A stretch of 64,000 bases of DNA from Acidobacteriota bacterium (GTDB lineage Bacteria > Acidobacteriota > Thermoanaerobaculia > UBA5066 > Gp7-AA6): assembly GCA_027307335.1 (NCBI GenBank), contig DAHUXD010000047.1:62001-126000 (forward strand). The letters are read 5' to 3'. Made by a program: the position numbers and the translations under genes. The notes under the pieces are model-generated. The model saw nothing but the letters and a program-made list of their open reading frames with translations. It made no database searches and had not been told where the DNA came from. Positions 1-64,000 of this stretch are shown here, piece by piece (within the stretch, counting starts at the first letter, position 1; the number at the start of each line of letters is the position of its first letter).

Positions 1-805
1 GCCAGGCGAGGCGCCAGTACGGCGCGACGCCGGTCGTGTTGAAGGTGAAGCCCTCCCCCGTGTTCGGCTGGGCGCCGATGTGGGTCGTGCGGTAGGCCAT
101 CGTCGTCAGGTAGAGATGGTCATTCCACATCGCGTAGGCGCCGCCCCCCGCGACGTCCTGCCCGAGGCTCTGGATCATCGTGGCGGCGGCGGGCGACGGC
201 GCAACTTCGCTCGAGACCCAGGGATAGCCCCAGGCCGGCGTCGAGTTCCAGAGGTCCTCGACCGTCGGGTTGTTGTTCAGGTCGAGCCCCCACACGAGCT
301 CCTTGCCGCCAAGTGTCGTGATCCGGGCGTAGCGGATGTCGGTGTTGTCCCAGCTGAAGTGATCGTCGGCGGTCGTGTAGGTCAGCTGCACGAAGCTGCC
401 GAGGTGATCCGTCCAGCCACCCGCGAGAAACAGCGAGGCGGCCTGCGGGAACTCGACCGTTCCGTTCTGTGTGCCCGGTTGAGCCGTCTTCGTCTGCGTG
501 AAGCTCGTGTCGAACATCGCCGAGAGCGGCAGCGTCTTCAAGAGGTCGAGGCCGGCGGACCAGGTGCCGGGCTCGGCCTTGACGGCGGGCTCGTCCTTCG
601 CGCGGTCGACGTAGCCCGTGAGCTTGAAGCGCCGGCCCGCGGGGTTCAGCTCCGGCGGCGTGTAATGGCAGCCGCTGCAGCGCAGCCCGGTCTGCCGCGC
701 GTAACTGGGAACCGCGACGGCCGGCTCCGAGCCGGCACCGAAAAACAGGAACGCCGCGGTGAGAAACGCAAAGACGATGCAGAGGCCGCGTCTCGAGCTG
801 TGCAC
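1..805 (-). CDS. Secreted c-haem protein, probable outer-membrane cytochrome (3' end outside window)
   Basis: The frame opens at a GTG preceded at good spacing by AAGGAGGG. It starts with a hydrophobic signal peptide (about residues 9-30), then a single haem c motif CSGCH (C43, C46, H47) inside the context PSYARQTGLRC, followed by an aromatic, threonine-rich stretch resembling outer-membrane beta strands. Small c-haem proteins of this pattern (ARQTG..C..CH....LN..GR.FK..GY) recur in Acidobacteriota and metal-reducing bacteria, usually annotated only as cytochrome c. A periplasmic or outer-membrane electron-transfer role is inferred. The C-terminus is cut off by the window edge, so barrel size and further haems cannot be judged. 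Confidence 0.72.
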   Translation of the reverse strand, partial: MHSSRRGLCIVFAFLTAAFLFFGAGSEPAVAVPSYARQTGLRCSGCHYTPPELNPAGRRFKLTGYVDRAKDEPAVKAEPGTWSAGLDLLKTLPLSAMFDTSFTQTKTAQPGTQNGTVEFPQAASLFLAGGWTDHLGSFVQLTYTTADDHFSWDNTDIRYARITTLGGKELVWGLDLNNNPTVEDLWNSTPAWGYPWVSSEVAPSPAAATMIQSLGQDVAGGGAYAMWNDHLYLTTMAYRTTHIGAQPNTGEGFTFNTTGVAPYWRLAW

Positions 806-920
806 GTGAGCCCTCCTTCGCTGTGGGAGAGACTCGCGCTTCGGAGGCGCCGGGAGAATCCCGCGCCCTCACCAAAAGGGATGGGTAAATCGCACCAGGC
901 CGCCTCGGGCGGGCGGCCGG

Positions 921-1595
921 TCAGACGATGCGGTGCTGGAACGCGAAGGCGACGGCCTCGGCCTTCGAGTGAACCTCGAGCTTGTCGAGAATGTTCTGGA
1001 TGTGGTTCCGGGCGGTCAGGATCGAGATGTTCAGACGGCCGCCGATCTCGGGAGCGGACCGGCCGGCGGCGAGCATGCCGAGCACCTCGACCTCGCGGGT
1101 CGTGAGCCGGCGCGCGCGCGCGTCCGGAGACTCGCGGACGGAGACGAGCATCGGCCGCGGCGGAGCGGCCGACGCCTCACCGGGACGCGCCGGAGCCGCC
1201 TCCGACGGAGAGAGCACGTGCGCGAGCACGAAGTGATCGGGGGGCCGGACGGCCAGGTGAAGGACGCTCACGTCCATCGGCACGATCCGGCCGTCCTTCG
1301 CCCGCAGGCGCAGCCCGAAGTGCCGGATCGTCTCGCCGCGCGCGGCCATCGCGGTCACGGGACAGTGCTCCGAACAGTACCGGTTGCCGAAGGCATCGCA
1401 GCCCTCCAGGGCCGTCGCGCAGCCGGCGCCGGAGATCTCGTCCTCGGAGTACCCGAGGAGCCGCTCGCAGCTCGCGTTCCAGAAGATCAGGCGGAGGCGG
1501 CGGTCGGTGGCGAAGACCGGGTCCGGGGAATGCACGAGCGACTCGAAGAGGCTTCGGACCTCTTCCGGCACGCGCTCGACACGGGTCGACGCCAC
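921..1595 (-). CDS. PAS domain LuxR-type response regulator
   Basis: The 224-residue protein starts at GTG behind AGAGGGA. Residues about 10-130 form a PAS fold (DPVFATDRRLRLIFWN; LGYSEDEI). A cysteine-rich insertion (residues about 59-80, C..GC...FGNRYCSEHC) sits where a redox or metal ligand set could form. Residues about 160-224 are a LuxR/GerE helix-turn-helix (LTTREVEVLGMLAAGRS...IGGRLNIS..TARNHIQNILDKL). There is no receiver domain, so sensing is probably direct through PAS. It lies between the c-haem protein and the molybdenum hydroxylase on the same strand; regulation of either is possible but unproven. Confidence 0.85.
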   Translation of the reverse strand: MASTRVERVPEEVRSLFESLVHSPDPVFATDRRLRLIFWNASCERLLGYSEDEISGAGCATALEGCDAFGNRYCSEHCPVTAMAARGETIRHFGLRLRAKDGRIVPMDVSVLHLAVRPPDHFVLAHVLSPSEAAPARPGEASAAPPRPMLVSVRESPDARARRLTTREVEVLGMLAAGRSAPEIGGRLNISILTARNHIQNILDKLEVHSKAEAVAFAFQHRIV

Positions 1596-1686
1596 GACGT
1601 TCCCTCTCGTTTCCGGCGGTGGGCCGTTTCGGCGGAGGAGAGTCTCCGCGGCGACGGGTGCCCCAGGGGCAGCATATGCGGCCGAA

Positions 1687-1872
1687 CTAAACCGCCGCTA
1701 AAGAGGCCCCCGGGAGAGGCAAATCGCTCATGTCGCGCATGCCCTCGGTCGCCCGGATCGAGCCGTCCTCGAGGATGACTGCGCCCTCGGCTCCCGGCGT
1801 GGCCTCGAGGAGCGCGGGCCCGTCTCCGTAACGCCCTTGCGGCGACTCGCGGTCAGGAAGCCCCAGGGAGGC
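1687..1872 (-). pseudogene. Probable C-terminal remnant of ApbE (FAD:protein FMN transferase)
   Basis: Past the TAG of the molybdenum hydroxylase large subunit the same frame stays open for about 60 codons to a TAG at 1687-1689. The translation contains ALLEATPGAEGAVILEDGSI, which resembles the C-terminal segment of ApbE proteins (leucine-rich helix, PG(V/A)E, then a (D/E)DG turn). There is no start codon or upstream ApbE body, so this looks like a truncated remnant. Seen: the open, protein-like frame. Inferred: the family, from memory of the ApbE C-terminus. A chance GC-rich open frame is the alternative. Confidence 0.4.
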
Positions 1873-4005
1873 CTAGCCGGCGGCCCGCAGGGGTGCCGCG
1901 GCCGCGAGGGCCTCCTTCACGCGCTCGGGCGTCAGCGGCAGACGCAGGGCCCGGGCTCCGGTCGCGTCGAACACGGCGTTCGCGATGACCGCTCCGGTCG
2001 GGCAGATCGCCGGCTCGCCGCCGCCCTGCGGCGCGAGCGCGTCGTTGCGCACGATCACCGTTTCGATCGCCGGCACGCGCGAGAAGCGCGGCAGCCGGTA
2101 GGTCTTGAAGTTGCGGTCGAGGATGTCGCCGCCGCGGAACCGCAGCTCCTCGCTGAACGTGTACCCGAGCGCCATGGTGATCGAGCCTTCCATCTGCATC
2201 TTCGCGCCGTCGGGATTCACGACCGTGCCCATGTCCTGCGCCGCGACGATGCGCTCCACGTGGACGGTGCCGTCGGAGCGGTCCACCCGCACCTGCGCCA
2301 TCAGCGCATCGTAGGAGCCGGCGTCGGTCGAGCACGCGACCGCGCGCCCCTGTCCCGACGGGCCGACGCCCGGCTTCCAGCCGAACGCGGCCGCCGCGGC
2401 CTCGAGCACGGCGCGGAGTCGGGGCTCCGTCGTGTTCCGCAGCCGGAACTCGAGCGGGTCGATCCCCGCGGCCGCCGCCATCGCGTCGATGTGCGACTCG
2501 ATGGCGAACGCGTTCATGTTGGCGCCGGGAGCGCGCCACGGCCCCACCGCGAACGGGTGCACGCTCGAGCCGCCGTCGCCGTAGCTCATGCGCCCCGTCG
2601 AGCGCAGCCGCAGGTTGGGGATGTCGTACGGCGGCGTCGCGCCGCGCTCGCCCGCCGCGTGGACCGTCGCGTCGTAGAAGACGATGCGGCCGCCCGCGTC
2701 GGTTCCCGACTCGATCTCGACGACCGCCGCCGGATCGAAGCGGTCGAAGAAGAACTCCTCCGCGCGCGTCCACGCGACCTGAACCGGCTTGCCCGAGATC
2801 TTCGCGAGGCGCGCGGCCTCGATCGCCTGGAGGTCCGCGCTCTTGCCCCCGAACCCGCCGCCGACGTACGGCACGATGACGCGCACATCCTTCGCAGCGA
2901 GTCCGACCGCCTGCGCGATCCGGTCGCGCGTCGGGAACGGCGTCTGCGTCGACGCCCAGACCGTGATCCGTCCGTCCTTCGGCTCGGCGACCGCGGCGTG
3001 CGGCTCGATCGGCGCGTGCGCGACGTAGCCCTTGCGATACGCCGTCCGGGTCACGTGCGCGGCGCGGGCCCGGCCCGCCGCGAGATCGCCGCGGCTCGCC
3101 TTCTCCTCCGGGGCGCCGCCCGCCTTGACCAGGTGCTCGAAGATGGTCTCGTCGTCGGGCCCCGGAGGCGGCGTCGTCCAGTCCGGTTTCAGGAGGTCGA
3201 GGGCGGCGGCGGCCGCCTCGGGATCCGCGTGCAGCACCGCGACGAGATCGTCCCGTCGGACGACCGTGACCCCGGGCCGCTTCTCGGCCGCGGCGGCGTC
3301 GAGCGACTTCAGGGTCGCCCCGTGCGCCGGCGGCCGGAGAATCCGCGCGTACAGCATGCCCGCCGGCCGGATGTCGGCCGCGTACTGCGCCCGGCCCGTC
3401 ACCTTGTCGGCCCCGTCGATCCGGCGCGGCGACTTTCCCATCACCCGGAAGTCGGAAGCGGCGCGCAGCACCGCCTTCTCCCCCACGAGGCGCGCGATGC
3501 GCTTGCCGTCGGCGAGCTCCGCGTAGGTGACCCGCCGCGAGGAGCCCGGCGCGGTGACGACGCCGTTGTCGACCGTCAGCCGGTCGCGAGCGACGCCGAG
3601 CTTCGCGGCCGCGAGCCCGAGCAGGACGAGTCGCGCTTCGGCGGCCGCGGCGCGGAGCGCCGGACCGAACTGGCGCGTCGTGAGGGAACCGAACGTGCCG
3701 CGGTCGTACGGGCAGCGGTCGGTGTCGCCGAGCACCATGTCGATGGCGTCGAGCGAGACGCCGAGCTCCTCGGCCACCATCTGCGCCTGCGAGGTCAAGA
3801 CGCCCTGGCCCATCTCGATTTTTCCCGAGAACACGGTGACGCGGCCGTCCTTGCCGATCAGAAGGTACGCGTTCAGGTCCTCGGGATAGCCGCCCCTCGA
3901 CTCCTGCGAGAAGCAGGCCGATGGTCCGAGGCCCACGAAGATGGCGATGCCGCCGCCCGTCAGCTGGAAGAAGCGGCGGCGATCGAGCTTCAGGCGCTCG
4001 CTCAC
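1873..4005 (-). CDS. Xanthine dehydrogenase-family molybdopterin-binding subunit (isoquinoline 1-oxidoreductase beta-like)
   Basis: This 710-residue protein starts at a GTG overlapping the small subunit's TGA (GTGA). The frame runs open further upstream, but that part lies over the small subunit. The N-terminus DRRRFFQLTGGGIAIFVG is a twin-arginine (Tat) signal, so the enzyme acts in the periplasm. Molybdenum-cofactor domains are recognisable (GKIEMGQGVLTSQAQMVAEE, PIEPHAAVAE, YVGGGFGGKS, PWRAPGANMNAFAIESHID, QDMGTVVNP). The length fits single-chain IorB/CoxL-type aldehyde or N-heterocycle hydroxylases. No FAD subunit is adjacent, so electrons probably go through the 2Fe-2S subunit to a c-type cytochrome; the c-haem protein at the window start is a candidate. 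The substrate cannot be assigned. Confidence 0.9.
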   Translation of the reverse strand: MSERLKLDRRRFFQLTGGGIAIFVGLGPSACFSQESRGGYPEDLNAYLLIGKDGRVTVFSGKIEMGQGVLTSQAQMVAEELGVSLDAIDMVLGDTDRCPYDRGTFGSLTTRQFGPALRAAAAEARLVLLGLAAAKLGVARDRLTVDNGVVTAPGSSRRVTYAELADGKRIARLVGEKAVLRAASDFRVMGKSPRRIDGADKVTGRAQYAADIRPAGMLYARILRPPAHGATLKSLDAAAAEKRPGVTVVRRDDLVAVLHADPEAAAAALDLLKPDWTTPPPGPDDETIFEHLVKAGGAPEEKASRGDLAAGRARAAHVTRTAYRKGYVAHAPIEPHAAVAEPKDGRITVWASTQTPFPTRDRIAQAVGLAAKDVRVIVPYVGGGFGGKSADLQAIEAARLAKISGKPVQVAWTRAEEFFFDRFDPAAVVEIESGTDAGGRIVFYDATVHAAGERGATPPYDIPNLRLRSTGRMSYGDGGSSVHPFAVGPWRAPGANMNAFAIESHIDAMAAAAGIDPLEFRLRNTTEPRLRAVLEAAAAAFGWKPGVGPSGQGRAVACSTDAGSYDALMAQVRVDRSDGTVHVERIVAAQDMGTVVNPDGAKMQMEGSITMALGYTFSEELRFRGGDILDRNFKTYRLPRFSRVPAIETVIVRNDALAPQGGGEPAICPTGAVIANAVFDATGARALRLPLTPERVKEALAAAAPLRAAG

Positions 4006-4502
4006 GGCGTCCCCGCTCCCTTGCGTGCCGCGGGCGGGGCCGCGGTGCCGGACGCCTCCTCGATCGCGGCGACGATCCGCCGGTGCGCGCCGCAGCGGCA
4101 GAGATTGCCGTCCATCGCCTTGACGATCGCTTCGCGCGAGGGCTTCGCGTCGCGCGAGAGGAGCGCGCAGGCGGTCAGGATCATTCCGGGCGTGCAGTAG
4201 CCGCACTGCAGCGCCCCGTGCGCGACGAACGCCTCCTGAACGGGATGCAGCCGGCCCGCGGGGGCGAGCCCCTCGATCGTCACGACCTCGCGGCCCTCGA
4301 GCTGCGAGAGCGGCGTCTGACAGCCGAGCGTCGCCTGTCCGTCGACGAGCACGGTGCACGCGCCGCACTCTCCGATGCCGCAGCCGTACTTGGCGCCGGT
4401 CAGCCCGAAGTCGGTGCGCAGCGCCCAGAGAAGGAGCCGGTCGCCGTCCGCCGGAGCCGTGACCGGCTTTCCGTTCAGACGAAATCGAACCGTGTTCGCC
4501 AT
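4002..4502 (-). CDS. 2Fe-2S subunit of molybdenum hydroxylase
   Basis: ATG at 4502 begins MANTVRFRLNGKPV, the usual start of this family; the frame extends 20 codons further but that part is not conserved-looking. The plant-type 2Fe-2S domain shows CGIGECGACTVLVDG and a later C (GCQTPLSQ). The C-terminal second cluster domain shows GALQCGYCTPGMILTACALL and GNLCRCGAHRRI. There is no signal peptide, as expected for a subunit exported by hitch-hiking on the Tat signal of its partner. It is translationally coupled to the downstream large subunit by a GTGA overlap. It carries electrons away from the molybdenum site. Confidence 0.93.
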   Translation of the reverse strand: MANTVRFRLNGKPVTAPADGDRLLLWALRTDFGLTGAKYGCGIGECGACTVLVDGQATLGCQTPLSQLEGREVVTIEGLAPAGRLHPVQEAFVAHGALQCGYCTPGMILTACALLSRDAKPSREAIVKAMDGNLCRCGAHRRIVAAIEEASGTAAPPAARKGAGTP

Positions 4503-4602
4503 CGGCACCGCACCCGAATCGATCATATGCCTTCGAGGAAGGGCCCGGGACCCATCCGCCATTAAGGAAGACTAAGGACGGCCATTAAAGGCCGCTAAAA
4601 GG

Positions 4603-4622
4603 ACGCGTCGCGGCCGACGCGT
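4603..4622. promoter_or_regulatory. Perfect hairpin/operator-like palindrome between divergent genes
   Basis: ACGCGTCG-CGGC-CGACGCGT forms an 8-bp perfect inverted repeat in the 153-bp divergent region between the molybdenum hydroxylase small subunit and the first cupredoxin gene. It ends 33 bp before the latter's ATG and just upstream of the Shine-Dalgarno AAGGAGG. It could be an operator or a 5' UTR hairpin; nothing in the sequence decides which. Confidence 0.35.
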
Positions 4623-4655
4623 TCACTACGCTGGCCTCGTCTCAAGGAGGTTTCC

Positions 4656-5660
4656 ATGCGTAGGGATTTGCGTTCCGGTGTGTTCGTCGCTCTCGGGGTG
4701 CTCGCGCTGCTCCTGCTGCCTGCCGTGGCAGCGGCCGCGAACCACCAGGTCGAGGTGGGACAGGGGGGCGACCGCTTCGTCGACGACCAGAGCAACACGA
4801 GCACGACGACGATCAACGTCGGGGATACCGTGACATGGCGCTGGGACAACGGATTCCACTCGACGACCTCGGGAGAGTGCAATCCCAACTGCTCCCAGAA
4901 CGGTCTGTGGGACTCCGGCACGGCCTCTGCGCCGAACACGTTCTCGCACACGTTTAACACCGCGGGGACGTTCCCCTACTTCTGCAACGTGCACCTGGCG
5001 ATGATGAAGGGCACGGTCATCGTCCAGCAGGCCGGCACGGCGCCCGCGGCGAACTTCTCGTTCGCGCCGCAGGGTCCGGTCATGGGGAACGCGGTGAACT
5101 TCACCGACACGTCCACCGGTGCGCCGACGTCCTGGGCCTGGAACTTCGGCGACCCGGCGTCCGGCGGCAACAACACGTCCGCGGCGCAGAACCCGTCGCA
5201 CGCGTTCGCCGCCGCCGGCAGCTACAACGTGTCGCTGACCGCCACGAACGCGAGCGGCTCCAACACGACGCAGAAGTCGATCACGGTGTCGGCGGGCGGC
5301 CCCATTCCGTGCGTCGCCGACGAGCACACGCTGTGCCTGAACAACGGGCGATTCGCCGTGAAGGCGCACTGGACGAAGCCGGACACGACGGCGGGCGATG
5401 GAACCGCGATTCCGCTGACGGGCGACTCGGGTTACTTCTGGTTCTTCGACGCCTCGAACATCGAGCTCATCACGAAGGTCCTCAACGGATGCGCCCTGAA
5501 CAACGCCTACTGGGTCTTCGCCGCCGGGTTGACGAACGTGGGCGTCGATCTCGAGATCACGGATTCGCAGACGGGGATCGTGTACGACAAGCAGAACCCG
5601 GTGGGAACGGCGTACGCGCCGGTGCAGGACACGAAGGCGTTCGCCACGTCCTGTCCGTGA
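4656..5660 (+). CDS. Secreted cupredoxin-PKD protein with shared C-terminal domain
   Basis: ATG at 4656 follows AAGGAGG with ideal spacing. The 334-residue protein has a Sec signal (residues 1-28), a plastocyanin/azurin-like domain (about 29-126) with plausible type-1 copper ligands H68, C110, H113 and M116/M117 (YFCNVHLAMM), a PKD domain (about 129-213, WAWNFGD...SHAFAAAGSY), and a C-terminal domain (219-334) with four cysteines (C219, C227, C279, C333) and the core SGYFWFFDASNIE. The last domain is shared without gaps with the next gene; I do not know a family name for it. A periplasmic or surface copper electron-carrier role is inferred from the ligand pattern only. Confidence 0.85.
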   Translation: MRRDLRSGVFVALGVLALLLLPAVAAAANHQVEVGQGGDRFVDDQSNTSTTTINVGDTVTWRWDNGFHSTTSGECNPNCSQNGLWDSGTASAPNTFSHTFNTAGTFPYFCNVHLAMMKGTVIVQQAGTAPAANFSFAPQGPVMGNAVNFTDTSTGAPTSWAWNFGDPASGGNNTSAAQNPSHAFAAAGSYNVSLTATNASGSNTTQKSITVSAGGPIPCVADEHTLCLNNGRFAVKAHWTKPDTTAGDGTAIPLTGDSGYFWFFDASNIELITKVLNGCALNNAYWVFAAGLTNVGVDLEITDSQTGIVYDKQNPVGTAYAPVQDTKAFATSCP

Positions 5661-5685
5661 CGGGCGCGAAGAAGAGGAGCGGATC

Positions 5686-6498
5686 ATGACTCGATCTCGA
5701 CGGCTCGTTCCGGCCCTCGCGAGGACGGCGGCGCTCTCGGCCGCCGCCCTCGCCTCCCTGGCGGGCGGAGCGTCGGCGGCTCAGTTCACCGTGCACGTCG
5801 GCCGCGGGGGGACCTACTACGTGGACGACGTGAGCGGCACCAGCGTCACCCAGATCCACGTCGGCGACACCGTCACGTGGGTCTGGGAGGGCACGATGCA
5901 GCACAGCGTGACCTCCGGCACGTGCGGCCACGGCGGCGGCGGAGGCAGCGGCGGTTACGGCGGCTACGGAGGCGGAGGCGTCAGCTGCGACGACGCCCAC
6001 GTCTGGACGAGCACCGGCCTCCACGGAAGCGGCTTCACTTTCAGCTGGACCTTCGGGTCGCAGGGCACGTACGCGTACTTCTGCATGCAGCATCAGGACG
6101 CGATGACGGGGAAGATCATCGTCATGCCGGCCGTCGTCGCAACCGCATGCACGGCGGACGCGCACACGCTGTGCTTGAACGGCGGCCGCTTCGCGGCAGC
6201 CGCCCACTGGACGAAGACCGACGGCACGCAGGGCGACGGCAACGCGATCCCGCTGACCGACGACTCCGGCTACTTCTGGTTCTTCGACGCGACCAACATC
6301 GAGGCGGTCACGAAGGTCTTAAACGGCTGCGCTCTCGACAATGCGTACTGGGTGTTCGCGGCGGGGCTGACCAACGTCCAGGTGCGCCTGACCGTGACGG
6401 ACACGCAGACGGGCGCCGCCTACGTCCGCGACAATCCCCAGGGAGTCGCCTTCCACCCGCTGCAGGACACGCAGGCGTTCCCGACATCCTGCCCGTAG
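5686..6498 (+). CDS. Secreted cupredoxin protein, paralogue of the preceding gene
   Basis: The 270-residue protein lies 25 bp after its paralogue, behind GAGGAGC. It has a Sec signal (1-32), then a cupredoxin domain (about 33-150) with candidate copper ligands H73, C133, H136 and M140 (YFCMQHQDAM), interrupted by a glycine/tyrosine-rich loop at residues 82-98. The same four-cysteine C-terminal domain follows at 155-270 (C155, C163, C215, C269; core SGYFWFFDATNIE). Compared with the paralogue the PKD module is missing, so the pair differs by a clean domain insertion or loss. The two genes probably form one transcript. Confidence 0.85.
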   Translation: MTRSRRLVPALARTAALSAAALASLAGGASAAQFTVHVGRGGTYYVDDVSGTSVTQIHVGDTVTWVWEGTMQHSVTSGTCGHGGGGGSGGYGGYGGGGVSCDDAHVWTSTGLHGSGFTFSWTFGSQGTYAYFCMQHQDAMTGKIIVMPAVVATACTADAHTLCLNGGRFAAAAHWTKTDGTQGDGNAIPLTDDSGYFWFFDATNIEAVTKVLNGCALDNAYWVFAAGLTNVQVRLTVTDTQTGAAYVRDNPQGVAFHPLQDTQAFPTSCP

Positions 6499-6504
6499 CC
6501 CGGT

Positions 6505-6595
6505 GGGGTCAGGTCTCTGAAAATGTGACTTTGTTCACCCTCGCTCCGTGAACCGGCTCGGGAGCCCAAGGTCACACATTCAGAGACCTGACCCC
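6505..6595. repeat. Repeat family A, copy 1 (91-bp palindromic element)
   Basis: The ends GGGGTCAGGTCTCTGA and TCAGAGACCTGACCCC pair as a 25-bp inverted repeat with two mismatches around a 41-bp centre. It begins 6 bp after the stop of the second cupredoxin gene. Two 61-bp relatives lie at 30191-30251 and 43618-43678. GGGGTCAGGTCT palindromes of this kind are known as REP-like elements mobilised by REP-associated (Y1) transposases; none is encoded here. The right edge runs into TATAAT (6597-6602), 17 bp before the kinase start codon, a possible -10 box without a clear -35. Confidence 0.85.
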
Positions 6596-6618
6596 TTATA
6601 ATCGACGCGATCCCAGCG

Positions 6619-9600
6619 ATGCCATCCGATTACACGGCCCCCTTCGGCCCCGACGCGGGGTCCGGGGCTCGGGGCGATGCCCTGCGAATTCTCGTCGTCG
6701 ACGAGAATGCCTCGGAGCGCGAGCGGACGCTCGCCGCTCTCCGTGCGGAGCTTCACGCCGCGTCCTTCGAGGCGGTCGGCGACCTCGAGGGGCTGACGCG
6801 CGCCGTCGAGGCCGGCGCCTTCGACGTCGTCGTCACCGACCACCGGCTCGGCGGTCTGGACGCGTTCATCCTCCTCGCGAGCGTCCGGGCGCGGCGCCCC
6901 GACGTGCCGGTCCTCCTCTGCACGGGCGCGGGCAGCGAGGAGCTCGCCGTCGCCGCGATGAAAGCGGGCTTCGACGACTACGTGCTGCGGGAACCCCGGC
7001 ACTTCGCCCGGCTGAAGAACGCGATCCAGTCCGCGCTCGACGAGGCAGCCCGCCGCCGCGCCGCGCGAGAGGCGGAGAGCCGCTACCGGACGCTCTTCGA
7101 GGGAGTCCCGGTTGGCCTCTACCGCGCGACCCTCGCGGGCCAGATCCTCGACGCGAACCCCGCCCTCCTGCGCCTCCTCGGGTTCCCGTCGCGGGAAAGC
7201 CTCATGGCGGTCAACCTGCGCGACGTGTACGTCGACGCGAAGGCGCGCCGCACCTTCCTCGAGCGGCTCGAGCGGGAGGGAGAGGTCCACGACCTCGAGC
7301 TCGCCTGGCGCCGCTACGGCGGTCAGATCATCATGGTGCGGAAGAGCGCGCGCCCCGTGCGGGACCCGCACGGCCGTCTCCTCCACTACGAGGGCGTCGT
7401 CGAGGACATCACCGAGCGGCGGCGCGCCCGCGAGGAGCTCCAGGAGTCCAACCAGTTCCGCGAGGAGATCATCTCGGGCGCGGGCGAGGGCATCGTGGTC
7501 TACGACCGCGAGCTCCGCCGCATCGTCTGGAACCGCTACATGGAGGAGCTGACGGGCATCCCGGCGGAGCAGGCCCTGAACGGACCCGCCTTCGACACGG
7601 CGCCCGAGATGCAGTCTCTCGGCATGGACTTCCTGCGCCGCGCGCTCGCCGGCGAGACCGTCTCCACCGGCGATCTCTACGTCGCGGTCCCGCAGACCGG
7701 GCGCGCGGGCTGGATCGTCGGCACCTACGGCCCGCATCGCAATGCGGCCGGCGAGATCGTCGGCGTGATCGGCATCGTCCGCAGCGTCACCGAGCGCCGC
7801 CGCAACGAACAGGCGCTCCGGGAAAGCGAGGAGCGCTTCCGGCTCATGGCCGACGCCGCGCCCGTGATGATCTGGATGGACGACGCGAGCGGCATGTCGA
7901 CGTACTTCAACAAGCCCTGGCTCGACTTCACCGGCCGGACGCTCGAGCAGGAATTCGGGCGCGGATCGCGCGACGGCATTCACCCGGACGACCTCGAACC
8001 GCGCTTCGTGGCCGTCTACGACGCCGCCTTCGCGGCGCGGCGGCCCTTCCAGACGGAGTACCGGCTGCGGCGCCACGACGGCGCGTACCGCTGGATCCTC
8101 GAAACGGCGACACCCCGGTTCACCGCCTCGGGCGAATTCGCCGGCTTCATCGGCACCGCGATCGACTTAACCGAGCGGCGCGCGGCCGAGGTCGCGCTCC
8201 AGAAGGAGCGCTCGTTCCTCCGCCAGGTGATCGACATCAACCCGAACTTCATCTTCGCGAAGGACCGCGAGGGCCGCTTCACGCTCGTCAACGAGGCGGT
8301 CGCGCAGGCGTACGGGACGACCGTCGAGGACCTGATCGGCCGCCGCGACGCCGACTTCAACCCGAATCCCGACGAGGTCGCGGCCTTCCGCGCGGCGGAC
8401 CTCGAGGTCATGGACACGCGCCGCGAAGTCCTGATCCCCGAGGAGAAGATCACCGACGCGACCGGCGCGGTCCGCTGGCTCCAGACCGTCAAGCGGCCCG
8501 TCGTCGACGAGGAGGGCCTCGCCCACCAGGTTCTCGGCGTCTCGGCCGACCTGACCGAGCGGCTCCGCGCGGAGCAGGCGCTGAAGGAGAGCGAGGCGCG
8601 CTTCCGCCTGATGGCGGACGCCGCTCCGGTCCTGATCTGGATCTCCGACGCGACGGCCCGGTGCACGTTCTTCAACAAGACCTGGCTCGACTTCACGGGC
8701 CGCCGCCTCGAGCAGGAGATCGGCCGCGGGTGGATGGCCGGAGTGCACCCCGAGGACCTTCCGCTCGTGTACACCTTCGACGAGCTCGAGACGACGCGGG
8801 AGCCCTACCAGTTCGAGTACCGCCTGCGGCGCCACGACGGGGAGTACCGCTGGATCCTCGACACCGGCGTGCCGCGCTTCGGGACCGACAGCGTCTTCGA
8901 GGGATACATCGGCTCCGCGATCGACATCACGGACCGCCGCATGGCCGAGGAGGCGCTGCGCGAGAGCGAGGCGCGCTACCGCACGCAGGTCGAGAACGCG
9001 CCGGAGGCGATCGTCGTCTTCGACGTCGACGTCGGGCGCTTCGTCGAGGCCAACGACAACGCGCTGAATCTGTGGGCCATGTCCCGCGAGGCGTTCTTCC
9101 AGACGGACCCCGTCGCGCTGTCGCCGGCCTACCAGCCGGACGGCCGCCCCTCCGCCGCCGCCATCGCCGCCAACGTGGACCGCACGCTCCACGGCGAGGC
9201 GCCGACGTTCGAGTGGATCCACCGCGACGCCTCGGGGCGCGAGTTCCCCTGCGAGGTGCGCCTGGTGCGCCTCCCGTCGGTCAACCGGCGGCTCATCCGG
9301 GGCAGCGTCACCGACATCACCGCCCGCAAGCGGGCCGAGCGCGTGCAGTCCGCCCTCTACCGCATCGCGGCGACCACCGGCGCGACCGAGGACATCGACG
9401 AGTTCTACGCCGAGATCCACGGCATCGTCGGCGAGCTGATGTACGCCCAGAACTTCTACGTCGCGATCCACGATCCGCGCTCGGACACGATCTCGTTCCC
9501 GTACTGCGTGGACGAGCGCGACCCGACGCCCGCCCCGATGCGCCCGGGCAAGGGCCTCACCGCCCACGTGCTCCGGACGGGCGAGCCGCTCCTCTGCTTC

Positions 9601-11361
9601 CACGAGGACTTCCACGCGATGCTCGAGAACGGCGACGTCGAGCTCATCGGCTCGGACTCGGTCGCGTGGCTCGGCGTGCCGCTGCAGCGCGGCGGCCGCA
9701 CGTACGGCGTGCTCGTCGTGCAGAGCTACGACCCGCGATTCCGCTTCGACGAGGCCGACCGCGACCTGCTCTCCTTCGTCTCCCAGCACATCGCGGTCGC
9801 GCTCGAACGCAAGCGCGCCGAGCAGGCAATCCGCGACTCGGAGGAGCGCTACCGCCTGCTCTTCGAGCGCAACCTCGCCGGCGTGTACCGCATGACGCTC
9901 ATCGGGCGGATCATCGAGTGCAACGACGCCCTCGCCCGCATCTTCGGCTACGCCTCCCAGGACGAGCTCCTCGACCGCGACATGGCGATCCTCTACCCCG
10001 ACGCGCGGCAGCGGCGGGCGTTCTTCGACGCGCTGCTGCGCGAGCGCAGCCTCTCGAACCACGAGATGCGCGGCGAGCGCAAGGACGGCGCGGCGGCGTG
10101 GACGCTCCAGAGCGCGGCGCTGCTCGCGGACGAGGGCGCGGGCGAGGTGCTCGTCGAGGGCACGGTCGTCGACGTCACGGAGCGCCGCCGCCTCGAGGAG
10201 CAGCTGCGGCAGTCCCAGAAGCTCGAGGGCATCGGCCAGCTCGCCGGCGGCATCGCGCACGACTTCAACAACCTCCTGACGACGGTGCTCGGCTACAGCG
10301 ACATGGCGCTGTCGCAGCTCTCGCCCCACGACCCCATCCGCGAGGACATCTCGGAGATCCGCCGCGCCGGCGAGCGCGCGTCGAACCTGACGCGGCAGCT
10401 CCTCGCGTTCTCCCGCAAGCAGGTCTTCGAGCCCCGCGTGGTGGACTTGAACGCGCTGCTCGCGGATTCCATCCGGATGCTCTCGCGCCTGATCGGCGAG
10501 CACATCCGCCTCGACACCGCCCTCGAGCCGGCGCTCGGGAACATCCGAGCCGACCCCGGCCAGGTGGAGCAGGTCGTCGTCAACCTCGTCGTCAACGCCC
10601 GGGATGCGATGCCCGGGGGCGGGACGCTGACGCTGCGCACCGAGAACGCCGACGTCGGCGACGGCAACGAGCGGCGGCACTTCGGCGTGGCGCCCGGGCG
10701 CTACGTGGTGATGTCGGTCTCGGACACGGGCGTCGGCATCGACGCCGAGACGCAGAAACGCATCTTCGAGCCGTTCTTCACCACGAAGGAGACGCCGCGC
10801 GGCACGGGGCTCGGCCTCGCGACGGTGTACGGCATCGTCAACCAGAGCGGCGGCCAGATCTTCGTCGAGAGCGCGCCCGGGCGCGGCTCGAGCTTCGTGA
10901 TCTACCTGCCGCGCGTCGAGGAGGAGGCGGCGGCGGCCTCGTCTTCGGCGGCGGGCCCGCTGCACCGCGGCTCGGAGACGATCCTCCTCGTCGAGGACGA
11001 GGACGCCGTCCGGGGGCTGACGCGGCGCTGCCTGGAGACGAGCGGCTACACCGTGCTCGCCGCCGCGAACGCCGAGGAGGCGCTCGAGGTGGCGGCGCGC
11101 CTCCAGGGCCGCATCGACCTGCTGCTGACCGACGTCGTCATGCCGGGCGCGACCGGCACGGAGCTCTCGCGGCAGCTGCTCGAGCGAAGGCCCGGGACGC
11201 GCGTGCTCTACGTCTCGGGATACACGGACGCCTCGATGGTGTCCCACGTCGCGCTCGACGCGGGCGCGTCGTTCCTGCAGAAGCCGTTTACGCCCGAGAC
11301 GCTCGCGCGGAAGGTCCGCGAGGTCCTCGACGCGCGTCAGCCGGCGGCGATCGGCGGCTGA
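6619..11361 (+). CDS. Multi-PAS/GAF hybrid sensor histidine kinase with two receiver domains
   Basis: This 1580-residue cytoplasmic protein has no membrane segment. Order: receiver 1 (about 24-145, phospho-acceptor D74 in [10 protein letters not shown]), six PAS domains (from about 154, 279, 405, 531, 661, 785), GAF (about 905-1070), a seventh PAS (about 1075-1195), HisKA with H1214 ([11 protein letters not shown]), HATPase ([32 protein letters not shown]) and receiver 2 (about 1454-1575, D1505 in [10 protein letters not shown]). PAS3 and PAS5 are close duplicates ([22 protein letters not shown]). It is an orphan kinase: no response-regulator gene with an output domain adjoins it. Input is probably several cytoplasmic ligands or redox signals relayed through the PAS chain. 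Confidence 0.93.
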
Positions 11362-11374
11362 CGCCGCCGCGCTC

Positions 11375-11614
11375 TCAGTAGAAGTCGGAGCAGCTCAGGT
11401 AGAAGCCGCACTCCCGGTTCGGGCAGAGGAGCTTGCATTGGCGCTCCTCGAGCTCGGCGCCGCAGTTCGGGCAGGTGCGGGAGGGCTCACGGTCCCGCGG
11501 CGGGGGGACGCCGCGTCGAAGCTCGGGCCGAGCAGAGCGAGGGCCGGGGTTCGAAGAAGAAATGTCTGTGCGAGACGCCGCGTCCCCCGCCTCGTGCGGC
11601 CGAGACTCTTCCAT
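11375..11614 (-). CDS. Small zinc-ribbon protein with repeat-derived linker
   Basis: The 79-residue product ends in a conserved-looking zinc ribbon, CPNCGAEL....[10 protein letters not shown], followed by [10 protein letters not shown] at the C-terminus. This kind of short protein with a CSDFY-like end is, to my memory, widespread as a hypothetical in Acidobacteriota. Residues about 18-36 are encoded by a copy of repeat family B (11507-11562), so the N-terminal third is probably not functional. No good Shine-Dalgarno precedes the ATG; the true start could be different. Function unknown; zinc binding is inferred from four ribbon cysteines. It is convergent with the hybrid kinase, 13 bp from its stop. 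Confidence 0.6.
11507..11562 (+). repeat. Repeat family B, copy inside a coding sequence
   Basis: The element starts GACGCCGCGTCGAAGC and ends GGGTTCGAAGAAGA. It aligns over about 56 bp with 22254-22310 and, inverted, with 37071-37127. Here it lies inside the small zinc-ribbon gene, in frame. Confidence 0.75.
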
Positions 11615-11628
11615 CAATCGATTGTGCG

Positions 11629-11850
11629 CTATTTCGGCGGCGCCGGCGTGGGCGTCGGCGCGTCGAGGCGGATGACCATGCCGGCCGGCGTGCGCAGGGA
11701 CTCGAACGGCGTCGTGTCGGGAGTCGGCGGCGCCGGCGCGGGCGTCGCCTTCTCCGCGACGTGATGCGACTCCGATGCGGGCGAGCCGCAGGACAGCGAC
11801 GCGGCGGCGGCCGCGAGAGTCGCGGCCAGGAATCCGATCGTCTTTCTCAA
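11629..11850 (-). CDS. Small proline/threonine-rich exported protein, possible lipoprotein
   Basis: A TTG start at 11850 is preceded by GGAGGA at good spacing; the longer open frame upstream lacks coding character. The 73-residue product has a signal peptide ([20 protein letters not shown]), with a cysteine that could be lipidated although the lipobox is imperfect. It then has a Pro/Ala/Thr-rich linker and a short conserved-looking core [15 protein letters not shown] before another proline run. No domain is recognised. An operator-like palindrome lies 37 bp upstream. It may be an envelope spacer or anchor protein. Confidence 0.5.
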
Positions 11851-11887
11851 CGAGTCCTCCGAATGGCGGCGGATTCTAACGGCAAAT

Positions 11888-11902
11888 CGACAAATATTGT
11901 CG
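11888..11902. promoter_or_regulatory. Operator-like palindrome CGACAA-ATA-TTGTCG
   Basis: A perfect 6+3+6 bp palindrome, AT-rich against the local GC-rich background, 37 bp upstream of the TTG start of the small exported protein. Size and position fit a dimeric repressor site. The regulator is unknown. Confidence 0.45.
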
Positions 11903-12069
11903 GTTCGCGTCCGCGGTCGCTGCCGCCCGTTGGCCGCGCGCGAAGAGCGGAATCCGGCAAACCCCTTGGAATCGGGCGTTTCCGAAGAAGGCCGGGGCTG
12001 GTACGGCCTTTGAAGTGTGTCCCTTCCCAAGAGGGTGTCGGCATGGGAGTTCCGGCACTGACGGGAGGA

Positions 12070-12147
12070 GGGGGGAATCGGCCGGTTCCCCCCTTCGTTT
12101 TTGGCGGCTCGCTGCGCGAGCCGGTCGGCCTGCTCCGCAGGCCGACC
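12070..12147 (+). terminator. Hairpin cluster with an intrinsic-terminator-like element
   Basis: Within a gene-free stretch (11851-12202) three hairpins stand in a row. The first is an 8-bp stem GGGGGGAA/TTCCCCCC (12070-12093) followed by TTCGTTTTT, a good plus-strand intrinsic terminator. The second is GGCTCGC-TGC-GCGAGCC (12106-12122). The third is GGTCGGCCTGC-TCC-GCAGGCCGACC (12123-12147, 11 bp perfect). The two latter stems could end hflX transcription on the minus strand. No plus-strand gene immediately precedes the T-tract, so the first may terminate an unannotated transcript starting in 11850-12060. Confidence 0.5.
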
Positions 12148-12202
12148 CGGAGAGAGAGGGAAAGTCGCTCAGGCACCCTCTCCCTGTGAACGACCGTTTT
12201 CC

Positions 12203-13444
12203 CTACGCCTCGACGAACTTTTCGAGCGGACGGAGATTTCGGCGGTCCCCCGCGAGCAGCATCCAGAGGGAGTCGCCGCGGTCCTGCTCGTCGACGACGC
12301 GGAAAGCGGCGCGGGCGGCCGCGATGGCGCGCGCGCTCGCGTAGGGAATGCGGACGCGGAACTGCTCGGGCTCCGGCGCGAGGCGCGCGGCGATCTCCCG
12401 CTCGAGCCGGTCGATTCCCTCGCCGGTCAGCGCGGAGACCGCGAGCGCGGAGCGGTTCAGCCGGGGCACCTGGTCGGCCTTGTTGCGCACCGTCAGGATC
12501 CGCTCCCGCGGGACGCCGAGCTCCTCGAACGTCTCCACGGCGACCTTCTCCTCCTCGTCGACGCGCGGGGAGGCCGCGTCGAGCACGTGGACGACCAGGT
12601 CCGCCTCCCGGATCTCGGAGAGCGTCGAGCGGAAGGACGCGACGAGCGCGGGGGGCAGCTTCCGGACGAAGCCGACGGTATCGACGAAGATGACGTTCGA
12701 GAGCCGGGCGCTGGCCGCGCGGGCCGCGCGCGCGTCGAGCGTCGCGAAGAGCCGGTCGGCGGCGAAGGCGGCGTCGCGCGTCAGGCGATTGAAGAGCGTC
12801 GTCTTGCCGGCGTTCGTGTAGCCCGCGATCGCCACCTGCGCGTGGCGCCGCCGGCCGCGCCTCCGCACGAGCCGCGCAACCTCGATCTTCGCGAGATCGC
12901 GGCGCAGCCGCGCGATCCGGTCGCGGATCTTCCGGCGGTCGAGCTCGAGCTTCTGCTCGCCCGCGCCGCGCCCGCCGATGCCGCCGCCGAGCCGCGACAA
13001 ATGGCCGTACGCCCCGGCGAGCCGCGGCAGCAGGTACTGGAGCTGCGCGAGCTCGACCTGCGTGCGCGCCTCGCGGGTGCGAGCGTGGATCGCGAACACG
13101 TCGAGGATGAGGCCGGGCCGGTCGAGCACGCGGACCGCGTCGCCATTGCCCCACGCCTTCTCGAGGTTGCGGACCTGTCCGGCCGTGAGCTCGTCGTCGA
13201 ACACGACGAGGCGCGCCTTTCCGTCGCGCGCCGACTGGCCGATCTCCGCGACCGCGCCCTTGCCGACGTAGGTCGCGGGATCGGGCGCGACCCGCTCCTT
13301 GAGGAAGCGGCCGACGACCTCGCCGCCCGCGGTGTCCACGAGCCGCTCGAGCTCGTCCAGCTGGTCCTCGGCGACTCCGCGGGGCATGCCCTTCGGAGCG
13401 ACACCGACGATTAGCACCCTCTCGCGCGCGGGGGTCCTCGCCAC
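12203..13444 (-). CDS. hflX: GTPase HflX
   Basis: The 413-residue protein has the HflX N-terminal domain, the glycine-rich linker (LSRLGGGIGGRGAGEQKLELDRR) and a G domain with G1 GYTNAGKTTL, G3 DTVGF and G4 NKAD. HflX is a ribosome-associated GTPase that splits stalled 70S ribosomes, for example under heat stress. GTG start at 13444. The G domain and linker leave little doubt. Thirty-six bases separate it from the divergent DUF2400 gene, so the two share a promoter region. Confidence 0.96.
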   Translation of the reverse strand: MARTPARERVLIVGVAPKGMPRGVAEDQLDELERLVDTAGGEVVGRFLKERVAPDPATYVGKGAVAEIGQSARDGKARLVVFDDELTAGQVRNLEKAWGNGDAVRVLDRPGLILDVFAIHARTREARTQVELAQLQYLLPRLAGAYGHLSRLGGGIGGRGAGEQKLELDRRKIRDRIARLRRDLAKIEVARLVRRRGRRRHAQVAIAGYTNAGKTTLFNRLTRDAAFAADRLFATLDARAARAASARLSNVIFVDTVGFVRKLPPALVASFRSTLSEIREADLVVHVLDAASPRVDEEEKVAVETFEELGVPRERILTVRNKADQVPRLNRSALAVSALTGEGIDRLEREIAARLAPEPEQFRVRIPYASARAIAAARAAFRVVDEQDRGDSLWMLLAGDRRNLRPLEKFVEA

Positions 13445-13480
13445 GGGCCGATTCTACAAAGTTCCATTAAGCTCGGGCCC

Positions 13481-14422
13481 GTGCGCGCCCCCTCGGCATC
13501 CGCGGAGCGTCTCCATGACCGGCTCGACGCCCTCTACCTGCGGTACGGCGCCGAGACGGTGGGGACCGATCCGATCGTCTTCCCGCGGCGCTACGCTTCC
13601 GAGGCCGACCGCGAGGTCGCGGGCTGGGTCGCCGCCGCGTTCGCGTACGGCCAGGTGCCGACGATCCAGTCGAGCGTCGCGAAGATCCTCGCGGCCCTCG
13701 GGCCCTCCCCCGCCGGCGCGCTCGATCGCGTCGGAGACTTCCGCGCGCTCGCCCGGGGACCGCTCGAGGGCTTCCGGCACCGCTTCCACGGCGCGCGCGA
13801 CGCGGCCGCCCTCCTCTACGCGATCGCGCGGGTGCGCGCCGAATCCGGCTCCGTGCGCGCGTTCTTCGAGTCGGAGCTGCGCGAGGAGGAGGCCGACGTC
13901 GCGCCGCTCCTCTCGAGGGCGGTCCAGCGCCTCCTCGCGTTCGACTGGAGGCCGATCCTCGGCTCGCGCCGGATCCCCGAGCGCTCCCCGGTCCGGTTCT
14001 TCTTTCCCGATCCCGCCGACGGGTCCGCCTGCAAGCGCTGGAATCTCTACCTGCGCTGGATGGTGCGGCGCGACGCGGTCGACTTCGGCATCTGGCGCGG
14101 GATTCCGTCGCGGCGGCTCGTCGTCCCGACCGACACGCACGTCCACCGCATCGCGCGCCGGCTCGGCCTGACGCGGCGCCGCACGGCGGACTGGCTCGCG
14201 GCGCGGCAGATCACCGACGCGTTTGCGCGTTTCGATCCGGAGGACCCGGTCCGCTTCGACTACGCGCTCTGCCGCATCGGGATCCTCGACATCTGCCGCC
14301 CGCGGACCGCGCTGTGCCTGTGCGATGATTGCCCCGTGCAATCGGTCTGTTCGATCGGGAGGCGCCGGGCGGCGCGCGCCGAGGCGCCCGTCGTACTGGC
14401 GACGCGGGAGGCCGTCCTGTGA
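13481..14422 (+). CDS. DUF2400/TIGR02757 family protein, HhH endonuclease-like with Fe-S loop
   Basis: The 313-residue product matches the TIGR02757 pattern as I remember it: FPRRY..EADREVAGWVAAAFAYG near the N-terminus, KRWNLYLRWMVR, VVPTDTHVHRIARRLGLT, and a C-terminal cysteine set C..GILDIC......CLCDDCPVQSVC resembling the 4Fe-4S loop of endonuclease III relatives. A DNA-repair-like role is inferred from fold; the family's activity is not established. GTG start at 13481. The last codon overlaps the start of the thioredoxin-like gene (GTGA), indicating translational coupling. Confidence 0.88.
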   Translation: MRAPSASAERLHDRLDALYLRYGAETVGTDPIVFPRRYASEADREVAGWVAAAFAYGQVPTIQSSVAKILAALGPSPAGALDRVGDFRALARGPLEGFRHRFHGARDAAALLYAIARVRAESGSVRAFFESELREEEADVAPLLSRAVQRLLAFDWRPILGSRRIPERSPVRFFFPDPADGSACKRWNLYLRWMVRRDAVDFGIWRGIPSRRLVVPTDTHVHRIARRLGLTRRRTADWLAARQITDAFARFDPEDPVRFDYALCRIGILDICRPRTALCLCDDCPVQSVCSIGRRRAARAEAPVVLATREAVL

Positions 14423-14958
14423 CGACCCGCTCGCTCCTGACCGCGATCTTCGCCGTCGCGCTCGCGGCCGCGGGGGCCGTGTGGATCAAGTCGCTCGTGC
14501 CGCCGGAGTCGCCGTCCGGCTCGCTCCAGTTCCTCTCCGCCGCGCCGGAGCTGCCGATCTTCGACAAGGCGGGCGCGAAGACCGATCTCGCGAAGGAGAA
14601 GGGGAAGATCTTCATCATCCACTTCTGGGCCACCTGGTGCCCGCCCTGCGTCGACGAGATCCCCGCGCTGTCGAAGTTCTGGGAGAAGTACCAGACCCGG
14701 AGCGACCGCCTGGGACTCTTCGCGGTCTCGGTCGACAAGGACTGGAAGACGGTCGACGACTTCATGAAGAAGAACCCGAGCACGATCCCGCTCTACCGCG
14801 ACCCTGACGCGGCGACGTCGAAGCGCTTCGGCACGACGATCTACCCGGAGACGTACGTCGTCAACGAGAAGGGCCGCGTGCTCTTCCGCGTGCAGGGCGC
14901 CGTGAACTGGAACGACCCCGAGTTCCGGAGCCGGATCGACAACCTCCTGGCGTCTTAG
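14419..14958 (+). CDS. TlpA-like membrane-anchored thioredoxin-fold protein
   Basis: Start taken at the GTG overlapping the preceding TGA. The 179-residue protein has an N-terminal signal or anchor (residues 4-22) and a TlpA/ResA-like thioredoxin fold with active site FWATWCPPC, then the usual GLFAVSVDKDW and YPETYVVNEKGRV segments. It probably acts in the periplasm as a disulfide reductase, for example in cytochrome c maturation, which suits the haem proteins encoded nearby. Coupling to the DUF2400 protein is unexplained. A family C repeat starts right at its stop codon. Confidence 0.9.
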   Translation: MTTRSLLTAIFAVALAAAGAVWIKSLVPPESPSGSLQFLSAAPELPIFDKAGAKTDLAKEKGKIFIIHFWATWCPPCVDEIPALSKFWEKYQTRSDRLGLFAVSVDKDWKTVDDFMKKNPSTIPLYRDPDAATSKRFGTTIYPETYVVNEKGRVLFRVQGAVNWNDPEFRSRIDNLLAS

Positions 14959-15015
14959 CGGGCGGGGACGAGCCCCGCCCCTACCCTCGTAGGGGCGGCC
15001 CTTGCGGCCGCCCGC
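14958..15015 (+). repeat. Repeat family C, copy 1
   Basis: Two adjacent GC-rich hairpins, GGGCGGGGAC/AGCCCCGCCC and GGGGCGGCC/GGCCGCCC, form a 57-bp unit that starts at the last base of the upstream gene's stop codon. A near-identical unit in the same orientation lies at 22960-23015. Similar elements (GTAGGGGCGGCC..GGCCGCCC) are frequent intergenic repeats in GC-rich genomes. Confidence 0.75.
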
Positions 15016-15018
15016 AGT

Positions 15019-15129
15019 CTAGCGACTGCGTTTCTCCCGCATCAGCCAAAGGAACAGGACCACCGCCGCCGCCGCGATTCCCAGGCTTCCCCAGAAAAGC
15101 GCGACGTCGAGGCTCGCGGGCGTGGGGAC
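15019..15129 (-). CDS. Possible single-span small membrane protein after the octahaem cytochrome
   Basis: Directly after the cytochrome stop another minus frame reads about 36 codons: VPTPASLDVALFWGSLG, then the hydrophobic stretch IAAAAVVLFLWLM, then a basic tail REKRSR and TAG. The topology matches small accessory subunits of respiratory complexes. No ATG, GTG or TTG start is visible in frame, which is the main objection; translation would need a rare start. The frame ends against the family C repeat. Confidence 0.25.
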   Translation of the reverse strand, partial: VPTPASLDVALFWGSLGIAAAAVVLFLWLMREKRSR

Positions 15130-15130
15130 C

Positions 15131-18100
15131 TCAGTGCGTGCCGGCCGGGCCGGCCGCCGCCGGGGGCGCGCCGAAGCCGCTCGCGGTCTGGGTCGCGGCG
15201 GGGGCCTTCAGCGGGACGGGGGCCGTGCCGCCGTTGATGCCGATCGTCCAGACGTAGTCGCGGAGGGCGCGCGTCACCGCGTCGGGGCTCGACAGGAACT
15301 GCTTCGCGGCCTCGTCGCTGCCGAAGAGCTTTGCGAACTCTTCGCGGTCCTTCGCGAACTGGGGCGAGTCGATCAGCCCCCCGAGCGGCGAGACGCGGTG
15401 GCCGTCGTCGTTCTTCGGGAAGTTGGTCGGCATCCGCGTGCCCGGCATCCACTCGTCCGGCCGCAGGATCCAGCTGTTGATCCAGTCGTGCCGCAGCCGG
15501 GTCTCGGCCATCTGGAGGTTGGGCGCGAGGCTCGCGCGGTCGACGCCGGGCCGGTTCATGTCCTCGATCGAGCGCGGGTGACACTGCGCGCACTTGAGCA
15601 GCTCGAAGACCTTTTTCCCGGCCGCCCACGTGCCCGGCGTCGTCACGTAGTCGGCGATCAGGAACGGGTACTCGGCGCGGTCGAGCGCCGCGAAGTAGCG
15701 CGTCAGCTCGTTCAACTCCTGGTCGGTGAATCCGAACGTCGGCATGTGGACCTCGAGCCACGGCCGGATCTGCCCCGTCTTCGGCGCCTGCAGGAACCCG
15801 AACAGCCAGTCCGGCTGGACCTTGGCGCCTTCGCCCTGGATGATCGGCGGAGCGAGCGACGGATCCGCGACGAGCGAGCGGTACGAGCCGCCGACGCCCT
15901 CGAAGACGTGGCAGCCCTGACAGTTGTGGTTCTTGACGATCCGGCGGCCCTTCTCGATCGCCTCCTCGCGCGGCGACAGCTCCTTGACGACGCTGGAGGC
16001 GGCGTTCAACTGCTGGAAGCCGAGCACCGCGGTCACGACCTGGTCGAGCTCGCGGTCGGAGAACCGGAAGTTCGGCATGCGGAGCTTCTCTTCCCATCCT
16101 CGCGCGCGGTTGCGGTCGAAGACGCGCGGCGTGTGGAGCTTCGTCCAGAACCAGTCCTGGCGCGTGTGCGGGATGTGGATGAAGCCGAAGTCGAGGCGGT
16201 GGACGGCCTTGGAGCCCTCCTCCGTCAGCTCGGTGCCGATCGGCTTCGCGTCCTCGAATCCCGGGATCGCGTGGCACGCGTAGCAGCCGTAGTGCGCGAT
16301 CAGGTTCTTGCCCGTGTAGACCTCCTTGCCGTGGAGGTCCATCTTCGCGAGGTCCGCCTTCGCGTCGAAGAGGGTCTTGGTGGACATCTCGAAGTACAGC
16401 GCGATCTGCTCGAGCGTCTTCTCGTCGGTCTTCGGGAGCCCCGCCTGGTCGAAGGCCGGCGGCGCCTTGAGCGTCGAGAGGTACTCCGCGATGTCGAGCG
16501 CGTCCTCGGGCGAGAGGCGCAGGTTCGGCATCTTGGTGTCCGGGTTCCACTGCTTGGGGTTCGAGATCCAGTGATAGATCCAGTCGCGCGACGCCTTCGA
16601 CCCGATCCCGGCGAGGTTCGGCCCGAACTGGCGGTACGTGCCCGTCAGGTCGCGCTGCGCGTTGGGGTCGGCGAGGTGGCAGCCGAAGCAGCCGCGCTCG
16701 GCGAGGAGCTTCTGCCCGCGCGCGACGTCGCCCCGGCCGGGAACCGGCGGGACCTCGGCCGGCTTCGAGCGGTCGTAGAGATACGACACGATCGCGTTGA
16801 CCATCGTGTCGTTCTCGACCCGGCCGTCTTCGTTCATCTTCTTCTGAGCGGCCGTGGGCGGGGTCGGGCCGGAGACGTCGACGAAGTTCTCGAGGTAGAA
16901 GAAGTTGGGCATCCGGGTGTTGGCCCGGAAGGAAGGCGGGTTCATCACCCAGCGCGTCGTCCAGTCCTTCGAGAGCTTCGACCCGATCTTCTCGAGCGAC
17001 GGGCCCACCTTCGGGATACCCTGCTTCTCGAGGCCCTCGATGCGATGACAGCCCCAGCAGCCGAGGGTCTCGACGACGCGCATGCCGGAGTCGAGCGTCG
17101 GCGCGTCGCCGAAGTTGGTCTCGGACGAGTGGCAGCGGTAGCAGCCCGCCTCGGCGTACTTCAGCGGCAGCACCGGGTTCTCGTTGAACTTGTCGAACTC
17201 CCAGTCGTACTTCTTCGTCCACGCGCGCTCCTGGGCCTCGGTCTCCGGCGAGTGGCCGGCGGACCAGAACGACGTCGCGCGGTCGCGGCCGCCGTGGCAG
17301 GGCGTGCAGCCGAAGGTCGTCGCGGGGTGCATCGACTCGCTGCCGACCATCCTGTGGAGGGCCGGGTGCGTCCGGAAGACCTCCTTGATCTTCGGGTCCT
17401 CGAAGCCCTTCCGATCCGCGCCGACGTGGCAGGTCGTGCAGCGGTCGACCTTCGGGATCTTCATGAAGTTGACGTTGATGAACTGGTCGGGCAGCTGAAC
17501 CTGCTGCACCCGCAGCGTCGGGTTGATCATGTCGAGGATCGCCGCGTTGCGGAGCTGGAACAGCGTGTCCTGCTTCAGGCTGACGTACTTGTCGCGCGAC
17601 AGGCGGAAGGCGGCGGTCCGCTTCTCGATCGTCGACTCGAGCTCCTTCTTCTTCGCGTTGATCGCGTCCACCCGCGCCCGGATCTCCGCGTCCTGCTTCT
17701 TCAGCGTCGCGAGGGCGACGGTGCGCTGGTCGAGCTCCTGCGAGATCCGGTCGAAGTCGCGCTTCGCGCTCGGGGCCGCGCGGCGGTCGTTCGCGAGGCG
17801 ATCCTCGTACTTGTAGCGCTCGGCGTCGAAGGACGCCTTCGTGAACTTGTACTGCTGGTCGGCGAGGTAGATCTTCGGATCGAGAGCCTTCAGCTGCGCG
17901 TCGAGCTGGTGCAGGGTCGTCTGATGGGTCGCGATCTCCGCGCGGGCCTGGCGGAGCTCGCCGACCAGCTTCGTGTGCTCGTCGTCGAGGGCCTTCTGCC
18001 GCGCGGCGAGCGCGGCATCGCGGGTCTGCTTCGCGTCGAGGCGGAGGAACACGCGCTGGAACGTCTTCCAGTCGCGGTTGTAGTCGGCCACGATCATCAC

Positions 18101-18205
18101 GATGAACGCCAGCGTCAGCGCCGCCGCGGACCACCAGAAGGCGCGGTTCAAGCGCGGGATGTCGTAGTGATGATCGATCGGCTCGGCGGGCGGCTTTCTC
18201 GGCAT
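15131..18205 (-). CDS. Octahaem c-type cytochrome with membrane anchor and long coiled coil
   Basis: The 1024-residue protein has one N-terminal membrane span (about 24-42), a charged coiled coil (about 55-220, heptad-like KALDDEHTKLVGELRQARAE) and then eight CXXCH motifs between residues 256 and about 876: CTTCH, CTPCH, CYRCH, CWGCH, CFGCH, CYACH, CQGCH, CAQCH. Several haem modules repeat a cytochrome c pattern (GCFGCH...GPNLAGIGSK; W......P.TKMPN), suggesting internal duplication. It is the last large gene of the Rieske/cytochrome b operon, 4 bp after cytochrome b part 2, and presumably takes electrons from the Rieske protein. A coiled coil inside a bc-complex cytochrome is unusual. Confidence 0.92.
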   Translation of the reverse strand: MPRKPPAEPIDHHYDIPRLNRAFWWSAAALTLAFIVMIVADYNRDWKTFQRVFLRLDAKQTRDAALAARQKALDDEHTKLVGELRQARAEIATHQTTLHQLDAQLKALDPKIYLADQQYKFTKASFDAERYKYEDRLANDRRAAPSAKRDFDRISQELDQRTVALATLKKQDAEIRARVDAINAKKKELESTIEKRTAAFRLSRDKYVSLKQDTLFQLRNAAILDMINPTLRVQQVQLPDQFINVNFMKIPKVDRCTTCHVGADRKGFEDPKIKEVFRTHPALHRMVGSESMHPATTFGCTPCHGGRDRATSFWSAGHSPETEAQERAWTKKYDWEFDKFNENPVLPLKYAEAGCYRCHSSETNFGDAPTLDSGMRVVETLGCWGCHRIEGLEKQGIPKVGPSLEKIGSKLSKDWTTRWVMNPPSFRANTRMPNFFYLENFVDVSGPTPPTAAQKKMNEDGRVENDTMVNAIVSYLYDRSKPAEVPPVPGRGDVARGQKLLAERGCFGCHLADPNAQRDLTGTYRQFGPNLAGIGSKASRDWIYHWISNPKQWNPDTKMPNLRLSPEDALDIAEYLSTLKAPPAFDQAGLPKTDEKTLEQIALYFEMSTKTLFDAKADLAKMDLHGKEVYTGKNLIAHYGCYACHAIPGFEDAKPIGTELTEEGSKAVHRLDFGFIHIPHTRQDWFWTKLHTPRVFDRNRARGWEEKLRMPNFRFSDRELDQVVTAVLGFQQLNAASSVVKELSPREEAIEKGRRIVKNHNCQGCHVFEGVGGSYRSLVADPSLAPPIIQGEGAKVQPDWLFGFLQAPKTGQIRPWLEVHMPTFGFTDQELNELTRYFAALDRAEYPFLIADYVTTPGTWAAGKKVFELLKCAQCHPRSIEDMNRPGVDRASLAPNLQMAETRLRHDWINSWILRPDEWMPGTRMPTNFPKNDDGHRVSPLGGLIDSPQFAKDREEFAKLFGSDEAAKQFLSSPDAVTRALRDYVWTIGINGGTAPVPLKAPAATQTASGFGAPPAAAGPAGTH

Positions 18206-18209
18206 GGGG

Positions 18210-19295
18210 CTAGATGTTGAACGCGAACTCGGGGATCGCGACGATGTACTTGAGGTTGAAGATCCAGCGCAGATACATCTTGATCGGCAGCGCCAGCATC
18301 ATGAGCGCGAGCGACACGCCGATGAAGTACCGCACCGGGTCCATCTTTTCGTAGAAGCGGCGGAGCAGCGTTTTCGAGAACACGAGCGGGAGCGCCGCGA
18401 CGTAAAACCCGACGACGGCGAGGCCGAACATCTCGCGGATGAGCCAGAAGTTCGGCAGGCTTCGCTTCAGGACCTTGATCCAGATGATTTCGGAGAGGTT
18501 GATGTTGTTCAGCGGGACGAGCTTGTTGACGTCCCAGAACTCGTAGGGACCGAAGAAGTTCCAGTTGGGACCACGCAGGAACGTGCCGAGCACGATCAGC
18601 ATGCACCAGAGCACCAGGAACCCCGTCAGGAAGATCGTGATTTCCCAGCGCCGTTCCCTGAAGGTGAAGTAGCCGTTGCCCTTGGGATTCGTATCGATGT
18701 ACGGAATCGCCATCAGCCCCACGATGATGATCGAGGGAAAGGCGACGCCGGCGAGCCAGGGGTCGAAGTAGACGAGCATCTCCTGGAGCCCGAGGAAGTA
18801 CCACGGCGCCTTCGCGGGGTTCGGCGAGTCGGTCGGGTTGGCGGGCTCCTCGAGCGGCGCCTTCAGGTAGATCGACCACACGATCATGACGGCCATCACG
18901 ATGACGAGGCAGATCAGCTCGACGTAGACGAGGTCCGGCCAGGAGAAGACCTTCTGCGCCGAGTCCTCGCCCTCGAACGGCGGACGGCCCTCCGCGATGC
19001 GGCGGTCGTTCGCGTAGGCCTGGGTCATCGAGAACCAGAAGAAGAAGCCGACGAGGAAGATCATGCCGACGATCGGCACGTTGTCCGGCAGCGTCGCGAC
19101 CTTGTTGAAGTTGGGGTCGAGGTAAGAGAGGCCGATGCCGCCGGCGAGGAGCGCGAACAGCACCGCGCCGCCCTTCGGCGTCCAGATCGGCCGCCAGTGG
19201 ATCGCGAGGACGAGCCCGATCAGCGCGCCCGTGACGAGGTACTGCGGCGCCGACAGGAAGTCGATCGCGTTCTTGACGAACTCGATGAGGGCCAC
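18210..19295 (-). CDS. Cytochrome b C-terminal part (subunit IV-like) of a split cytochrome bc complex
   Basis: GTG at 19295 opens a 361-residue membrane protein with about eight hydrophobic spans. The quinol-oxidation site motif of cytochrome b/subunit IV, normally PEWY, appears as KAPWYFLGLQEMLVYFDPW, so the usual glutamate is replaced (APWY). Replacements at this motif are known in menaquinone-using, low-potential complexes. The extra N-terminal spans (about 18-55, 75-95) and the C-terminal spans make it larger than plant-type subunit IV. It sits between cytochrome b N-terminal part and the octahaem cytochrome. Confidence 0.88.
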   Translation of the reverse strand: MALIEFVKNAIDFLSAPQYLVTGALIGLVLAIHWRPIWTPKGGAVLFALLAGGIGLSYLDPNFNKVATLPDNVPIVGMIFLVGFFFWFSMTQAYANDRRIAEGRPPFEGEDSAQKVFSWPDLVYVELICLVIVMAVMIVWSIYLKAPLEEPANPTDSPNPAKAPWYFLGLQEMLVYFDPWLAGVAFPSIIIVGLMAIPYIDTNPKGNGYFTFRERRWEITIFLTGFLVLWCMLIVLGTFLRGPNWNFFGPYEFWDVNKLVPLNNINLSEIIWIKVLKRSLPNFWLIREMFGLAVVGFYVAALPLVFSKTLLRRFYEKMDPVRYFIGVSLALMMLALPIKMYLRWIFNLKYIVAIPEFAFNI

Positions 19296-19307
19296 GGCTA
19301 CCGGACG

Positions 19308-19342
19308 CCCCTCTCCCCGGCCCTCTCCCGGAGGGAGAGGGA
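19308..19342. repeat. Repeat family D palindrome
   Basis: CCCTCTCCC-GGA-GGGAGAGGG, a perfect 9-bp hairpin preceded by CCCCTCTCCCCGG, lies between the two cytochrome b genes. A related degenerate unit occurs inside the pseudokinase gene at 42793-42832. Common as an intergenic element in GC-rich bacteria. Confidence 0.6.
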
Positions 19343-19359
19343 GCAGACAGGCTCGAAGG

Positions 19360-20148
19360 TCATACCGGTCCCGAGATGCCGCCGTCCTTCCGGACGCGCC
19401 AGAAGTGGACGGCCATCAGGAACGCCGCGATGAGCGGGATGCCGACGCAGTGGAGCACGTAGAAGCGCAGCAGCGCGCCGGCGCCGACGAAGCGCCCGCC
19501 GAGGAGGCCGAACCGCGCGTCGTTGGTGGACGTGACGAGCTGGATGTCGCCGATCTTGAGCAGGCTCGTGCCGGGTCCCTGGATGCCGAGGAGCGGCGTC
19601 GCCGAGGCCATGTTCGAGCCGACCGTGATGGCCCAGATCGCGAGCTGGTCCCACGGAAGCAGATACCCGGTGAACGAGAGGAGCAGCGTCAGCACGAGCA
19701 GGATCACGCCGATCACCCAGTTGAACTCGCGCGGCGGCTTGTAGGACCCGGTCATGAACACGCGGAACATGTGGATCCAGACCGAGATCACCATCGCGTG
19801 CGCGCCCCAGCGGTGGACCTCGCGCATGATCCCGAACGGCACCTGCTCGCGCAGGTCGAGGATGTCCACGAAGGCGTACTCGACCGTCGGCCGGTAATAG
19901 AACATCAGGAGGAGGCCGGTGAACGTGAGCACGAGGAAGAGAAAGAACGTCACGCCGCCGGCGCACCACGTGTAGCGCATCTTCACGCCGGACTTGCGGG
20001 TCTTCACCGGGTGCAGGTGCAGGACGACGTTGCCGAGCATCGCGAGCACGCGCTTGCGGTTCGTGTTCGGGATGCCGACGCGGAAGATGGACTTCCAGAA
20101 CTGGCTCGAGACGATCGACTGCTGCAGATCACGCCAACGAGAAGCCAA
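19360..20148 (-). CDS. Cytochrome b N-terminal part (b6-like)
   Basis: The 262-residue protein has four main transmembrane helices. The haem-ligand histidines are visible in helix II ([15 protein letters not shown], outer pair H-X13-H) and helix IV ([18 protein letters not shown]14-H). The 14-residue spacing in helix IV is the b6f-type signature, in line with the split gene. Quinone-site residues [13 protein letters not shown] follow the helix II/III loop. It transfers electrons across the membrane from quinol oxidation. Part of the operon Rieske, b6, subunit IV, octahaem cytochrome. Confidence 0.94.
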
Positions 20149-20230
20149 CTCGAACCTCCGCGTTTAGGGAATCACCGGGTGATGACAGCGATGTCGGGCC
20201 GCCCAACGGCCCGCTCGGGGGGGCTCGACC

Positions 20231-20773
20231 TCATGCCATCTTGACGAAGGCCTTCGGGTCCGACCACTGGCCGCGCTCGTAGAGATACCGGAACGCTTTG
20301 TCCACGATGATCTGGCCGTCCTCGCCCGAGACCTCGATCTGGGCGCGCTCGAGCGGGCGTGGCGCCGGTCCCTCGAAGTTGATTCCCGACACGTAGTAGC
20401 CCGAGCCGTGGCACGGGCACTTGAACTTGTTCTGCGCCTGGAGCCAGTTGGGGGTGCAGCCGAGGTGCACGCAGACCGCGACCAGGGCGTAGATCGAGTT
20501 GGTGTCGCGGACGATCCAGATGCCGTACTTCTCCTTCCACCGCTCGTCCACGCCCAGGGCGTAGCTCGACGGGTCGCCCGCCTTGAACCGGGTGGGCGGC
20601 TCGAACAGGACGTTCGGAAAGAGGAAGCGGACCGTCGCCGTCAGACCCGCGCCCGTGGCCGCGGCAAAGCCCGTCCAGGCGAGCACCATCCACTTCAGGG
20701 TGGAGCGCCGGGTGACCCCGTCGAGGGCGACGTCGGGCGGGGACGACGGAAGCGTCTCGGGAGCGGTCGACAT
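20231..20773 (-). CDS. Rieske 2Fe-2S protein
   Basis: The protein of 180 residues (ATG at 20773; a TTG one codon earlier is possible) begins with a Tat-type signal/anchor (TRRSTLKWMVLAWTGFAAATG, about 21-50). It carries the cluster ligands C101, H103 (CVHLGC) and C119, H122 (CPCHGSGY), with disulfide cysteines C106 and C121. It oxidises quinol and passes electrons to a c-type cytochrome. It is followed by the split cytochrome b genes on the same strand. Confidence 0.95.
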   Translation of the reverse strand: MSTAPETLPSSPPDVALDGVTRRSTLKWMVLAWTGFAAATGAGLTATVRFLFPNVLFEPPTRFKAGDPSSYALGVDERWKEKYGIWIVRDTNSIYALVAVCVHLGCTPNWLQAQNKFKCPCHGSGYYVSGINFEGPAPRPLERAQIEVSGEDGQIIVDKAFRYLYERGQWSDPKAFVKMA

Positions 20774-20813
20774 CAACTCTGGCCGACGAGCCTACCAAAC
20801 ACCATCGGGCCGC

Positions 20814-21740
20814 TCAAGGCGCGGCCGGCGTCGCCGGCGCCCCCGCGGGCGCGCGCAGGGCTTCGATGGCCCTTCGCGCGGCGTCCCGCACCCGGAGATT
20901 GGGGTCCGACTTCTCGAGCCGCTCGAGGACGGGCAGGCTCTCCGCGTCCCGCAGGAGCACGAGCGCCTTCATCGCGTTGACCATCGCCGCCTCGGCCTGA
21001 TCGCCCGACAGCGTCGCCTGCCGCGCCAGCGCCTCCCGGTCGAGCATCGCCTGGAGCGTCGAGAGCCCGGAGGCGTCGCCGAGCTGCGCGAGCGCGATCG
21101 CGGCGTTCCAGCGGACGTCCGCCGTCCGATCCTCGGCGAGCACCTTCAGGCGCGGCACGGCGCGCGCATCGCCGAGGGTGCCGAGGACGTAGGCGGCCAT
21201 CTTCCGCGTGCCGGCGTCCTCCGATTGGGACGCCTCGAGGACGGTGTCGAAGCCGGCCGGCCCGCCGATCTTCCCGAGGGCCCAGATCGCGTAGAGCCGG
21301 GTGTCCGGGTCGTCGGCGTGCGCCGCCTGGAGGAGCGCCGGCACGGCCGCGGGCTCGCCGAGGCGGCCGAGCACGAGCACGAGGTAGCGGCGGACGAGGA
21401 GGTCCTCCGGCCGCCTCGGCGAGAGCGTCTCGTAGACCCGCAGCGTCTCCGCGCAGAGCTCCGCCCGCTCGTCGGGCTTCAGGTTCCCGAGCGAGCGCGA
21501 CAGCTCGAACGCCGCCTGCCAGCGGCGGTTGGCCGTCCCGCCGCGGACCTCCTGCAGGTAGTCGCGCGGCCCGCGCCGCTCGAAGGTCATCGTGTTGAAG
21601 AAGACGAAGATGCCGACGGCCGCGACGACGACGGTCAGCGGCAGGAGGAAGAACCGCGCGAGGAGCCGTCCGGCTCCCCGGGGCTCTTCGGTCAGATCGT
21701 CGTCTTCGGGAGGCGAAGCGTCCTTCGGCGTCTCGGTCAC
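20814..21740 (-). CDS. Membrane-anchored HEAT-repeat protein of the bc-complex operon
   Basis: Start taken at the GTG overlapping the ferredoxin stop (GTGA); the frame continues upstream only over the ferredoxin gene. The 308-residue protein has one N-terminal membrane span (about 29-48) and then about five HEAT/PBS-lyase-like repeats (YLVLVLGRLGEPAAVPALLQAA; YAIWALGKIGGPAGFDTVLEA; MAAYVLGTLGDARAVPRLKVLA; NAAIALAQLGDASGLSTLQAML). Such repeats are scaffolds for protein-protein contacts. Its place between the ferredoxin and the Rieske gene suggests a docking or assembly factor for this complex. Confidence 0.85.
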   Translation of the reverse strand: MTETPKDASPPEDDDLTEEPRGAGRLLARFFLLPLTVVVAAVGIFVFFNTMTFERRGPRDYLQEVRGGTANRRWQAAFELSRSLGNLKPDERAELCAETLRVYETLSPRRPEDLLVRRYLVLVLGRLGEPAAVPALLQAAHADDPDTRLYAIWALGKIGGPAGFDTVLEASQSEDAGTRKMAAYVLGTLGDARAVPRLKVLAEDRTADVRWNAAIALAQLGDASGLSTLQAMLDREALARQATLSGDQAEAAMVNAMKALVLLRDAESLPVLERLEKSDPNLRVRDAARRAIEALRAPAGAPATPAAP

Positions 21741-22183
21741 AGGACGGGCAGGTACCGCTTCGCCTGCGTGATCGGGTTCGGGACGAAGATCGCGTCCTTC
21801 TCGCAGACGGTCTCGCACAGGCGGCACGACACGCAGGGACCCGCGTCCACCTCGGCGATCTTGTGGAAGGTCTCGTGGAGCGGGTCCTCGATCAGGTAGA
21901 TGCAGTCGAACGGGCAGATGTCGATGCAGAACTCGCAGCCCGTGCAGAGGTCCCGGTCGACGATGGCCTTGGGAATCTCCTTCGGCCTGACCTTCTCGAC
22001 GAGCTCGCCCTTCTGGTCCTGGATGCAGGAGACCGGGCAGTACCGGGCGCAGACCGAGCAGTCGATGCAGCGGTCGTGGTGGATGACGTATTTCTCGGCC
22101 TTGTCGCCCGTGATCGTGTGCGTCGGGCACTTGATCTCGCAGACGCCGCAGCCGATGCAGGTATCGGTGATGAAATGAGGCAT
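21737..22183 (-). CDS. Ferredoxin-like protein with four 4Fe-4S motifs
   Basis: The 148-residue protein contains four CxxCxxCxxxC motifs: CIGCGVCEIKC, CIDCSVCARYC, CTGCEFCIDIC and CVSCRLCETVC. These are enough for up to four 4Fe-4S clusters, as in two fused bacterial-type ferredoxins. There is no signal peptide, so it is cytoplasmic. As first gene of the operon (ATG 22183 behind a GGAG) it suggests that the cytochrome b complex exchanges electrons with a cytoplasmic low-potential pool. That link is inferred from context. Confidence 0.93.
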   Translation of the reverse strand: MPHFITDTCIGCGVCEIKCPTHTITGDKAEKYVIHHDRCIDCSVCARYCPVSCIQDQKGELVEKVRPKEIPKAIVDRDLCTGCEFCIDICPFDCIYLIEDPLHETFHKIAEVDAGPCVSCRLCETVCEKDAIFVPNPITQAKRYLPVL

Positions 22184-22247
22184 AAACTCCGTTCCGCCAG
22201 CCCCTTGCGCGGGGCGCGGACGTTCAAATTACCACACTGGCGCCGCG

Positions 22248-22310
22248 GCGAGAGAACGCCGCGTCGAAGCCGAGGCCGAGCGAAGCGAGGGCTCGGGTTC
22301 GAGAAGAGAT
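22248..22310 (+). repeat. Repeat family B, copy 2
   Basis: It starts with the hairpin core CGGCGAGAGAACGCCG, continues GCGTCGAAGCCGAGGCCGAG and ends GGGTTCGAGAAGAG. It is the clearest full copy of the family and lies in the 182-bp divergent gap between the ferredoxin gene and the next plus-strand gene. Confidence 0.8.
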
Positions 22311-22365
22311 GCGCCGAACATTTCGACGTCCCGTGCGTTAGGGACTGGTGGGAGACTTCGCACCG

Positions 22366-22953
22366 ATGAGCAGAGAAGTGCGCGCCGTCGTCCTCGGGCT
22401 GTTCGTGGTCGTGCTCGCCGCGCTGGCGCTGTCGTTCTGGCGGCGCCCGGCCGCCGAGTTCCAGCGGATCAAGGGATTCCGCGTCGAGATCCGCTCCCGC
22501 GACGGCGGCGAGACGCGCCACGCCTCGTTCAACGTGCCGTCGAACCTCCTCGCGCGGCTCGCCAAGCTCGCCCCGAAGGAGCTCGGCACCGACATGCGCC
22601 GGGAGTGGAGCAAGGAGGACGTCACGCCGCGCCAGATCCTCGACGCGGCGGAGGAGAGCGCGCCCGGAAAGCCCGGAGTGATCAAGAAGGAAGACGCCAC
22701 CATCGAGGTCATGGCCGACGGCGGCGTCCTCGAGATCGACGTCAAGGACGAGTGGGACAAGCACGTCCACATCCGTCTCCCCCGCGTTCTCATCGAGGCC
22801 CTCTCCGACGACAAGGGCCGGATCTCGACCTCGGAGATCCTCGAGAAGCTCGACGAGCTCGGCCCCGGCGACGTCGTCACGATCCAGGACCACGACAACG
22901 AGGTGACGATCACGGCGCAGCCGTACGGCCGACACGGAATTCACATTTCTTGA
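22366..22953 (+). CDS. Membrane-anchored protein of unknown function
   Basis: ATG at 22366 is chosen because MSREVRAVVLG leads directly into the single membrane span (about residues 5-23); a GTG at 22348 is the alternative. The remaining 170 residues are soluble and charged, with segments such as GFRVEIRSRDGGETRHASFNVPSNLLARLAKL, read here only in part, and LDELGPGDVVTIQDHDNEVTI. The repeated turn between a strand-rich half and a helical half suggests two similar subdomains. I do not recognise a family. It stands alone between repeats B and C. Confidence 0.7.
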   Translation: MSREVRAVVLGLFVVVLAALALSFWRRPAAEFQRIKGFRVEIRSRDGGETRHASFNVPSNLLARLAKLAPKELGTDMRREWSKEDVTPRQILDAAEESAPGKPGVIKKEDATIEVMADGGVLEIDVKDEWDKHVHIRLPRVLIEALSDDKGRISTSEILEKLDELGPGDVVTIQDHDNEVTITAQPYGRHGIHIS

Positions 22954-22959
22954 CGCGCG

Positions 22960-23015
22960 CGGGCGGGGACAAGCCCCGCCCCTACGCCCGTAGGGACGGC
23001 CCTCGCGGCCGCCCC
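22960..23015 (+). repeat. Repeat family C, copy 2
   Basis: Same orientation and nearly the same sequence as 14958-15015 (GGGCGGGGACAAGCCCCGCC, then GTAGGGACGGCC and GGCCGCC). It starts 6 bp after the upstream stop codon and ends 32 bp before the next start. Confidence 0.75.
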
Positions 23016-23047
23016 CACGAGCCGGCGGACAACGGTATTCTCCCGAG

Positions 23048-25105
23048 GTGCCCAACCGGTTGGCCCTCGAGTCCTCCCCTTACCTCCTCCAGCACAAGGA
23101 CAATCCGGTCGACTGGCACCCGTGGGGCGAAGAGGCCTTCGCCCGCTCGCGCGCCGAGGAGAAGCCGATCTTCCTCTCGATCGGCTACTCGACCTGTCAC
23201 TGGTGCCACGTGATGGAGCACGAGTCGTTCGAGGATGCGGAGACGGCGGCGGCGCTCAACCGCGACTTCGTCCCGGTCAAGGTCGACCGCGAGGAGCGTC
23301 CGGACGTCGACGACATCTACATGCAGGCCGTCCAGCTGATGACCGGCCAGGGCGGCTGGCCCCTTTCGTTGTTCCTCACGCCCGAGCTCCGGCCCTTCTA
23401 CGGCGGCACCTACTTCCCGCCGGCGCCGCGGTGGGGCAAGCCCGGCTTCCCGCAGCTCCTCGCCGCGATCGCCGCGGCCTGGCGCGACCGGCGCGGCGAG
23501 CTCGAGGCCTCCGCCGCCGAGATGCTGGCGCACCTCGCGCCGCGAGCGGAGAGGCCGGAGGGGGCGGCCGCGCCGGGCCGCGAGACGATCGCCGCGGCCG
23601 TCCGTCTGCTCGAGCGCCAGTACGACGCCCGCGACGGCGGCTTCGGCGGCGCGCCCAAGTTCCCGCCCGCGATGCGTCTCGAGCTCCTCCTGCGCCACTG
23701 GCTCGCGACGAAGGAGCCGGCCGCGCGCGGCATGGTCGAGAAGACGCTCACGAAGATGGCCGAGGGCGGCATGTACGACCAGGTCGGCGGCGGCTTCCAC
23801 CGCTACTCGGTCGACGCGCAGTGGCTCGTCCCGCACTTCGAGAAGATGCTCTACGACAACGCGATGCTCGCGCGGGTGTATCTCCTCGCGCACCGCGCGT
23901 TCGGGGGCCCGCTCTACGCTCGCATCGCGCGCGAGACGCTCGATTACCTCCTCGCGGAGATGACGCCCGAGGGCGGCGGCTTCTTCGCGGCGCAGGACGC
24001 CGACTCGGGCGGCGAGGAAGGCACGTACTACGTCTGGAACCCGCGCTCGCTCGCGGAGGCGGTCGGCGCGGCCGACGCGGCGCTCGTGGCCGCCCGGTTC
24101 GGCGTGACCGAGGGCGGCAACTTCGAGCACGGCGAGACGGTCCTCTCGATCGTCCGCGGCGTCCCCGAGCTCGCGAAGGATTTCGGCCGTCCCGAGGCGG
24201 ACGTCGCCGCCGCGCTCGCCGAGGCCCGCGCGAAGATGAAGGCCCTCCGCTCGAGGCGCGTGCCGCCCGGCACCGACGACAAGCTCCTGACCGACTGGTC
24301 CGCTCTCGCGATCGGCGCCTTCGCGCTCGGGAGCGGCGTGCTCGCGGAGCCGCGCTACGGGCTCGCCGCGCAAGCGGCGGCCGACCGGATCCTCGAGCGC
24401 TGCGTCCAGGACGACGGGCTCGGCGAGCTTCTCCATCGCGAGAAGGCGGGGCGCGCGGGGATCCCGGGGTTCGCGAGCGACTACGCCCTCCTCATCGAGG
24501 CGCTCCTCGATCTCTACGAGGCGACCTTCGTCCCGCGGTACTTCGCCGAGGCCGTGCGGCTCCAGGAGGTCTTCGACGAGCGCTTCGCCGATCCCGCCGG
24601 CGGGTACTACCTCTCGGCGGAGGGCCACGATGGCCTGATCCTCCGCCCGAAGGAGAGCTGGGACGGCGCCACGCCTTCCTCCAACTCGGTCGCGGCGATG
24701 AACCTGCTCCGGCTCGCGGTCTTCACGGGCGACGAGCGCTACCGGCGGAGAGCCGGGGACGTCTTCGCGAGCGCCGCCGAGGTTCTCTCCCGTGCGCCGG
24801 TTGCGCTGCCGCGCCTGCTCTGCGCCGTCGACTTCGCGTCGGACCCGCCGCGCGAGGTCGTGCTCGCGGGCACTCCGGGCCGGGCGGACTTCGAGGCGCT
24901 GCGGCGGACCGTCGTCGAGAGCCGGCGCCTGAATCGCGTCGTGGCCCACGCGGACTCGGCCGGCGCGACGCCCGCGCTCGCCGCGCTCGCGGAAGGGCGC
25001 GCCGGCGGAAACGGCCCGGCGCGCGCCTTCGTGTGCTCGAGCTTCTCGTGCCGCGCGCCCGTCTCGGAGCCGGACGCGCTCGCGGCGGCCCTCGACGCGC
25101 CGTGA
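23048..25105 (+). CDS. DUF255 / YyaL-type thioredoxin-domain protein
   Basis: The 685-residue length and the order of motifs fit the YyaL/spermatogenesis-associated protein 20 family: N-terminal [20 protein letters not shown], a thioredoxin-like site [27 protein letters not shown], and [13 protein letters not shown]-terminal alpha/alpha-barrel region resembling N-acylglucosamine 2-epimerase follows ([45 protein letters not shown]). The enzymatic role of the family is not settled. GTG start at 23048. It is coupled by GTGA to the downstream deacetylase-like gene. Confidence 0.93.
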
Positions 25106-26124
25106 CGACCGGACTCGTCTTCGACGAGCGCTTCCTCGACCACCGGGCGCCGCCCGGCCATCCCGAGCACGCCGGCCGGGCCGCCGCGATCTGGAGCCGC
25201 CTCGAGTCGGAGGGGCTCGCCGCCCGCTGCCGGCGCGTGCCCGCGCGCGAGGCGACGGACGCGGAGCTCGAGCGCGTCCACACGCCGCGTCACGTCCGCG
25301 CGATCGCGGAGACCGCGCGGCACGAGTCCCTCCGGCTCGATCCCGACACCTACACGTCGTCCGGCTCCGCCCTCGCGGCGCGCCTCTCGGCGGGCGGCCT
25401 CGTCGACCTCGCGCTCGCGGTGGCGGAGGGGCGCCTCTCGGACGGCTTCGCCGTGCTCCGCCCTCCGGGGCACCATGCCGAGGCGGAGCGCGCGATGGGG
25501 TTCTGCCTGTTCAACAACGTCGCGGTCGCCGCCCGCGCCGTCCAGGCGGCCGGCGCCGCGAAGCGCGTGCTGATCGTCGACTGGGACCTGCACCACGGCA
25601 ACGGCACCCAGCACTCGTTCCGCGAGGACCCCTCGGTCCTCTACTTCTCCGTCCACCAGTTCCCCTTCTATCCGGGCACCGGCGCGGTCGCCGAGATCGG
25701 CGGCGGCGAGGGGCGGGGATTCACGATCAACGTGCCGTTCCCGGGCGGCATGGGCGACGCCGAGTACCTCGCCGCCTTCGACGGCGTGCTCCTGCCGGCC
25801 GCGGACGCGTTCGATCCCGAGCTCGTGCTCGTGTCGGCCGGGTTCGACGCGGCGGACGGCGATCCGCTCGGCTCGATGCGCGTGTCGCCCGAGGGCTACG
25901 GGGCGCTGACGCGGCGGCTGCTCGGTCTCGCCGGCGGGCGCGTCGTCCTCGCCCTCGAGGGCGGCTACGACCTCGACGCGATCGCTCGCTCGGCCGCGGC
26001 ATGCGTGCGGGCGCTGCTCGGCGACCCGGCGCCCGAGCCCGCGTTCGGCGAGCCGGCCCGTCTCGCGCGCGCCGCGATTGCCGCGGTGAAGGACGCGCAA
26101 AAGGAGTATTGGGCTGGCCTTTAG
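25102..26124 (+). CDS. Histone deacetylase-family amidohydrolase
   Basis: Start is the GTG overlapping the upstream TGA. The 340-residue protein shows the zinc-hydrolase signatures [46 protein letters not shown] and EGGYDLDAI. Prokaryotic members (AcuC, polyamine deacetylases) remove acetyl or related acyl groups; class II-like features (GHHAE, GNGTQ) are typical here. The substrate cannot be read from sequence. The pairing with the DUF255 protein is tight and probably co-transcribed. A family B hairpin core follows directly after its stop. Confidence 0.93.
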
Positions 26125-26140
26125 CGGCGAGGGAACGCCG
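26125..26140. repeat. Repeat family B hairpin core, isolated
   Basis: CGGCGAGGGAACGCCG (stem CGGCG/CGCCG) begins at the base after the deacetylase stop codon. The same core heads the longer family B elements. Confidence 0.6.
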
Positions 26141-26200
26141 CGAGGTAGCATGAAGTTCATGTTGGGTTCATGATGAGCCCGGCAGAATTCCTCCTCCCCC

Positions 26201-27004
26201 ATGAACCGATTCCTCCGGACCCTCGCCGCCGTGCTCCTGCTGTTCCCGGCATACGCGGTCTTCGCCTACGTCGTGATGCCCGTGTCGTGGTGGCAGTACC
26301 ACCGGATCGCCGGCGCGGCCAGCTCCGGCGGCGTCACCCGCACGCTCGAGGGAATCGCCGCCGATCCGCTCAACGTCGCGCTGGTCGGTTCCGAGGCGCA
26401 GGTGGCCGACGCCATGCGCGCGGCCGGCTGGACTCCCGCCGACCGCATCACGCTCCGCTCCGGCTGGAAGGACGCGACGAGCGTTCTCTTCGCCCGGCCG
26501 TACACGTCCGCCCCCGTCAGCACCCACGTGCTGTGGGGCCGGCCGCAGGACCTTGCGTTCGAACAGATCGTCGGCGGCAGCCCGCGCCGGCGCCACCACG
26601 TCCGTCTGTGGCGCGCGAACCTGCCGGCCGATCCGAGGGACACGCTCTGGCTGGGCGCGGCGAGCTACGACGCGAAGCTCGGGTTCTCGCGCTACACCGG
26701 AGAGGTCATCCACCACATCGACACGCGCGTGGACGGCGAGCGCGACCGTTTGCTCTCGGACCTCGACCGCGGCGGACGCCTGGCGCGCTCGGCATGCGGC
26801 GCGGGCCCCGTCGCCGCCAACCACGGCATCAACGGATCCGGCGACGCCTGGGAGACCGATGGACGGCTGTGCGTCGCGGTGCTCGGTGAGCCGGGGACGG
26901 TCCCTGCGTCTGGTCCGTCGCTCGACGGCACGCTCGCAGAGCTCCGCGAGAGGGCGGCGCGTCCGGGAGACCGGATCGGCACGAACCCGATCCGCGCGCG
27001 TTAG
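26201..27004 (+). CDS. LssY C-terminal-domain membrane protein
   Basis: The 267-residue protein has an N-terminal span (about 5-28) and then a domain resembling LssY-C: DPLNVALVGSEAQVADAMRAAGWTPA, HVLWGRPQDLAFEQ, GGSPRRRHHVRLWR, LWLGAASYD, IHHIDTRVDGERD. LssY was first noted in Legionella secretion clusters, but the domain is widespread and its activity is unknown. It probably faces the periplasm. ATG start at 26201 with no clear Shine-Dalgarno. It converges on the following minus-strand gene with an 11-bp gap. Confidence 0.8.
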   Translation: MNRFLRTLAAVLLLFPAYAVFAYVVMPVSWWQYHRIAGAASSGGVTRTLEGIAADPLNVALVGSEAQVADAMRAAGWTPADRITLRSGWKDATSVLFARPYTSAPVSTHVLWGRPQDLAFEQIVGGSPRRRHHVRLWRANLPADPRDTLWLGAASYDAKLGFSRYTGEVIHHIDTRVDGERDRLLSDLDRGGRLARSACGAGPVAANHGINGSGDAWETDGRLCVAVLGEPGTVPASGPSLDGTLAELRERAARPGDRIGTNPIRAR

Positions 27005-27015
27005 GCGCCGGCGGG

Positions 27016-27552
27016 TCAGTCCCGCTCTTCCGGCGCCTCGAGGATTTCCGTCAGGTCGTACGAACCCGGCGCCAGGTGCAGCGTCAGCTGCCCCTCCTCG
27101 AACGCCGTTCGCTCGAGCGAGAAGTCCGCGCCGGGCGGCATCCAGTCGTTCAGGTTCACGACCATGATCCGGTCGTCGCGGTACCAGGTCAGGAGCCCCT
27201 CCGGCACCTTCTGCACGAGGTAGATCAGGAGCTGGTCCGGGATCGGAATGAACGACAGAGCCTGCACGCGATCCAGGACGAACGCGAGGAACCCGTCCTT
27301 CAGGCGCAGCTGCGAGAGCGATGCCCGGGCGGAGAGCGGCACGCCGAAGCGGCGCACGGTCAGGGTCGCGGCGAGCTCCCCCTTCGTGACGCGGATGCGC
27401 AGATCCTGCAGATCGGGGATGCGGTCGACCAGCCGGTGGACGAGAGCGTTCAGCGTCCGCTCGTCGAAGGACACGGAGAGCCCGCTCCAGCGAACCCGAA
27501 AGCCCGGCTCTTCCGGCGGCGCCGGCCACTCCGGCGCCGCGTTCTCTTTCAT
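27016..27552 (-). CDS. Conserved-looking hypothetical protein
   Basis: The 178-residue soluble protein has no signal peptide. Its pattern of alternating strands (FRVRWSGLSVSFDERTLN; DLRIRVTKGELAATLTVRRF; ASLSQLRLKDGFLAFVLD; DRIMVVNLNDWMPPG) recalls lipid-binding or DUF2993-like folds, but no family can be named. The phrase VNLNDWMPPGADF is the most conserved-looking part. It is the last gene after UbiA, which leaves open a role in lipid handling. Confidence 0.65.
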   Translation of the reverse strand: MKENAAPEWPAPPEEPGFRVRWSGLSVSFDERTLNALVHRLVDRIPDLQDLRIRVTKGELAATLTVRRFGVPLSARASLSQLRLKDGFLAFVLDRVQALSFIPIPDQLLIYLVQKVPEGLLTWYRDDRIMVVNLNDWMPPGADFSLERTAFEEGQLTLHLAPGSYDLTEILEAPEERD

Positions 27553-27584
27553 GAGGCTTTTATTTTACGCCCGTCCGGCGCCCC

Positions 27585-28547
27585 TCAGACGAGATACCCG
27601 ACGGCGAACCCCGCCTGCGCGCACATCAGCATCAGGTACATGTGCGTCCAGGCCGGGTGGTTTTCGGTCGAGGCCAGCTCGTCCGGGTTCTTCACCAGCA
27701 GGCGAGCCGTGTAGGCGCCCCAGGCGGCCAGGACGAGCCCGAGCGCCGTCAGGAAGGCGCGGTTGCCCGTCAGGCGCGCGCCCCCCGGGAGCCACGTGAA
27801 AACCGGGATCAGCAGCCACGGCACGACGAAGAACGGCGTCATCATCCAGGCCGCCCGCCGCACGCCGAAGCGCACCGGCAGCGTGATGCACCCGTGCGCG
27901 CGGTCCCCCTCCATGTCCGAGAAGTCCTTCGTCGAGGTGGCGCCGAGCAGGAACAGCGCGAAGATCCCGCCGATCGCCCAGGCCTCGCCCCAGAGCACCG
28001 ACGCGACGAACGACCATCCCGCGACCTTCAGGAGGCCGCCGCGGGTCACCGCGATCGTGAAGTTCGCCCAGAACCAGTGGCGCTTCGAGCGGCCGAATGC
28101 GGGGAACGAGTACACGAAGGTCGCGAGCGCGCCGACGAGGTAGATGAAGAACGCGGCGTGGAGGTGGGTCGGCGCGGTCAGGCGCGCGGCGAGACCCTCG
28201 TACGGGTACGGGACCACGAGCCAGGTCGGCACGATCGAGAGGACGTAGAGGACCGCCGCCGCCACCCACGCGCGGCGGATCGCGATCTCGCCCGTCACGA
28301 GCGGGCGCTCGGGCTTGTTCTTCCGGTCGATCTCGAGATCCGCGATCTGGTTGACGATGTTCGAGGCGGCGTTCATCGCCGACGCGCACAGCGAGCCGAG
28401 CGCGACGGTCAATATGACCGCGCCGGTCACGCGCCGCGCCGGGTCGGGGTTGTGCGCGGAGCCGAATGCACACACCGCTCCCGACACGATGCCGACGAGC
28501 GGCGGCAGGAGCGTGAACGGGCGGGCGAGGCGGACGTACTGTCTCAT
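27585..28547 (-). CDS. UbiA-family prenyltransferase
   Basis: The 320-residue protein has about nine membrane spans. Both aspartate-rich magnesium-diphosphate motifs of the family are present: NQIADLEIDRKNKPERPL and KDFSDMEGDRAHG. UbiA enzymes attach prenyl chains to quinone rings, haem, tocopherol or chlorophyll precursors, or archaeal-type lipids. No aromatic-ring biosynthesis gene adjoins. The neighbour on the same strand, 4 bp away, is a prenol-kinase-like fusion, which makes salvage of a prenyl diphosphate for this enzyme an attractive inference. Confidence 0.92.
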   Translation of the reverse strand: MRQYVRLARPFTLLPPLVGIVSGAVCAFGSAHNPDPARRVTGAVILTVALGSLCASAMNAASNIVNQIADLEIDRKNKPERPLVTGEIAIRRAWVAAAVLYVLSIVPTWLVVPYPYEGLAARLTAPTHLHAAFFIYLVGALATFVYSFPAFGRSKRHWFWANFTIAVTRGGLLKVAGWSFVASVLWGEAWAIGGIFALFLLGATSTKDFSDMEGDRAHGCITLPVRFGVRRAAWMMTPFFVVPWLLIPVFTWLPGGARLTGNRAFLTALGLVLAAWGAYTARLLVKNPDELASTENHPAWTHMYLMLMCAQAGFAVGYLV

Positions 28548-28551
28548 CGCG

Positions 28552-29853
28552 TCACGCGGGCAGGAGGCGGAGCGCGAGCATCGCGCCGGCGAACGTGTTG
28601 AGCGCGTTCGCGAATTCGTGGTCGAGCGAGAATCCCGCCCGCCGGCCGAAGTCGTTGAGCACGCTCTCGGCGAGCGCGCCGAGGAAGCCGCCCGCGGCGC
28701 AGGCGACGAACGCGGAGCGCCCGATCAGGCCGAGGGCCACGGCGGCGGCCGCGAGGAGCGCCGCGCCGAGCACGGAGGCCGCCGTGCCGGGCAGCGAGAT
28801 CGCGCCGGGCGTGCCCGGCGGCAGCGGACGCAGCGAGAGCGGAGAGAACGGCCGCCGTCCCCAGAGCGTTCCCACCTCGGTGCCCAGCGTGTCGGCGAGC
28901 GCGGCGCCGAACGCCGCGGCGAAGGCGGCGGCGGGAAGCCCCAGCACGACGAGACACGCCGGCACGAGGCAGTTCGCCGCGACATGCGCGGCGCCGCGCC
29001 GACCGCCCTCCGCCTGCGCGGTGCCCGCCGCGGCCTTCCGCCGGTACCCCAGCCGCGTCGCGAGCGTTCCCGCGAGGAAGAAGGCCCAGAGGATCGCGTA
29101 GGCGCGCCAGCCGCCGGCCGCGAGGATCACGAAGCCGGCGCCCGCGCCGCCGATCGCGCCGGAGCGGCTCACGACGCGCGCCGCGCCCATGGCCAGGGCG
29201 ACCGCGGCGTTGACCGCGAGCGCGATCGCGAGGTCTCTCGCCGACGCGGCCGCGCCGGGCCACGGATGGGGAGGCCAGTGCGCGTTCAGCCAGTAGAGGA
29301 GCAAAGCCGTCGGCAGAGCGGCGACGACGTTGTCGTCGATCCCGGCGCGCACCGACTCGAGGAACGCGTAGGCGGCGGCGCCGATCCACAGCACGGCGAC
29401 CGTGTCGCTCCCCGGCGCGCGCGCGGTCACGAAGGAGAAGACGGCGAGCGAGGCGGCGAACGCGAAGGCCCATCCGGCGAAGACGCCGACCCAGGTCTTC
29501 GTCCCGTTCCACGGCAGCGCGGGGCCGCCGACCGTGCGGCCCGCGACGGCCGCCGCCGGGTCGCCGAAGGCCATCATCGCCCAGACGGCCGCGACGAGCG
29601 GCAGGTCGGTTTTCCCGAAGACGAGGACGAGCAGGAGGACGACCGCCGGATAGGCCACGATGCCGGGGTCGTGCCGCCGCGGGATCCCGGTTCGATACAG
29701 GTGGCGCCCGATGCGCGGCATCGCGACGACGTTGAACACGAGCGCCGCCGCCGCGCACGCGGCGGCGCCCCGCCAGTCGAGCCAGCGCAGCGCGAGCGCG
29801 AACAGGCCCATGCCCGCGTGGACCGCCTTGCGCTGCCACTCGCCGGACGTCAG
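28552..29853 (-). CDS. Fusion of SEC59/phytol-kinase-like and DUF92 domains
   Basis: The N-terminal half (about 1-200) looks like a dolichol/phytol kinase-type CTP-dependent membrane kinase (RKAVHAGMGLFALALRWL; DPAAAVAGRTVGG; NGTKTWVGVFAGW). The C-terminal half (about 200-433) is DUF92 (GGAGAGFVILAAGGWRAY; FFLAGTLATRLGYRRK; DTLGTEVGTLWGRRP; TAASVLGAALLA; LNDFGRRAGFSLDHEF). In plants these are VTE5 (phytol kinase) and VTE6 (phytyl-phosphate kinase), consecutive steps from prenol to prenyl diphosphate. No ATG, GTG or TTG exists upstream of ATG 29811, which would cut the conserved N-terminus; a CTG at 29853 (or 29871) is assumed. Confidence 0.8.
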   Translation of the reverse strand: MTSGEWQRKAVHAGMGLFALALRWLDWRGAAACAAAALVFNVVAMPRIGRHLYRTGIPRRHDPGIVAYPAVVLLLVLVFGKTDLPLVAAVWAMMAFGDPAAAVAGRTVGGPALPWNGTKTWVGVFAGWAFAFAASLAVFSFVTARAPGSDTVAVLWIGAAAYAFLESVRAGIDDNVVAALPTALLLYWLNAHWPPHPWPGAAASARDLAIALAVNAAVALAMGAARVVSRSGAIGGAGAGFVILAAGGWRAYAILWAFFLAGTLATRLGYRRKAAAGTAQAEGGRRGAAHVAANCLVPACLVVLGLPAAAFAAAFGAALADTLGTEVGTLWGRRPFSPLSLRPLPPGTPGAISLPGTAASVLGAALLAAAAVALGLIGRSAFVACAAGGFLGALAESVLNDFGRRAGFSLDHEFANALNTFAGAMLALRLLPA

Positions 29854-29867
29854 ACGCGACGCGGCGC

Positions 29868-30146
29868 TCAGCGGCCCCCCGCCGCGCTCCCGGCCGGCGC
29901 CGCCGGGGCGGCCTTCACGAAGCGTTCGTACCAGGCGGCACAGCGCTCGAGGCGATCGCGCACGAAGCTCGGCTTCCGAATCCCGTGGTACTGGCCGGGG
30001 TAGATCACGAGCTCCGTCGGGACGCCGAGGCTCCGGAGCGCCTGGTCCATCCGCTCCGAGTTGATGAGCGGCATGTTGAAGTCGGCGTCGCCGCCCGCGA
30101 GAGCCGGGGACGCAATCCACGCGAGAGCCGGGGAAATTCGTCGCAT
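29868..30146 (-). pseudogene. C-terminal remnant of an S9-family peptidase
   Basis: The frame encodes the end of an S9 (prolyl oligopeptidase/acylaminoacyl peptidase) catalytic domain: GGDADFNMPLINSERMDQAL, GVPTELVIYPGQYHGI with the catalytic-type histidine, then RDRLERCAAWYERF. The catalytic serine and aspartate regions are absent. The 5' end is a duplicated stretch (GCGAGAGCCGGGGA occurs twice, 30101-30144) that fuses an artificial start to the remnant. The open frame may still be translated, but as a domain fragment it cannot be an active peptidase. A family A repeat lies 45 bp upstream. Confidence 0.75.
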
Positions 30147-30190
30147 GCCATGACCCCTCGCTGATGGTCGACCGCAGTCTAGCGGAGGAC

Positions 30191-30251
30191 GGGGTCAGGT
30201 CTCTCAAAGGTGATCTCTCGGCGGAAAACGCTCTTTGAGAGACCTGACCCC
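30191..30251. repeat. Repeat family A, copy 2 (61 bp)
   Basis: Ends GGGGTCAGGTCTCTCAAAG and CTTTGAGAGACCTGACCCC are exactly complementary over 19 bp, around an asymmetric centre. It touches the stop codon of rmlD (30252-30254). Relative to copy 3 (43618-43678) it is inverted, as judged from the asymmetric centre (GGTGATCT ... AAAACGCT). Confidence 0.9.
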
Positions 30252-31184
30252 CTATGCTTCCGGGTGGGCGCGCGAAACGAGGTACTCGGCCAGGGGCTCG
30301 CGGAAGGAGCGGATGGGCCGTCCGGTCACGCGCTCGTACTTTCCCGTGTCGAGCACCGAGTAGGCGGGGCGCCGCGCGGGGCGGGCGAGCGCCTCGGTGG
30401 TCGTCGGCTCGATCGCGACGTCGCGCCGGCCGACGCGCCACAGGATCTCGCGGGCGAACTCGTTCCACGAGACCTCGCCCCGGTTGGCGAAGTGGTAGAC
30501 GCCGATCGCGCCGACGTCGAGAAGCGCCGCGATCGCCTCGGAGAGGTCGGGCGTCGCGGTCGGCCGGCCCAGCTGATCCGTGACGACGGAGAGCTTCGTC
30601 TTTCCACCCTCGACCTGCCGCAGGATCGCCTCGACGAAGTTCCAGCCCGCGCGGCCGAAGAGCCACGACGCGCGCACGACGAGCGCGCCGGGCGCCCGCA
30701 GCGCCGCCTCCTCGCCCGCGAGCTTCGTGCGGCCGTAGGCGGACAGCGGCCTCGTCGGGTCGTCCTCGCGGTACGGGGCGGCCTTCTGCCCGTCGAAGAC
30801 GAAATCGGTCGAGATCTGGACGAGCCGGGCGGCGTGCCGCCGGCACGCGTCGGCGAGGTGATCGACTGCGCGGGCGTTGACAACTTCCGCACGCGCGTCC
30901 GTTTCGCAGTCGTCCACCTTCGTGAACGCGGCGCAGTTGACGACGACGTCCGGCGAGAGCTCCCGGACGGCCCGCGACACCGCCTTCGCGTCGGCGATGT
31001 CGAGCTCGGCGTGCGGGCGCCCGAACACGTCGTGCCCGGCGGCCGAGAGAACCGGGACGAGGTCCGATCCGAGCATCCCCGAGGACCCCGTCACGAGCAC
31101 GCGGCGGCGCCGGCGCGCGCCGGGACGGGGCGCGGCGAGCAGGGCCGCGTCGAAATCGAGGGAGCCGGCGCCCGCGTCCGACAT
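30252..31184 (-). CDS. rmlD: dTDP-4-dehydrorhamnose reductase
   Basis: The 310-residue SDR protein has Rossmann motif VLVTGSSGMLGSDLVPVL, PDVVVNCAAFTKVDDCETD, QISTDFVFDG, the catalytic YGRTK and VRASWLFG, all usual for RmlD/RfbD. It reduces dTDP-4-keto-rhamnose to dTDP-rhamnose. About 25 extra N-terminal residues precede the Rossmann fold, so a later start is possible. Third gene of the rmlA-rmlB-rmlD set on the minus strand, 21 bp after rmlB. Confidence 0.93.
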   Translation of the reverse strand: MSDAGAGSLDFDAALLAAPRPGARRRRRVLVTGSSGMLGSDLVPVLSAAGHDVFGRPHAELDIADAKAVSRAVRELSPDVVVNCAAFTKVDDCETDARAEVVNARAVDHLADACRRHAARLVQISTDFVFDGQKAAPYREDDPTRPLSAYGRTKLAGEEAALRAPGALVVRASWLFGRAGWNFVEAILRQVEGGKTKLSVVTDQLGRPTATPDLSEAIAALLDVGAIGVYHFANRGEVSWNEFAREILWRVGRRDVAIEPTTTEALARPARRPAYSVLDTGKYERVTGRPIRSFREPLAEYLVSRAHPEA

Positions 31185-31205
31185 GGCCGCGCCTCTACCT
31201 CTCTC

Positions 31206-32249
31206 CTAGCCCGGCTTCTTGGCCGTCGCCGAGGAGGTGGCGAGCCGCTGCTCGTACTGCGTGCGGTAGAACTCGCGGTAGGCGGCGTCGCGCTCCTTGA
31301 TCGGCCGCCACCAGTCCTCCCGCTCGCGGTACCAGCGCACGGTCTCGACGAGGCCGCGCTCGAACGGCGTCGCCGCGGTGAAGCCGAGCCGCGCGAGCTT
31401 GCCCGCGTCGAGGGAGTAGCGGCGGTCGTGCCCGGGGCGGTCGTCGACGAAGCGGATCAGGCCCTCCGGCTTGCCGAGCTCCGCGAGCACGCGCTTCGTG
31501 ATCGCGATGTTCTCCGCCTCGTTCCCACCCGCGATGTTGTACGTCTCGCCCGGAACGCCGGCGTCGAGCAGGAAGTCGACGGCCGCCGCATGGTCGCGCA
31601 CGAAAAGCCAGTCGCGCACGTTCTTCCCGTCGCCGTAGAGCGGCAGCGGCAGGTCGTCGACCGCGTTGGTGACGAAGAGCGGGATCAGCTTCTCGGGATA
31701 CTGGTAGGGCCCGTAGTTGTTCGACGCGCGCGTGATGATCACCGGCACGCCGTAGGAGGCCCAGTAGGAGTACGCGAGCCGGTCCCCGCCCGCCTTCGAG
31801 GCCGCGTAGGGGTTGCGGGGGTTCAGCGGCGACTCCTCGGTGAACGAGCCCCGCGCGATCGAGCCGTACACCTCGTCGGTCGAGATCTGGACGAAGCGCC
31901 GCACGCCGCGCCGCCGCGCCTCCTCGAGGAGCACGAAGACGCCGCGGACGTCGGTCTCGATGAACGAAGCGTCGCCGAGGAGCGACCGATCGACGTGCGT
32001 CTCCGCGGCGAAGTTGACGACCGCGTCGCAGCCCTCCATCGCCATCGCCACGACGTCCGGGTCCACGATGTCGCCGCGCACGAAGCGGTAGTTCGGCCGG
32101 CCCGCGACGTCCGCGAGGTTCGCCGGGTTGGCCGCGTACGTCAGCTTGTCCAGGTTGACGATGGACACGCCCGCGCCGCGGGACTCGAGGACGTGCCGGA
32201 TGAAGTTGGATCCGATGAAGCCGCACCCGCCGGTGACGAGCAGCCTCAT
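31206..32249 (-). CDS. rmlB: dTDP-glucose 4,6-dehydratase
   Basis: The 347-residue product has RLLVTGGCGFIGSNFIRHVL, DKLTYAANPANLAD, HVDRSLLGDASFIETDV, QISTDEVYGSI, the catalytic YAASKAGGDRL, and ITRASNNYGPYQYPEKLIP, a textbook RmlB. It converts dTDP-glucose to dTDP-4-keto-6-deoxyglucose. ATG at 32249 overlaps the stop of rmlA (ATGA). rmlC (epimerase) is missing from the run. Confidence 0.96.
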   Translation of the reverse strand: MRLLVTGGCGFIGSNFIRHVLESRGAGVSIVNLDKLTYAANPANLADVAGRPNYRFVRGDIVDPDVVAMAMEGCDAVVNFAAETHVDRSLLGDASFIETDVRGVFVLLEEARRRGVRRFVQISTDEVYGSIARGSFTEESPLNPRNPYAASKAGGDRLAYSYWASYGVPVIITRASNNYGPYQYPEKLIPLFVTNAVDDLPLPLYGDGKNVRDWLFVRDHAAAVDFLLDAGVPGETYNIAGGNEAENIAITKRVLAELGKPEGLIRFVDDRPGHDRRYSLDAGKLARLGFTAATPFERGLVETVRWYREREDWWRPIKERDAAYREFYRTQYEQRLATSSATAKKPG

Positions 32250-33310
32250 ACGAGTCCGATCTCCGAGTTGTCGCCCACGAGAAAGCGGTGGACGCGCGGC
32301 CGCTCGAGACCGGGATGGATCCGCACGTTCTTGCCGATCAGCGAGTCCGCGATCCGCACCGGGATCCGCTCGAGCCGGGACGCCTCGAGCACGATCGAGT
32401 TCTCGATCTCGCAGCGGTCGATCAGGCAGTCCGGCCCGATGGCGGTGTACGGGCCGACGAACGCGTCCCGCACGGTCGCCCCGGCGCCGATGACCGCCGG
32501 GCCGCGCACCGAGGCCCGCTCGAGCCGCGCGCCGGGTTCGACGACGACCTTGCCCTCGACGCGGCAGTCCGCACCGAGGTTGTCGCAGCCGCGCGCCGTG
32601 AACGTGTCGAGGATGATCCGGTTCGCCTCGAGCATGTCCTCGATCTTGCCGGTGTCCTTCCACCACCCCGAGACGAGGTGCGGGTGCACGGTCTTTCCGT
32701 GGTCGACGAGCCACTGGATGGCGTCGGTGATCTCGAGCTCCTGGCGCGCGCTCGGCTGGATCGACTTGACCGCGTCCCAGATCGAATCGTCGAACATGTA
32801 CACGCCGACGAGCGCGAGGTCGGACTTCGGCTCCTTCGGCTTCTCGGTCAGGCGCACGACCCGCCCGGCCTCGAGCTCCGCGACGCCGAACTGCGACGGG
32901 TTCGGCACCTTCGCCAGGAGGATCTGCGAGTTGCAGCCGATGCGGCGGTAGTCGTCCACGAGCGCCGTGATGCCGTCGGCGATCACGTTGTCCCCGAGGT
33001 ACATCACGAACGGCTCGCCTCTCAGGTACTTCTCCGAGATGAGAACGGCGTGCGCCAGCCCGCGCGGCGCGTCCTGCTCGATGTACGTGATACGCGCCCC
33101 GAACCGCGCGCCGTCACCGAGGGCCGCCTGGATCTCCTCCCGGGTGTCGCCCACGACGACGCCGATGTCCCGGATGCCCGCCGCGACGATCGCCTCGACG
33201 CCGTAGAAGAGGACGGGCTTGTTCGCGATCGGGACGAGCTGCTTGGCGCGGGTGTAGGTCAGGGGGCGCAGACGCGTCCCCTTGCCGCCCGACAGAATGA
33301 GACCTTTCAT
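32246..33310 (-). CDS. rmlA: Glucose-1-phosphate thymidylyltransferase, long form
   Basis: The 354-residue protein starts MKGLILSGGKGTRLRPLTYT, with PNPSQFGVAELE, LTEKPKEPKSDLALVGVYMF and WWKDTGKIEDMLEANR. Its C-terminus has about 110 residues of left-handed beta-helix repeats (VEGKVVVEPGARLERASVRGPAVIGAGATV, read in pieces). This long form is typical of the RmlA/StrD-type group found in archaea and many bacteria with antibiotic-sugar or envelope dTDP-sugar pathways. Start at 33310 is chosen over the longer frame because MKGLILSGG is the conserved N-terminus. Confidence 0.95.
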   Translation of the reverse strand: MKGLILSGGKGTRLRPLTYTRAKQLVPIANKPVLFYGVEAIVAAGIRDIGVVVGDTREEIQAALGDGARFGARITYIEQDAPRGLAHAVLISEKYLRGEPFVMYLGDNVIADGITALVDDYRRIGCNSQILLAKVPNPSQFGVAELEAGRVVRLTEKPKEPKSDLALVGVYMFDDSIWDAVKSIQPSARQELEITDAIQWLVDHGKTVHPHLVSGWWKDTGKIEDMLEANRIILDTFTARGCDNLGADCRVEGKVVVEPGARLERASVRGPAVIGAGATVRDAFVGPYTAIGPDCLIDRCEIENSIVLEASRLERIPVRIADSLIGKNVRIHPGLERPRVHRFLVGDNSEIGLV

Positions 33311-33344
33311 TGACGCGGGATAATACCGGAGGCCGGATCCCCCC

Positions 33345-35648
33345 CTACGGCTGCCCGAGCAGCGCGTTGATCGAGCCATTGACGTCGAGCAGCGTCCCGA
33401 TGTCCTTCAGGTTGACGACGAGCCGCACGTCCTTGCGCGGCGTGGGCGGGAGGTCGAGGTCGCGGAATTCGAGGAAGACCGTGTAGCAGGAGCCCTTGTA
33501 GGTCACGAGGAAGCGGGCCTCCTGGAGCAGGTTCTGATCCGCGCTGTACGCCACGCTCGTATCGAACCGGAAGATCTGGGACAGGTCGACGCCGCCCGCG
33601 ACGCGGATCTGGTCCGAGGTCGACGCCGCCTGCCCGACCGGCGTCACCGGGTTCGTATTGAACCAGGAGAGCGAGACGAAGTTGGTGCCCCAGTTCGCGC
33701 CCGCCGTGACCGACGTGTTGGTCAGCTGGCGGGCGAACTGGTCGTAATCGATGGTCCCGTCGACGTGGAAGACGCCGCCCTGCGCGATGCGGAGGATCGC
33801 CTCGAAGGGGCCGGTGCGGCGCTGCACGATTCCGGGCGTCGGCAGGAAGATCGTCTGCGGCAGCTCGAAGAAGTAGGTCTGGCTGATCTCGAGCGAGGCG
33901 ATCTCCTCGGCCGAACCGGCCGCCCCGGAGCCCGCGGTCTTGCCGAGCAGCCGGTTGACGATGGCGTACCGGACCTGGTTCTGGCCGAGCGTCGTGTCGA
34001 TCTGATCGAAGGCCGGGATGCGCGACGGGTCCTCGACGTTCGACACGTACGTGTAGTCGATCCGCGGCTCGATGACGTGCTTCAGCTTGATCCACGGCCC
34101 GAGCGACACGTCGTAGATCCGCGAGAACGACGGACCGACGAGCGAGAGGCCCGCCGTCGCATACGCCCTCAGAAAGGACTCGCCGAGCAGGTGCGTCTGT
34201 CCGGCGTCCGTCGAGTCCGTGTACTCCGTCAACCTTCCGCCCGCCTGCGCGAGCACCGACAGCCACGGGAGCGTCTTGATCGGCAGCGAGAACGTCGGCG
34301 CGGCGTCGAAGCGGCCCCACGACCCGTGCAGGAGGCCCTGGCCCTTGTTCACGTACAGGTCCGAGAGCGAGGACTCGAGCGCGAAGAAGAACGGCGACTC
34401 GCCGATCGGCGCCGTCCGGTGGAAGTACTCGAGCGAGGGCAGCCGCTCCTGGATGACGGTCGCGGCGTAGAAGGTCTCGGTCCGATCGAAGCGGAGGTTC
34501 ATGGAGTCCGCGCCGAAGTTTTTCGTCAGGTACGCGAACGAGGGGACCTGCCGCGCCGAGTTGAGGTTGAAGTTCCTCTCCCAGTCCTGGAGGTACTCCT
34601 CGTCGGAATAGGCGCGGATCGACACGACGCCGCGGATGTCGTAGGGCAGGTCGTCGGAGACGTGGTCGAGCGCGACCTTCCACCGCGTCTCCTTGCCCGT
34701 CGTATAAACGCCGAGCGTTCCGTTCGGCAGGGTGCAGGGGCCGTTGTTCACGGGAGGCGCCTGGGCGATCGGGACGCACTCCGTCGCGTCCTGGTCGCGG
34801 ACGACGAAGCCCTGGAAGATGCCCGCGGATTCGTCCGTCGGACGCCAGCGGGCCTCCTCGCCGAGGCCGATCGTGCCGTCCGAGTAGGCCGCGAGCTGCG
34901 TCGTCAGGTCCGTCGAGCGGCCGGTGACCCAGTAGTAGTTGAGGCCGATGAACGCGCCCCGCTCGTTGTTGAACCCGAGTCCCGGCACGAGGAAACCCGA
35001 CGCGCGGTTCTCCTTCGTCGGCCAGATCAGGTAGGGCGTCCAGAACAGGGGCACCTGCCCGGCGCGGAACGCGACGTCCTTCATGCGCGCGTAGTCGTCG
35101 AGCGTGACGGTCGCCTCCTTCATCGTGAACGACCACGGCGGCTTTGGAAGCTCGCAGGACGTGAAGAGCCCCTGGTGCACGCGGTAGGTGGCCTCGCCGA
35201 TCTTCTCGATCGAGTCGGCGACGATGTGGTACGACGGCGGCAGGTCGGCGACGACGTTCTCCTCGACGACCCCCGTCTTCGTGTCGAGGTGGAACGTGCC
35301 CCGCGTGCCGGAGATGCGCGTCGGCCCCTGATCGATGATGACGTGGCCGGTCAGGATCGCGGTCTTCGTCGGAAAATCGTAGCGCGCGGCATCGGCGGTG
35401 ATCTTGATGTCCTGGTACTCGATCACCACGTCCTCGCTCCCCTCCCAGTAGAGGTCCTTCTCGAAGTGGACGGGGTTCTTCGTGTACAGGCGCACCTCGC
35501 CGCCCGCCTCGGGAACGTGGAACTTGATCTGGAAGTTGGGATGGGTCTTGAAGCGGGACTCGAAGGGATCGACCTGGCTGTAGGGATCCTGCGCGAGAGC
35601 CGCGAGCGGGATTCCGAGAAACAGAACCGCGGCCGGGACGGGCTTCAC
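33345..35648 (-). CDS. lptD: LPS-assembly protein LptD
   Basis: The 767-residue protein has a signal peptide (1-19, cut after ALA), an OstA-like periplasmic domain (about 30-200: [38 protein letters not shown]) and a large C-terminal barrel with LptD landmarks ([24 protein letters not shown] near 205-230; [25 protein letters not shown]). It inserts lipopolysaccharide in the outer membrane, so the organism probably makes LPS. Its GTG start overlaps the stop of a CoA-transferase gene, an unexpected coupling. rmlAB-rmlD follow downstream on the same strand. Confidence 0.93.
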
Positions 35649-36304
35649 GCGTCCATGGCGCGAATCGAGCCGGCCTCCCGGAACGCGGCGCCCGTCTTCG
35701 CCCGGACCTCGTCCACGACGACCCCCGGAGCGAGCTCCACCAGCTGGAGCCCCGCGCCGCCGGGCAGGACGTCGAAGACGCAGAGGTCCGTGATGATCCG
35801 ATGCACGCAGCGCCGCCCCGTGAAGGGCAGCGTGCAGCGGCGCAGGATCTTGTGCTCTCCCGATCGCGCCGTGTGCTCCATCGTGACGACGAGCCGCCGG
35901 GCGCCCGCGACGAGGTCCATCGCGCCGCCCATTCCCTTCACCATCTTTCCCGGGATCATGTAGTTGGCGATCGAGCCCTCCTCGTCCACCTGCATGGCCC
36001 CGAGGATCGACAGGTCCACGTGCCCCCCGCGGATCATCGCGAAGGAGTCCGACGAAGAGAAGTACGAAGCGCCCGGCTTGACCGTCACGGTCTCCTTGCC
36101 GGCGTTGATGAGGTCCGCGTCCACCTCCGCGTCGGTGGGATACGGGCCGAGGCCGAGAATGCCGTTCTCGGACTGGAGAATCACCTCCATGCCGGGCGGG
36201 ATGTGGTTGGCGACGAGCGTCGGCATGCCGATGCCCAGATTCACGGTGTACCCATCCCGCAGCTCCTTCACCGCACGCCGGATGATCCCCTCGCGGTCGA
36301 GCAC
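35645..36304 (-). CDS. scoB: 3-oxoacid CoA-transferase subunit B
   Basis: GTG at 36304 gives 219 residues, the usual size. Motifs: [31 protein letters not shown] with the catalytic glutamate of the SENG motif, [42 protein letters not shown]. With the upstream subunit A it moves CoA between succinyl-CoA or acetyl-CoA and acetoacetate. The thiolase two genes upstream completes a ketone-body or acetoacetate degradation route. Confidence 0.95.
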
Positions 36305-36306
36305 GG

Positions 36307-37002
36307 CTACGCCTTCCTCACCGTGCGCCGCTCGATCCGCTTCTCCCGCGGCGCCACGACGACGCGCTGCACGAAGACGGCCGGCGTGTGGACGCATTCC
36401 GGGTCGAGCTCGCCCACCTCGACGAGCTCCTCGACCTCGGCGATGGAGACTCTTCCGGCGGTCGCGGCCATCGGGTTGAAGTTGCGGGCCGCCTTCCGGT
36501 ACACGAGGTTGCCGAGGCGGTCGGCCTTCCACGCCGCCACCATCGAGAAATCGCCGACGATGCCCCGCTCGAGGACGTACTCGCGGCCGTCGAACTCCTT
36601 GACCTCCTTGCCCTCGGCCACGAGCGTCCCCACGCCCGCGGGCGTGTAGAAGCCCGGGATCCCGGCGCCGCCGGCCCGCATGCGCTCGGCCAGGGTGCCC
36701 TGAGGCACGAGCTCGACCTCGAGCTCGCCCGACAAGAACTGCCGCTCGAACTCGGCGTTCTCCCCCACGTAGGAGGACACCATCTTCCGGATCTGCCGGG
36801 TGCGGAGGAGGAGCCCGAGGCCCCAGTCGTCCACGCCGCAGTTGTTCGAGACGACCTTCAGGTCCTTCACCCCGCGGCGCACGAGGGCGGCGATGAGGTT
36901 CTCGGGGATGCCACACAGGCCGAAGCCGCCCACGACGAGGGTCGCTCCGTCGGGCACGTCCCGCACGGCCTCGTCGGCGGAGCCGACGACCTTGTTGATC
37001 AT
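36307..37002 (-). CDS. scoA: 3-oxoacid CoA-transferase subunit A
   Basis: 231 residues starting [19 protein letters not shown]; family motifs [75 protein letters not shown] and [19 protein letters not shown] are all present. It lies 2 bp from subunit B. The two subunits form the active transferase in the cytoplasm. Confidence 0.96.
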
Positions 37003-37049
37003 TCCGGACGATGATAGCGGAGGGGCCGCCGATCCGTCTCTAATCCTTT

Positions 37050-37136
37050 CGCGGCGTTCCCTCGCCGCCCTCTCTTCTCGAGCCCGGGCCCTCGCTACGC
37101 TCGGCCCCGGTCTCGACGCGGCGTTCCCTCGCCGCG
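37050..37136 (-). repeat. Repeat family B, copy 3, with two hairpin cores
   Basis: Read on the minus strand: hairpin core CGGCGAGGGAACGCCG, GCGTCGAGACCGGGGCCGAG, CGTAGCGAGGGCCCGGGCTC, GAGAAGAG, then a second core CGGCGAGGGAACGCCG. The element begins in the 3' end of the methyltransferase gene and ends in the gap before scoA. Confidence 0.8.
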
Positions 37137-38156
37137 CTCCGATTCCGCGACGGCGACGAACTCCGCGGCATCGAGGTCCGGCGACGCGCCCGGGAGCGTG
37201 CCGAGGCGATCCCGCCTCGCGGCGCCCGCCGCGGAGGCGGGCAGCGTCACCGTGTCGATCGCTCGCACGCGGTATCCGCTCGCCTCGAACAGATCGATCA
37301 GCGAGGAACGGGTGAAGAAGCGCACGTGCGTGCCGGACAGGATCGAGTACGGCACGTAGTCGAAACGCCCGCGCAGCAGGTCGTCGATGATCGCCCAGTG
37401 CCCGAGGTTCGGCACCGACGCGACGACGACGCCGCCGCGGGCGAGCCACGGACGCACGCGCACGAGCGCGTCGGAGGGGTCCTCGAGGTGCTCGAGCACG
37501 TCGCCGAAGAGCACGGCGTCGAATCGGCCGGCGAAGTCCTCCGCGACGTCCTCGAGGCGCCCGGAGAGCACGCGGTCGTACACCCGCGCCGCCTCCGCCG
37601 CATCCTCTCGATCGGGCTCGATGCCCGCGATCCAGCGGACCCCCCGGGACCGGAGGGCCGCGGATGTCGCGCCGCGCGAGCAGCCGACGTCGAGCACGGC
37701 GCCCGCTCCGGGCGGCACGCGCGCGGCGAGGTCCTCCCGCGGCGACGCGTCCATCGCACCGTAGCGGTGGAGGTAGGCGCCGCGGTCGACCGCGGCCCGG
37801 AGATCGGGCCGGTCCGCCGGCAGACTCTCGAGCCGGGCGCCGGGCGCCGAGCGCGCCAGCGCGGCGCGCCGGACCGCGTAGACGGGCGAGGCCAGCCCCG
37901 TCACGGCCTGCGGCGGAGGCGCCGACACCGCGAGGGACCCGGCGGCTTCGACGAGCAGCGCGGGCGTCGAGTACGCGAACGGTGGCGCGACCCGCGCGGC
38001 CTCGCACCAGGGCTCGTTCGTGCCCGGCGCGACCAGGTCGAATTCCGGGCAGGCGTCGAGGACCGCGACGAGGCGCCGCGCCGCCTCCGGCACGAGGTAC
38101 GCCTCGGGGTCGGCGTGCACCAGGACGAGCGGGCTCTCCCCCGCCGCGTCGGCCAC
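37095..38156 (-). CDS. Class I SAM-dependent methyltransferase with N-terminal glycosyltransferase-like region
   Basis: The second half (about residues 150-330) is a UbiG/methyltransferase-11-like domain: [85 protein letters not shown]. The first half ([21 protein letters not shown]) recalls a family 2 glycosyltransferase fragment. GTG 38156 is the first standard start, but the frame continues open upstream with protein-like sequence ([20 protein letters not shown]) to a CTG at 38315 placed 7 bp after GAGGG. The last 15 residues ([15 protein letters not shown]) come from repeat B. Substrate unknown. Confidence 0.8.
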
Positions 38157-38325
38157 GACGGGCGTGCGGCCCGGCGTCTCGGTGGTCCGGACGGCCGGGA
38201 GGCCACGGGAGAGCCGCGAGAGAAGGCGCCACGCCCAGGGCGCCTCGGCGCGGAAGCGGGGAACGCCTCCGACGATCAGGTCGAAGGCCGGGGCGGGCCG
38301 CCCCGGTGGCGTCAGGAAGCGGCCC

Positions 38326-39504
38326 TCACATGGCCTCGACCAGCATCGCCGTGGCCTCCCCGCCGCCGATGCAGATCGCCGCGATGCCGCGCTTCTTGTG
38401 CTCGCGGCGCAGCGCGTGGACGAGCGTCGTCAAGATGCGCGCGCCGGAAGCTCCGATCGGATGCCCGAGCGCGACCGCGCCGCCGCGGACGTTGACCCTC
38501 GCGGGATCGAGCGAGAGCTCGCGGATCGCCGCCATCGCCACGGCCGCGAACGCCTCGTTGATCTCGAAGAGGTCCACGTCGGAGAGCGCGACGCCCGTCT
38601 TCTCCACGAGTCTCTTCATGGCGCCGACCGGCGCGGTGGTGAACCACTCCGGAGCCTGCGCGACGCCGGTGGACGCGACGATCCGGGCGATCGGTCTCCA
38701 GCCCTTCGCCTTCGCCTTCTCGGCGGAGGTGACCACGAGCGCGGCCGCGCCGTCGTTGATCTTCGAGGAGTTCGCGGCCGTGACGCTGCCGTCCTTCTGG
38801 AACGCGGGCTTCAACGTCGGCATCTTCTCGAGGGGCGCGGCGAACGGCTCCTCGTCGGCGTCGATCTTCGCCGGGTCGCCCTTCTTCTGCGGGATCTCGA
38901 CCGCCGTGATCTCGTCGGCGAACAGGCCCTTCTTCGAGGCGTCCTGCGCCCGCCGGTACGACTCGAGCGCGAACGCGTCCTGTTCCTCGCGGGTGAACTT
39001 GTACTTGCCGACGCACAGCTCCGCGCAGTTGCCCATGTGGGTGTCCTTGTACGGGTCCCACAGGCCGTCCTTGATCATCGAGTCGACGAGCGTGCCGTTG
39101 CCCATGCGCAGGCCGGTCCGGGCCTTCTCGAGGAGGTACGGGGCGTTCGACATGGACTCCATGCCTCCCGCGACCGCGACCTCGTACTCGCCGGCCTGGA
39201 TCGCGTTGCCCGCGTCCATGACGGCGCGCATTCCCGAGCCGCAGACCTTGTGCACGGTCACGCACGGGACGCTGTCCGGAATCCCGGCGCCGAGCGACGC
39301 CTGCCGGGCCGGCGCCTGCCCGATCCCGGCCTGAAGAACGTTGCCCATGATCACCTGCTCGACCTCCTCGGGCCGCACGCCCGCCCGCGAAAGCGCGCAG
39401 CGGATCGCGGCCGAGCCGAGGGAGGGCGCGGGCAGGGACGAGAGCTTGCCGAGGAAGCTGCCGATCGGCGTCCGAACGGCCGAGAGAATCACCAGTTCTT
39501 TCAT
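38326..39504 (-). CDS. Acetyl-CoA C-acetyltransferase (thiolase)
   Basis: 392 residues with the active-site cysteine in VHKVCGSGMRAVMDAG, NEAFAAVAMAA, GGAVALGHPIGASGARI and the second cysteine in AAICIGGGEATAML (usually CIGGGQG). The sequence is of the degradative/biosynthetic acetoacetyl-CoA thiolase type. Together with scoA/scoB downstream it can interconvert acetoacetate and acetyl-CoA. It is the first gene of the minus-strand run ending at rmlD. Confidence 0.95.
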   Translation of the reverse strand: MKELVILSAVRTPIGSFLGKLSSLPAPSLGSAAIRCALSRAGVRPEEVEQVIMGNVLQAGIGQAPARQASLGAGIPDSVPCVTVHKVCGSGMRAVMDAGNAIQAGEYEVAVAGGMESMSNAPYLLEKARTGLRMGNGTLVDSMIKDGLWDPYKDTHMGNCAELCVGKYKFTREEQDAFALESYRRAQDASKKGLFADEITAVEIPQKKGDPAKIDADEEPFAAPLEKMPTLKPAFQKDGSVTAANSSKINDGAAALVVTSAEKAKAKGWRPIARIVASTGVAQAPEWFTTAPVGAMKRLVEKTGVALSDVDLFEINEAFAAVAMAAIRELSLDPARVNVRGGAVALGHPIGASGARILTTLVHALRREHKKRGIAAICIGGGEATAMLVEAM

Positions 39505-39606
39505 AGAAAGGGGATTCTATCTAAGCGGCGCTCGACGCGCCGACATGGGAGGGAACGCCGGCATTCCGGACACCTCCCTCGACGCGACACTCGAGCTGGA
39601 TCAACC

Positions 39607-39909
39607 TTACTTGGCCGACTCGAGCTTCCAGCCTCCGCGCACCTGTGTCGCGTTGCAATAGGTCTTCTCGCACTGCGCGTTGTTCAGGCAGGCGAGCACC
39701 GACTCGCATGCGGCCGCCGCGGTCGAGCCCGCGGCGATCGGCGTCGACTGCGTGCACACGCCCGAGTAGGCGGGGTTCGTGAAGACGCACGTCGCCGTGG
39801 CGCCCGACGGGGAATCGCCGGACGCGGCGCGGCCGCGCGTCGCGGCGAGAACCAGAAGGAGGACCACGGCGAAGAACAGACGGCGGGGAATTCCGGTGAC
39901 ATGGCTCAC
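39607..39909 (-). CDS. Small secreted cysteine-rich protein
   Basis: GTG at 39909 follows AAAGGAGG with good spacing; the longer frame has no such signal. The 100-residue product has a signal peptide (IPRRLFFAVVLLLVLAATRG...AS) and a mature region with six cysteines in the order CVF, VCTQ, ACESV, ACLNN, QCEK, YCNA, ending in GGWKLESAK. Six cysteines suggest three disulfides. I do not recognise a family name. It stands alone and divergent from ruvX. Confidence 0.7.
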   Translation of the reverse strand: MSHVTGIPRRLFFAVVLLLVLAATRGRAASGDSPSGATATCVFTNPAYSGVCTQSTPIAAGSTAAAACESVLACLNNAQCEKTYCNATQVRGGWKLESAK

Positions 39910-39986
39910 GGCACGCTCCTCCTTTGTTCCCACGATGGGTCCCGAGATCATAGCGCCGCGCTCGACTTGCGGGTTACTCTTGAACG

Positions 39987-40397
39987 ATGGCCGTCGTCGT
40001 GGCCGTGGACTTTGGTGAGAAGCGGATCGGCCTGGCGACCTCGGACGCCTCGGGGACCCTCGCGACTCCGCGCGCCACCCTGACGCGTCGGAGCGACGCC
40101 GCCGCCGTCGAGGCCCTCGCGCGCTTCTGCCGCGACGCCGAGGCCGAGCTCGTCGTCTTCGGCGTGCCGCGTTCGCCCGAGGGGAACGAGAGCGCGTTCG
40201 CGTCGCGCGTCCGCTCCTTCGCCGGACGATTCCACCGAGAAACCGGGATCCCCGTGCGCTTCCACGAGGAGACGCTCACGTCGAACGAGGCAGCGCGGCG
40301 CGTGCCCGCCGGAGCCGGCAAGGCCGCGCTCGATCGCGAGGCCGCCGCGGTCCTCCTCGAAGACTACCTGCAGCACGCGGGGGCGCGGACGCGATGA
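39987..40397 (+). CDS. ruvX: RuvX/YqgF family protein (Holliday-junction resolvase-like, rRNA processing)
   Basis: 136 residues with the RNase H-like motif VVVAVDFGEKRIGLATSD, VVFGVPRSPEGNES, VRFHEETLTSNEAARR and the C-terminal acidic AALDREAAAVLLEDYL. YqgF acts in 16S rRNA 5' maturation in E. coli and is named for its resolvase fold. Its stop overlaps the start of mltG (ATGA), a linkage seen in many bacteria. Confidence 0.94.
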   Translation: MAVVVAVDFGEKRIGLATSDASGTLATPRATLTRRSDAAAVEALARFCRDAEAELVVFGVPRSPEGNESAFASRVRSFAGRFHRETGIPVRFHEETLTSNEAARRVPAGAGKAALDREAAAVLLEDYLQHAGARTR

Positions 40398-41476
40398 GCG
40401 CCGGCCGCCGCCTGTTCCGCCTCGGCCTGCTCCTCGCGCTGCTCGGCCTCGCCGTCGGCGTGTACTTCTACTGGTGGCTCGAGTACCCGCGGCGCCCCCC
40501 GGCCGGCCCGGCCGTGGTCGTCGACTTCCCGTTCGGCACCCCGACCACGCAGATCTTCCAGCGGCTCGACCGCGAGGGCGTCGTCCGCCCGGCCTGGCTC
40601 GCGGAGCTCTACTACCGGGTCGCGCGCAGCGCCGCCGCGCTCCAGGCCGGCGAGTATCAGTTCGACCGGCCGACGCCGCTCTCGACGGTCCTCGACCGCA
40701 TGGAGCGGGGCGACGTCCTCCGCCACATCGTCGTCGTGCCGGAGGGGCTCACCGCCGAGGAGACGTTCGAGCTCTTCTGGAGCAGGGGCATCAGCCGGCC
40801 CGAGGCTTTCCGGAACGCGCTGAAGAGCCGGCAGCTCATCGACTCGATCGCCAAGGGCGCGCCCGACCTCGAGGGCTTCCTCTTCCCGGACAGCTACGTC
40901 GTGACGCGGTCCACGTCGGCGCACCGGATCGTCGAGACCATGCTCGCGAACTTCCGCCGCCACTTCACGCCCGAGATGCGGACGCGCGCGCAGGCGACGG
41001 GCCTCTCCGAACGGGACGCGGTCATCCTCGCGTCGATCGTGCAGAAGGAGACGTCGCTCGACCGGGAGGCGCCACTGATCGCCGGCGTGTACTGGAACCG
41101 GCTCCGCCACCGCATGCGGCTGCAGGCGGATCCGACGGTCGCCTATGCGCTGAAGCGCGACGGCAAGTGGACGGGAACGCTCTACCGGTCCGACTACGGC
41201 TACGAGTCCCCGTTCAACACCTACCTCGTGGACGGGCTGCCCCCGGGACCCATCTGCAATCCGGGCGAGGACGCCCTGAAGGCGGCGATCGCGCCCGCGG
41301 CGACCGAATACCTCTACTTCGTGGCCGACCGCACGGGCGGCCACACGTTCTCCCGCACCTTCGAGGAGCACCTGGAGGCGATCGCGACCACCCGGCGGCA
41401 GCGCGCCGCGGCGCCCACCCCCGAGACCCCCCCGGCCCAGGCCGAGCGGCCGGCCGCTCGTCCCTCGGGGCGCTGA
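40394..41476 (+). CDS. mltG: Endolytic transglycosylase MltG
   Basis: The 360-residue protein has one N-terminal span (about 8-28), a LysM-like region, and the MltG (YceG) catalytic domain: LEGFLFPDSYVVTRSTSA, ILASIVQKETSLDREAPLIAGVYWNRL with the catalytic glutamate in QKE, MRLQADPTVAYAL, and SPFNTYLVDGLPPGPICNPG. It cleaves nascent peptidoglycan at the inner membrane. The last 30 residues are a Pro/Ala-rich tail of low complexity. Confidence 0.95.
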   Translation: MSAGRRLFRLGLLLALLGLAVGVYFYWWLEYPRRPPAGPAVVVDFPFGTPTTQIFQRLDREGVVRPAWLAELYYRVARSAAALQAGEYQFDRPTPLSTVLDRMERGDVLRHIVVVPEGLTAEETFELFWSRGISRPEAFRNALKSRQLIDSIAKGAPDLEGFLFPDSYVVTRSTSAHRIVETMLANFRRHFTPEMRTRAQATGLSERDAVILASIVQKETSLDREAPLIAGVYWNRLRHRMRLQADPTVAYALKRDGKWTGTLYRSDYGYESPFNTYLVDGLPPGPICNPGEDALKAAIAPAATEYLYFVADRTGGHTFSRTFEEHLEAIATTRRQRAAAPTPETPPAQAERPAARPSGR

Positions 41477-41513
41477 CCGGTCTTTCGACGACCGTTCGTT
41501 TCGAGCCTGGATC

Positions 41514-41740
41514 CTTTTCGGAATCCGACGCGGCGTTCTCCCGCCGTGATTCTTTTCGGAATCCGGCCCGGCTCCGCCGGCCCGGAGTCCGACGCGGCGT
41601 TCTCCCGCCGCGATTCTTTTCGGAATCCGGCCCGGCTCCGCCGGCCCGGAGTCCGACGCGGCGTTCTCCCGCCGCGATTCTTTTCGGAATCCGGCCCGGC
41701 TCCGCCGGCCCGGAGTCCGACGCGGCGTTCTCCCGCCGCG
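41514..41740 (+). repeat. Tandem array of a 64-bp unit built on repeat family B
   Basis: Three units start at 41549, 41613 and 41677 (ATTCTTTTCGGAATCCGG...), each exactly 64 bp, preceded by a partial unit from 41514 lacking the central GGCCCGGCTCCGCCGGCCCG. Each unit contains GACGCGGCGTTCTCCCGCCG, the family B core on the other strand, and the palindrome-rich CCGGCTCCGCCGG. The array fills most of the 316-bp gap between mltG and the pseudokinase gene. Confidence 0.92.
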
Positions 41741-41792
41741 CTGCGGCTTGACCCCGGGCGGGAGGGGCCCCACAATCGGGCGACACCCCTCG

Positions 41793-43613
41793 ATGACGAC
41801 GGAAAAGCTGCCCCGATCGTTCGGAAACTACTCGCTCATCGCGGCCGTCGGCACCGACGCACTCGGCGCCGTCTACCGCGGTGTGCGGCTGTCCGGAGAC
41901 CGTGCGCCCGTGCTCCTGCGCGTGCTCGAGTCGGAGGAGCTCTCCCCCGAGAAGGTCCTCGATGCGATCGAGGAGAACGGCGAGGTCCACGAGTTCCTGA
42001 AGCACGCCGCAATCGCGCGGGGGGTCGAGATGGACGCCGTCGACGGGGTCCCGTTCATCGCGTGGCAGCAGCCGAACGGCCGCACCCTCGAAGCCCTGAT
42101 CGGAAAGTGCCGCGTCGCCGGAAAGCGCGTTCCCGCCGAGCACGCCCTGCTGATCGCGGAGAAGGTCGCGACGGCCCTGGACCATGCGTACAACACGACC
42201 GTCGACGGCGACCGCACCCTCCACGGACTCGTGTGGCCCGGGTTCGTCGCGATCTCCGACGACGGGGAAATCCGCCTCGGGGGCTTCGGGCTCGCGCCCG
42301 GCGTCCTGCCCTCGATCCGCAAGCCGCGTCTCGCGGCGGAGGTCGGACGCTACCTCGCGCCCGAGGAAAGGGATACGGGCGAGGTCGGGCGCAGCTCGGA
42401 CGTGTACTCCGTCGGCATTCTCCTTCTCGAGATGCTCACCGGCCACTCGGCGCCGGCCGACCCGTTCGCCACGGTCAAGGGGGTCGCCGGCGTGCCGCCG
42501 CCGCCCGTCGCTCCCGAGATCCTGGCCGTGCTGCGGATGGCCCTGGCGCCGGCCGAGACGCGCTACAAGACGACGGGCGACCTGAGGCGCGAGCTCGGCA
42601 AGCTCCTCTTCTCCGGGCCATACGCCCCGTCGACGTTCAATCTCGCGTACTTCTTGAACGAGCTCTTCCGCGCCGAGATCGAGGCGGAGACCCGCGCGCG
42701 AGGGGGCGGGGCGAACGCCGCGTCGGCCGCGCCGGCTCCGGCATCGCCGCCTCCCGAGCGCCCGCGCGACCGCCGCGAGCCGGCGCCGGACGCCCCTCAC
42801 CCCGACCCTGTCCCGCCGGGAGAGGGCGAAGGTGGAGGCGGCGCGACGCGCCGCGGCCAGCTTCTGGTGGGCGCGCTCGTCGCGGCCGTCGCGATCGGGG
42901 GCGCCGTGCTCGTGCTTTCCCGGAAGGGCCCGGTCCCCGCCGCCCGGCCGACGCCGGCTCCGGTCTTGTTCCCGGAGAAGACCACGCCGACGCTCCTGCC
43001 GGAGCTCGCGGCGACGCCCGCCGGGCCGACGAGCACGATGTCCGAGGCCGACTTCCGCGAGGAGGTCGCGCGCCGTCTCGCGATCGAAGTCCAGAAGCTC
43101 GAGGCGTCCTCGCGGCCGCGCGGCGCGGCCTCGGCCCGGCTGCGCGCCCCGACGGAGTCCGCGCCCGAGCCGCCGCCGAAACAATCCGCGGCCCTCGTCC
43201 CGACGGCGCCGCCCACCGCGCCGCCGACCGCGTCGATCAACGCCGCGTATCCCGAGGCGATGATCGCCGCCGAGCCGACCGCCGCTCCGACGGCGCCTCC
43301 GGCGAGGGTCGCCGTGCGCGACGGCGCCCTGGTGGAGCTCGACGACGTGGACACGCCGCCCCGCGTCGCGAAGGTGGTGAAGCCCTCCTATCCTCCGCTC
43401 GCCCTCCAGGCGCGCATTGGCGGCATCGTGATCCTGCGCGTGCTCGTTTCCGAGAGCGGCGCGCCGGCGGAGATCCAGGTGCTGCGGCCGGGCCGCGCGG
43501 GTCTGACCGAGGCCGCCGTCCGCGCGGTGAAGGACTGGACCTTCCAGCCGGCGATCAAGGACGGCGTCCCGGTCCGGACCTGGATCTCGGTGCCGATCCC
43601 GTTCGAGCCGTAG
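41793..43613 (+). CDS. Pseudokinase - membrane span - TonB C-terminal domain fusion
   Basis: ATG 41793 opens 606 residues. Residues about 10-285 follow the Ser/Thr kinase fold (YSLIAAVGTDALGAVYRG; LLIAEKVATALDHAYN; SSDVYSVGILLLEMLTGHSAP), but HRD is replaced by LHGLVWPG (143-150), DFG by GGFG (163-166), and the ATP-lysine strand reads PVLLRVLE without lysine. A Pro/Ala linker, one membrane span (about 356-376), another Pro-rich linker and a TonB-type C-terminal domain (about 520-606, PSYPPLALQARIGGIVILRV; AVKDWTFQPA) follow. The kinase part is cytoplasmic and probably binding-only; the TonB end is periplasmic. Part of the first linker derives from a family D repeat. Confidence 0.85.
   Translation: MTTEKLPRSFGNYSLIAAVGTDALGAVYRGVRLSGDRAPVLLRVLESEELSPEKVLDAIEENGEVHEFLKHAAIARGVEMDAVDGVPFIAWQQPNGRTLEALIGKCRVAGKRVPAEHALLIAEKVATALDHAYNTTVDGDRTLHGLVWPGFVAISDDGEIRLGGFGLAPGVLPSIRKPRLAAEVGRYLAPEERDTGEVGRSSDVYSVGILLLEMLTGHSAPADPFATVKGVAGVPPPPVAPEILAVLRMALAPAETRYKTTGDLRRELGKLLFSGPYAPSTFNLAYFLNELFRAEIEAETRARGGGANAASAAPAPASPPPERPRDRREPAPDAPHPDPVPPGEGEGGGGATRRGQLLVGALVAAVAIGGAVLVLSRKGPVPAARPTPAPVLFPEKTTPTLLPELAATPAGPTSTMSEADFREEVARRLAIEVQKLEASSRPRGAASARLRAPTESAPEPPPKQSAALVPTAPPTAPPTASINAAYPEAMIAAEPTAAPTAPPARVAVRDGALVELDDVDTPPRVAKVVKPSYPPLALQARIGGIVILRVLVSESGAPAEIQVLRPGRAGLTEAAVRAVKDWTFQPAIKDGVPVRTWISVPIPFEP
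42793..42832 (+). repeat. Family D repeat inside the pseudokinase linker
   Basis: CCCCTCACCCCGACCCTGTC followed by CCGCCGGGAGAGGGCGAAGG matches the type of intergenic element seen at 19308-19342. Here it is in frame and encodes PHPDPVPPGEGEGG in the linker before the membrane span. Confidence 0.55.
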
Positions 43614-43617
43614 CCAC

Positions 43618-43678
43618 GGGGTCAGGTCTCTCAAAGAGCGTTTTCGACCAGAAGATCACCTTTGAGAGACCTGACCCC
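43618..43678. repeat. Repeat family A, copy 3 (61 bp, inverted relative to copy 2)
   Basis: Same 19-bp terminal arms as copy 2 with the asymmetric centre reversed (AGCGTTTT ... GATCACC). It starts 4 bp after the pseudokinase stop and ends 11 bp before the convergent stop of the DsbA-like gene. Confidence 0.9.
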
Positions 43679-43689
43679 AACCCGCGTCG

Positions 43690-44832
43690 CTACGGCTTCG
43701 GGTACTCGATTCCCTTGAGCGAAGCGTCGCGCGTGCGGAGGTAATCCTCCATCACCTTGTCTTCGATCCACGAGATCTCCGTCCCGTCGATGAAGTAGGT
43801 CGGCGTCGACTTGACGCCGAGACGCTGGCCCTCGTCGAGGTCCTTGCGCACGTCGGCGAGGCTCTCGTCGCGGAGGTAGCACGCGAGGAAGTCCGCGCGC
43901 GGAATGCCCGACGCCTCGGCGAAGGTCACGGCGAGGTCGTCGATGCCCGCCACCGTCATGACGGCCTGCTGCTGGTACACCTGCTTCTTGAACGCGAACA
44001 TCGCCGGCGCCTTGGCGAACCGGAAGATGCAGTCGGCCGCCGAGGCGGCGCGCATCGACCAGACGTGGGAGAACCAGAGCGGGAAGAACTTGTAGTACCG
44101 CTTGTACGAGAGGTTCGGGTTCGCCTCGAGCAGCTGGTCCATCTGGAGACCGCGGTAGCGGCAGTACCCGCACTCCATGTCGGCGTACTCGACCATCGTG
44201 ATCGCGCCGTTCGGCTTGCCCTCGAAGCGATTCTGGGAGAGGTCGATCCGCTTCTTGCGCTCCTCGCGGGGATCCGTCTGGAACTCCCACAGCGAGCCGC
44301 TGAAGTACCTCGTTCCGTCGGGCGTGACGTAACCGGGCACGCGCATCGGGCCGAGGCCCGTCTCGATCGCGAGCACGACGGCCTTCAGACCCGCGGCGTC
44401 CTGATTCGGGGCGAGCGTGGCCTTCGCGCGCGTGCGGTACAGCGCCGACGTGCGCGCGTCGATCCAGGCGAGGTCCGCGTCGGAGCGGACGGGTGCCGGA
44501 TTGGGGTTCGCGACCGTTTCCCCGTCGAAGAACCACTTGCCGTCGTCGGAGACGTAGACGGTCTTGTCGACGTTCAGCTTCGCGTACTTGCCCGTCCTCT
44601 TGATCTTGTATCCCTGGAATCCGGGCAGCCGCTCGGACGACTTCTCGACGGTCACCTTCGTTCCCGGGTCGAACGGAAGGTACTGGACGAGGTAGGTGTT
44701 CAGGCGCACTTCGACGCCGCCGGCCGCCGCGGCGGGCTTGGCGGCGGCCTGCCGCGCGAGCGCCTCGAGCGGCGGCGCGGCGAGCGCCGCGAGGGCGACC
44801 ACGAGACCGAATCCCAGGGTGCGTGTTCTCAT
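43690..44832 (-). CDS. DsbA-like thioredoxin-fold protein with extra N-terminal domain (1)
   Basis: ATG at 44832 behind AAAGGGA gives 380 residues. A signal peptide (about 1-28) is followed by an N-terminal domain (about 40-200) with PGFQGYKIKRTGKYAKLNVDKTVYVSDDGKWFF, read here only as a landmark. A DsbA/Thioredoxin_4-type fold follows, with active site C221-G-Y-C224 (EYADMECGYCRYR) and cis-proline KSTPTYFIDG. It should be a periplasmic thiol-disulfide enzyme. The N-terminal domain has a shared look with the second copy at 48919-50034. Last gene of the phosphodiesterase/TPR cluster. Confidence 0.88.
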   Translation of the reverse strand: MRTRTLGFGLVVALAALAAPPLEALARQAAAKPAAAAGGVEVRLNTYLVQYLPFDPGTKVTVEKSSERLPGFQGYKIKRTGKYAKLNVDKTVYVSDDGKWFFDGETVANPNPAPVRSDADLAWIDARTSALYRTRAKATLAPNQDAAGLKAVVLAIETGLGPMRVPGYVTPDGTRYFSGSLWEFQTDPREERKKRIDLSQNRFEGKPNGAITMVEYADMECGYCRYRGLQMDQLLEANPNLSYKRYYKFFPLWFSHVWSMRAASAADCIFRFAKAPAMFAFKKQVYQQQAVMTVAGIDDLAVTFAEASGIPRADFLACYLRDESLADVRKDLDEGQRLGVKSTPTYFIDGTEISWIEDKVMEDYLRTRDASLKGIEYPKP

Positions 44833-44852
44833 TCGTCTGTCCCTTTCCGTTT

Positions 44853-46889
44853 TCAGTGCTTCTCCGAACCCGCAGGCAGGCCCTTTTCTAACATTTCGAG
44901 CGATCGAATGGCTCCCGGCTGGTCGGGCTTGAGCGCCAGGGACCGCCGAAACAGCCCGATCGCCGCTTCCGGACGGCCCGTGCACGTGGCGAGGAGCGCC
45001 AGGATGTTCAGGGTGTCGGGGTCCTGCGTGGTTCCCTCGAACCGCGCCACGGCCGCCTGCGCCGACCCGCAGTCGCCGCCCTTGAACCGGAGCACGGCGA
45101 GCTGCCGGGCCACGCGCTCGTCGGTGGGGTACTGCGCGGCGGCGCGCTCGAGGATCTCCCTCGCGCGCGCCGGCTTGCCGCTCTCCTGGTACTCGATGCC
45201 CCAGGTCGCGGCGGTCGCCCCCGGATCCGCGTGACCCGAGGCGAGCGAGCGGAAGAGCCAGTCGATCGCCTCCCTGTCGCGGCCCTCGCGCCGCAGGAGC
45301 CCGGCGAGATTGAACTGCGGCGAGTGGTAATCGGGCCGGAGCTCGAGCGCCTTGTGAAACGCCGCCTCCGCCTCCTTCGCCCTCGCGGGGCCGCCGGACA
45401 GGGACAGATACAGCCCCAGGTTGTTCCACCCGCCTTCCGTCAGCCCCGGCCGGTCGCCGCCCGGGGGAACGAGTTTGCCCGGCTCACCGCCCGAGAGGTA
45501 ACCGAGGGCGAGCAGCTTCTTCGTGTACTCGCTCGCCTCCTGCTCGGAGACGCCGTCGGTCGCGAGCCGCCGCACCGCGATCGACGAGAGATCCTTGCGC
45601 GCCGGCGACACGAGATCGGGAAAGGCAGTCTGGATCACGGTGCCCGTCGCGCGGCGGTCGAGCGGCAGATCGAGGAGGGCGGCGACGGTCGGCGCGACGT
45701 CGAAGACGGTGGCCGCACCCCTGCCGGAACCGCGGCGGACCCGCGCGCCCCACGCCGCGAAGACGCCGTCGAGGCGGTGCCAGAAGCCGGCCGTCGCCGG
45801 ATTCAGCGAGTCGCGCGAGCAGGACCGGTCTTCGCCCCACTTGAAGCCGTGGTCCGAGTTGACGATCAGCGTCGCCCCGTCCTCCTCCGCGCGCCGCATC
45901 CACTGACCGAGCAGCCGGTCGACCAGCGCGTAGTACTCGTCGACCACGCGCCGATAGCGCGCGAAGTCGGCGTCGCTCGTGCACGCGAGGCGCGGCGGCA
46001 CGTCCGCGGCGAACACGTGGCCCACGACGTCCGTGCCCTCGAGGTACAGCATCATCAGGTCGGGAAGGTTGCGGTCGTACAGCTCGCGGGCGACGCGCGA
46101 CGAGACGCGCGTGGCGCCGATCGTCCGCGCGAGCGCGATCAGCGGCTCGCGCAGACCGTTGCCACTCGCGCGCGCCGCCGCGATCTCGGAGACCGGCACG
46201 TCGGCGAACCGGGTCAGCTCCTCGTCGGTCACCGTGCCCTCCCGGGCGGTGATCTGTTCGACGCCGGGCGCGAGCGAGGCCGGATACGCCAGCCCGTTCT
46301 TCGGCAACCCCTCGAAGAGGATGGGGCTCGCGTGATCGCTGACGAAGAAGCCCTTCACCTCCTCGGCCGGATGCGTGCCCCACCACCCCACCACGCCGAC
46401 CGTGCGGCCCTCGGCGGAGGCGACGTTCCAGATCGCGGGCACCGCGCGCGAGCGGCCGGAGATGGGGACCTTCTGGCCGGTCTTCGGGTCGACCTCCTGG
46501 AAGTCGAGCACGCGGTGCAGGTCGGGGCCGATGCCCGTCGCGAGCGTGGTCCAGATGACGGGCGACAGGATCGGGACGAACGCCTTGAGCTTCGCCGTGG
46601 AGCCCTCTTCCGTGATCCGCTTCCAGTTCGGCATCTTCCCTTCCGCGGCGAGCCGGTCGAGCAGATCCCAGTCGAGGCCGTCGAGGCCGAGCCAGATCAC
46701 CGGCGCGCGTCCGCCGGCCGGCCGCCGGGTCCGCGAGGCGACGTCCTCGGTCTCGGTGTGCGCGGCCGGCACCGCGGTCGCGCGCGGCGAGGGTCCGGAC
46801 GACGCGGCGCGCTCGCCCGAGCGGCCGCACGACAGAGCGGCCGGCAACGCCGCCAGCGCGAGGATCGGAAGGAACGGCCGACGTCTCAT
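44853..46889 (-). CDS. Secreted phosphodiesterase (alkaline-phosphatase superfamily) with TPR domain, paralogue 1
   Basis: 678 residues; exported, possibly as a lipoprotein (ALSC21). The catalytic domain (about 62-460) has the metal and nucleophile signatures of type I phosphodiesterases: PVIWLGLDGLD (D70), SPVIWTTLATG (T114/T115), EGTDVVGHVF, VNSDHGFKWGE, VFDVAPTVAALL. The C-terminal 200 residues form about five TPR-like helices (GWNNLGLYLSLSGGPARAKE; FNLAGLLRREGRDREAIDWL). Four cysteines shared by all four paralogues are present (ACTSD, RSCSRD, GDCGSA, ATCTGR). ATG overlaps the stop of paralogue 2 (ATGA). The substrate is unknown. Confidence 0.9.
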   Translation of the reverse strand: MRRRPFLPILALAALPAALSCGRSGERAASSGPSPRATAVPAAHTETEDVASRTRRPAGGRAPVIWLGLDGLDWDLLDRLAAEGKMPNWKRITEEGSTAKLKAFVPILSPVIWTTLATGIGPDLHRVLDFQEVDPKTGQKVPISGRSRAVPAIWNVASAEGRTVGVVGWWGTHPAEEVKGFFVSDHASPILFEGLPKNGLAYPASLAPGVEQITAREGTVTDEELTRFADVPVSEIAAARASGNGLREPLIALARTIGATRVSSRVARELYDRNLPDLMMLYLEGTDVVGHVFAADVPPRLACTSDADFARYRRVVDEYYALVDRLLGQWMRRAEEDGATLIVNSDHGFKWGEDRSCSRDSLNPATAGFWHRLDGVFAAWGARVRRGSGRGAATVFDVAPTVAALLDLPLDRRATGTVIQTAFPDLVSPARKDLSSIAVRRLATDGVSEQEASEYTKKLLALGYLSGGEPGKLVPPGGDRPGLTEGGWNNLGLYLSLSGGPARAKEAEAAFHKALELRPDYHSPQFNLAGLLRREGRDREAIDWLFRSLASGHADPGATAATWGIEYQESGKPARAREILERAAAQYPTDERVARQLAVLRFKGGDCGSAQAAVARFEGTTQDPDTLNILALLATCTGRPEAAIGLFRRSLALKPDQPGAIRSLEMLEKGLPAGSEKH

Positions 46890-48919
46890 GGCGAGCGGCG
46901 CGCCGGCGATCCCGGTCCGTCCTCGAGCACGGCGAGCGAGCGGACGACCGTCTCCTGCGCGGGGTCGATCGAGAGCGAGCGGCGGAAGGCCTCGACCGCA
47001 TCCTGCCTCCGGCCCAGGCACCCGCGGATCAGCCCGATCGCATTCAGCGTGTCGGTCGACCGGGTCGCCGCCGCGAACGGCGCGAGCTCCCGGTCCGCCC
47101 GCGCGCAGTCCTTGTGGGCGAAGAAATCGAGCGCGAGCGCGCGCCGGATCACCTCGCTCTGCGGATACGCGGCGGCTCCCCGTTCCAGGACGCGCCGCGC
47201 CTCGGCCGTCTTCTGGTGGCGGGCATCGTCGAGGGCCCAGTCGAGCACGACGCCGTCCGGATCGGGAGCGCCGGCGGCGAGCGCGCGGAAGAGCCACTCG
47301 ACCGCGCGGCCGTCGTCGCCGCGGCGGCGATAGAGGACGGCCAGGTTGTACTGCGGCGTGGCGAAGTGAGGATCGAGCTCGATCGCCTTAAGGTAGGCGG
47401 CCTCCGCCGCGAGGTCCGCGTCCTTCCCCGGCTCGGACGCATCGAAGAGCCCGAGATTGTTCCATCCCGCCTCGGTGAGGCCCGGCCGGTCCTTCCCCGA
47501 CGGGGCGAGCCGGGCCGGTTCGGTTCCCGAGAGGTAGCCGAGCGCCCGCAGCTTCTTCGCGTAATCGCTCGCCTCGCTCTCGGAGAGGTTCGCGCCCTGG
47601 AGCCGCCGGACGGCGACGGTCTCGGCGAGCTTCTCCCGGCGGGGCGTCGGGAGCGCCGGGAAGGCGCCCCGGATCGGCTCGCCTCGGACGTGGGTGTCCA
47701 CGGGGATCCCGAGCAACGCGGAGACCGTGGGGTCGACGTCGTAGACCGTGGCATGGCCCCGCTGCGGACTCGGGCGGACGCGGGCGCCCCAGGCCGCGAA
47801 GACGCCATCCAGACGATGCCACCAGCCCGCCGTCCCCGGGTCGCGGGAGGCCTTCTCGCAGGAACGCTCGGATCCCCATCGGAATCCGTGATCGCTGTTG
47901 ACGATGAGCGTCGCCCCGTCCTCCTCGGCCCGCCGCATCCACTGGCCGAGCAAGCGATCGACGAGCTCGAAGTAGGCGTCGACGGCGTGGCCGTAGCGGG
48001 CGAGATCCTCGTCGGAGGTGCACGGCATCTTCGGCAGCACGTCGGTGGCGAAGAGATGGCCCACGACGTCGGTGCCCTCGAAGTAGACCATCGTGAGGTC
48101 CGGCAGGTTCCGGTCGTAGAGCTCGCGCGCGAGGTGCGAGACGAGCCGCGTCGCCCCGATCGTCCGACCGAGCGCGGTGACCGGGTTCTGGACCGCCTCC
48201 CGCGTCCGGCGCTCCCGCGCGATGGCGTCGACCGGCATCGCGACGTAGGCGGTCAACTCCTCGTCCGAGACGCGGCCGTCGGTCTCCGTCAGCCGCGCGA
48301 CGCCGGAAGACAGAGACTCGGGGTAGGCGATGCCCTGCTGCGAGAGCCCCTCGAACAGGATGGCGCTCGCGTGGTCCGACACGAAGAACCCGCGGACCTC
48401 CTCGGCCGGATGCGTCGCCCACCAGCCGACGACGCCGACGGAGAGCCCGGCCGCCGTGGCGACGTTCCAGATCGCCGGGACCGCGCGGGACCGTCCCGAA
48501 ATCGGCATCTTCTGCCCGGTCGCCGGATCGACTTCCTGGAAGTCGAGGACGCCGTGGCGGTCGGGCGAGACTCCCGTGGCGAGCGTGGTCCAGACGACCG
48601 GCGAGAGGATCGGCATGTACGACGTCAGGCGGGCGGTGTATCCCTCCGCCTCGAGACGCTTCCAGTTCGGCATCGTCCCTTCGGCCGCGAGGCGGTCCAC
48701 GAGCTCGAAGTCGAGGCCGTCGAGGCCGAGCCAGATCACCGGCGCGCGTCCGCCCGGCGGGCGTTTCGTTCGGGAGGCGACATCCCGGGCGTCCGACGGC
48801 GCGGCGGCGGGCGCCGGCGTTCGGGGCGCCTCGGCCGTGCGCGCGGGCGCGGCCTCCCGCCGGCAGGACGCGAGGAGGACGGCCATGCCCGCGGCCGCGA
48901 CGGCGAACCGCCCGCGCAT
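46886..48919 (-). CDS. Secreted phosphodiesterase with TPR domain, paralogue 2
   Basis: 677 residues with the best lipobox of the set (VLLASC), a Pro/Ala linker and the motif DVASRTKRPPGGRAPVIW shared with its paralogues. The active-site motifs are PVIWLGLDGLDFELVDRL, SPVVWTTLATGVSPDRH, FEGTDVVGHLF and VNSDHGFRWGS. TPR-like helices end the protein (YNLAVLYRRRGDDGRAVEWL; CLGRRQDAVEAFRRSLSIDP). The shared cysteines are PCTSD, RSCEKA, KDCARA and RGCLGRR. It is coupled at both ends: TGATG with the DsbA-like gene upstream and ATGA with paralogue 1 downstream. Confidence 0.9.
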   Translation of the reverse strand: MRGRFAVAAAGMAVLLASCRREAAPARTAEAPRTPAPAAAPSDARDVASRTKRPPGGRAPVIWLGLDGLDFELVDRLAAEGTMPNWKRLEAEGYTARLTSYMPILSPVVWTTLATGVSPDRHGVLDFQEVDPATGQKMPISGRSRAVPAIWNVATAAGLSVGVVGWWATHPAEEVRGFFVSDHASAILFEGLSQQGIAYPESLSSGVARLTETDGRVSDEELTAYVAMPVDAIARERRTREAVQNPVTALGRTIGATRLVSHLARELYDRNLPDLTMVYFEGTDVVGHLFATDVLPKMPCTSDEDLARYGHAVDAYFELVDRLLGQWMRRAEEDGATLIVNSDHGFRWGSERSCEKASRDPGTAGWWHRLDGVFAAWGARVRPSPQRGHATVYDVDPTVSALLGIPVDTHVRGEPIRGAFPALPTPRREKLAETVAVRRLQGANLSESEASDYAKKLRALGYLSGTEPARLAPSGKDRPGLTEAGWNNLGLFDASEPGKDADLAAEAAYLKAIELDPHFATPQYNLAVLYRRRGDDGRAVEWLFRALAAGAPDPDGVVLDWALDDARHQKTAEARRVLERGAAAYPQSEVIRRALALDFFAHKDCARADRELAPFAAATRSTDTLNAIGLIRGCLGRRQDAVEAFRRSLSIDPAQETVVRSLAVLEDGPGSPARRSP

Positions 48920-50034
48920 CAGCGCGCGGAGCTCTTGCCGGAGGAACCGCCGGGCTCGGCGAGGCGCGAGTCGATGAAGTGCTCGGCGAGGTCGGGCTCG
49001 GAGGTCAGCCAGTAGCCCCGGAAGAAGAACTGGGGCGTGCCGTTGATGCCGAGACGCAGCGCGAGGTCGACGTCGGCGATGACCCGGTCGCGGGCGCGCC
49101 CGCTCGCGATCTCCGCCTCGAAGGCGGCCTTCTGCCCCGCCGCCTCCGCGAGGTCGATCGCCGTGTCGCGCGCCGCCTGCGGGTTCATCGAGGCCGCCTT
49201 CGCGAAGACGGCTCTCTCGTAGCTGTCCTCCAGCATCGGCTGGATCGCGCGCAGCGCCGCGGCGCTCTCGGCGGCCGCGAACGACCACTCGTGGATCTTC
49301 ACGAGCGGCAGGAACCGCGTCTCGACCGAGCCGCCGTGCGAGAACGCGTAGTCGCGGATCTGCGGCGTGCGCACGCGGCACCGCTCGCACTGGAAGTCGA
49401 TGAAGGCCGTCACGGTGAAGAGCGATTTCCTGGCGGTCGGCGCGGCGCCCTCGGCGAGCAGCTTCGCCCGCGTCACCTCGGGCGCGACGTCGAGCGGGAA
49501 GAACTCGCCGAGCAGGAGCGACGCGCCGTCCTGCGAGACGAAACCGCGGAGCGTCGCGAGGGCGCCCGGCGCCTGCTGGATCTTGACCTCGATCGGCACG
49601 AGCGCGCCGCGGGACGCGCCCTTCGTCGCGATGCCGACGGGCAGTCCGTACTCCTGCTCGAGGGCGCCCTTGATCACCGGCAGGTCCGCGGCGGCCGAGA
49701 ACGGACGGTCCCTGCGGCTGTCGTCGTGCAGGACCTGTCCGACGAAGATCTCCCTGTGGGCCGCGTCGACGAGCGCGATGTTGGAATCGTTGCGGTTCTT
49801 CAGGTCGCAGGTCCGGTCGGCCTTGTAGGCCTCGTAGCCGGGAATCCTCACCTCGGGGTCCTCGGCGACGGCGACCCTGTTGGCGGGACAGACCGAATAC
49901 CACCCGGTGAAGAAGCGTCCGACCTTCTGGCGGGTCGCCTCGTCGGCCCGGCCCGCGGCCGGCACGAGCAGCGCCAGGACGCCACAGAGCGCGGCGAGGA
50001 AACGCCGGCGGGCGAAAACCCCGGGTTTCAGCAT
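48919..50034 (-). CDS. DsbA-like thioredoxin-fold protein with extra N-terminal domain (2)
   Basis: 371 residues with a signal peptide (RRRFLAALCGVLALLVPAAG). The N-terminal domain (about 35-200) contains PGYEAYKADRTC, comparable to PGFQGYKI in the first DsbA-like protein. The catalytic domain has active site C216-E-R-C219 (FIDFQCERCRVR) and the cis-proline segment INGTPQFFFRGYW. CERC is an uncommon dipeptide for DsbA. It sits inside the phosphodiesterase/TPR run and overlaps the start of paralogue 2 (TGATG), so the oxidoreductase and the phosphodiesterase are made together. Confidence 0.88.
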   Translation of the reverse strand: MLKPGVFARRRFLAALCGVLALLVPAAGRADEATRQKVGRFFTGWYSVCPANRVAVAEDPEVRIPGYEAYKADRTCDLKNRNDSNIALVDAAHREIFVGQVLHDDSRRDRPFSAAADLPVIKGALEQEYGLPVGIATKGASRGALVPIEVKIQQAPGALATLRGFVSQDGASLLLGEFFPLDVAPEVTRAKLLAEGAAPTARKSLFTVTAFIDFQCERCRVRTPQIRDYAFSHGGSVETRFLPLVKIHEWSFAAAESAAALRAIQPMLEDSYERAVFAKAASMNPQAARDTAIDLAEAAGQKAAFEAEIASGRARDRVIADVDLALRLGINGTPQFFFRGYWLTSEPDLAEHFIDSRLAEPGGSSGKSSAR

Positions 50035-50037
50035 CCG

Positions 50038-50054
50038 GCGAACCTTAACACGCG
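50038..50054 (-). promoter_or_regulatory. Shared 5' element CGCGTGTTAAGGTTCGC, copy 1
   Basis: A 17-base sequence, identical to 57076-57092, ends 3 bp before the ATG of DsbA-like protein 2 and holds a Shine-Dalgarno (TTAAGGTT). The identity exceeds what a ribosome site needs, pointing to a common origin or common control. Confidence 0.6.
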
Positions 50055-50092
50055 TAAGGGCTTGCGGAATTTCCGCCCGGGAACGACGGCGC

Positions 50093-52123
50093 TCAGCGGG
50101 CGGCCGGTTTGCCGGCTTCGAGCAGCTGCAGGGCCTGCCGCGGGCCCGCCTGAGCCGGGTCGATCTCGAGCGAGCGGCGCAGGAGTCCGATCGACTCCGC
50201 CCGGCGCCCGAGACAGGTCTGGATCAGCGCCATCGCGTTGAGCGTCTCGACCGAGCGGGTCGTGGACTCGAACGGGGACACGCCCTGCCAGGCGGCGGCG
50301 CAGTCCTTCGCGTGGTACCGCACGAGCGCGAGCTCGCGGGCGATCGACTCGCTCGCCGGGTACGTCCGCGCTCCTCGCTCGAGGATCTCGCGCGCGGCGG
50401 CGGGCCTCTTACGGTCGTCGAAGCCGACGTACCAGTTGAGGATCGTGTCCTCGGGATGGGCGTGCCCCGCCGCGAACGATCGGAAGAGCCAATCGATCGC
50501 CTTCTGGTCCATGTCCCGCATCCGATACAGAACGGCCAGGTTGAAGAGGGGCGTCGAGTACTTCGGCGTCAGATCGATCGCCTTCCGGAGCGCCGCCTCG
50601 GCGTTCGCGAATTCTTTCGTGTTGTCGCGCAGGTAGACACCGAGGTTGTTCCACGCCACTTCGGTCAGGCCGGGGTGGTCGCCCCCGGTCGGCTCAAGCC
50701 TCGGGGCCTCGGATCCGGAGAGATAGCCGAGCGACTTCAGCCGGCGGGCGTACTCGTCGGAGTCCCCCGCGGACGGCGCCGCCGACTCGACGCGGCGCAC
50801 GGCGATCTTCCCGAACAGCGGCTCGCGGGCGGGCGCCGAGAGGTTCGCGAACGCCGCCGCGATCGGCCTGCCCGTCTCCGCGCGGTCGACGGGAAGTCCG
50901 AGCAGCGCCGAAATCGTCGGAGCGACGTCGAACACCGACGCGGCGCCCCGCTCCGGGCTCGGGCGCACGCGCGCGCCCCACGCGGCGAAGACTCCGTCGA
51001 GGCGGTGCCAGGAGGCCGACATCGAGGGATTCGTCAGCAGGGAGGCGTCGCACCACCGGTCGGAGCCCCACTTGAAACCGTGATCGGAATTCACGACGAG
51101 CGTCGCCCCGTCCTCCTGGGCGCGCCGCATCCACTGGCCGAGCAGGCGATCGACGTCGGCGTAGTACTCGTCGACGGCCCGGCCGTAGCGACGGAAGTCG
51201 GCCTCCGAGACGCAGTCGAGCTTCGGCGGCACGAAGGGCGCGAACACGTGGCCGACGACGTCCGTTCCCTCGAAGTAGACCGCCATGAGATCCGGGGTGT
51301 GGCGGTCGTAGAGCTCGCGGGCGATCCGCTGCTCCACGCGCGTCGCCCCCAGCGTGCGCGCCAGCGCATCGACCGGATTCGTGAGTCCCGCGCCGCGGGA
51401 CTGGGCGATCTGGTCGGCGGGGACGTCGAGGAAGCGGGAGAGCTCCTCGTTCGAGACGGCGCCCTCGCGCGCGACGATCTGGTCGACGCCGGCCGTGAGC
51501 GCCGGCGGATAGGCCACGCCGGCGCGCGGGAGTCCCTCGAAGAGGATCGGGCTCGCATGATCCGACACGAAGAAGCCGTTCACCTCCTCGGCGGGATGCG
51601 TCGCCCACCACCCGACGACGCCGACCGTGCGTCCCTCGGCCGACGCGACGTTCCAGATCGCCGGCACGGCGCGCGAGGATCCGGAGATCGGCACCTTCGC
51701 GCCGCTCTTCGGATCGATCTCCTGGAAGTCGAGCACCCGATGGACGTCCGGGCTCACGCCGGTCGCGATCGTCGTCCAGACGATCGGCGAGAACGGCGGC
51801 GAGAACGATTTTAGACGCGCCGTGTAGCCCTCCGCCGCGAGCCGCTTCCAGTTCGGCATGCGGCCCTCGGCGGCGAGCCGATCCACGAGCTCGAAGTCGA
51901 GGCCGTCGAAGCCGAGCCAGATGACCGACGTCCGGGGGCCCTTGGGGCGCGGGGTCCGGGACGCGACGTCCTCGTCCCTCGAGCGCGTCGGCACCGGCGT
52001 CGCCGCCGCGGCCCGCGACTCGGGCGGGCTCTCGCGCCGGCACGACGCCGGAAGGAGAACCGCGAGGAGGATCGCGGCGCCGAGCCCGGGCCGGCCCGAA
52101 GTCCGAAGACGAGCCTCGCGCAC
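50093..52123 (-). CDS. Secreted phosphodiesterase with TPR domain, paralogue 3
   Basis: 676 residues from a GTG, with signal peptide ending LLPASC (likely lipidated cysteine). Catalytic motifs SVIWLGFDGLDFELVDRL, SPIVWTTIATGVSPDVH, FEGTDVVGHVF, VNSDHGFKWGS and VFDVAPTISALLGLP are intact. TPR part: NNLGVYLRDNTKEFANAEAA, FNLAVLYRMRDMDQKAIDWL, CLGRRAESIGLLRRSLEIDP. The shared cysteines are DCVSE, RWCDAS, KDCAAA and QTCLGRR. It is the least similar in the linker (DVASRTPRPKGPRTS). It is 58 bp upstream of DsbA-like protein 2. Confidence 0.9.
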   Translation of the reverse strand: MREARLRTSGRPGLGAAILLAVLLPASCRRESPPESRAAAATPVPTRSRDEDVASRTPRPKGPRTSVIWLGFDGLDFELVDRLAAEGRMPNWKRLAAEGYTARLKSFSPPFSPIVWTTIATGVSPDVHRVLDFQEIDPKSGAKVPISGSSRAVPAIWNVASAEGRTVGVVGWWATHPAEEVNGFFVSDHASPILFEGLPRAGVAYPPALTAGVDQIVAREGAVSNEELSRFLDVPADQIAQSRGAGLTNPVDALARTLGATRVEQRIARELYDRHTPDLMAVYFEGTDVVGHVFAPFVPPKLDCVSEADFRRYGRAVDEYYADVDRLLGQWMRRAQEDGATLVVNSDHGFKWGSDRWCDASLLTNPSMSASWHRLDGVFAAWGARVRPSPERGAASVFDVAPTISALLGLPVDRAETGRPIAAAFANLSAPAREPLFGKIAVRRVESAAPSAGDSDEYARRLKSLGYLSGSEAPRLEPTGGDHPGLTEVAWNNLGVYLRDNTKEFANAEAALRKAIDLTPKYSTPLFNLAVLYRMRDMDQKAIDWLFRSFAAGHAHPEDTILNWYVGFDDRKRPAAAREILERGARTYPASESIARELALVRYHAKDCAAAWQGVSPFESTTRSVETLNAMALIQTCLGRRAESIGLLRRSLEIDPAQAGPRQALQLLEAGKPAAR

Positions 52124-52273
52124 GGCGCGACGCTAGCACGCCCGCCCTCGAACCGGACCGCGAATGGATCCGTCGAGCCCGGGAACGCCGGCCCGGGCAA
52201 GCTGTTGAAAATCAAGGAGAAACCGGGGGAGCCTCGCGACCGTCCGAGCGCGAACGCGGACGGCGAGCGACGA

Positions 52274-53605
52274 TCAGCGCCCGTCTTCGAGCGACAGAAC
52301 CATCCGCGCGAAGTCGATCAGCACGTGGAAGCGCTCGAGCAGCGTGGTTCCGATGATGCCGTCCTCGAAGGCCGTGTCGTCGTCCTTGACGGCGAGGTCC
52401 TGGAATCGCACGGCCCATCCGGAAAGCCCGATCGTCACGTCGGAGATGCGCCCCCATTCGACCTGGCTGTGGCCGAGCCCGTAGACCTTCTTCGGGAAGA
52501 CCTTGCTCGATTGAGGAAGATTCGCCCGGAACTGCCCCACGGAGGTCATGAGCGTCGGCTCGCTCCCCGTGTCGAGGAGGAACTGGTAGTAGCCGTTGTG
52601 GTCGATCGAGCCGCGGACGAACATGCGGCCGCTCCGGTAGAAGAGATTCTGGTCGGGCGAGCGCTTGGGAGTGCGGAAGTCCTTCCTGGTCCAGTGGAGA
52701 CGACGGCTCGGGTAGTCGATTTCCAGTGTGAACTCCTTCAGGAGATGCAGGCCGAGGACGATGGGAACCGGAAACTGTCCCCGCAGCGTCTCGAAGAGCA
52801 TGGCCTCGTCCGGCATGACCATGACCGGAACGTCGCGGACGACGTAGCCTCCGAACGACAGTTCGCCGATCACGCCGAAGTCGACGGGAAACTCCCTCTT
52901 GTGGAGACCACGCCCGGAGGCGCGTGAATCCGGAATCATCCGCACGTGGACCTCGCGCGCGAAGGATTGCGTCACGATCGTGTAGACGGCGCCGGAGTCC
53001 ACGATCGCGGCGGAGTCGTTCCCGTTCACCCGCACCGGAATGCGGATCAGCTGGAAGCCCTGCATCTCGAACGCGTCGGACCCCTCCGCCCCCACCGGGG
53101 GACCAGCGTACACGTCGACGTCGCGGAGGGCGGTGAGGAAGTGCAGGAATCCCGGCACGAGGCCAAAGCCGTTGCGGATCGCGCTCGCCGCGTATTCCTC
53201 CGCCGTCGCGAAATCGTCCCAGAGAATCGCGCCCTGGGAGAGCGCCCACTCGATCTCGCCGCGCCGGAGGGGTCTCGTCTCGAGGCTCCGGGCGTGCTCG
53301 AGAACCGGCCATGCGGAGCCGAAATCGCCGCGCGCCAGCAGCACGCGCCCGTAGAGGGAGAGGTTCGCCGCGCTCTTCGCGAGCTCGCCTTCGGGGAGGG
53401 ACTCGAGATAGCGCTGGACCTCGAGATAGTGCCCGCGCTGGAAGCGCTCCTCGGCGTTGAAGGCGCCGGGCGGCGGGGGCGCCTTCACGCGGCTCGCGGG
53501 GAGAGGCGCCACGGACACCGCCGGGGCGACGGTGCACGCCGCGCCCACCCCGAGCAGGAGCACGGCCGCCGCCCAGCCGCGCACGCGCGGCGCCTTCGAG
53601 CTCAC
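52274..53605 (-). CDS. Retropepsin-like aspartic protease with TPR-type N-terminus
   Basis: 443 residues from a GTG. A signal peptide with a possible lipid cysteine (GAAC24) leads into a helical, TPR-like region (about 45-165: FQRGHYLEVQRYLESLPEGE; ARGDFGSAWPVLEHARSLE). Two pepsin-like lobes follow, with active-site motifs AAIVDSGAVYTIV (DSG) and FLLDTGSEPTLM (DTG) and flanking ILG-type strands (PIVLGLHLLKEFTLEIDY; DGIIGTTLLERFHVLIDF). Such single-chain retropepsin/TPR proteins occur in Acidobacteriota. It should be exported. A processing role for cluster proteins is possible but not shown. A 150-bp gene-free gap separates it from paralogue 3. Confidence 0.87.
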   Translation of the reverse strand: MSSKAPRVRGWAAAVLLLGVGAACTVAPAVSVAPLPASRVKAPPPPGAFNAEERFQRGHYLEVQRYLESLPEGELAKSAANLSLYGRVLLARGDFGSAWPVLEHARSLETRPLRRGEIEWALSQGAILWDDFATAEEYAASAIRNGFGLVPGFLHFLTALRDVDVYAGPPVGAEGSDAFEMQGFQLIRIPVRVNGNDSAAIVDSGAVYTIVTQSFAREVHVRMIPDSRASGRGLHKREFPVDFGVIGELSFGGYVVRDVPVMVMPDEAMLFETLRGQFPVPIVLGLHLLKEFTLEIDYPSRRLHWTRKDFRTPKRSPDQNLFYRSGRMFVRGSIDHNGYYQFLLDTGSEPTLMTSVGQFRANLPQSSKVFPKKVYGLGHSQVEWGRISDVTIGLSGWAVRFQDLAVKDDDTAFEDGIIGTTLLERFHVLIDFARMVLSLEDGR

Positions 53606-53645
53606 GATGTTGCTGACGGAGTCGCCGCTTCTTTCGAGGCGCGAG

Positions 53646-54779
53646 CTATTTTGCGGCGGACTGCGCCGCGTCGACCGAGCGGTTCATGCTCCGCGCCGCC
53701 TCGAGCGTGGTCAGCGCCTGCTCGTCGCGCTGAAGGACGTTGCGTCCGTAGCCCCGCTTCGTCAGGAACTCGAAGTCCACCTGCTGGTACGACACGGACG
53801 CCGGCAGGAGCTCGTGGCGATAGTGCCAGACCTCCCGCCAGCTCGTCTCCGATTCCGGCAGGGTGTTCGCGGGCCCCGACATCGACGCGAGGATCGCCGC
53901 GGTCTGGCCGCCCGACGCACCCTTCAGCGCCGCGAACGCCTCGAAGCTGTTGTGACGGGACATCCCGTTGGGGTCCGCCGTGTCCTCGCCGATCTCGATG
54001 GGTTTGCGCCCGGCCCACGTCGGCGGACCGAGCAGCACGAAGAGCATTCCCCGGTCCGTCAGGCTTCCCCGCGTCTCCTCCTGGCCGAGCCGCGCGTCGG
54101 CGAACGCGACGCGGCGCTCGAACTCGTCGCGGAACTCGTTCTCGGGAGTCTCGGGACTCGGATCGTGCGCTTTCCAGAACACCTCGACGAACTGACTGCG
54201 CTCGGCGAGCGTCGACAGCCTCCTGTAGTCGTCGCGCTGCGCCGCCGTCAGGAGATACCGGACGGGACCGTCGGCCCAGTTCTCGTCGGCGCCGTCGCTC
54301 TTCTGGTCCTGTGCCGGCTTGAACGCGCGATAGGCGGCGGCGAAGGAGCCCGTATCGGCGGGGGCGGCGGGCTTCGCCGGAGACGCGTCCGGCGTCGGCG
54401 GCGAGCTCCTCTTCTGCTCCAGCGATTTCTTGGTCTCGTCGAGCAGCGCGATCACGCGATGCGGATACAGCGAGGGATCGAGCGCCGGGTTCGGGGTGTA
54501 GACGAGGTACGTCTCGAAGCTCGAGCGGGCCTCGTCGACGCGGCCGAGCGCCGCGAAACAGGCGCCGCGATAGAACGCGAGCGCGGGCGTGAGCTGCGCC
54601 CGATACGCCTCGTTCCCGGGCCGATCGGCTTCCGCCTGAAGCCGATCGAGCGTCTGGAGCGAGGCCGCGTAGTTCGCGAGACGGAATTCCTCCTTGGCCT
54701 TGTAGAAGAGCGACGGGAGAGTGGCGGCGACGAGGGACGTGGCGGCGAGGAAGGCGAGTGAAGCAACGGAGCGACGCAT
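53646..54779 (-). CDS. GWxTD domain protein
   Basis: ATG at 54779 behind GGAGGTGTTCC gives 377 residues. A signal peptide (SVASLAFLAATSLVAA) is followed by TPR-like helices (about 25-115: FYKAKEEFRLANYAASLQTL), a Lys/Pro/Ala linker and a GWxTD domain (about 170-275; here NWADGPVRYLLTAAQRDDYR, FWKAHDPSPETPENEFRDEF, GMLFVLLGPP). The name-giving GWxTD reads NWADG. The family is common in Acidobacteriota and Bacteroidota and its function is unknown; envelope localisation is expected. It lies between paralogue 4 and the aspartic protease. Confidence 0.87.
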   Translation of the reverse strand: MRRSVASLAFLAATSLVAATLPSLFYKAKEEFRLANYAASLQTLDRLQAEADRPGNEAYRAQLTPALAFYRGACFAALGRVDEARSSFETYLVYTPNPALDPSLYPHRVIALLDETKKSLEQKRSSPPTPDASPAKPAAPADTGSFAAAYRAFKPAQDQKSDGADENWADGPVRYLLTAAQRDDYRRLSTLAERSQFVEVFWKAHDPSPETPENEFRDEFERRVAFADARLGQEETRGSLTDRGMLFVLLGPPTWAGRKPIEIGEDTADPNGMSRHNSFEAFAALKGASGGQTAAILASMSGPANTLPESETSWREVWHYRHELLPASVSYQQVDFEFLTKRGYGRNVLQRDEQALTTLEAARSMNRSVDAAQSAAK

Positions 54780-54916
54780 GGAACACCTCCGGAGCCAATC
54801 CATCTTACCCCCGGACGGAGATCGTTTCGCGACACCTCATTCGCGACTGAGTCTCTTTTCCGACCGGGTCCCGAACCGCCGGGCTGTCGGGTCTCGTGCG
54901 ACAGCTCCGATCCAAT

Positions 54917-56965
54917 TCAGTGAATCGAGGCGGCACTTTTCTGGAGGAGGTCGAGGGATTCGATGACGGTTTTCTGGTCCGGTACGAGGGCGAGAGAGCG
55001 GCGGAAGAGGACGACCGCTTCCTCTCGGCGCCCGAGGCACGCCAGAACCAATCCCAGCGTGTTGAGGGTCTGCGGTTCGTGCGTGGTGGTCTCGAAGCGA
55101 GACAGCGCCGCGTCGGCGCTCCGGCAATCCTTCGCCTTGAAGAACAGGAGGGCCAGCGCCCGATGGATCGGCTCGTCGTCGGGATAGAGACGCGCCCCGC
55201 GTTCGAGAACCGTTCTCGCCTCGAGCTCCCTGCCCTTCACGTCGTAATACATGGCCCAGTCGAGGACGACCCGTTCCGGGCTGGACTGACCCGCGGCGAT
55301 GGCCTGAAAGAGCAGATCGATGGCCTCTCTCTGCTCCCCCCGGGCCCGCCGCGCCTCCGCGAGATGCAGCTTCGGCGTCGCGTCGCCCGGCGAGAGCTCG
55401 AGCGACTTCTGGAAGGCCGCGACCGCCGCCGCCATGTGGGCCTCCCCGCCCAGATTCGACAGGTAGAGCCCGAGGTTGTTCCATGCCGCCTCGGTCAGGC
55501 CGGGCCGGTCGCCGCCGGGCGGAGCGAGCTTCCCCGACCGGGCGCCGGAGAGGTAGCCGAGGGCCATCAGCCGCTTCGAGTATTCGCTCGCTTCCTTCTC
55601 CGACATCGGCTCGGCAGCGAGACGCCTCACCGCGATCTCCGACGCGAGGTCCTTCCGGGGCGGCGGCGAAAGACCGCGGAACGCTTCGAGCATCGGCCGG
55701 CCCGGCGCGCGCCGCTCCACGGGCAGCCCCAGGAGCGCGGCCACGGTCGGCTCGACGTCGAAGACGCTCGCGTGGCCCCTCTCGCCGCTCCGGTTCACCC
55801 TCGCGCCCCAGGCCGCGAAGACGCCGTCGAGTCGGTGCCAGAAGCCGGCCGTCGCCGGGTCGAAGGATCCGCCGTCGCACGACCGGTCCTCTCCCCACTT
55901 GAACCCGTGATCCGAGTTGACGATGAGCGTGGCGCCGTCCTCCTCGGCGCGCCGCATCCACTGGCCGAGCACCCGGTCGACGAGGGCGTAGTACTCGTCG
56001 ACCGTGTGGCTATACCGGGCGAAGTCCGCATCCGATACGCAGGACATCCTGGGCGGAACGTCGGACGCGAAGAGATGGCCGACGACGTCGGTGCCCTCGA
56101 GATAGAGCATGGTCAGATCCGGAAGGTTCCGGTCGTACAACTCGCGGGCGATCCGGGACTCCGCGCGGGTCGCGCCGATCGCGCGCGCGAGCAGCACCAG
56201 CTTGTTCGAGAGGCCCTGCTCGCTCCCGCGCGCGGCGGCGATCTCACCGGCCGGCACGGCGACGAACCGGGCGAGCTCCTCGCTCGAGACCACGCTCTCC
56301 CGGCCGGAGATCTGCTCCACGCCCGCCGACAGCGACGGAGGAAACGCGAGGCCCTGCCTCGGCAGACCCTCGAACAGGATCGGGCTCGCATGGTCGGAGA
56401 CGAAGAAGCCCTTGACCTCCTCCGCCGGATGGGTGGCCCACCAGCCGACGACGCCCACCGTCAGCCCCGACTCGGACGCCACGTTCCAGATCGCCGGCAC
56501 CGCGCGGGAGTTCCCGGAGATCGGCACCCTCATGCCGGTGGCCGGGTCCAGTTGCTGAAAGTCGAGAACCCGATGGATGTCCGGGCCGACTCCGGTCGCG
56601 AGGGTCGTCCACACGATGGGCGAAAGGATCGGGACGAAGGACGTCAGGCGCGCCGTGTACCCCTCGGAAGAGAGCCGCTTCCAGTGGGGCATCCGTCCCT
56701 CTACCGCCAGCCGGTCGACGAGCTCGAAGTCGAACCCGTCGAGCCCCAGCCAGATCACGGGCGCGCGGCCCCCGGAGGGGCGCCGCCGCCGCGATGAGAC
56801 ATCCGAAGAATCCGAGGAGGGGCCGGGCGAGTTCCGGGACGCCGACGCGGCGGGCGGGGTGACGCCCGATGCTCGCGAGGGCTCCTGCGGCCGACGTTCG
56901 CAGGACAGCACGCCGAGAACGAGCAGCGCCACCGCGCCGCCGCCTCCCCGCGGACTCCGGAGCAT
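54917..56965 (-). CDS. Secreted phosphodiesterase with TPR domain, paralogue 4
   Basis: 682 residues from ATG 56965 (TTG 56968 possible). The signal peptide ends LGVLSC, a likely lipobox. Catalytic motifs: PVIWLGLDGFDFELVDRL, SPIVWTTLATGVGPDIH, LEGTDVVGHLF, VNSDHGFKWGE, VFDVEPTVAALLGLP. TPR-like C-terminus: NNLGLYLSNLGGEAHMAAAV, LHLAEARRARGEQREAIDLL, CLGRREEAVVLFRRSLALVP. The shared cysteines are SCVSD, RSCDGG, KDCRSA and LACLGRR. First full gene of the cluster. Its ribosome-binding site lies in a hairpin and a 35-codon ORF ends on its start codon (TGATG). Confidence 0.9.
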   Translation of the reverse strand: MLRSPRGGGGAVALLVLGVLSCERRPQEPSRASGVTPPAASASRNSPGPSSDSSDVSSRRRRPSGGRAPVIWLGLDGFDFELVDRLAVEGRMPHWKRLSSEGYTARLTSFVPILSPIVWTTLATGVGPDIHRVLDFQQLDPATGMRVPISGNSRAVPAIWNVASESGLTVGVVGWWATHPAEEVKGFFVSDHASPILFEGLPRQGLAFPPSLSAGVEQISGRESVVSSEELARFVAVPAGEIAAARGSEQGLSNKLVLLARAIGATRAESRIARELYDRNLPDLTMLYLEGTDVVGHLFASDVPPRMSCVSDADFARYSHTVDEYYALVDRVLGQWMRRAEEDGATLIVNSDHGFKWGEDRSCDGGSFDPATAGFWHRLDGVFAAWGARVNRSGERGHASVFDVEPTVAALLGLPVERRAPGRPMLEAFRGLSPPPRKDLASEIAVRRLAAEPMSEKEASEYSKRLMALGYLSGARSGKLAPPGGDRPGLTEAAWNNLGLYLSNLGGEAHMAAAVAAFQKSLELSPGDATPKLHLAEARRARGEQREAIDLLFQAIAAGQSSPERVVLDWAMYYDVKGRELEARTVLERGARLYPDDEPIHRALALLFFKAKDCRSADAALSRFETTTHEPQTLNTLGLVLACLGRREEAVVLFRRSLALVPDQKTVIESLDLLQKSAASIH

Positions 56966-57072
56966 CAATCCTCTCTTCGGACTCCGGAACCAGAAGAGAG
57001 GAGACGATCGGGACGCCGGCGCGCGGGACCCTCCGGAGAGGCCACGAGCGCGGCGAACGCCGTCTTCCGCAT
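56965..57072 (-). CDS. Small upstream ORF (35 codons), leader peptide or truncated signal peptide
   Basis: ATG 57072, preceded by the Shine-Dalgarno in TTAAGGTTCGC, encodes MRKTAFAALVAS, the start of a typical signal peptide. It then continues with basic, proline-rich sequence (PEGPARRRPDRLLSSGSG) and ends TGATG on the start codon of paralogue 4. Two readings fit: the 5' stub of a deleted exported gene, or a leader peptide whose translation opens the downstream hairpin. Confidence 0.5.
   Translation of the reverse strand: MRKTAFAALVASPEGPARRRPDRLLSSGSGVRRED
56969..57002 (-). promoter_or_regulatory. Hairpin that sequesters the ribosome-binding site of paralogue 4
   Basis: On the minus strand TCCTCTCTTC (57002-56993) pairs perfectly with GAAGAGAGGA (56978-56969) across a 14-base loop. 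The 3' arm holds the only Shine-Dalgarno (AGAGAGGA) of the downstream gene, 3 bases before its ATG. Confidence 0.55.
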
Positions 57073-57075
57073 GGC

Positions 57076-57092
57076 GCGAACCTTAACACGCG
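57076..57092 (-). promoter_or_regulatory. Shared 5' element CGCGTGTTAAGGTTCGC, copy 2
   Basis: Identical over 17 bases to 50038-50054 and likewise placed just 5' of a start codon (3 bp before ATG 57072), here that of the small upstream ORF. Confidence 0.6.
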
Positions 57093-57148
57093 AGGGTCGC
57101 CCGCGCGCCGGGAGTGACGTGCGGGCATCCACGCGTCGATGCGCCGAC

Positions 57149-57178
57149 AAAGAAAAGGGGGCGGCCGAAGCCGCCCCT
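57149..57178 (-). terminator. Intrinsic terminator of the TonB-dependent receptor gene
   Basis: On the minus strand GGGGCGGC-TTCG-GCCGCCCC is an 8-bp stem with a UUCG tetraloop followed by CTTTTCTTT, 26 bp after the receptor's stop codon. It is the strongest intrinsic terminator in the window and separates the receptor from the phosphodiesterase cluster. Confidence 0.9.
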
Positions 57179-57203
57179 CTGGAAAACCGAATCGACTTCG
57201 CGA

Positions 57204-60200
57204 CTAGAAGGTCACCTTCAGCGCGAAGCGGAACTGACGCGGACCCGTCTGAGCGGTCGTCTTGCGGTAGTTCGGGTTGTCCGAGCACGTTCCGGTGACC
57301 GAGCTGACCGGGCAGGTGCCGTCCGGAATGACGCCCGGCCGCCCGTAGAGCGGGCTGGTGGGATCCGTGACGAACGAACCGTTGACGTTGAAGTTCTCGT
57401 CGATCGCGGTGGTCGTCTGACGGTTCAGGAGCTGGAACGCGTAGACCTGCGGCGTGATCGTCACGGGACCGACGTTGAGGTTGTAGCCGAGAGACATGTT
57501 CATCTCGTAGTCGGTCGGGAGGCGACCCGCGTAGCCGCGCTGCGCCAGGTAGAGCTCCGTCGTGTAGAACTGGTTGTAGTAGCCGTCGACGGAGGTCGGG
57601 GTGCCGGTGCGGATGTAGAACTGGAGACCGGCCGAGAGGCCCCACGGCGCGTTGTACACCGCGTCGAGGCGGCCCTGGTTCGGACGATCGAGCTCGAGGA
57701 TGCCCGAGAAGTTCTGCGTGAACGCGGCGTAGTCGAAGTCGGCGTTGATGCCGGGGTCCGTCTGGCCCGAGGCCTCACGGATCGCGCCCGAGTAGTTGCC
57801 GCGCAGCGATGAGCCGAGATAGGACAACTGAGCCCAGATTTCGTTGGTGAACTGCTTCCGGACGACGAGCTCGATGCCCTTGAAGATGCGCTTGGCCGCC
57901 GGAATGGCCGTGCCCTGGCCGACGTCCGTGCACCCGTTGGCCGGTACACCCGAGCCGGGCAGTCCCGCCGTCGGGTTGCCGTAGTTGGTGCACGAACCGA
58001 ACGCGCCCTGAGCGCCTCCGTTCCCCGGGCCGGTGGCGCCCGGGTTCATCAGGGCGCACGAGGAGTAGGTCGGGGGGTTGTTCACGTAGTTCAGGTCGCA
58101 GCGGTCTTCGATCGTGCGGCCGAGCGAGCGGTACGTGCCCTTCAGGCCGACGGAGAGCGTCGGGTCGATCGCCTTCTCGACGCCGAGCGTGAGCTCATCC
58201 TGATACGAAGCCTTCAGGGCCGCATCGGCCGGCTCGCCGAGGACCGAACCGACCTGCACCAGGCGGGTGCGTCCCGGAGGGGCGTTCGGGTCCTGAGTCA
58301 GATCGGTCGGGCTGTAGTTCCAGGTGACGATCGACGTGTTGCCCGTGAAGACGCGGACGTTCAGGTCCGTCGGAATCGCATAGTAGAAGCGGCCCGCCGA
58401 AGCGTACGCCTTCGAGGTCCCGTCCCCCGTGAAATCCCACGTCACGCCGAAGCGCGGGGCCCACTCGTTCGTGAGCGAGAACGCCTTCGGGTCGACGACG
58501 CCGCCGGTGACGCTGCCGGTCAGGCACGTCGGGGTGTTCGGCGTCGAGGCGCAGCCGTTGTAGAGCGTCTCCGTGTCGTACCGGACGCCGAAGTTGACCG
58601 TCAGGGCCGGGATGATCCGCCACTGGTCCTGAACGAAGCCGCTGTAGCGCTTCGTCGGCACGGAGAACGGCGCAAAGTCGATCGGGGTGTTGTTGTCGAT
58701 GCCGTTCGTGTAGAACTGGTGCTCGTAATAGACCGGGCCGGTGAGCGAGGGCGAGTTGGGGTTGAAACCCGCGAGCGCCGCCGGGTTGAATGTCCAGAGG
58801 CTCGGGCTAAACGGCTGCGTCCCGGCCGGGCAGGGGCGCGAGGCGGTGCACGAGAAGATGCTGGTCCGGGAACCGCCCGTCCAGAACGTGTTCCCCGAGG
58901 TGTTGACCTTGTCGTAGTCGCCGCCGATCTTGAACTCGTGGTTGCCGAGGTACCCGGTGTAGCTGCCGGCGAAGTTCTCGCGCTTGGACTCGTTGTTGTT
59001 GACCGAGCCGAAGATCGATCCGAAGCCGCCGTAGTAGCCGAACGGCGTCAGCGAGCGGTCGCGCAGCTGGACGGCTTCCGGAGTGTTGACCGGCTTGGTC
59101 GCGTAGCGGTCCGAGTGCTGGCCGTAGGCCAGGGTCAGGATGCCGCTGGAACCGAAGAGCTGGTTCAGTCGCGCGCCGTAGTCCGGGCCGCCGACGTCGA
59201 CCCGGCCCTGGGTCACGTTCGGGTCGAAGCTCTGCGGGTTGGCCGAGATCGTTCCCACCGTCGACTGCCTGTCGGAGAAGTAGACGCCCTGCAGGGTCGT
59301 CGACTGCGCGAGGTTCAGCGTCAGCTTGCCCGAGTACTTGTTCTCGGTGATCGTGTCGGGGAACGGGCAGCCCGAAGTGGCGGTGCTGCACGGAGTGCCG
59401 GTCCCCGGCCCCGTGACACCGCTCGTGGGGTTGAAGACCTGACCCGTGATGACGCGATCGTAGGCGCCGAAGAACCACACGCGGTCCTTCACCATGAAGC
59501 CGCCGAGGTCGAGGCCGCCCTCCGAACGCGTGTTCTTGGTGGCGATCGTGTCGGACTGCGCGTTTCCGATCTGCGAGAAGTCCGGCGTGATGACCGTCTT
59601 CTGGCTCGAGGCGAGCGAGAGGTTGTTGTAGTACCCGAAGATGCCGCCGTGGAATTCGTTGCCGCCCGACTTCGTGATCACGTTGACCACGCCGCCGGTA
59701 TTGCGGCCGTACTCCGCCTGGTAGCCGGAGGTCTTGACTTCGACCTCCTGGATGAACTCGTTGTTGATGTCCTTACCCTGGATGCCCTTGACGACGTTCG
59801 TCGTGTTGACACCGTCGATGACGAACTGGTTCTCGGCCGACGTCGATCCGTAGATCGAGATCGCCAGCGAGCGGCCCTGCGTCTCGCCGTTGTCGGCCTG
59901 CACGCCCGGCTGCGTGAAGACGACGTCGGCGTAGTTGCGCGAGGACAGGGGCAGCTTGTCGATGACCTTGCCCGAGAAGTTGGAGCCCGCCGTCGTCGAC
60001 GTCGAGTCGATCAGGGGCGCCTCGCCCGTGACCGTCACCTCGGCCGTCGTCGACAGGGCCATCGACATGTTGGCGTCGACGTGCGCGTCGAGCGTGACCG
60101 TGGCCTTCTTCTGCACCTTGCCGAAGCCGGCCAGCGACGCGATGACCGTGTAGTCACCCGGGACCAGACTCAGGAAACGGTAGCGCCCGTCGGCCGCCGT

Positions 60201-60386
60201 CACCGTCGTCTTCGTCCCCTGTATCCGCGCGCCCGTGAGCTCCACTGTCACGCCGGGCAGAGCGGCTCCGCTCTGGTCGGTGATCTGCCCCTCGATCGTT
60301 CCCGTCGTCTGCGCGAGCGCGGCGAAGGGAGCGAGGAGAAGCAGTGCGACCGCCAGTGCAAGACTGAATCGGTACACAGACTTCAT
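57204..60386 (-). CDS. TonB-dependent receptor with N-terminal carboxypeptidase-regulatory-like domain
   Basis: ATG 60386 behind GGAGGAAGGA gives 1060 residues. A signal peptide (1-25, AALAQ) precedes a carboxypeptidase-regulatory-like domain (about 28-115: GTIEGQITDQSGAALPGVTV; DGRYRFLSLVPGDYTVIASL), a plug (about 120-250: STTAEVTVTGEAPLIDSTST; GSTSAENQFVIDGVNTTNV; YQAEYGRNTGGVVNVITKSG) and a long barrel ending RFALKVTF. This is the Oar-like receptor type abundant in Acidobacteriota and usually tied to uptake of polymers or peptides; the ligand cannot be read. Upstream (60387-60594) is a relatively AT-rich, gene-free promoter region. Confidence 0.93.
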   Translation of the reverse strand: MKSVYRFSLALAVALLLLAPFAALAQTTGTIEGQITDQSGAALPGVTVELTGARIQGTKTTVTAADGRYRFLSLVPGDYTVIASLAGFGKVQKKATVTLDAHVDANMSMALSTTAEVTVTGEAPLIDSTSTTAGSNFSGKVIDKLPLSSRNYADVVFTQPGVQADNGETQGRSLAISIYGSTSAENQFVIDGVNTTNVVKGIQGKDINNEFIQEVEVKTSGYQAEYGRNTGGVVNVITKSGGNEFHGGIFGYYNNLSLASSQKTVITPDFSQIGNAQSDTIATKNTRSEGGLDLGGFMVKDRVWFFGAYDRVITGQVFNPTSGVTGPGTGTPCSTATSGCPFPDTITENKYSGKLTLNLAQSTTLQGVYFSDRQSTVGTISANPQSFDPNVTQGRVDVGGPDYGARLNQLFGSSGILTLAYGQHSDRYATKPVNTPEAVQLRDRSLTPFGYYGGFGSIFGSVNNNESKRENFAGSYTGYLGNHEFKIGGDYDKVNTSGNTFWTGGSRTSIFSCTASRPCPAGTQPFSPSLWTFNPAALAGFNPNSPSLTGPVYYEHQFYTNGIDNNTPIDFAPFSVPTKRYSGFVQDQWRIIPALTVNFGVRYDTETLYNGCASTPNTPTCLTGSVTGGVVDPKAFSLTNEWAPRFGVTWDFTGDGTSKAYASAGRFYYAIPTDLNVRVFTGNTSIVTWNYSPTDLTQDPNAPPGRTRLVQVGSVLGEPADAALKASYQDELTLGVEKAIDPTLSVGLKGTYRSLGRTIEDRCDLNYVNNPPTYSSCALMNPGATGPGNGGAQGAFGSCTNYGNPTAGLPGSGVPANGCTDVGQGTAIPAAKRIFKGIELVVRKQFTNEIWAQLSYLGSSLRGNYSGAIREASGQTDPGINADFDYAAFTQNFSGILELDRPNQGRLDAVYNAPWGLSAGLQFYIRTGTPTSVDGYYNQFYTTELYLAQRGYAGRLPTDYEMNMSLGYNLNVGPVTITPQVYAFQLLNRQTTTAIDENFNVNGSFVTDPTSPLYGRPGVIPDGTCPVSSVTGTCSDNPNYRKTTAQTGPRQFRFALKVTF

Positions 60387-60594
60387 TCCTTCCTCCTTAT
60401 TGAAGACTCGTTCGTGGCGATAGTTCGTCAAATCAACCGAATCAAAAGCAATGTCACTGCCAGAATTTTCCAAGAATGGGAGGAACTCTAACTAACTGTC
60501 AGCGCGAAGGAAAAGGAAAATCTGAGGATGAATCGAACTTTCGAAAGGATCGAACCGGTGGATCGGCGTACGGGAATTTGGATCGACTGTCCGG

Positions 60595-61176
60595 TCAGTC
60601 AACCCGGATGAGGGCGTCCCGATTCGGGACGTTCGGCGAGGTTTGAGGCTCCTGGTTGGGTTCGAGGACGACGAGCCGCGCGCCGCCCTCGACGGGCCGG
60701 CCCGCGACGGCCTCGACGCGCGCCACGCGTCCGCCCCGCACGGCCCGGATCTCGTTCTGCATCTTCATCGCTTCGAGGACGAGCAGGAGTCCGCCGGGCG
60801 GCACCGTGTCGCCCGGCGCCACCACCACCTCGACGACGCGCCCGGGCATGAGCGCGCGCACCTCCTCGACCCCCGCAGGGCCGGCGCCGTTGCCGGAGGC
60901 GTGCGCGAGGCGATCTCGCAGCGGTTCGGCCAGTGCGACCCTCCGGCGGCCGCCGAAGGTGAAGACCTCCACCTCTCCCTCCGGCTGCGGCAGGACGCGC
61001 CCGCAGACCTGGCGGCCGTCGTCGAAGAGGAGCGACAGCCGGCCGTCCGGAAGCCGCACCACCCCCGCGCACTCCTCGCGGCCGGCGCGGGTGAACCGGC
61101 AGCGATCGCCCTCGAGCGCGATCCGGATCTCCTCCGGTCCCTTCTCGCCGCGGTGCACGAACGTGAGGCGGCGCAT
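60595..61176 (-). CDS. Biotin carboxyl-carrier protein of an acyl-CoA carboxylase
   Basis: 193 residues. The C-terminal half is a biotinyl domain with the target lysine in LEAMKMQNEIRA (about residue 140), preceded by VRALMPGRVVEVVVAPGDTV. The N-terminal half is strand-rich (VVRLPDGRLSLLFDDGRQV) and matches the linker part of biotin-dependent acyl-CoA carboxylases with separate carrier subunits. ATG overlaps the biotin carboxylase stop (TGATG). Confidence 0.93.
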   Translation of the reverse strand: MRRLTFVHRGEKGPEEIRIALEGDRCRFTRAGREECAGVVRLPDGRLSLLFDDGRQVCGRVLPQPEGEVEVFTFGGRRRVALAEPLRDRLAHASGNGAGPAGVEEVRALMPGRVVEVVVAPGDTVPPGGLLLVLEAMKMQNEIRAVRGGRVARVEAVAGRPVEGGARLVVLEPNQEPQTSPNVPNRDALIRVD

Positions 61177-62693
61177 CAGGACACGCTCCCCCGCAGGGCC
61201 TCGCGGCGCGCGGAGCTCCTCCACAGCGACCGCGCCTCCGCCGCCTCCCCGCCGAGCGCGAGCCGCTCCGCCTCCGCAAGCCCGGCCGCCGCGAGGAGGA
61301 CGTCCTCGGGGCGCTCGGCGCCGCGCGCGAGCAGCCCGTCGGCGAGGCGGCGATCGAGCCACTGCACGTCGAAGGCCGCGGAGCGGAACTCCGCGTCCGC
61401 GACGAGCGCGCGGAAGAGCGGCAGCGTCGTCTCGACACCCGCGATCTCGTAGTCCGCGAGCGCGCGGGAGAGGCGCGCGATGGTCGTGTCCCGGTCGCGC
61501 CCGTGCACGACCAGCTTGCCGAGCATCGGGTCGTAGTCGATCGGCACGACCGATCCGGCCGCGACGCCGACGTCGTTGCGGACGCCGGGCCCCTCCGGCA
61601 GCCGCAGCGCGGCGATCGTCCCGGGCGAGGGCGCGAAGCCGCGGGTCGGGTCCTCCGCATACACGCGGCATTCGATGGCGTGCCCCCGCCGGGTCAGCGA
61701 CTCGGCGGAGAACGGCAGGCCTTCGCCGAGCGCGATCGCGATCATGGCGGCCGCGAGGTCGACGCCCCACACCTCCTCCGTCACGGGGTGCTCGACCTGC
61801 AGGCGCGTGTTCATCTCGAGGAAGTAGAAGCCGCCGTCGGGCGCGAGCAGGAACTCGACCGTGCCACAGGAGGTGTAACTCACCGCCCGCGCGGCCGACA
61901 CCGCGGCGTCGAAGAGCCGCGCGCGCAGGCGTTCGTCGACGACCGGAGAGGGACACTCCTCCACGACCTTCTGATGGCGCCGCTGGATGCTGCACTCGCG
62001 CTCGCCCACGGCGACGATCCGCCCGCTCCGGTCGCCGACCACCTGGACCTCGATGTGGCGCGGCCTCTCGACGAGCTTCTCGGCGTACACGGCGCCGTCG
62101 CCGAACGAGGCCGCCGCCTCGGCCGAAACGCGTGGGAACGCGGCGGCCAGCTCCGCCTCCGTGTCGATCCGCCGCATTCCCTTGCCGCCGCCTCCGGCCG
62201 ACGCCTTGAGCAGGATCGGGTAGCCCGACCGCGCGGCGAACCCGGCGAGCTCCGCGACGTCGCGCGCCGGCCCGGGCGTGCCGGGAACGACCGGGACGCC
62301 GGCCTTCTCCATCAGGCGCCGGCTCCCCGTCTTCGACCCCATGGCCGCGATCGCGTCGGGCGAGGGGCCGACGAAGACGAGGCCCGCCTCGCCGCACGCC
62401 CGCGCGAACGCGGCGTTCTCCGCGAGGAAGCCGTAGCCCGGGTGGACGAGCGTGGCGCGCGTCTTGCGCGCCGCATCGAGGAGCGCCGGAACCGACAGGT
62501 AGCTCTCGCGCGCGGGCGCGGGGCCGAGCCGCACGGCATAATCGGCGGCGGCGACGTGCGGCGCCGCCCGGTCGGCGTCGGAGAAGACCGCAACGGTCTC
62601 GATGCCGAGGTCCCGGCACGCCCGGAAGATGCGGAGCGCGATCTCGCCGCGATTCGCGACCAGGAGGCGGGGCCGGGGCGTGGCGGCGGTCAC
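61176..62693 (-). CDS. Biotin carboxylase subunit of an acyl-CoA carboxylase
   Basis: 505 residues from GTG 62693. The ATP-grasp signatures are complete: RLLVANRGEIALRIFRAC, HPGYGFLAENAAFA, ILLKASAGGGGKGMRR, RHIEVQVVGDRSGRIV, ERECSIQRRHQKVVEE, FLEMNTRLQVEHPVTE, RGHAIECRVYAEDP. It carboxylates biotin on the carrier encoded next. The length beyond about 450 residues (ETTLPLFRALVADAEFRSAAFD and helical tail) is like propionyl- or methylcrotonyl-CoA carboxylase alpha chains. Confidence 0.95.
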   Translation of the reverse strand: MTAATPRPRLLVANRGEIALRIFRACRDLGIETVAVFSDADRAAPHVAAADYAVRLGPAPARESYLSVPALLDAARKTRATLVHPGYGFLAENAAFARACGEAGLVFVGPSPDAIAAMGSKTGSRRLMEKAGVPVVPGTPGPARDVAELAGFAARSGYPILLKASAGGGGKGMRRIDTEAELAAAFPRVSAEAAASFGDGAVYAEKLVERPRHIEVQVVGDRSGRIVAVGERECSIQRRHQKVVEECPSPVVDERLRARLFDAAVSAARAVSYTSCGTVEFLLAPDGGFYFLEMNTRLQVEHPVTEEVWGVDLAAAMIAIALGEGLPFSAESLTRRGHAIECRVYAEDPTRGFAPSPGTIAALRLPEGPGVRNDVGVAAGSVVPIDYDPMLGKLVVHGRDRDTTIARLSRALADYEIAGVETTLPLFRALVADAEFRSAAFDVQWLDRRLADGLLARGAERPEDVLLAAAGLAEAERLALGGEAAEARSLWRSSARREALRGSVS

Positions 62694-62698
62694 GATTC

Positions 62699-64000
62699 CT
62701 AGAGCGGGATGTTCCCGTGCTTCTTCTTCGGCATCGCCGCGCGCTTTCCCTCGAGCAGCTGGAAGGCGGCGACGAGCCGGGACCGCGTTTCGGTCGGTTC
62801 GATGATGTCGTCGACGTAACCCCGCCGCGCCGCGATGTAGGGGGTGGCGAAGTTGGCGGTGTACTCGGCGACCTTCGCGGAGCGGGCGGACGCGGGCGCG
62901 TCGGCGGCGAGCTCGCGGCGGTACAGGATGTTGACGGCGCCCTCGGGCCCCATGACGGCGATCTCGGCCGTCGGATAGGCGAAGTTGAAGTCGGTGCCGA
63001 TGTCCTTGGACAGCATCACGCAGTACGCCCCGCCGTAGGCCTTCCGGGTAATGACGGAGATTTTCGGGACCGTCGCCTCGGCGAACGCGTAGAGGAGCTT
63101 CGCGCCGTGGCGGATGATGCCGCCGTACTCCTGGCGCGTGCCGGGCAGGAACCCGGGCACGTCCTCGAACACGAGCAGCGGGATCCCGAACGCGTCGCAG
63201 AACCGGACGAACCGCGCGCCCTTGACCGACGCGTCGATGTCGAGCACGCCGGCGAGGTGCATCGGCTGGTTGGCGACGACGCCGACCGAGCGGCCGCCGA
63301 GCCGGATGAAGCCGACGAGGATGTTCCGGGCGTAGGCCTCCTGGACCTCGAAGAACTCGCCCCCGTCCGCGATGCGGCGGACGAGCTCGCCCATGTCGTA
63401 CGGGCGGTTCGGCTCCTCGGGGATGAAGGCGTTCAGGTCGGCCCCGCCGGAGGGGGCGTCGCGGGACGCTCGGCGCGGCGGCTCGTCGAGGTTGTTGCCC
63501 GGGATGTAGGAGAGGAGATCCCGGATTCCCTGCAGGACCGCGGCGTCGTCCGCACGCACGAAGTGCGCGACGCCGGAGACGCTCGAGTGCGTGCGGGACC
63601 CGCCGAGCTCCTCCTTCGTGACCTCCTCGTGCGTGACCGTGCGGATCACGTCGGGCCCGGTCACGAAGAGGTAGGACGTCTTCTCCGTCATGAACACGAA
63701 GTCGGTGATCGCCGGCGAGTACACCGCGCCGCCGGCGCACGGCCCGAGGATCGCGGAGATCTGGGGCACGACGCCCGACGCGCGGGTGTTGCGCAGGAAC
63801 ACCTTCGAGTAACCGGCGAGCGACACGACGCCCTCCTGGATCCGTGCGCCGCCGGAGTCGTTCAGGCCGATGATCGGCGCGCCGTTCTGGACGGCGAGGT
63901 CCATGACCTTGCAGATCTTGTCCGCGTTCGACTCGGAGAGCGATCCGCCGAATACCGTGAAGTCCTGCGCGAAGACGTAGGCGGGGCGCCCGTCGATCGT
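62699..64000 (-). CDS. Carboxyltransferase subunit of an acyl-CoA (propionyl-CoA-type) carboxylase, 5' end outside window
   Basis: The 434 visible codons contain [114 protein letters not shown] and the end [11 protein letters not shown], all typical of PccB-type subunits. About 80 N-terminal residues are missing at the window edge. With the two following genes it forms a biotin-dependent acyl-CoA carboxylase; propionyl-CoA is the likely substrate but not proven. Confidence 0.94.

Follow-up and report, generated by a model that had tools for sequence, protein, structure and literature searches.

Do the adjacent genes on the minus strand of this locus, which encode four paralogous phosphodiesterase/TPR proteins (PDEa to PDEd), two DsbA-like proteins (DSB1 and DSB2), a GWxTD-domain protein and a retropepsin-like protease, belong to a single envelope system? 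The preliminary description had grouped the eight in this way. All eight open reading frames were found on that strand, at the place and in the order that it gave, within the window (the whole stretch of 64,000 nucleotides analysed here, taken from a host genome of 4.37 Mb in 65 contigs, at C28:62001-126000). Its family names were upheld, i.e., PF01663 with TPRs for each of the four PDEs, TIGR04514 for the GWxTD protein, a clan AA protease and Thioredoxin_4/DSBA, and the overlapping starts at DSB2/PDEc (TGATG) and PDEc/PDEd (ATGA) were both real; PDEd and DSB1 were separated by 20 bp. Missing from its list was the gene for a TonB-dependent receptor (TBDR), which lies directly upstream of PDEa on the same strand, 238 bp away (Table 1). 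Comparison with relatives showed that the conserved unit across Thermoanaerobaculia consists of a dedicated TBDR with a single PDE-TPR gene downstream of it, and not of the eight-gene set; the earlier grouping is corrected accordingly.

Table 1. Features of the locus and its flanks, in window coordinates
Feature	Position	Strand	Remarks
TBDR, 1089 aa	57204..60473	-	CarboxypepD_reg + Plug + OMP_b-brl_4 barrel by Pfam; Oar-like layout
Terminator-like hairpin	57158..57177	-	GGGGCGGC-TTCG-GCCGCCCC then CTTTTCTTTG; between TBDR and PDEa
PDEa	54917..56965	-	PF01663 phosphodiesterase-family domain + TPR; lipobox-like N-terminus (GVLSC); directly 3' of TBDR
GWxTD-domain protein	53646..54803	-	TIGR04514; motif reads NWADG
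Retropepsin-like clan AA aspartyl protease	52274..53605	-	Two D[ST]G sites; local insertion
PDEb, second phosphodiesterase/TPR paralogue	50093..52123	-	PF01663 + TPR
DSB2, two-domain DsbA-like thiol oxidoreductase	48919..50034	-	CERC; Thioredoxin_4/DSBA
PDEc, third paralogue	46886..48919	-	PF01663 + TPR; start overlaps DSB2 stop
PDEd, fourth paralogue	44853..46889	-	PF01663 + TPR; start overlaps PDEc stop
DSB1, two-domain DsbA-like thiol oxidoreductase	43690..44832	-	CGYC; belongs to flanking syntenic block
Kinase-like domain fused to TonB C-terminal domain	41748..43613	+	Flanking
YceG/MltG-like protein	40394..41476	+	Flanking
Biotin carboxylase	61176-62702	-	Flanking
Carboxyltransferase	62699-63904	-	Flanking

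Conservation of the receptor-phosphodiesterase pair

Among 148 genomes of Thermoanaerobaculia, mostly draft assemblies in which many neighbourhoods stop at contig edges, 24 of the 36 strong matches to the TBDR (E 1e-100) were accompanied by a PDE on the same strand no more than 6 kb downstream, the receptor of genome G002, which is in two pieces, being counted once. Strong TBDR matches were rare in this sample, and chance is therefore not a reasonable cause of the adjacency; by our order-of-magnitude estimate it would place the two together about once in 10,000 per gene. Linkage was also mapped on to a tree of 79 distinct PDEs, where it was scored if a TBDR of at least 250 bits lay within 2.6 kb upstream. 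This showed that linkage was clustered (12 changes, against a mean of 23.1 in shuffled data; 0 of 500 shuffles were as low) and that all 28 linked PDEs sat in one group of 54 members. Many PDE relatives on the tree had no linked TBDR, so the enzyme can serve elsewhere too.

The pair was not confined to one site or to one class. In four genomes (G003, G005, G006 and G009) TBDR and PDE were still paired, at a site other than the carboxylase-DSB1 block, and outside Thermoanaerobaculia the two best PDE matches (G209 and G152, from two families) had the same type of TBDR upstream. Across 23 loci, TBDR distances and PDE distances were correlated (r = 0.75, uncorrected for species history), as shared ancestry alone would also make them.

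Expansion of the phosphodiesterases and the accessory genes

The four window PDEs were approximately 59–66% identical to one another and formed a single clade (support 100/99); their nearest neighbour on the tree, less well supported, was a G002 gene. The local duplication claimed in the preliminary description is thus borne out, the four copies being a local expansion of the TBDR's partner. The four-copy array occurred in the host genome alone among the 148 sampled; the two other genera of the host's family carried two and three PDE copies, on separate contigs.

The retropepsin-like protease was clearly assigned (PF13650, 68.1 bits against a cut-off of 24.3), with active-site motifs DSG at residue 203 and DTG at 345. 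It was found in 27 other genomes, in none of which was it linked to a PDE; it is best regarded as a passenger. A weak match of this protein to a candidate PADLOC model was the sole indication of a defence system, which was rejected.

The GWxTD protein scored 75 bits with TIGR04514 (cut-off 28) and fell just under the threshold of the Pfam GWxTD model (26.3, cut-off 26.9). Its gene lay between TBDR and PDE in the host's family and in G018, from another family, while GWxTD genes elsewhere were often without TBDR or PDE. A role for GWxTD genes as general neighbours of the TBDR was rejected, there being no support for it beyond the host's family and G018 among the loci examined. No paper with GWxTD was found in the open library searched. 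Three tandem GWxTD-domain genes were seen at G000:C7:75600-79054 (locus L123), away from TBDR or PDE matches. Locus L061, in a record titled Gemmatimonadaceae and possibly a mislabelled bin, had a PDE inside the clade of the host's family and a GWxTD gene just upstream.

When the neighbourhoods of relatives were compared, DSB2 was seen in the host's family alone; for the most part, both it and GWxTD are additions at the level of the family. In both DSB proteins, the CxxC motif and the conserved Thr-Pro of the DsbA-like C-terminal domain, which were invariant in nine sequences, recall DsbA, ScsC and DsbC-type proteins, from which the DSB proteins differ in an extra N-terminal part of approximately 150 residues, apparently two helix-plus-four-strand repeats. 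The model of DSB1 (pLDDT 86.0) contained both these repeats and the DsbA-like C-terminal domain, with fold matches to the DsbA family; secondary structure and weak profile matches suggest that the N-terminal part resembles the N-terminal domains of DsbC. The GWxTD and DSB proteins are plausibly accessory, with the DSB proteins folding exported partners.

DSB1 itself belongs to a different unit. A block comprising the carboxylase genes, DSB1, the kinase/TonB gene and mltG was conserved and exists without the TBDR-PDE pair. In genomes whose pair is elsewhere, DSB1 lay directly 3' of the carboxylase genes; it preceded kinase/TonB-mltG wherever the contig extended far enough. The pair sits inside this block in G013, as in the host genome, and adjoins DSB1-kinase/TonB-mltG in G007. 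Combined with the unlinked retropepsin, the restricted DSB2 and the unique four-copy array, the separate affiliation of DSB1 argues against a single eight-gene system. The preliminary description had offered co-occurrence of these genes in related genomes as a check on its proposal; the eight-gene set proved not to be conserved, and what was conserved was the TBDR-PDE pair, which is absent from that description.

Six loci (L109, L110, L111, L112, L114 and L116) had DSB1 directly after the carboxylase with neither TBDR nor PDE between. The kinase/TonB gene was kept beside DSB1 and mltG in relatives; read by eye, its product has no usual HRD and DFG motifs, and it is probably a pseudokinase-TonB fusion.

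Most proteins of the cluster had also been described as carrying TPR-like helices, which holds for the PDEs; the signal in the GWxTD protein was weak and below cut-off, and the DSB proteins and the retropepsin had no Pfam support for such helices. That every protein is exported agrees with the N-termini, which by eye fit an envelope location; those of the window PDEs looked like lipoprotein N-termini.

Fold and active site of the PDE-TPR proteins

All four window PDEs matched PF01663 (99.7–111.2 bits, cut-off 23). In the structure that AlphaFold2 predicted for PDEd (pLDDT 89.9, pTM 0.87), a catalytic domain resembling NPP precedes a helical TPR domain; the top fold matches of this model were NPP/ENPP phosphodiesterases and PafA (for NPP, Z of about 25–26 over about 275 residues, with an rmsd of about 3 Å). 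A likeness to phosphoglycerol or phosphoethanolamine transferases, which had been put forward for structural comparison, did not emerge among the matches listed: the NPP/ENPP enzymes and PafA ranked first, no such transferase was present among the 50 fold matches listed for PDEd, and no window PDE matched PF00884 (EptA/LtaS-type sulfatase-fold transferases) at E 0.01. The resemblance to NPP/ENPP enzymes (Xac NPP, ENPP1/3, ENPP6/7) and to PafA comprised the fold of the catalytic domain and the metal-ligand residues; the window PDEs differ from them in their C-terminal TPR domain, and appear to have Phe where an aligned venom phosphodiesterase has Asn.

Across 42 PDE sequences, D70, D287, H291, D346, H347 and H371 were invariant, while position 115 was Thr in 36, Ser in five and a gap in one. 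By analogy with the family, we take these residues to be the ligands of two metal ions and the Thr/Ser nucleophile, and the complete set was intact in all four window PDEs. This conservation supports catalysis on phosphate esters and, judging from sequence and model together, the PDE-TPR proteins are most likely active metal-dependent phosphoesterases. Phe130, present in 41 of the 42 rows, aligned opposite the Asn that follows the HG motif in venom phosphodiesterase; on the basis of this alignment and of NPP structures, it may occupy the NPP Asn site. Diesterase activity is therefore not assured.

Transcription

Terminator-like sites were no more frequent across the region than in shuffled sequence, and no sigma-70 promoters were found in the region nor any Rfam match to a structured RNA. 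The hairpin that follows the stop codon of the TBDR has eight G-C pairs, a loop of UUCG and a T-rich tail. It was considered further, since relatives have one in the corresponding position: by our reading, a comparable hairpin with a T-containing tail was located 14–30 bases after the TBDR stop in approximately 18 of 23 linked loci. Its presence in most loci makes a single TBDR-PDE transcript doubtful; the alternatives are that the two genes form separate units and that the hairpin reduces expression of the enzyme relative to the receptor.

Proposed function and alternative explanations

Acidobacteriota abound in soils, a setting in which organic phosphorus is important, and little is known of transport across their outer membrane; as a possible means of using organophosphates, the conserved receptor-phosphoesterase pair is a concrete candidate within the phylum. 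The pairing suggests a system that scavenges or transports an organophosphate. Our preferred reading, held tentatively and with slightly less than even confidence, is that the functional core is the TBDR working with the PDE-TPR protein at the outer membrane, in organophosphate processing and uptake. The enzyme would hydrolyse an organic phosphate ester, either a diester or a monoester, and the TBDR, energised by TonB, would import the substrate or the product; the TPR domain may dock the enzyme on to the TBDR or another envelope partner, and the four PDE copies could widen or tune the substrate range. The link to organophosphate uptake was drawn from the TBDR pairing and from the precedent of the PUS loci in Flavobacterium, which are induced when phosphate is depleted and combine SusCD-like TBDTs with phosphodiesterases and phosphatases (PMC8115612). 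The resemblance to those loci (PusCD with PDE/PME) lies in the co-location of a TonB-dependent transporter gene with phosphoesterase genes; the partner here differs in that its PF01663 enzyme domain is joined to TPRs. No match to a Pfam SusD family was found in ten proteins (the nine cluster proteins and the flanking kinase-TonB protein). The enzyme-TPR protein might take the place of SusD, with the TPR domain docked on the receptor, the phosphoesterase cutting the ligand at the channel mouth and the tandem paralogues giving one receptor several specificities; this is quite unlikely. The SusCD idea would be extended by a receptor whose partner is an enzyme-TPR protein. No paper joining TBDR, phosphodiesterase, tetratricopeptide and Acidobacteria was found in the open library searched.

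It is somewhat unlikely that the PDE-TPR proteins remodel the envelope instead, editing surface polymers that contain phosphate or the head groups of lipids, with the adjacency of the TBDR unrelated or indirect; this reading is close to that of the preliminary description. The proteins do look exported and lipoprotein-like, their fold family includes the lipid- and choline-phosphate-cleaving ENPP6, ENPP7 and autotaxin, and many PDE relatives have no adjacent TBDR; such a role leaves unexplained, however, why a single type of TBDR and a single group of PDEs should stay neighbours across many families and at different sites. The persistence of the pair at other sites and outside the class, beyond the hold of the flanking block, also weighs against shared history having kept together genes without joint work. 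Synteny is evidently slow to break here, since the carboxylase-DSB1-kinase/TonB-mltG block is conserved without an obvious functional link, and the terminator-like hairpin separates TBDR from PDE; inertia of this kind is nevertheless considered quite unlikely as the explanation.

Least probable is a role of the TBDR in protein export, perhaps of the enzymes encoded beside it. Profiles above cut-offs (PF13620, PF07715, PF25183 and PF00593) give it the CarboxypepD_reg, plug and barrel layout discussed for Oar-type TonB-dependent transporters, and Myxococcus requires Oar to secrete PopC (PMC6434023). The same layout is widespread and uninformative on the direction of transport, and the PDEs of the host look like lipoproteins; the TBDR also differs from Oar in being linked to an enzyme gene.

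Other relatives of the pair

A second TBDR, 73% identical to that of the window, was seen at G000:C6:29229-32420 (L041), with no PDE relative within the 20 kb examined. Long-frame PDE-TPR relatives, apparently N-terminally extended, occurred phylum-wide with no strong TBDR upstream (L097, L100, L102, L103, L135-L137, L142-L144 and others). At two further loci (L038 and L086), two PDE-TPR genes lay side by side on opposite strands.
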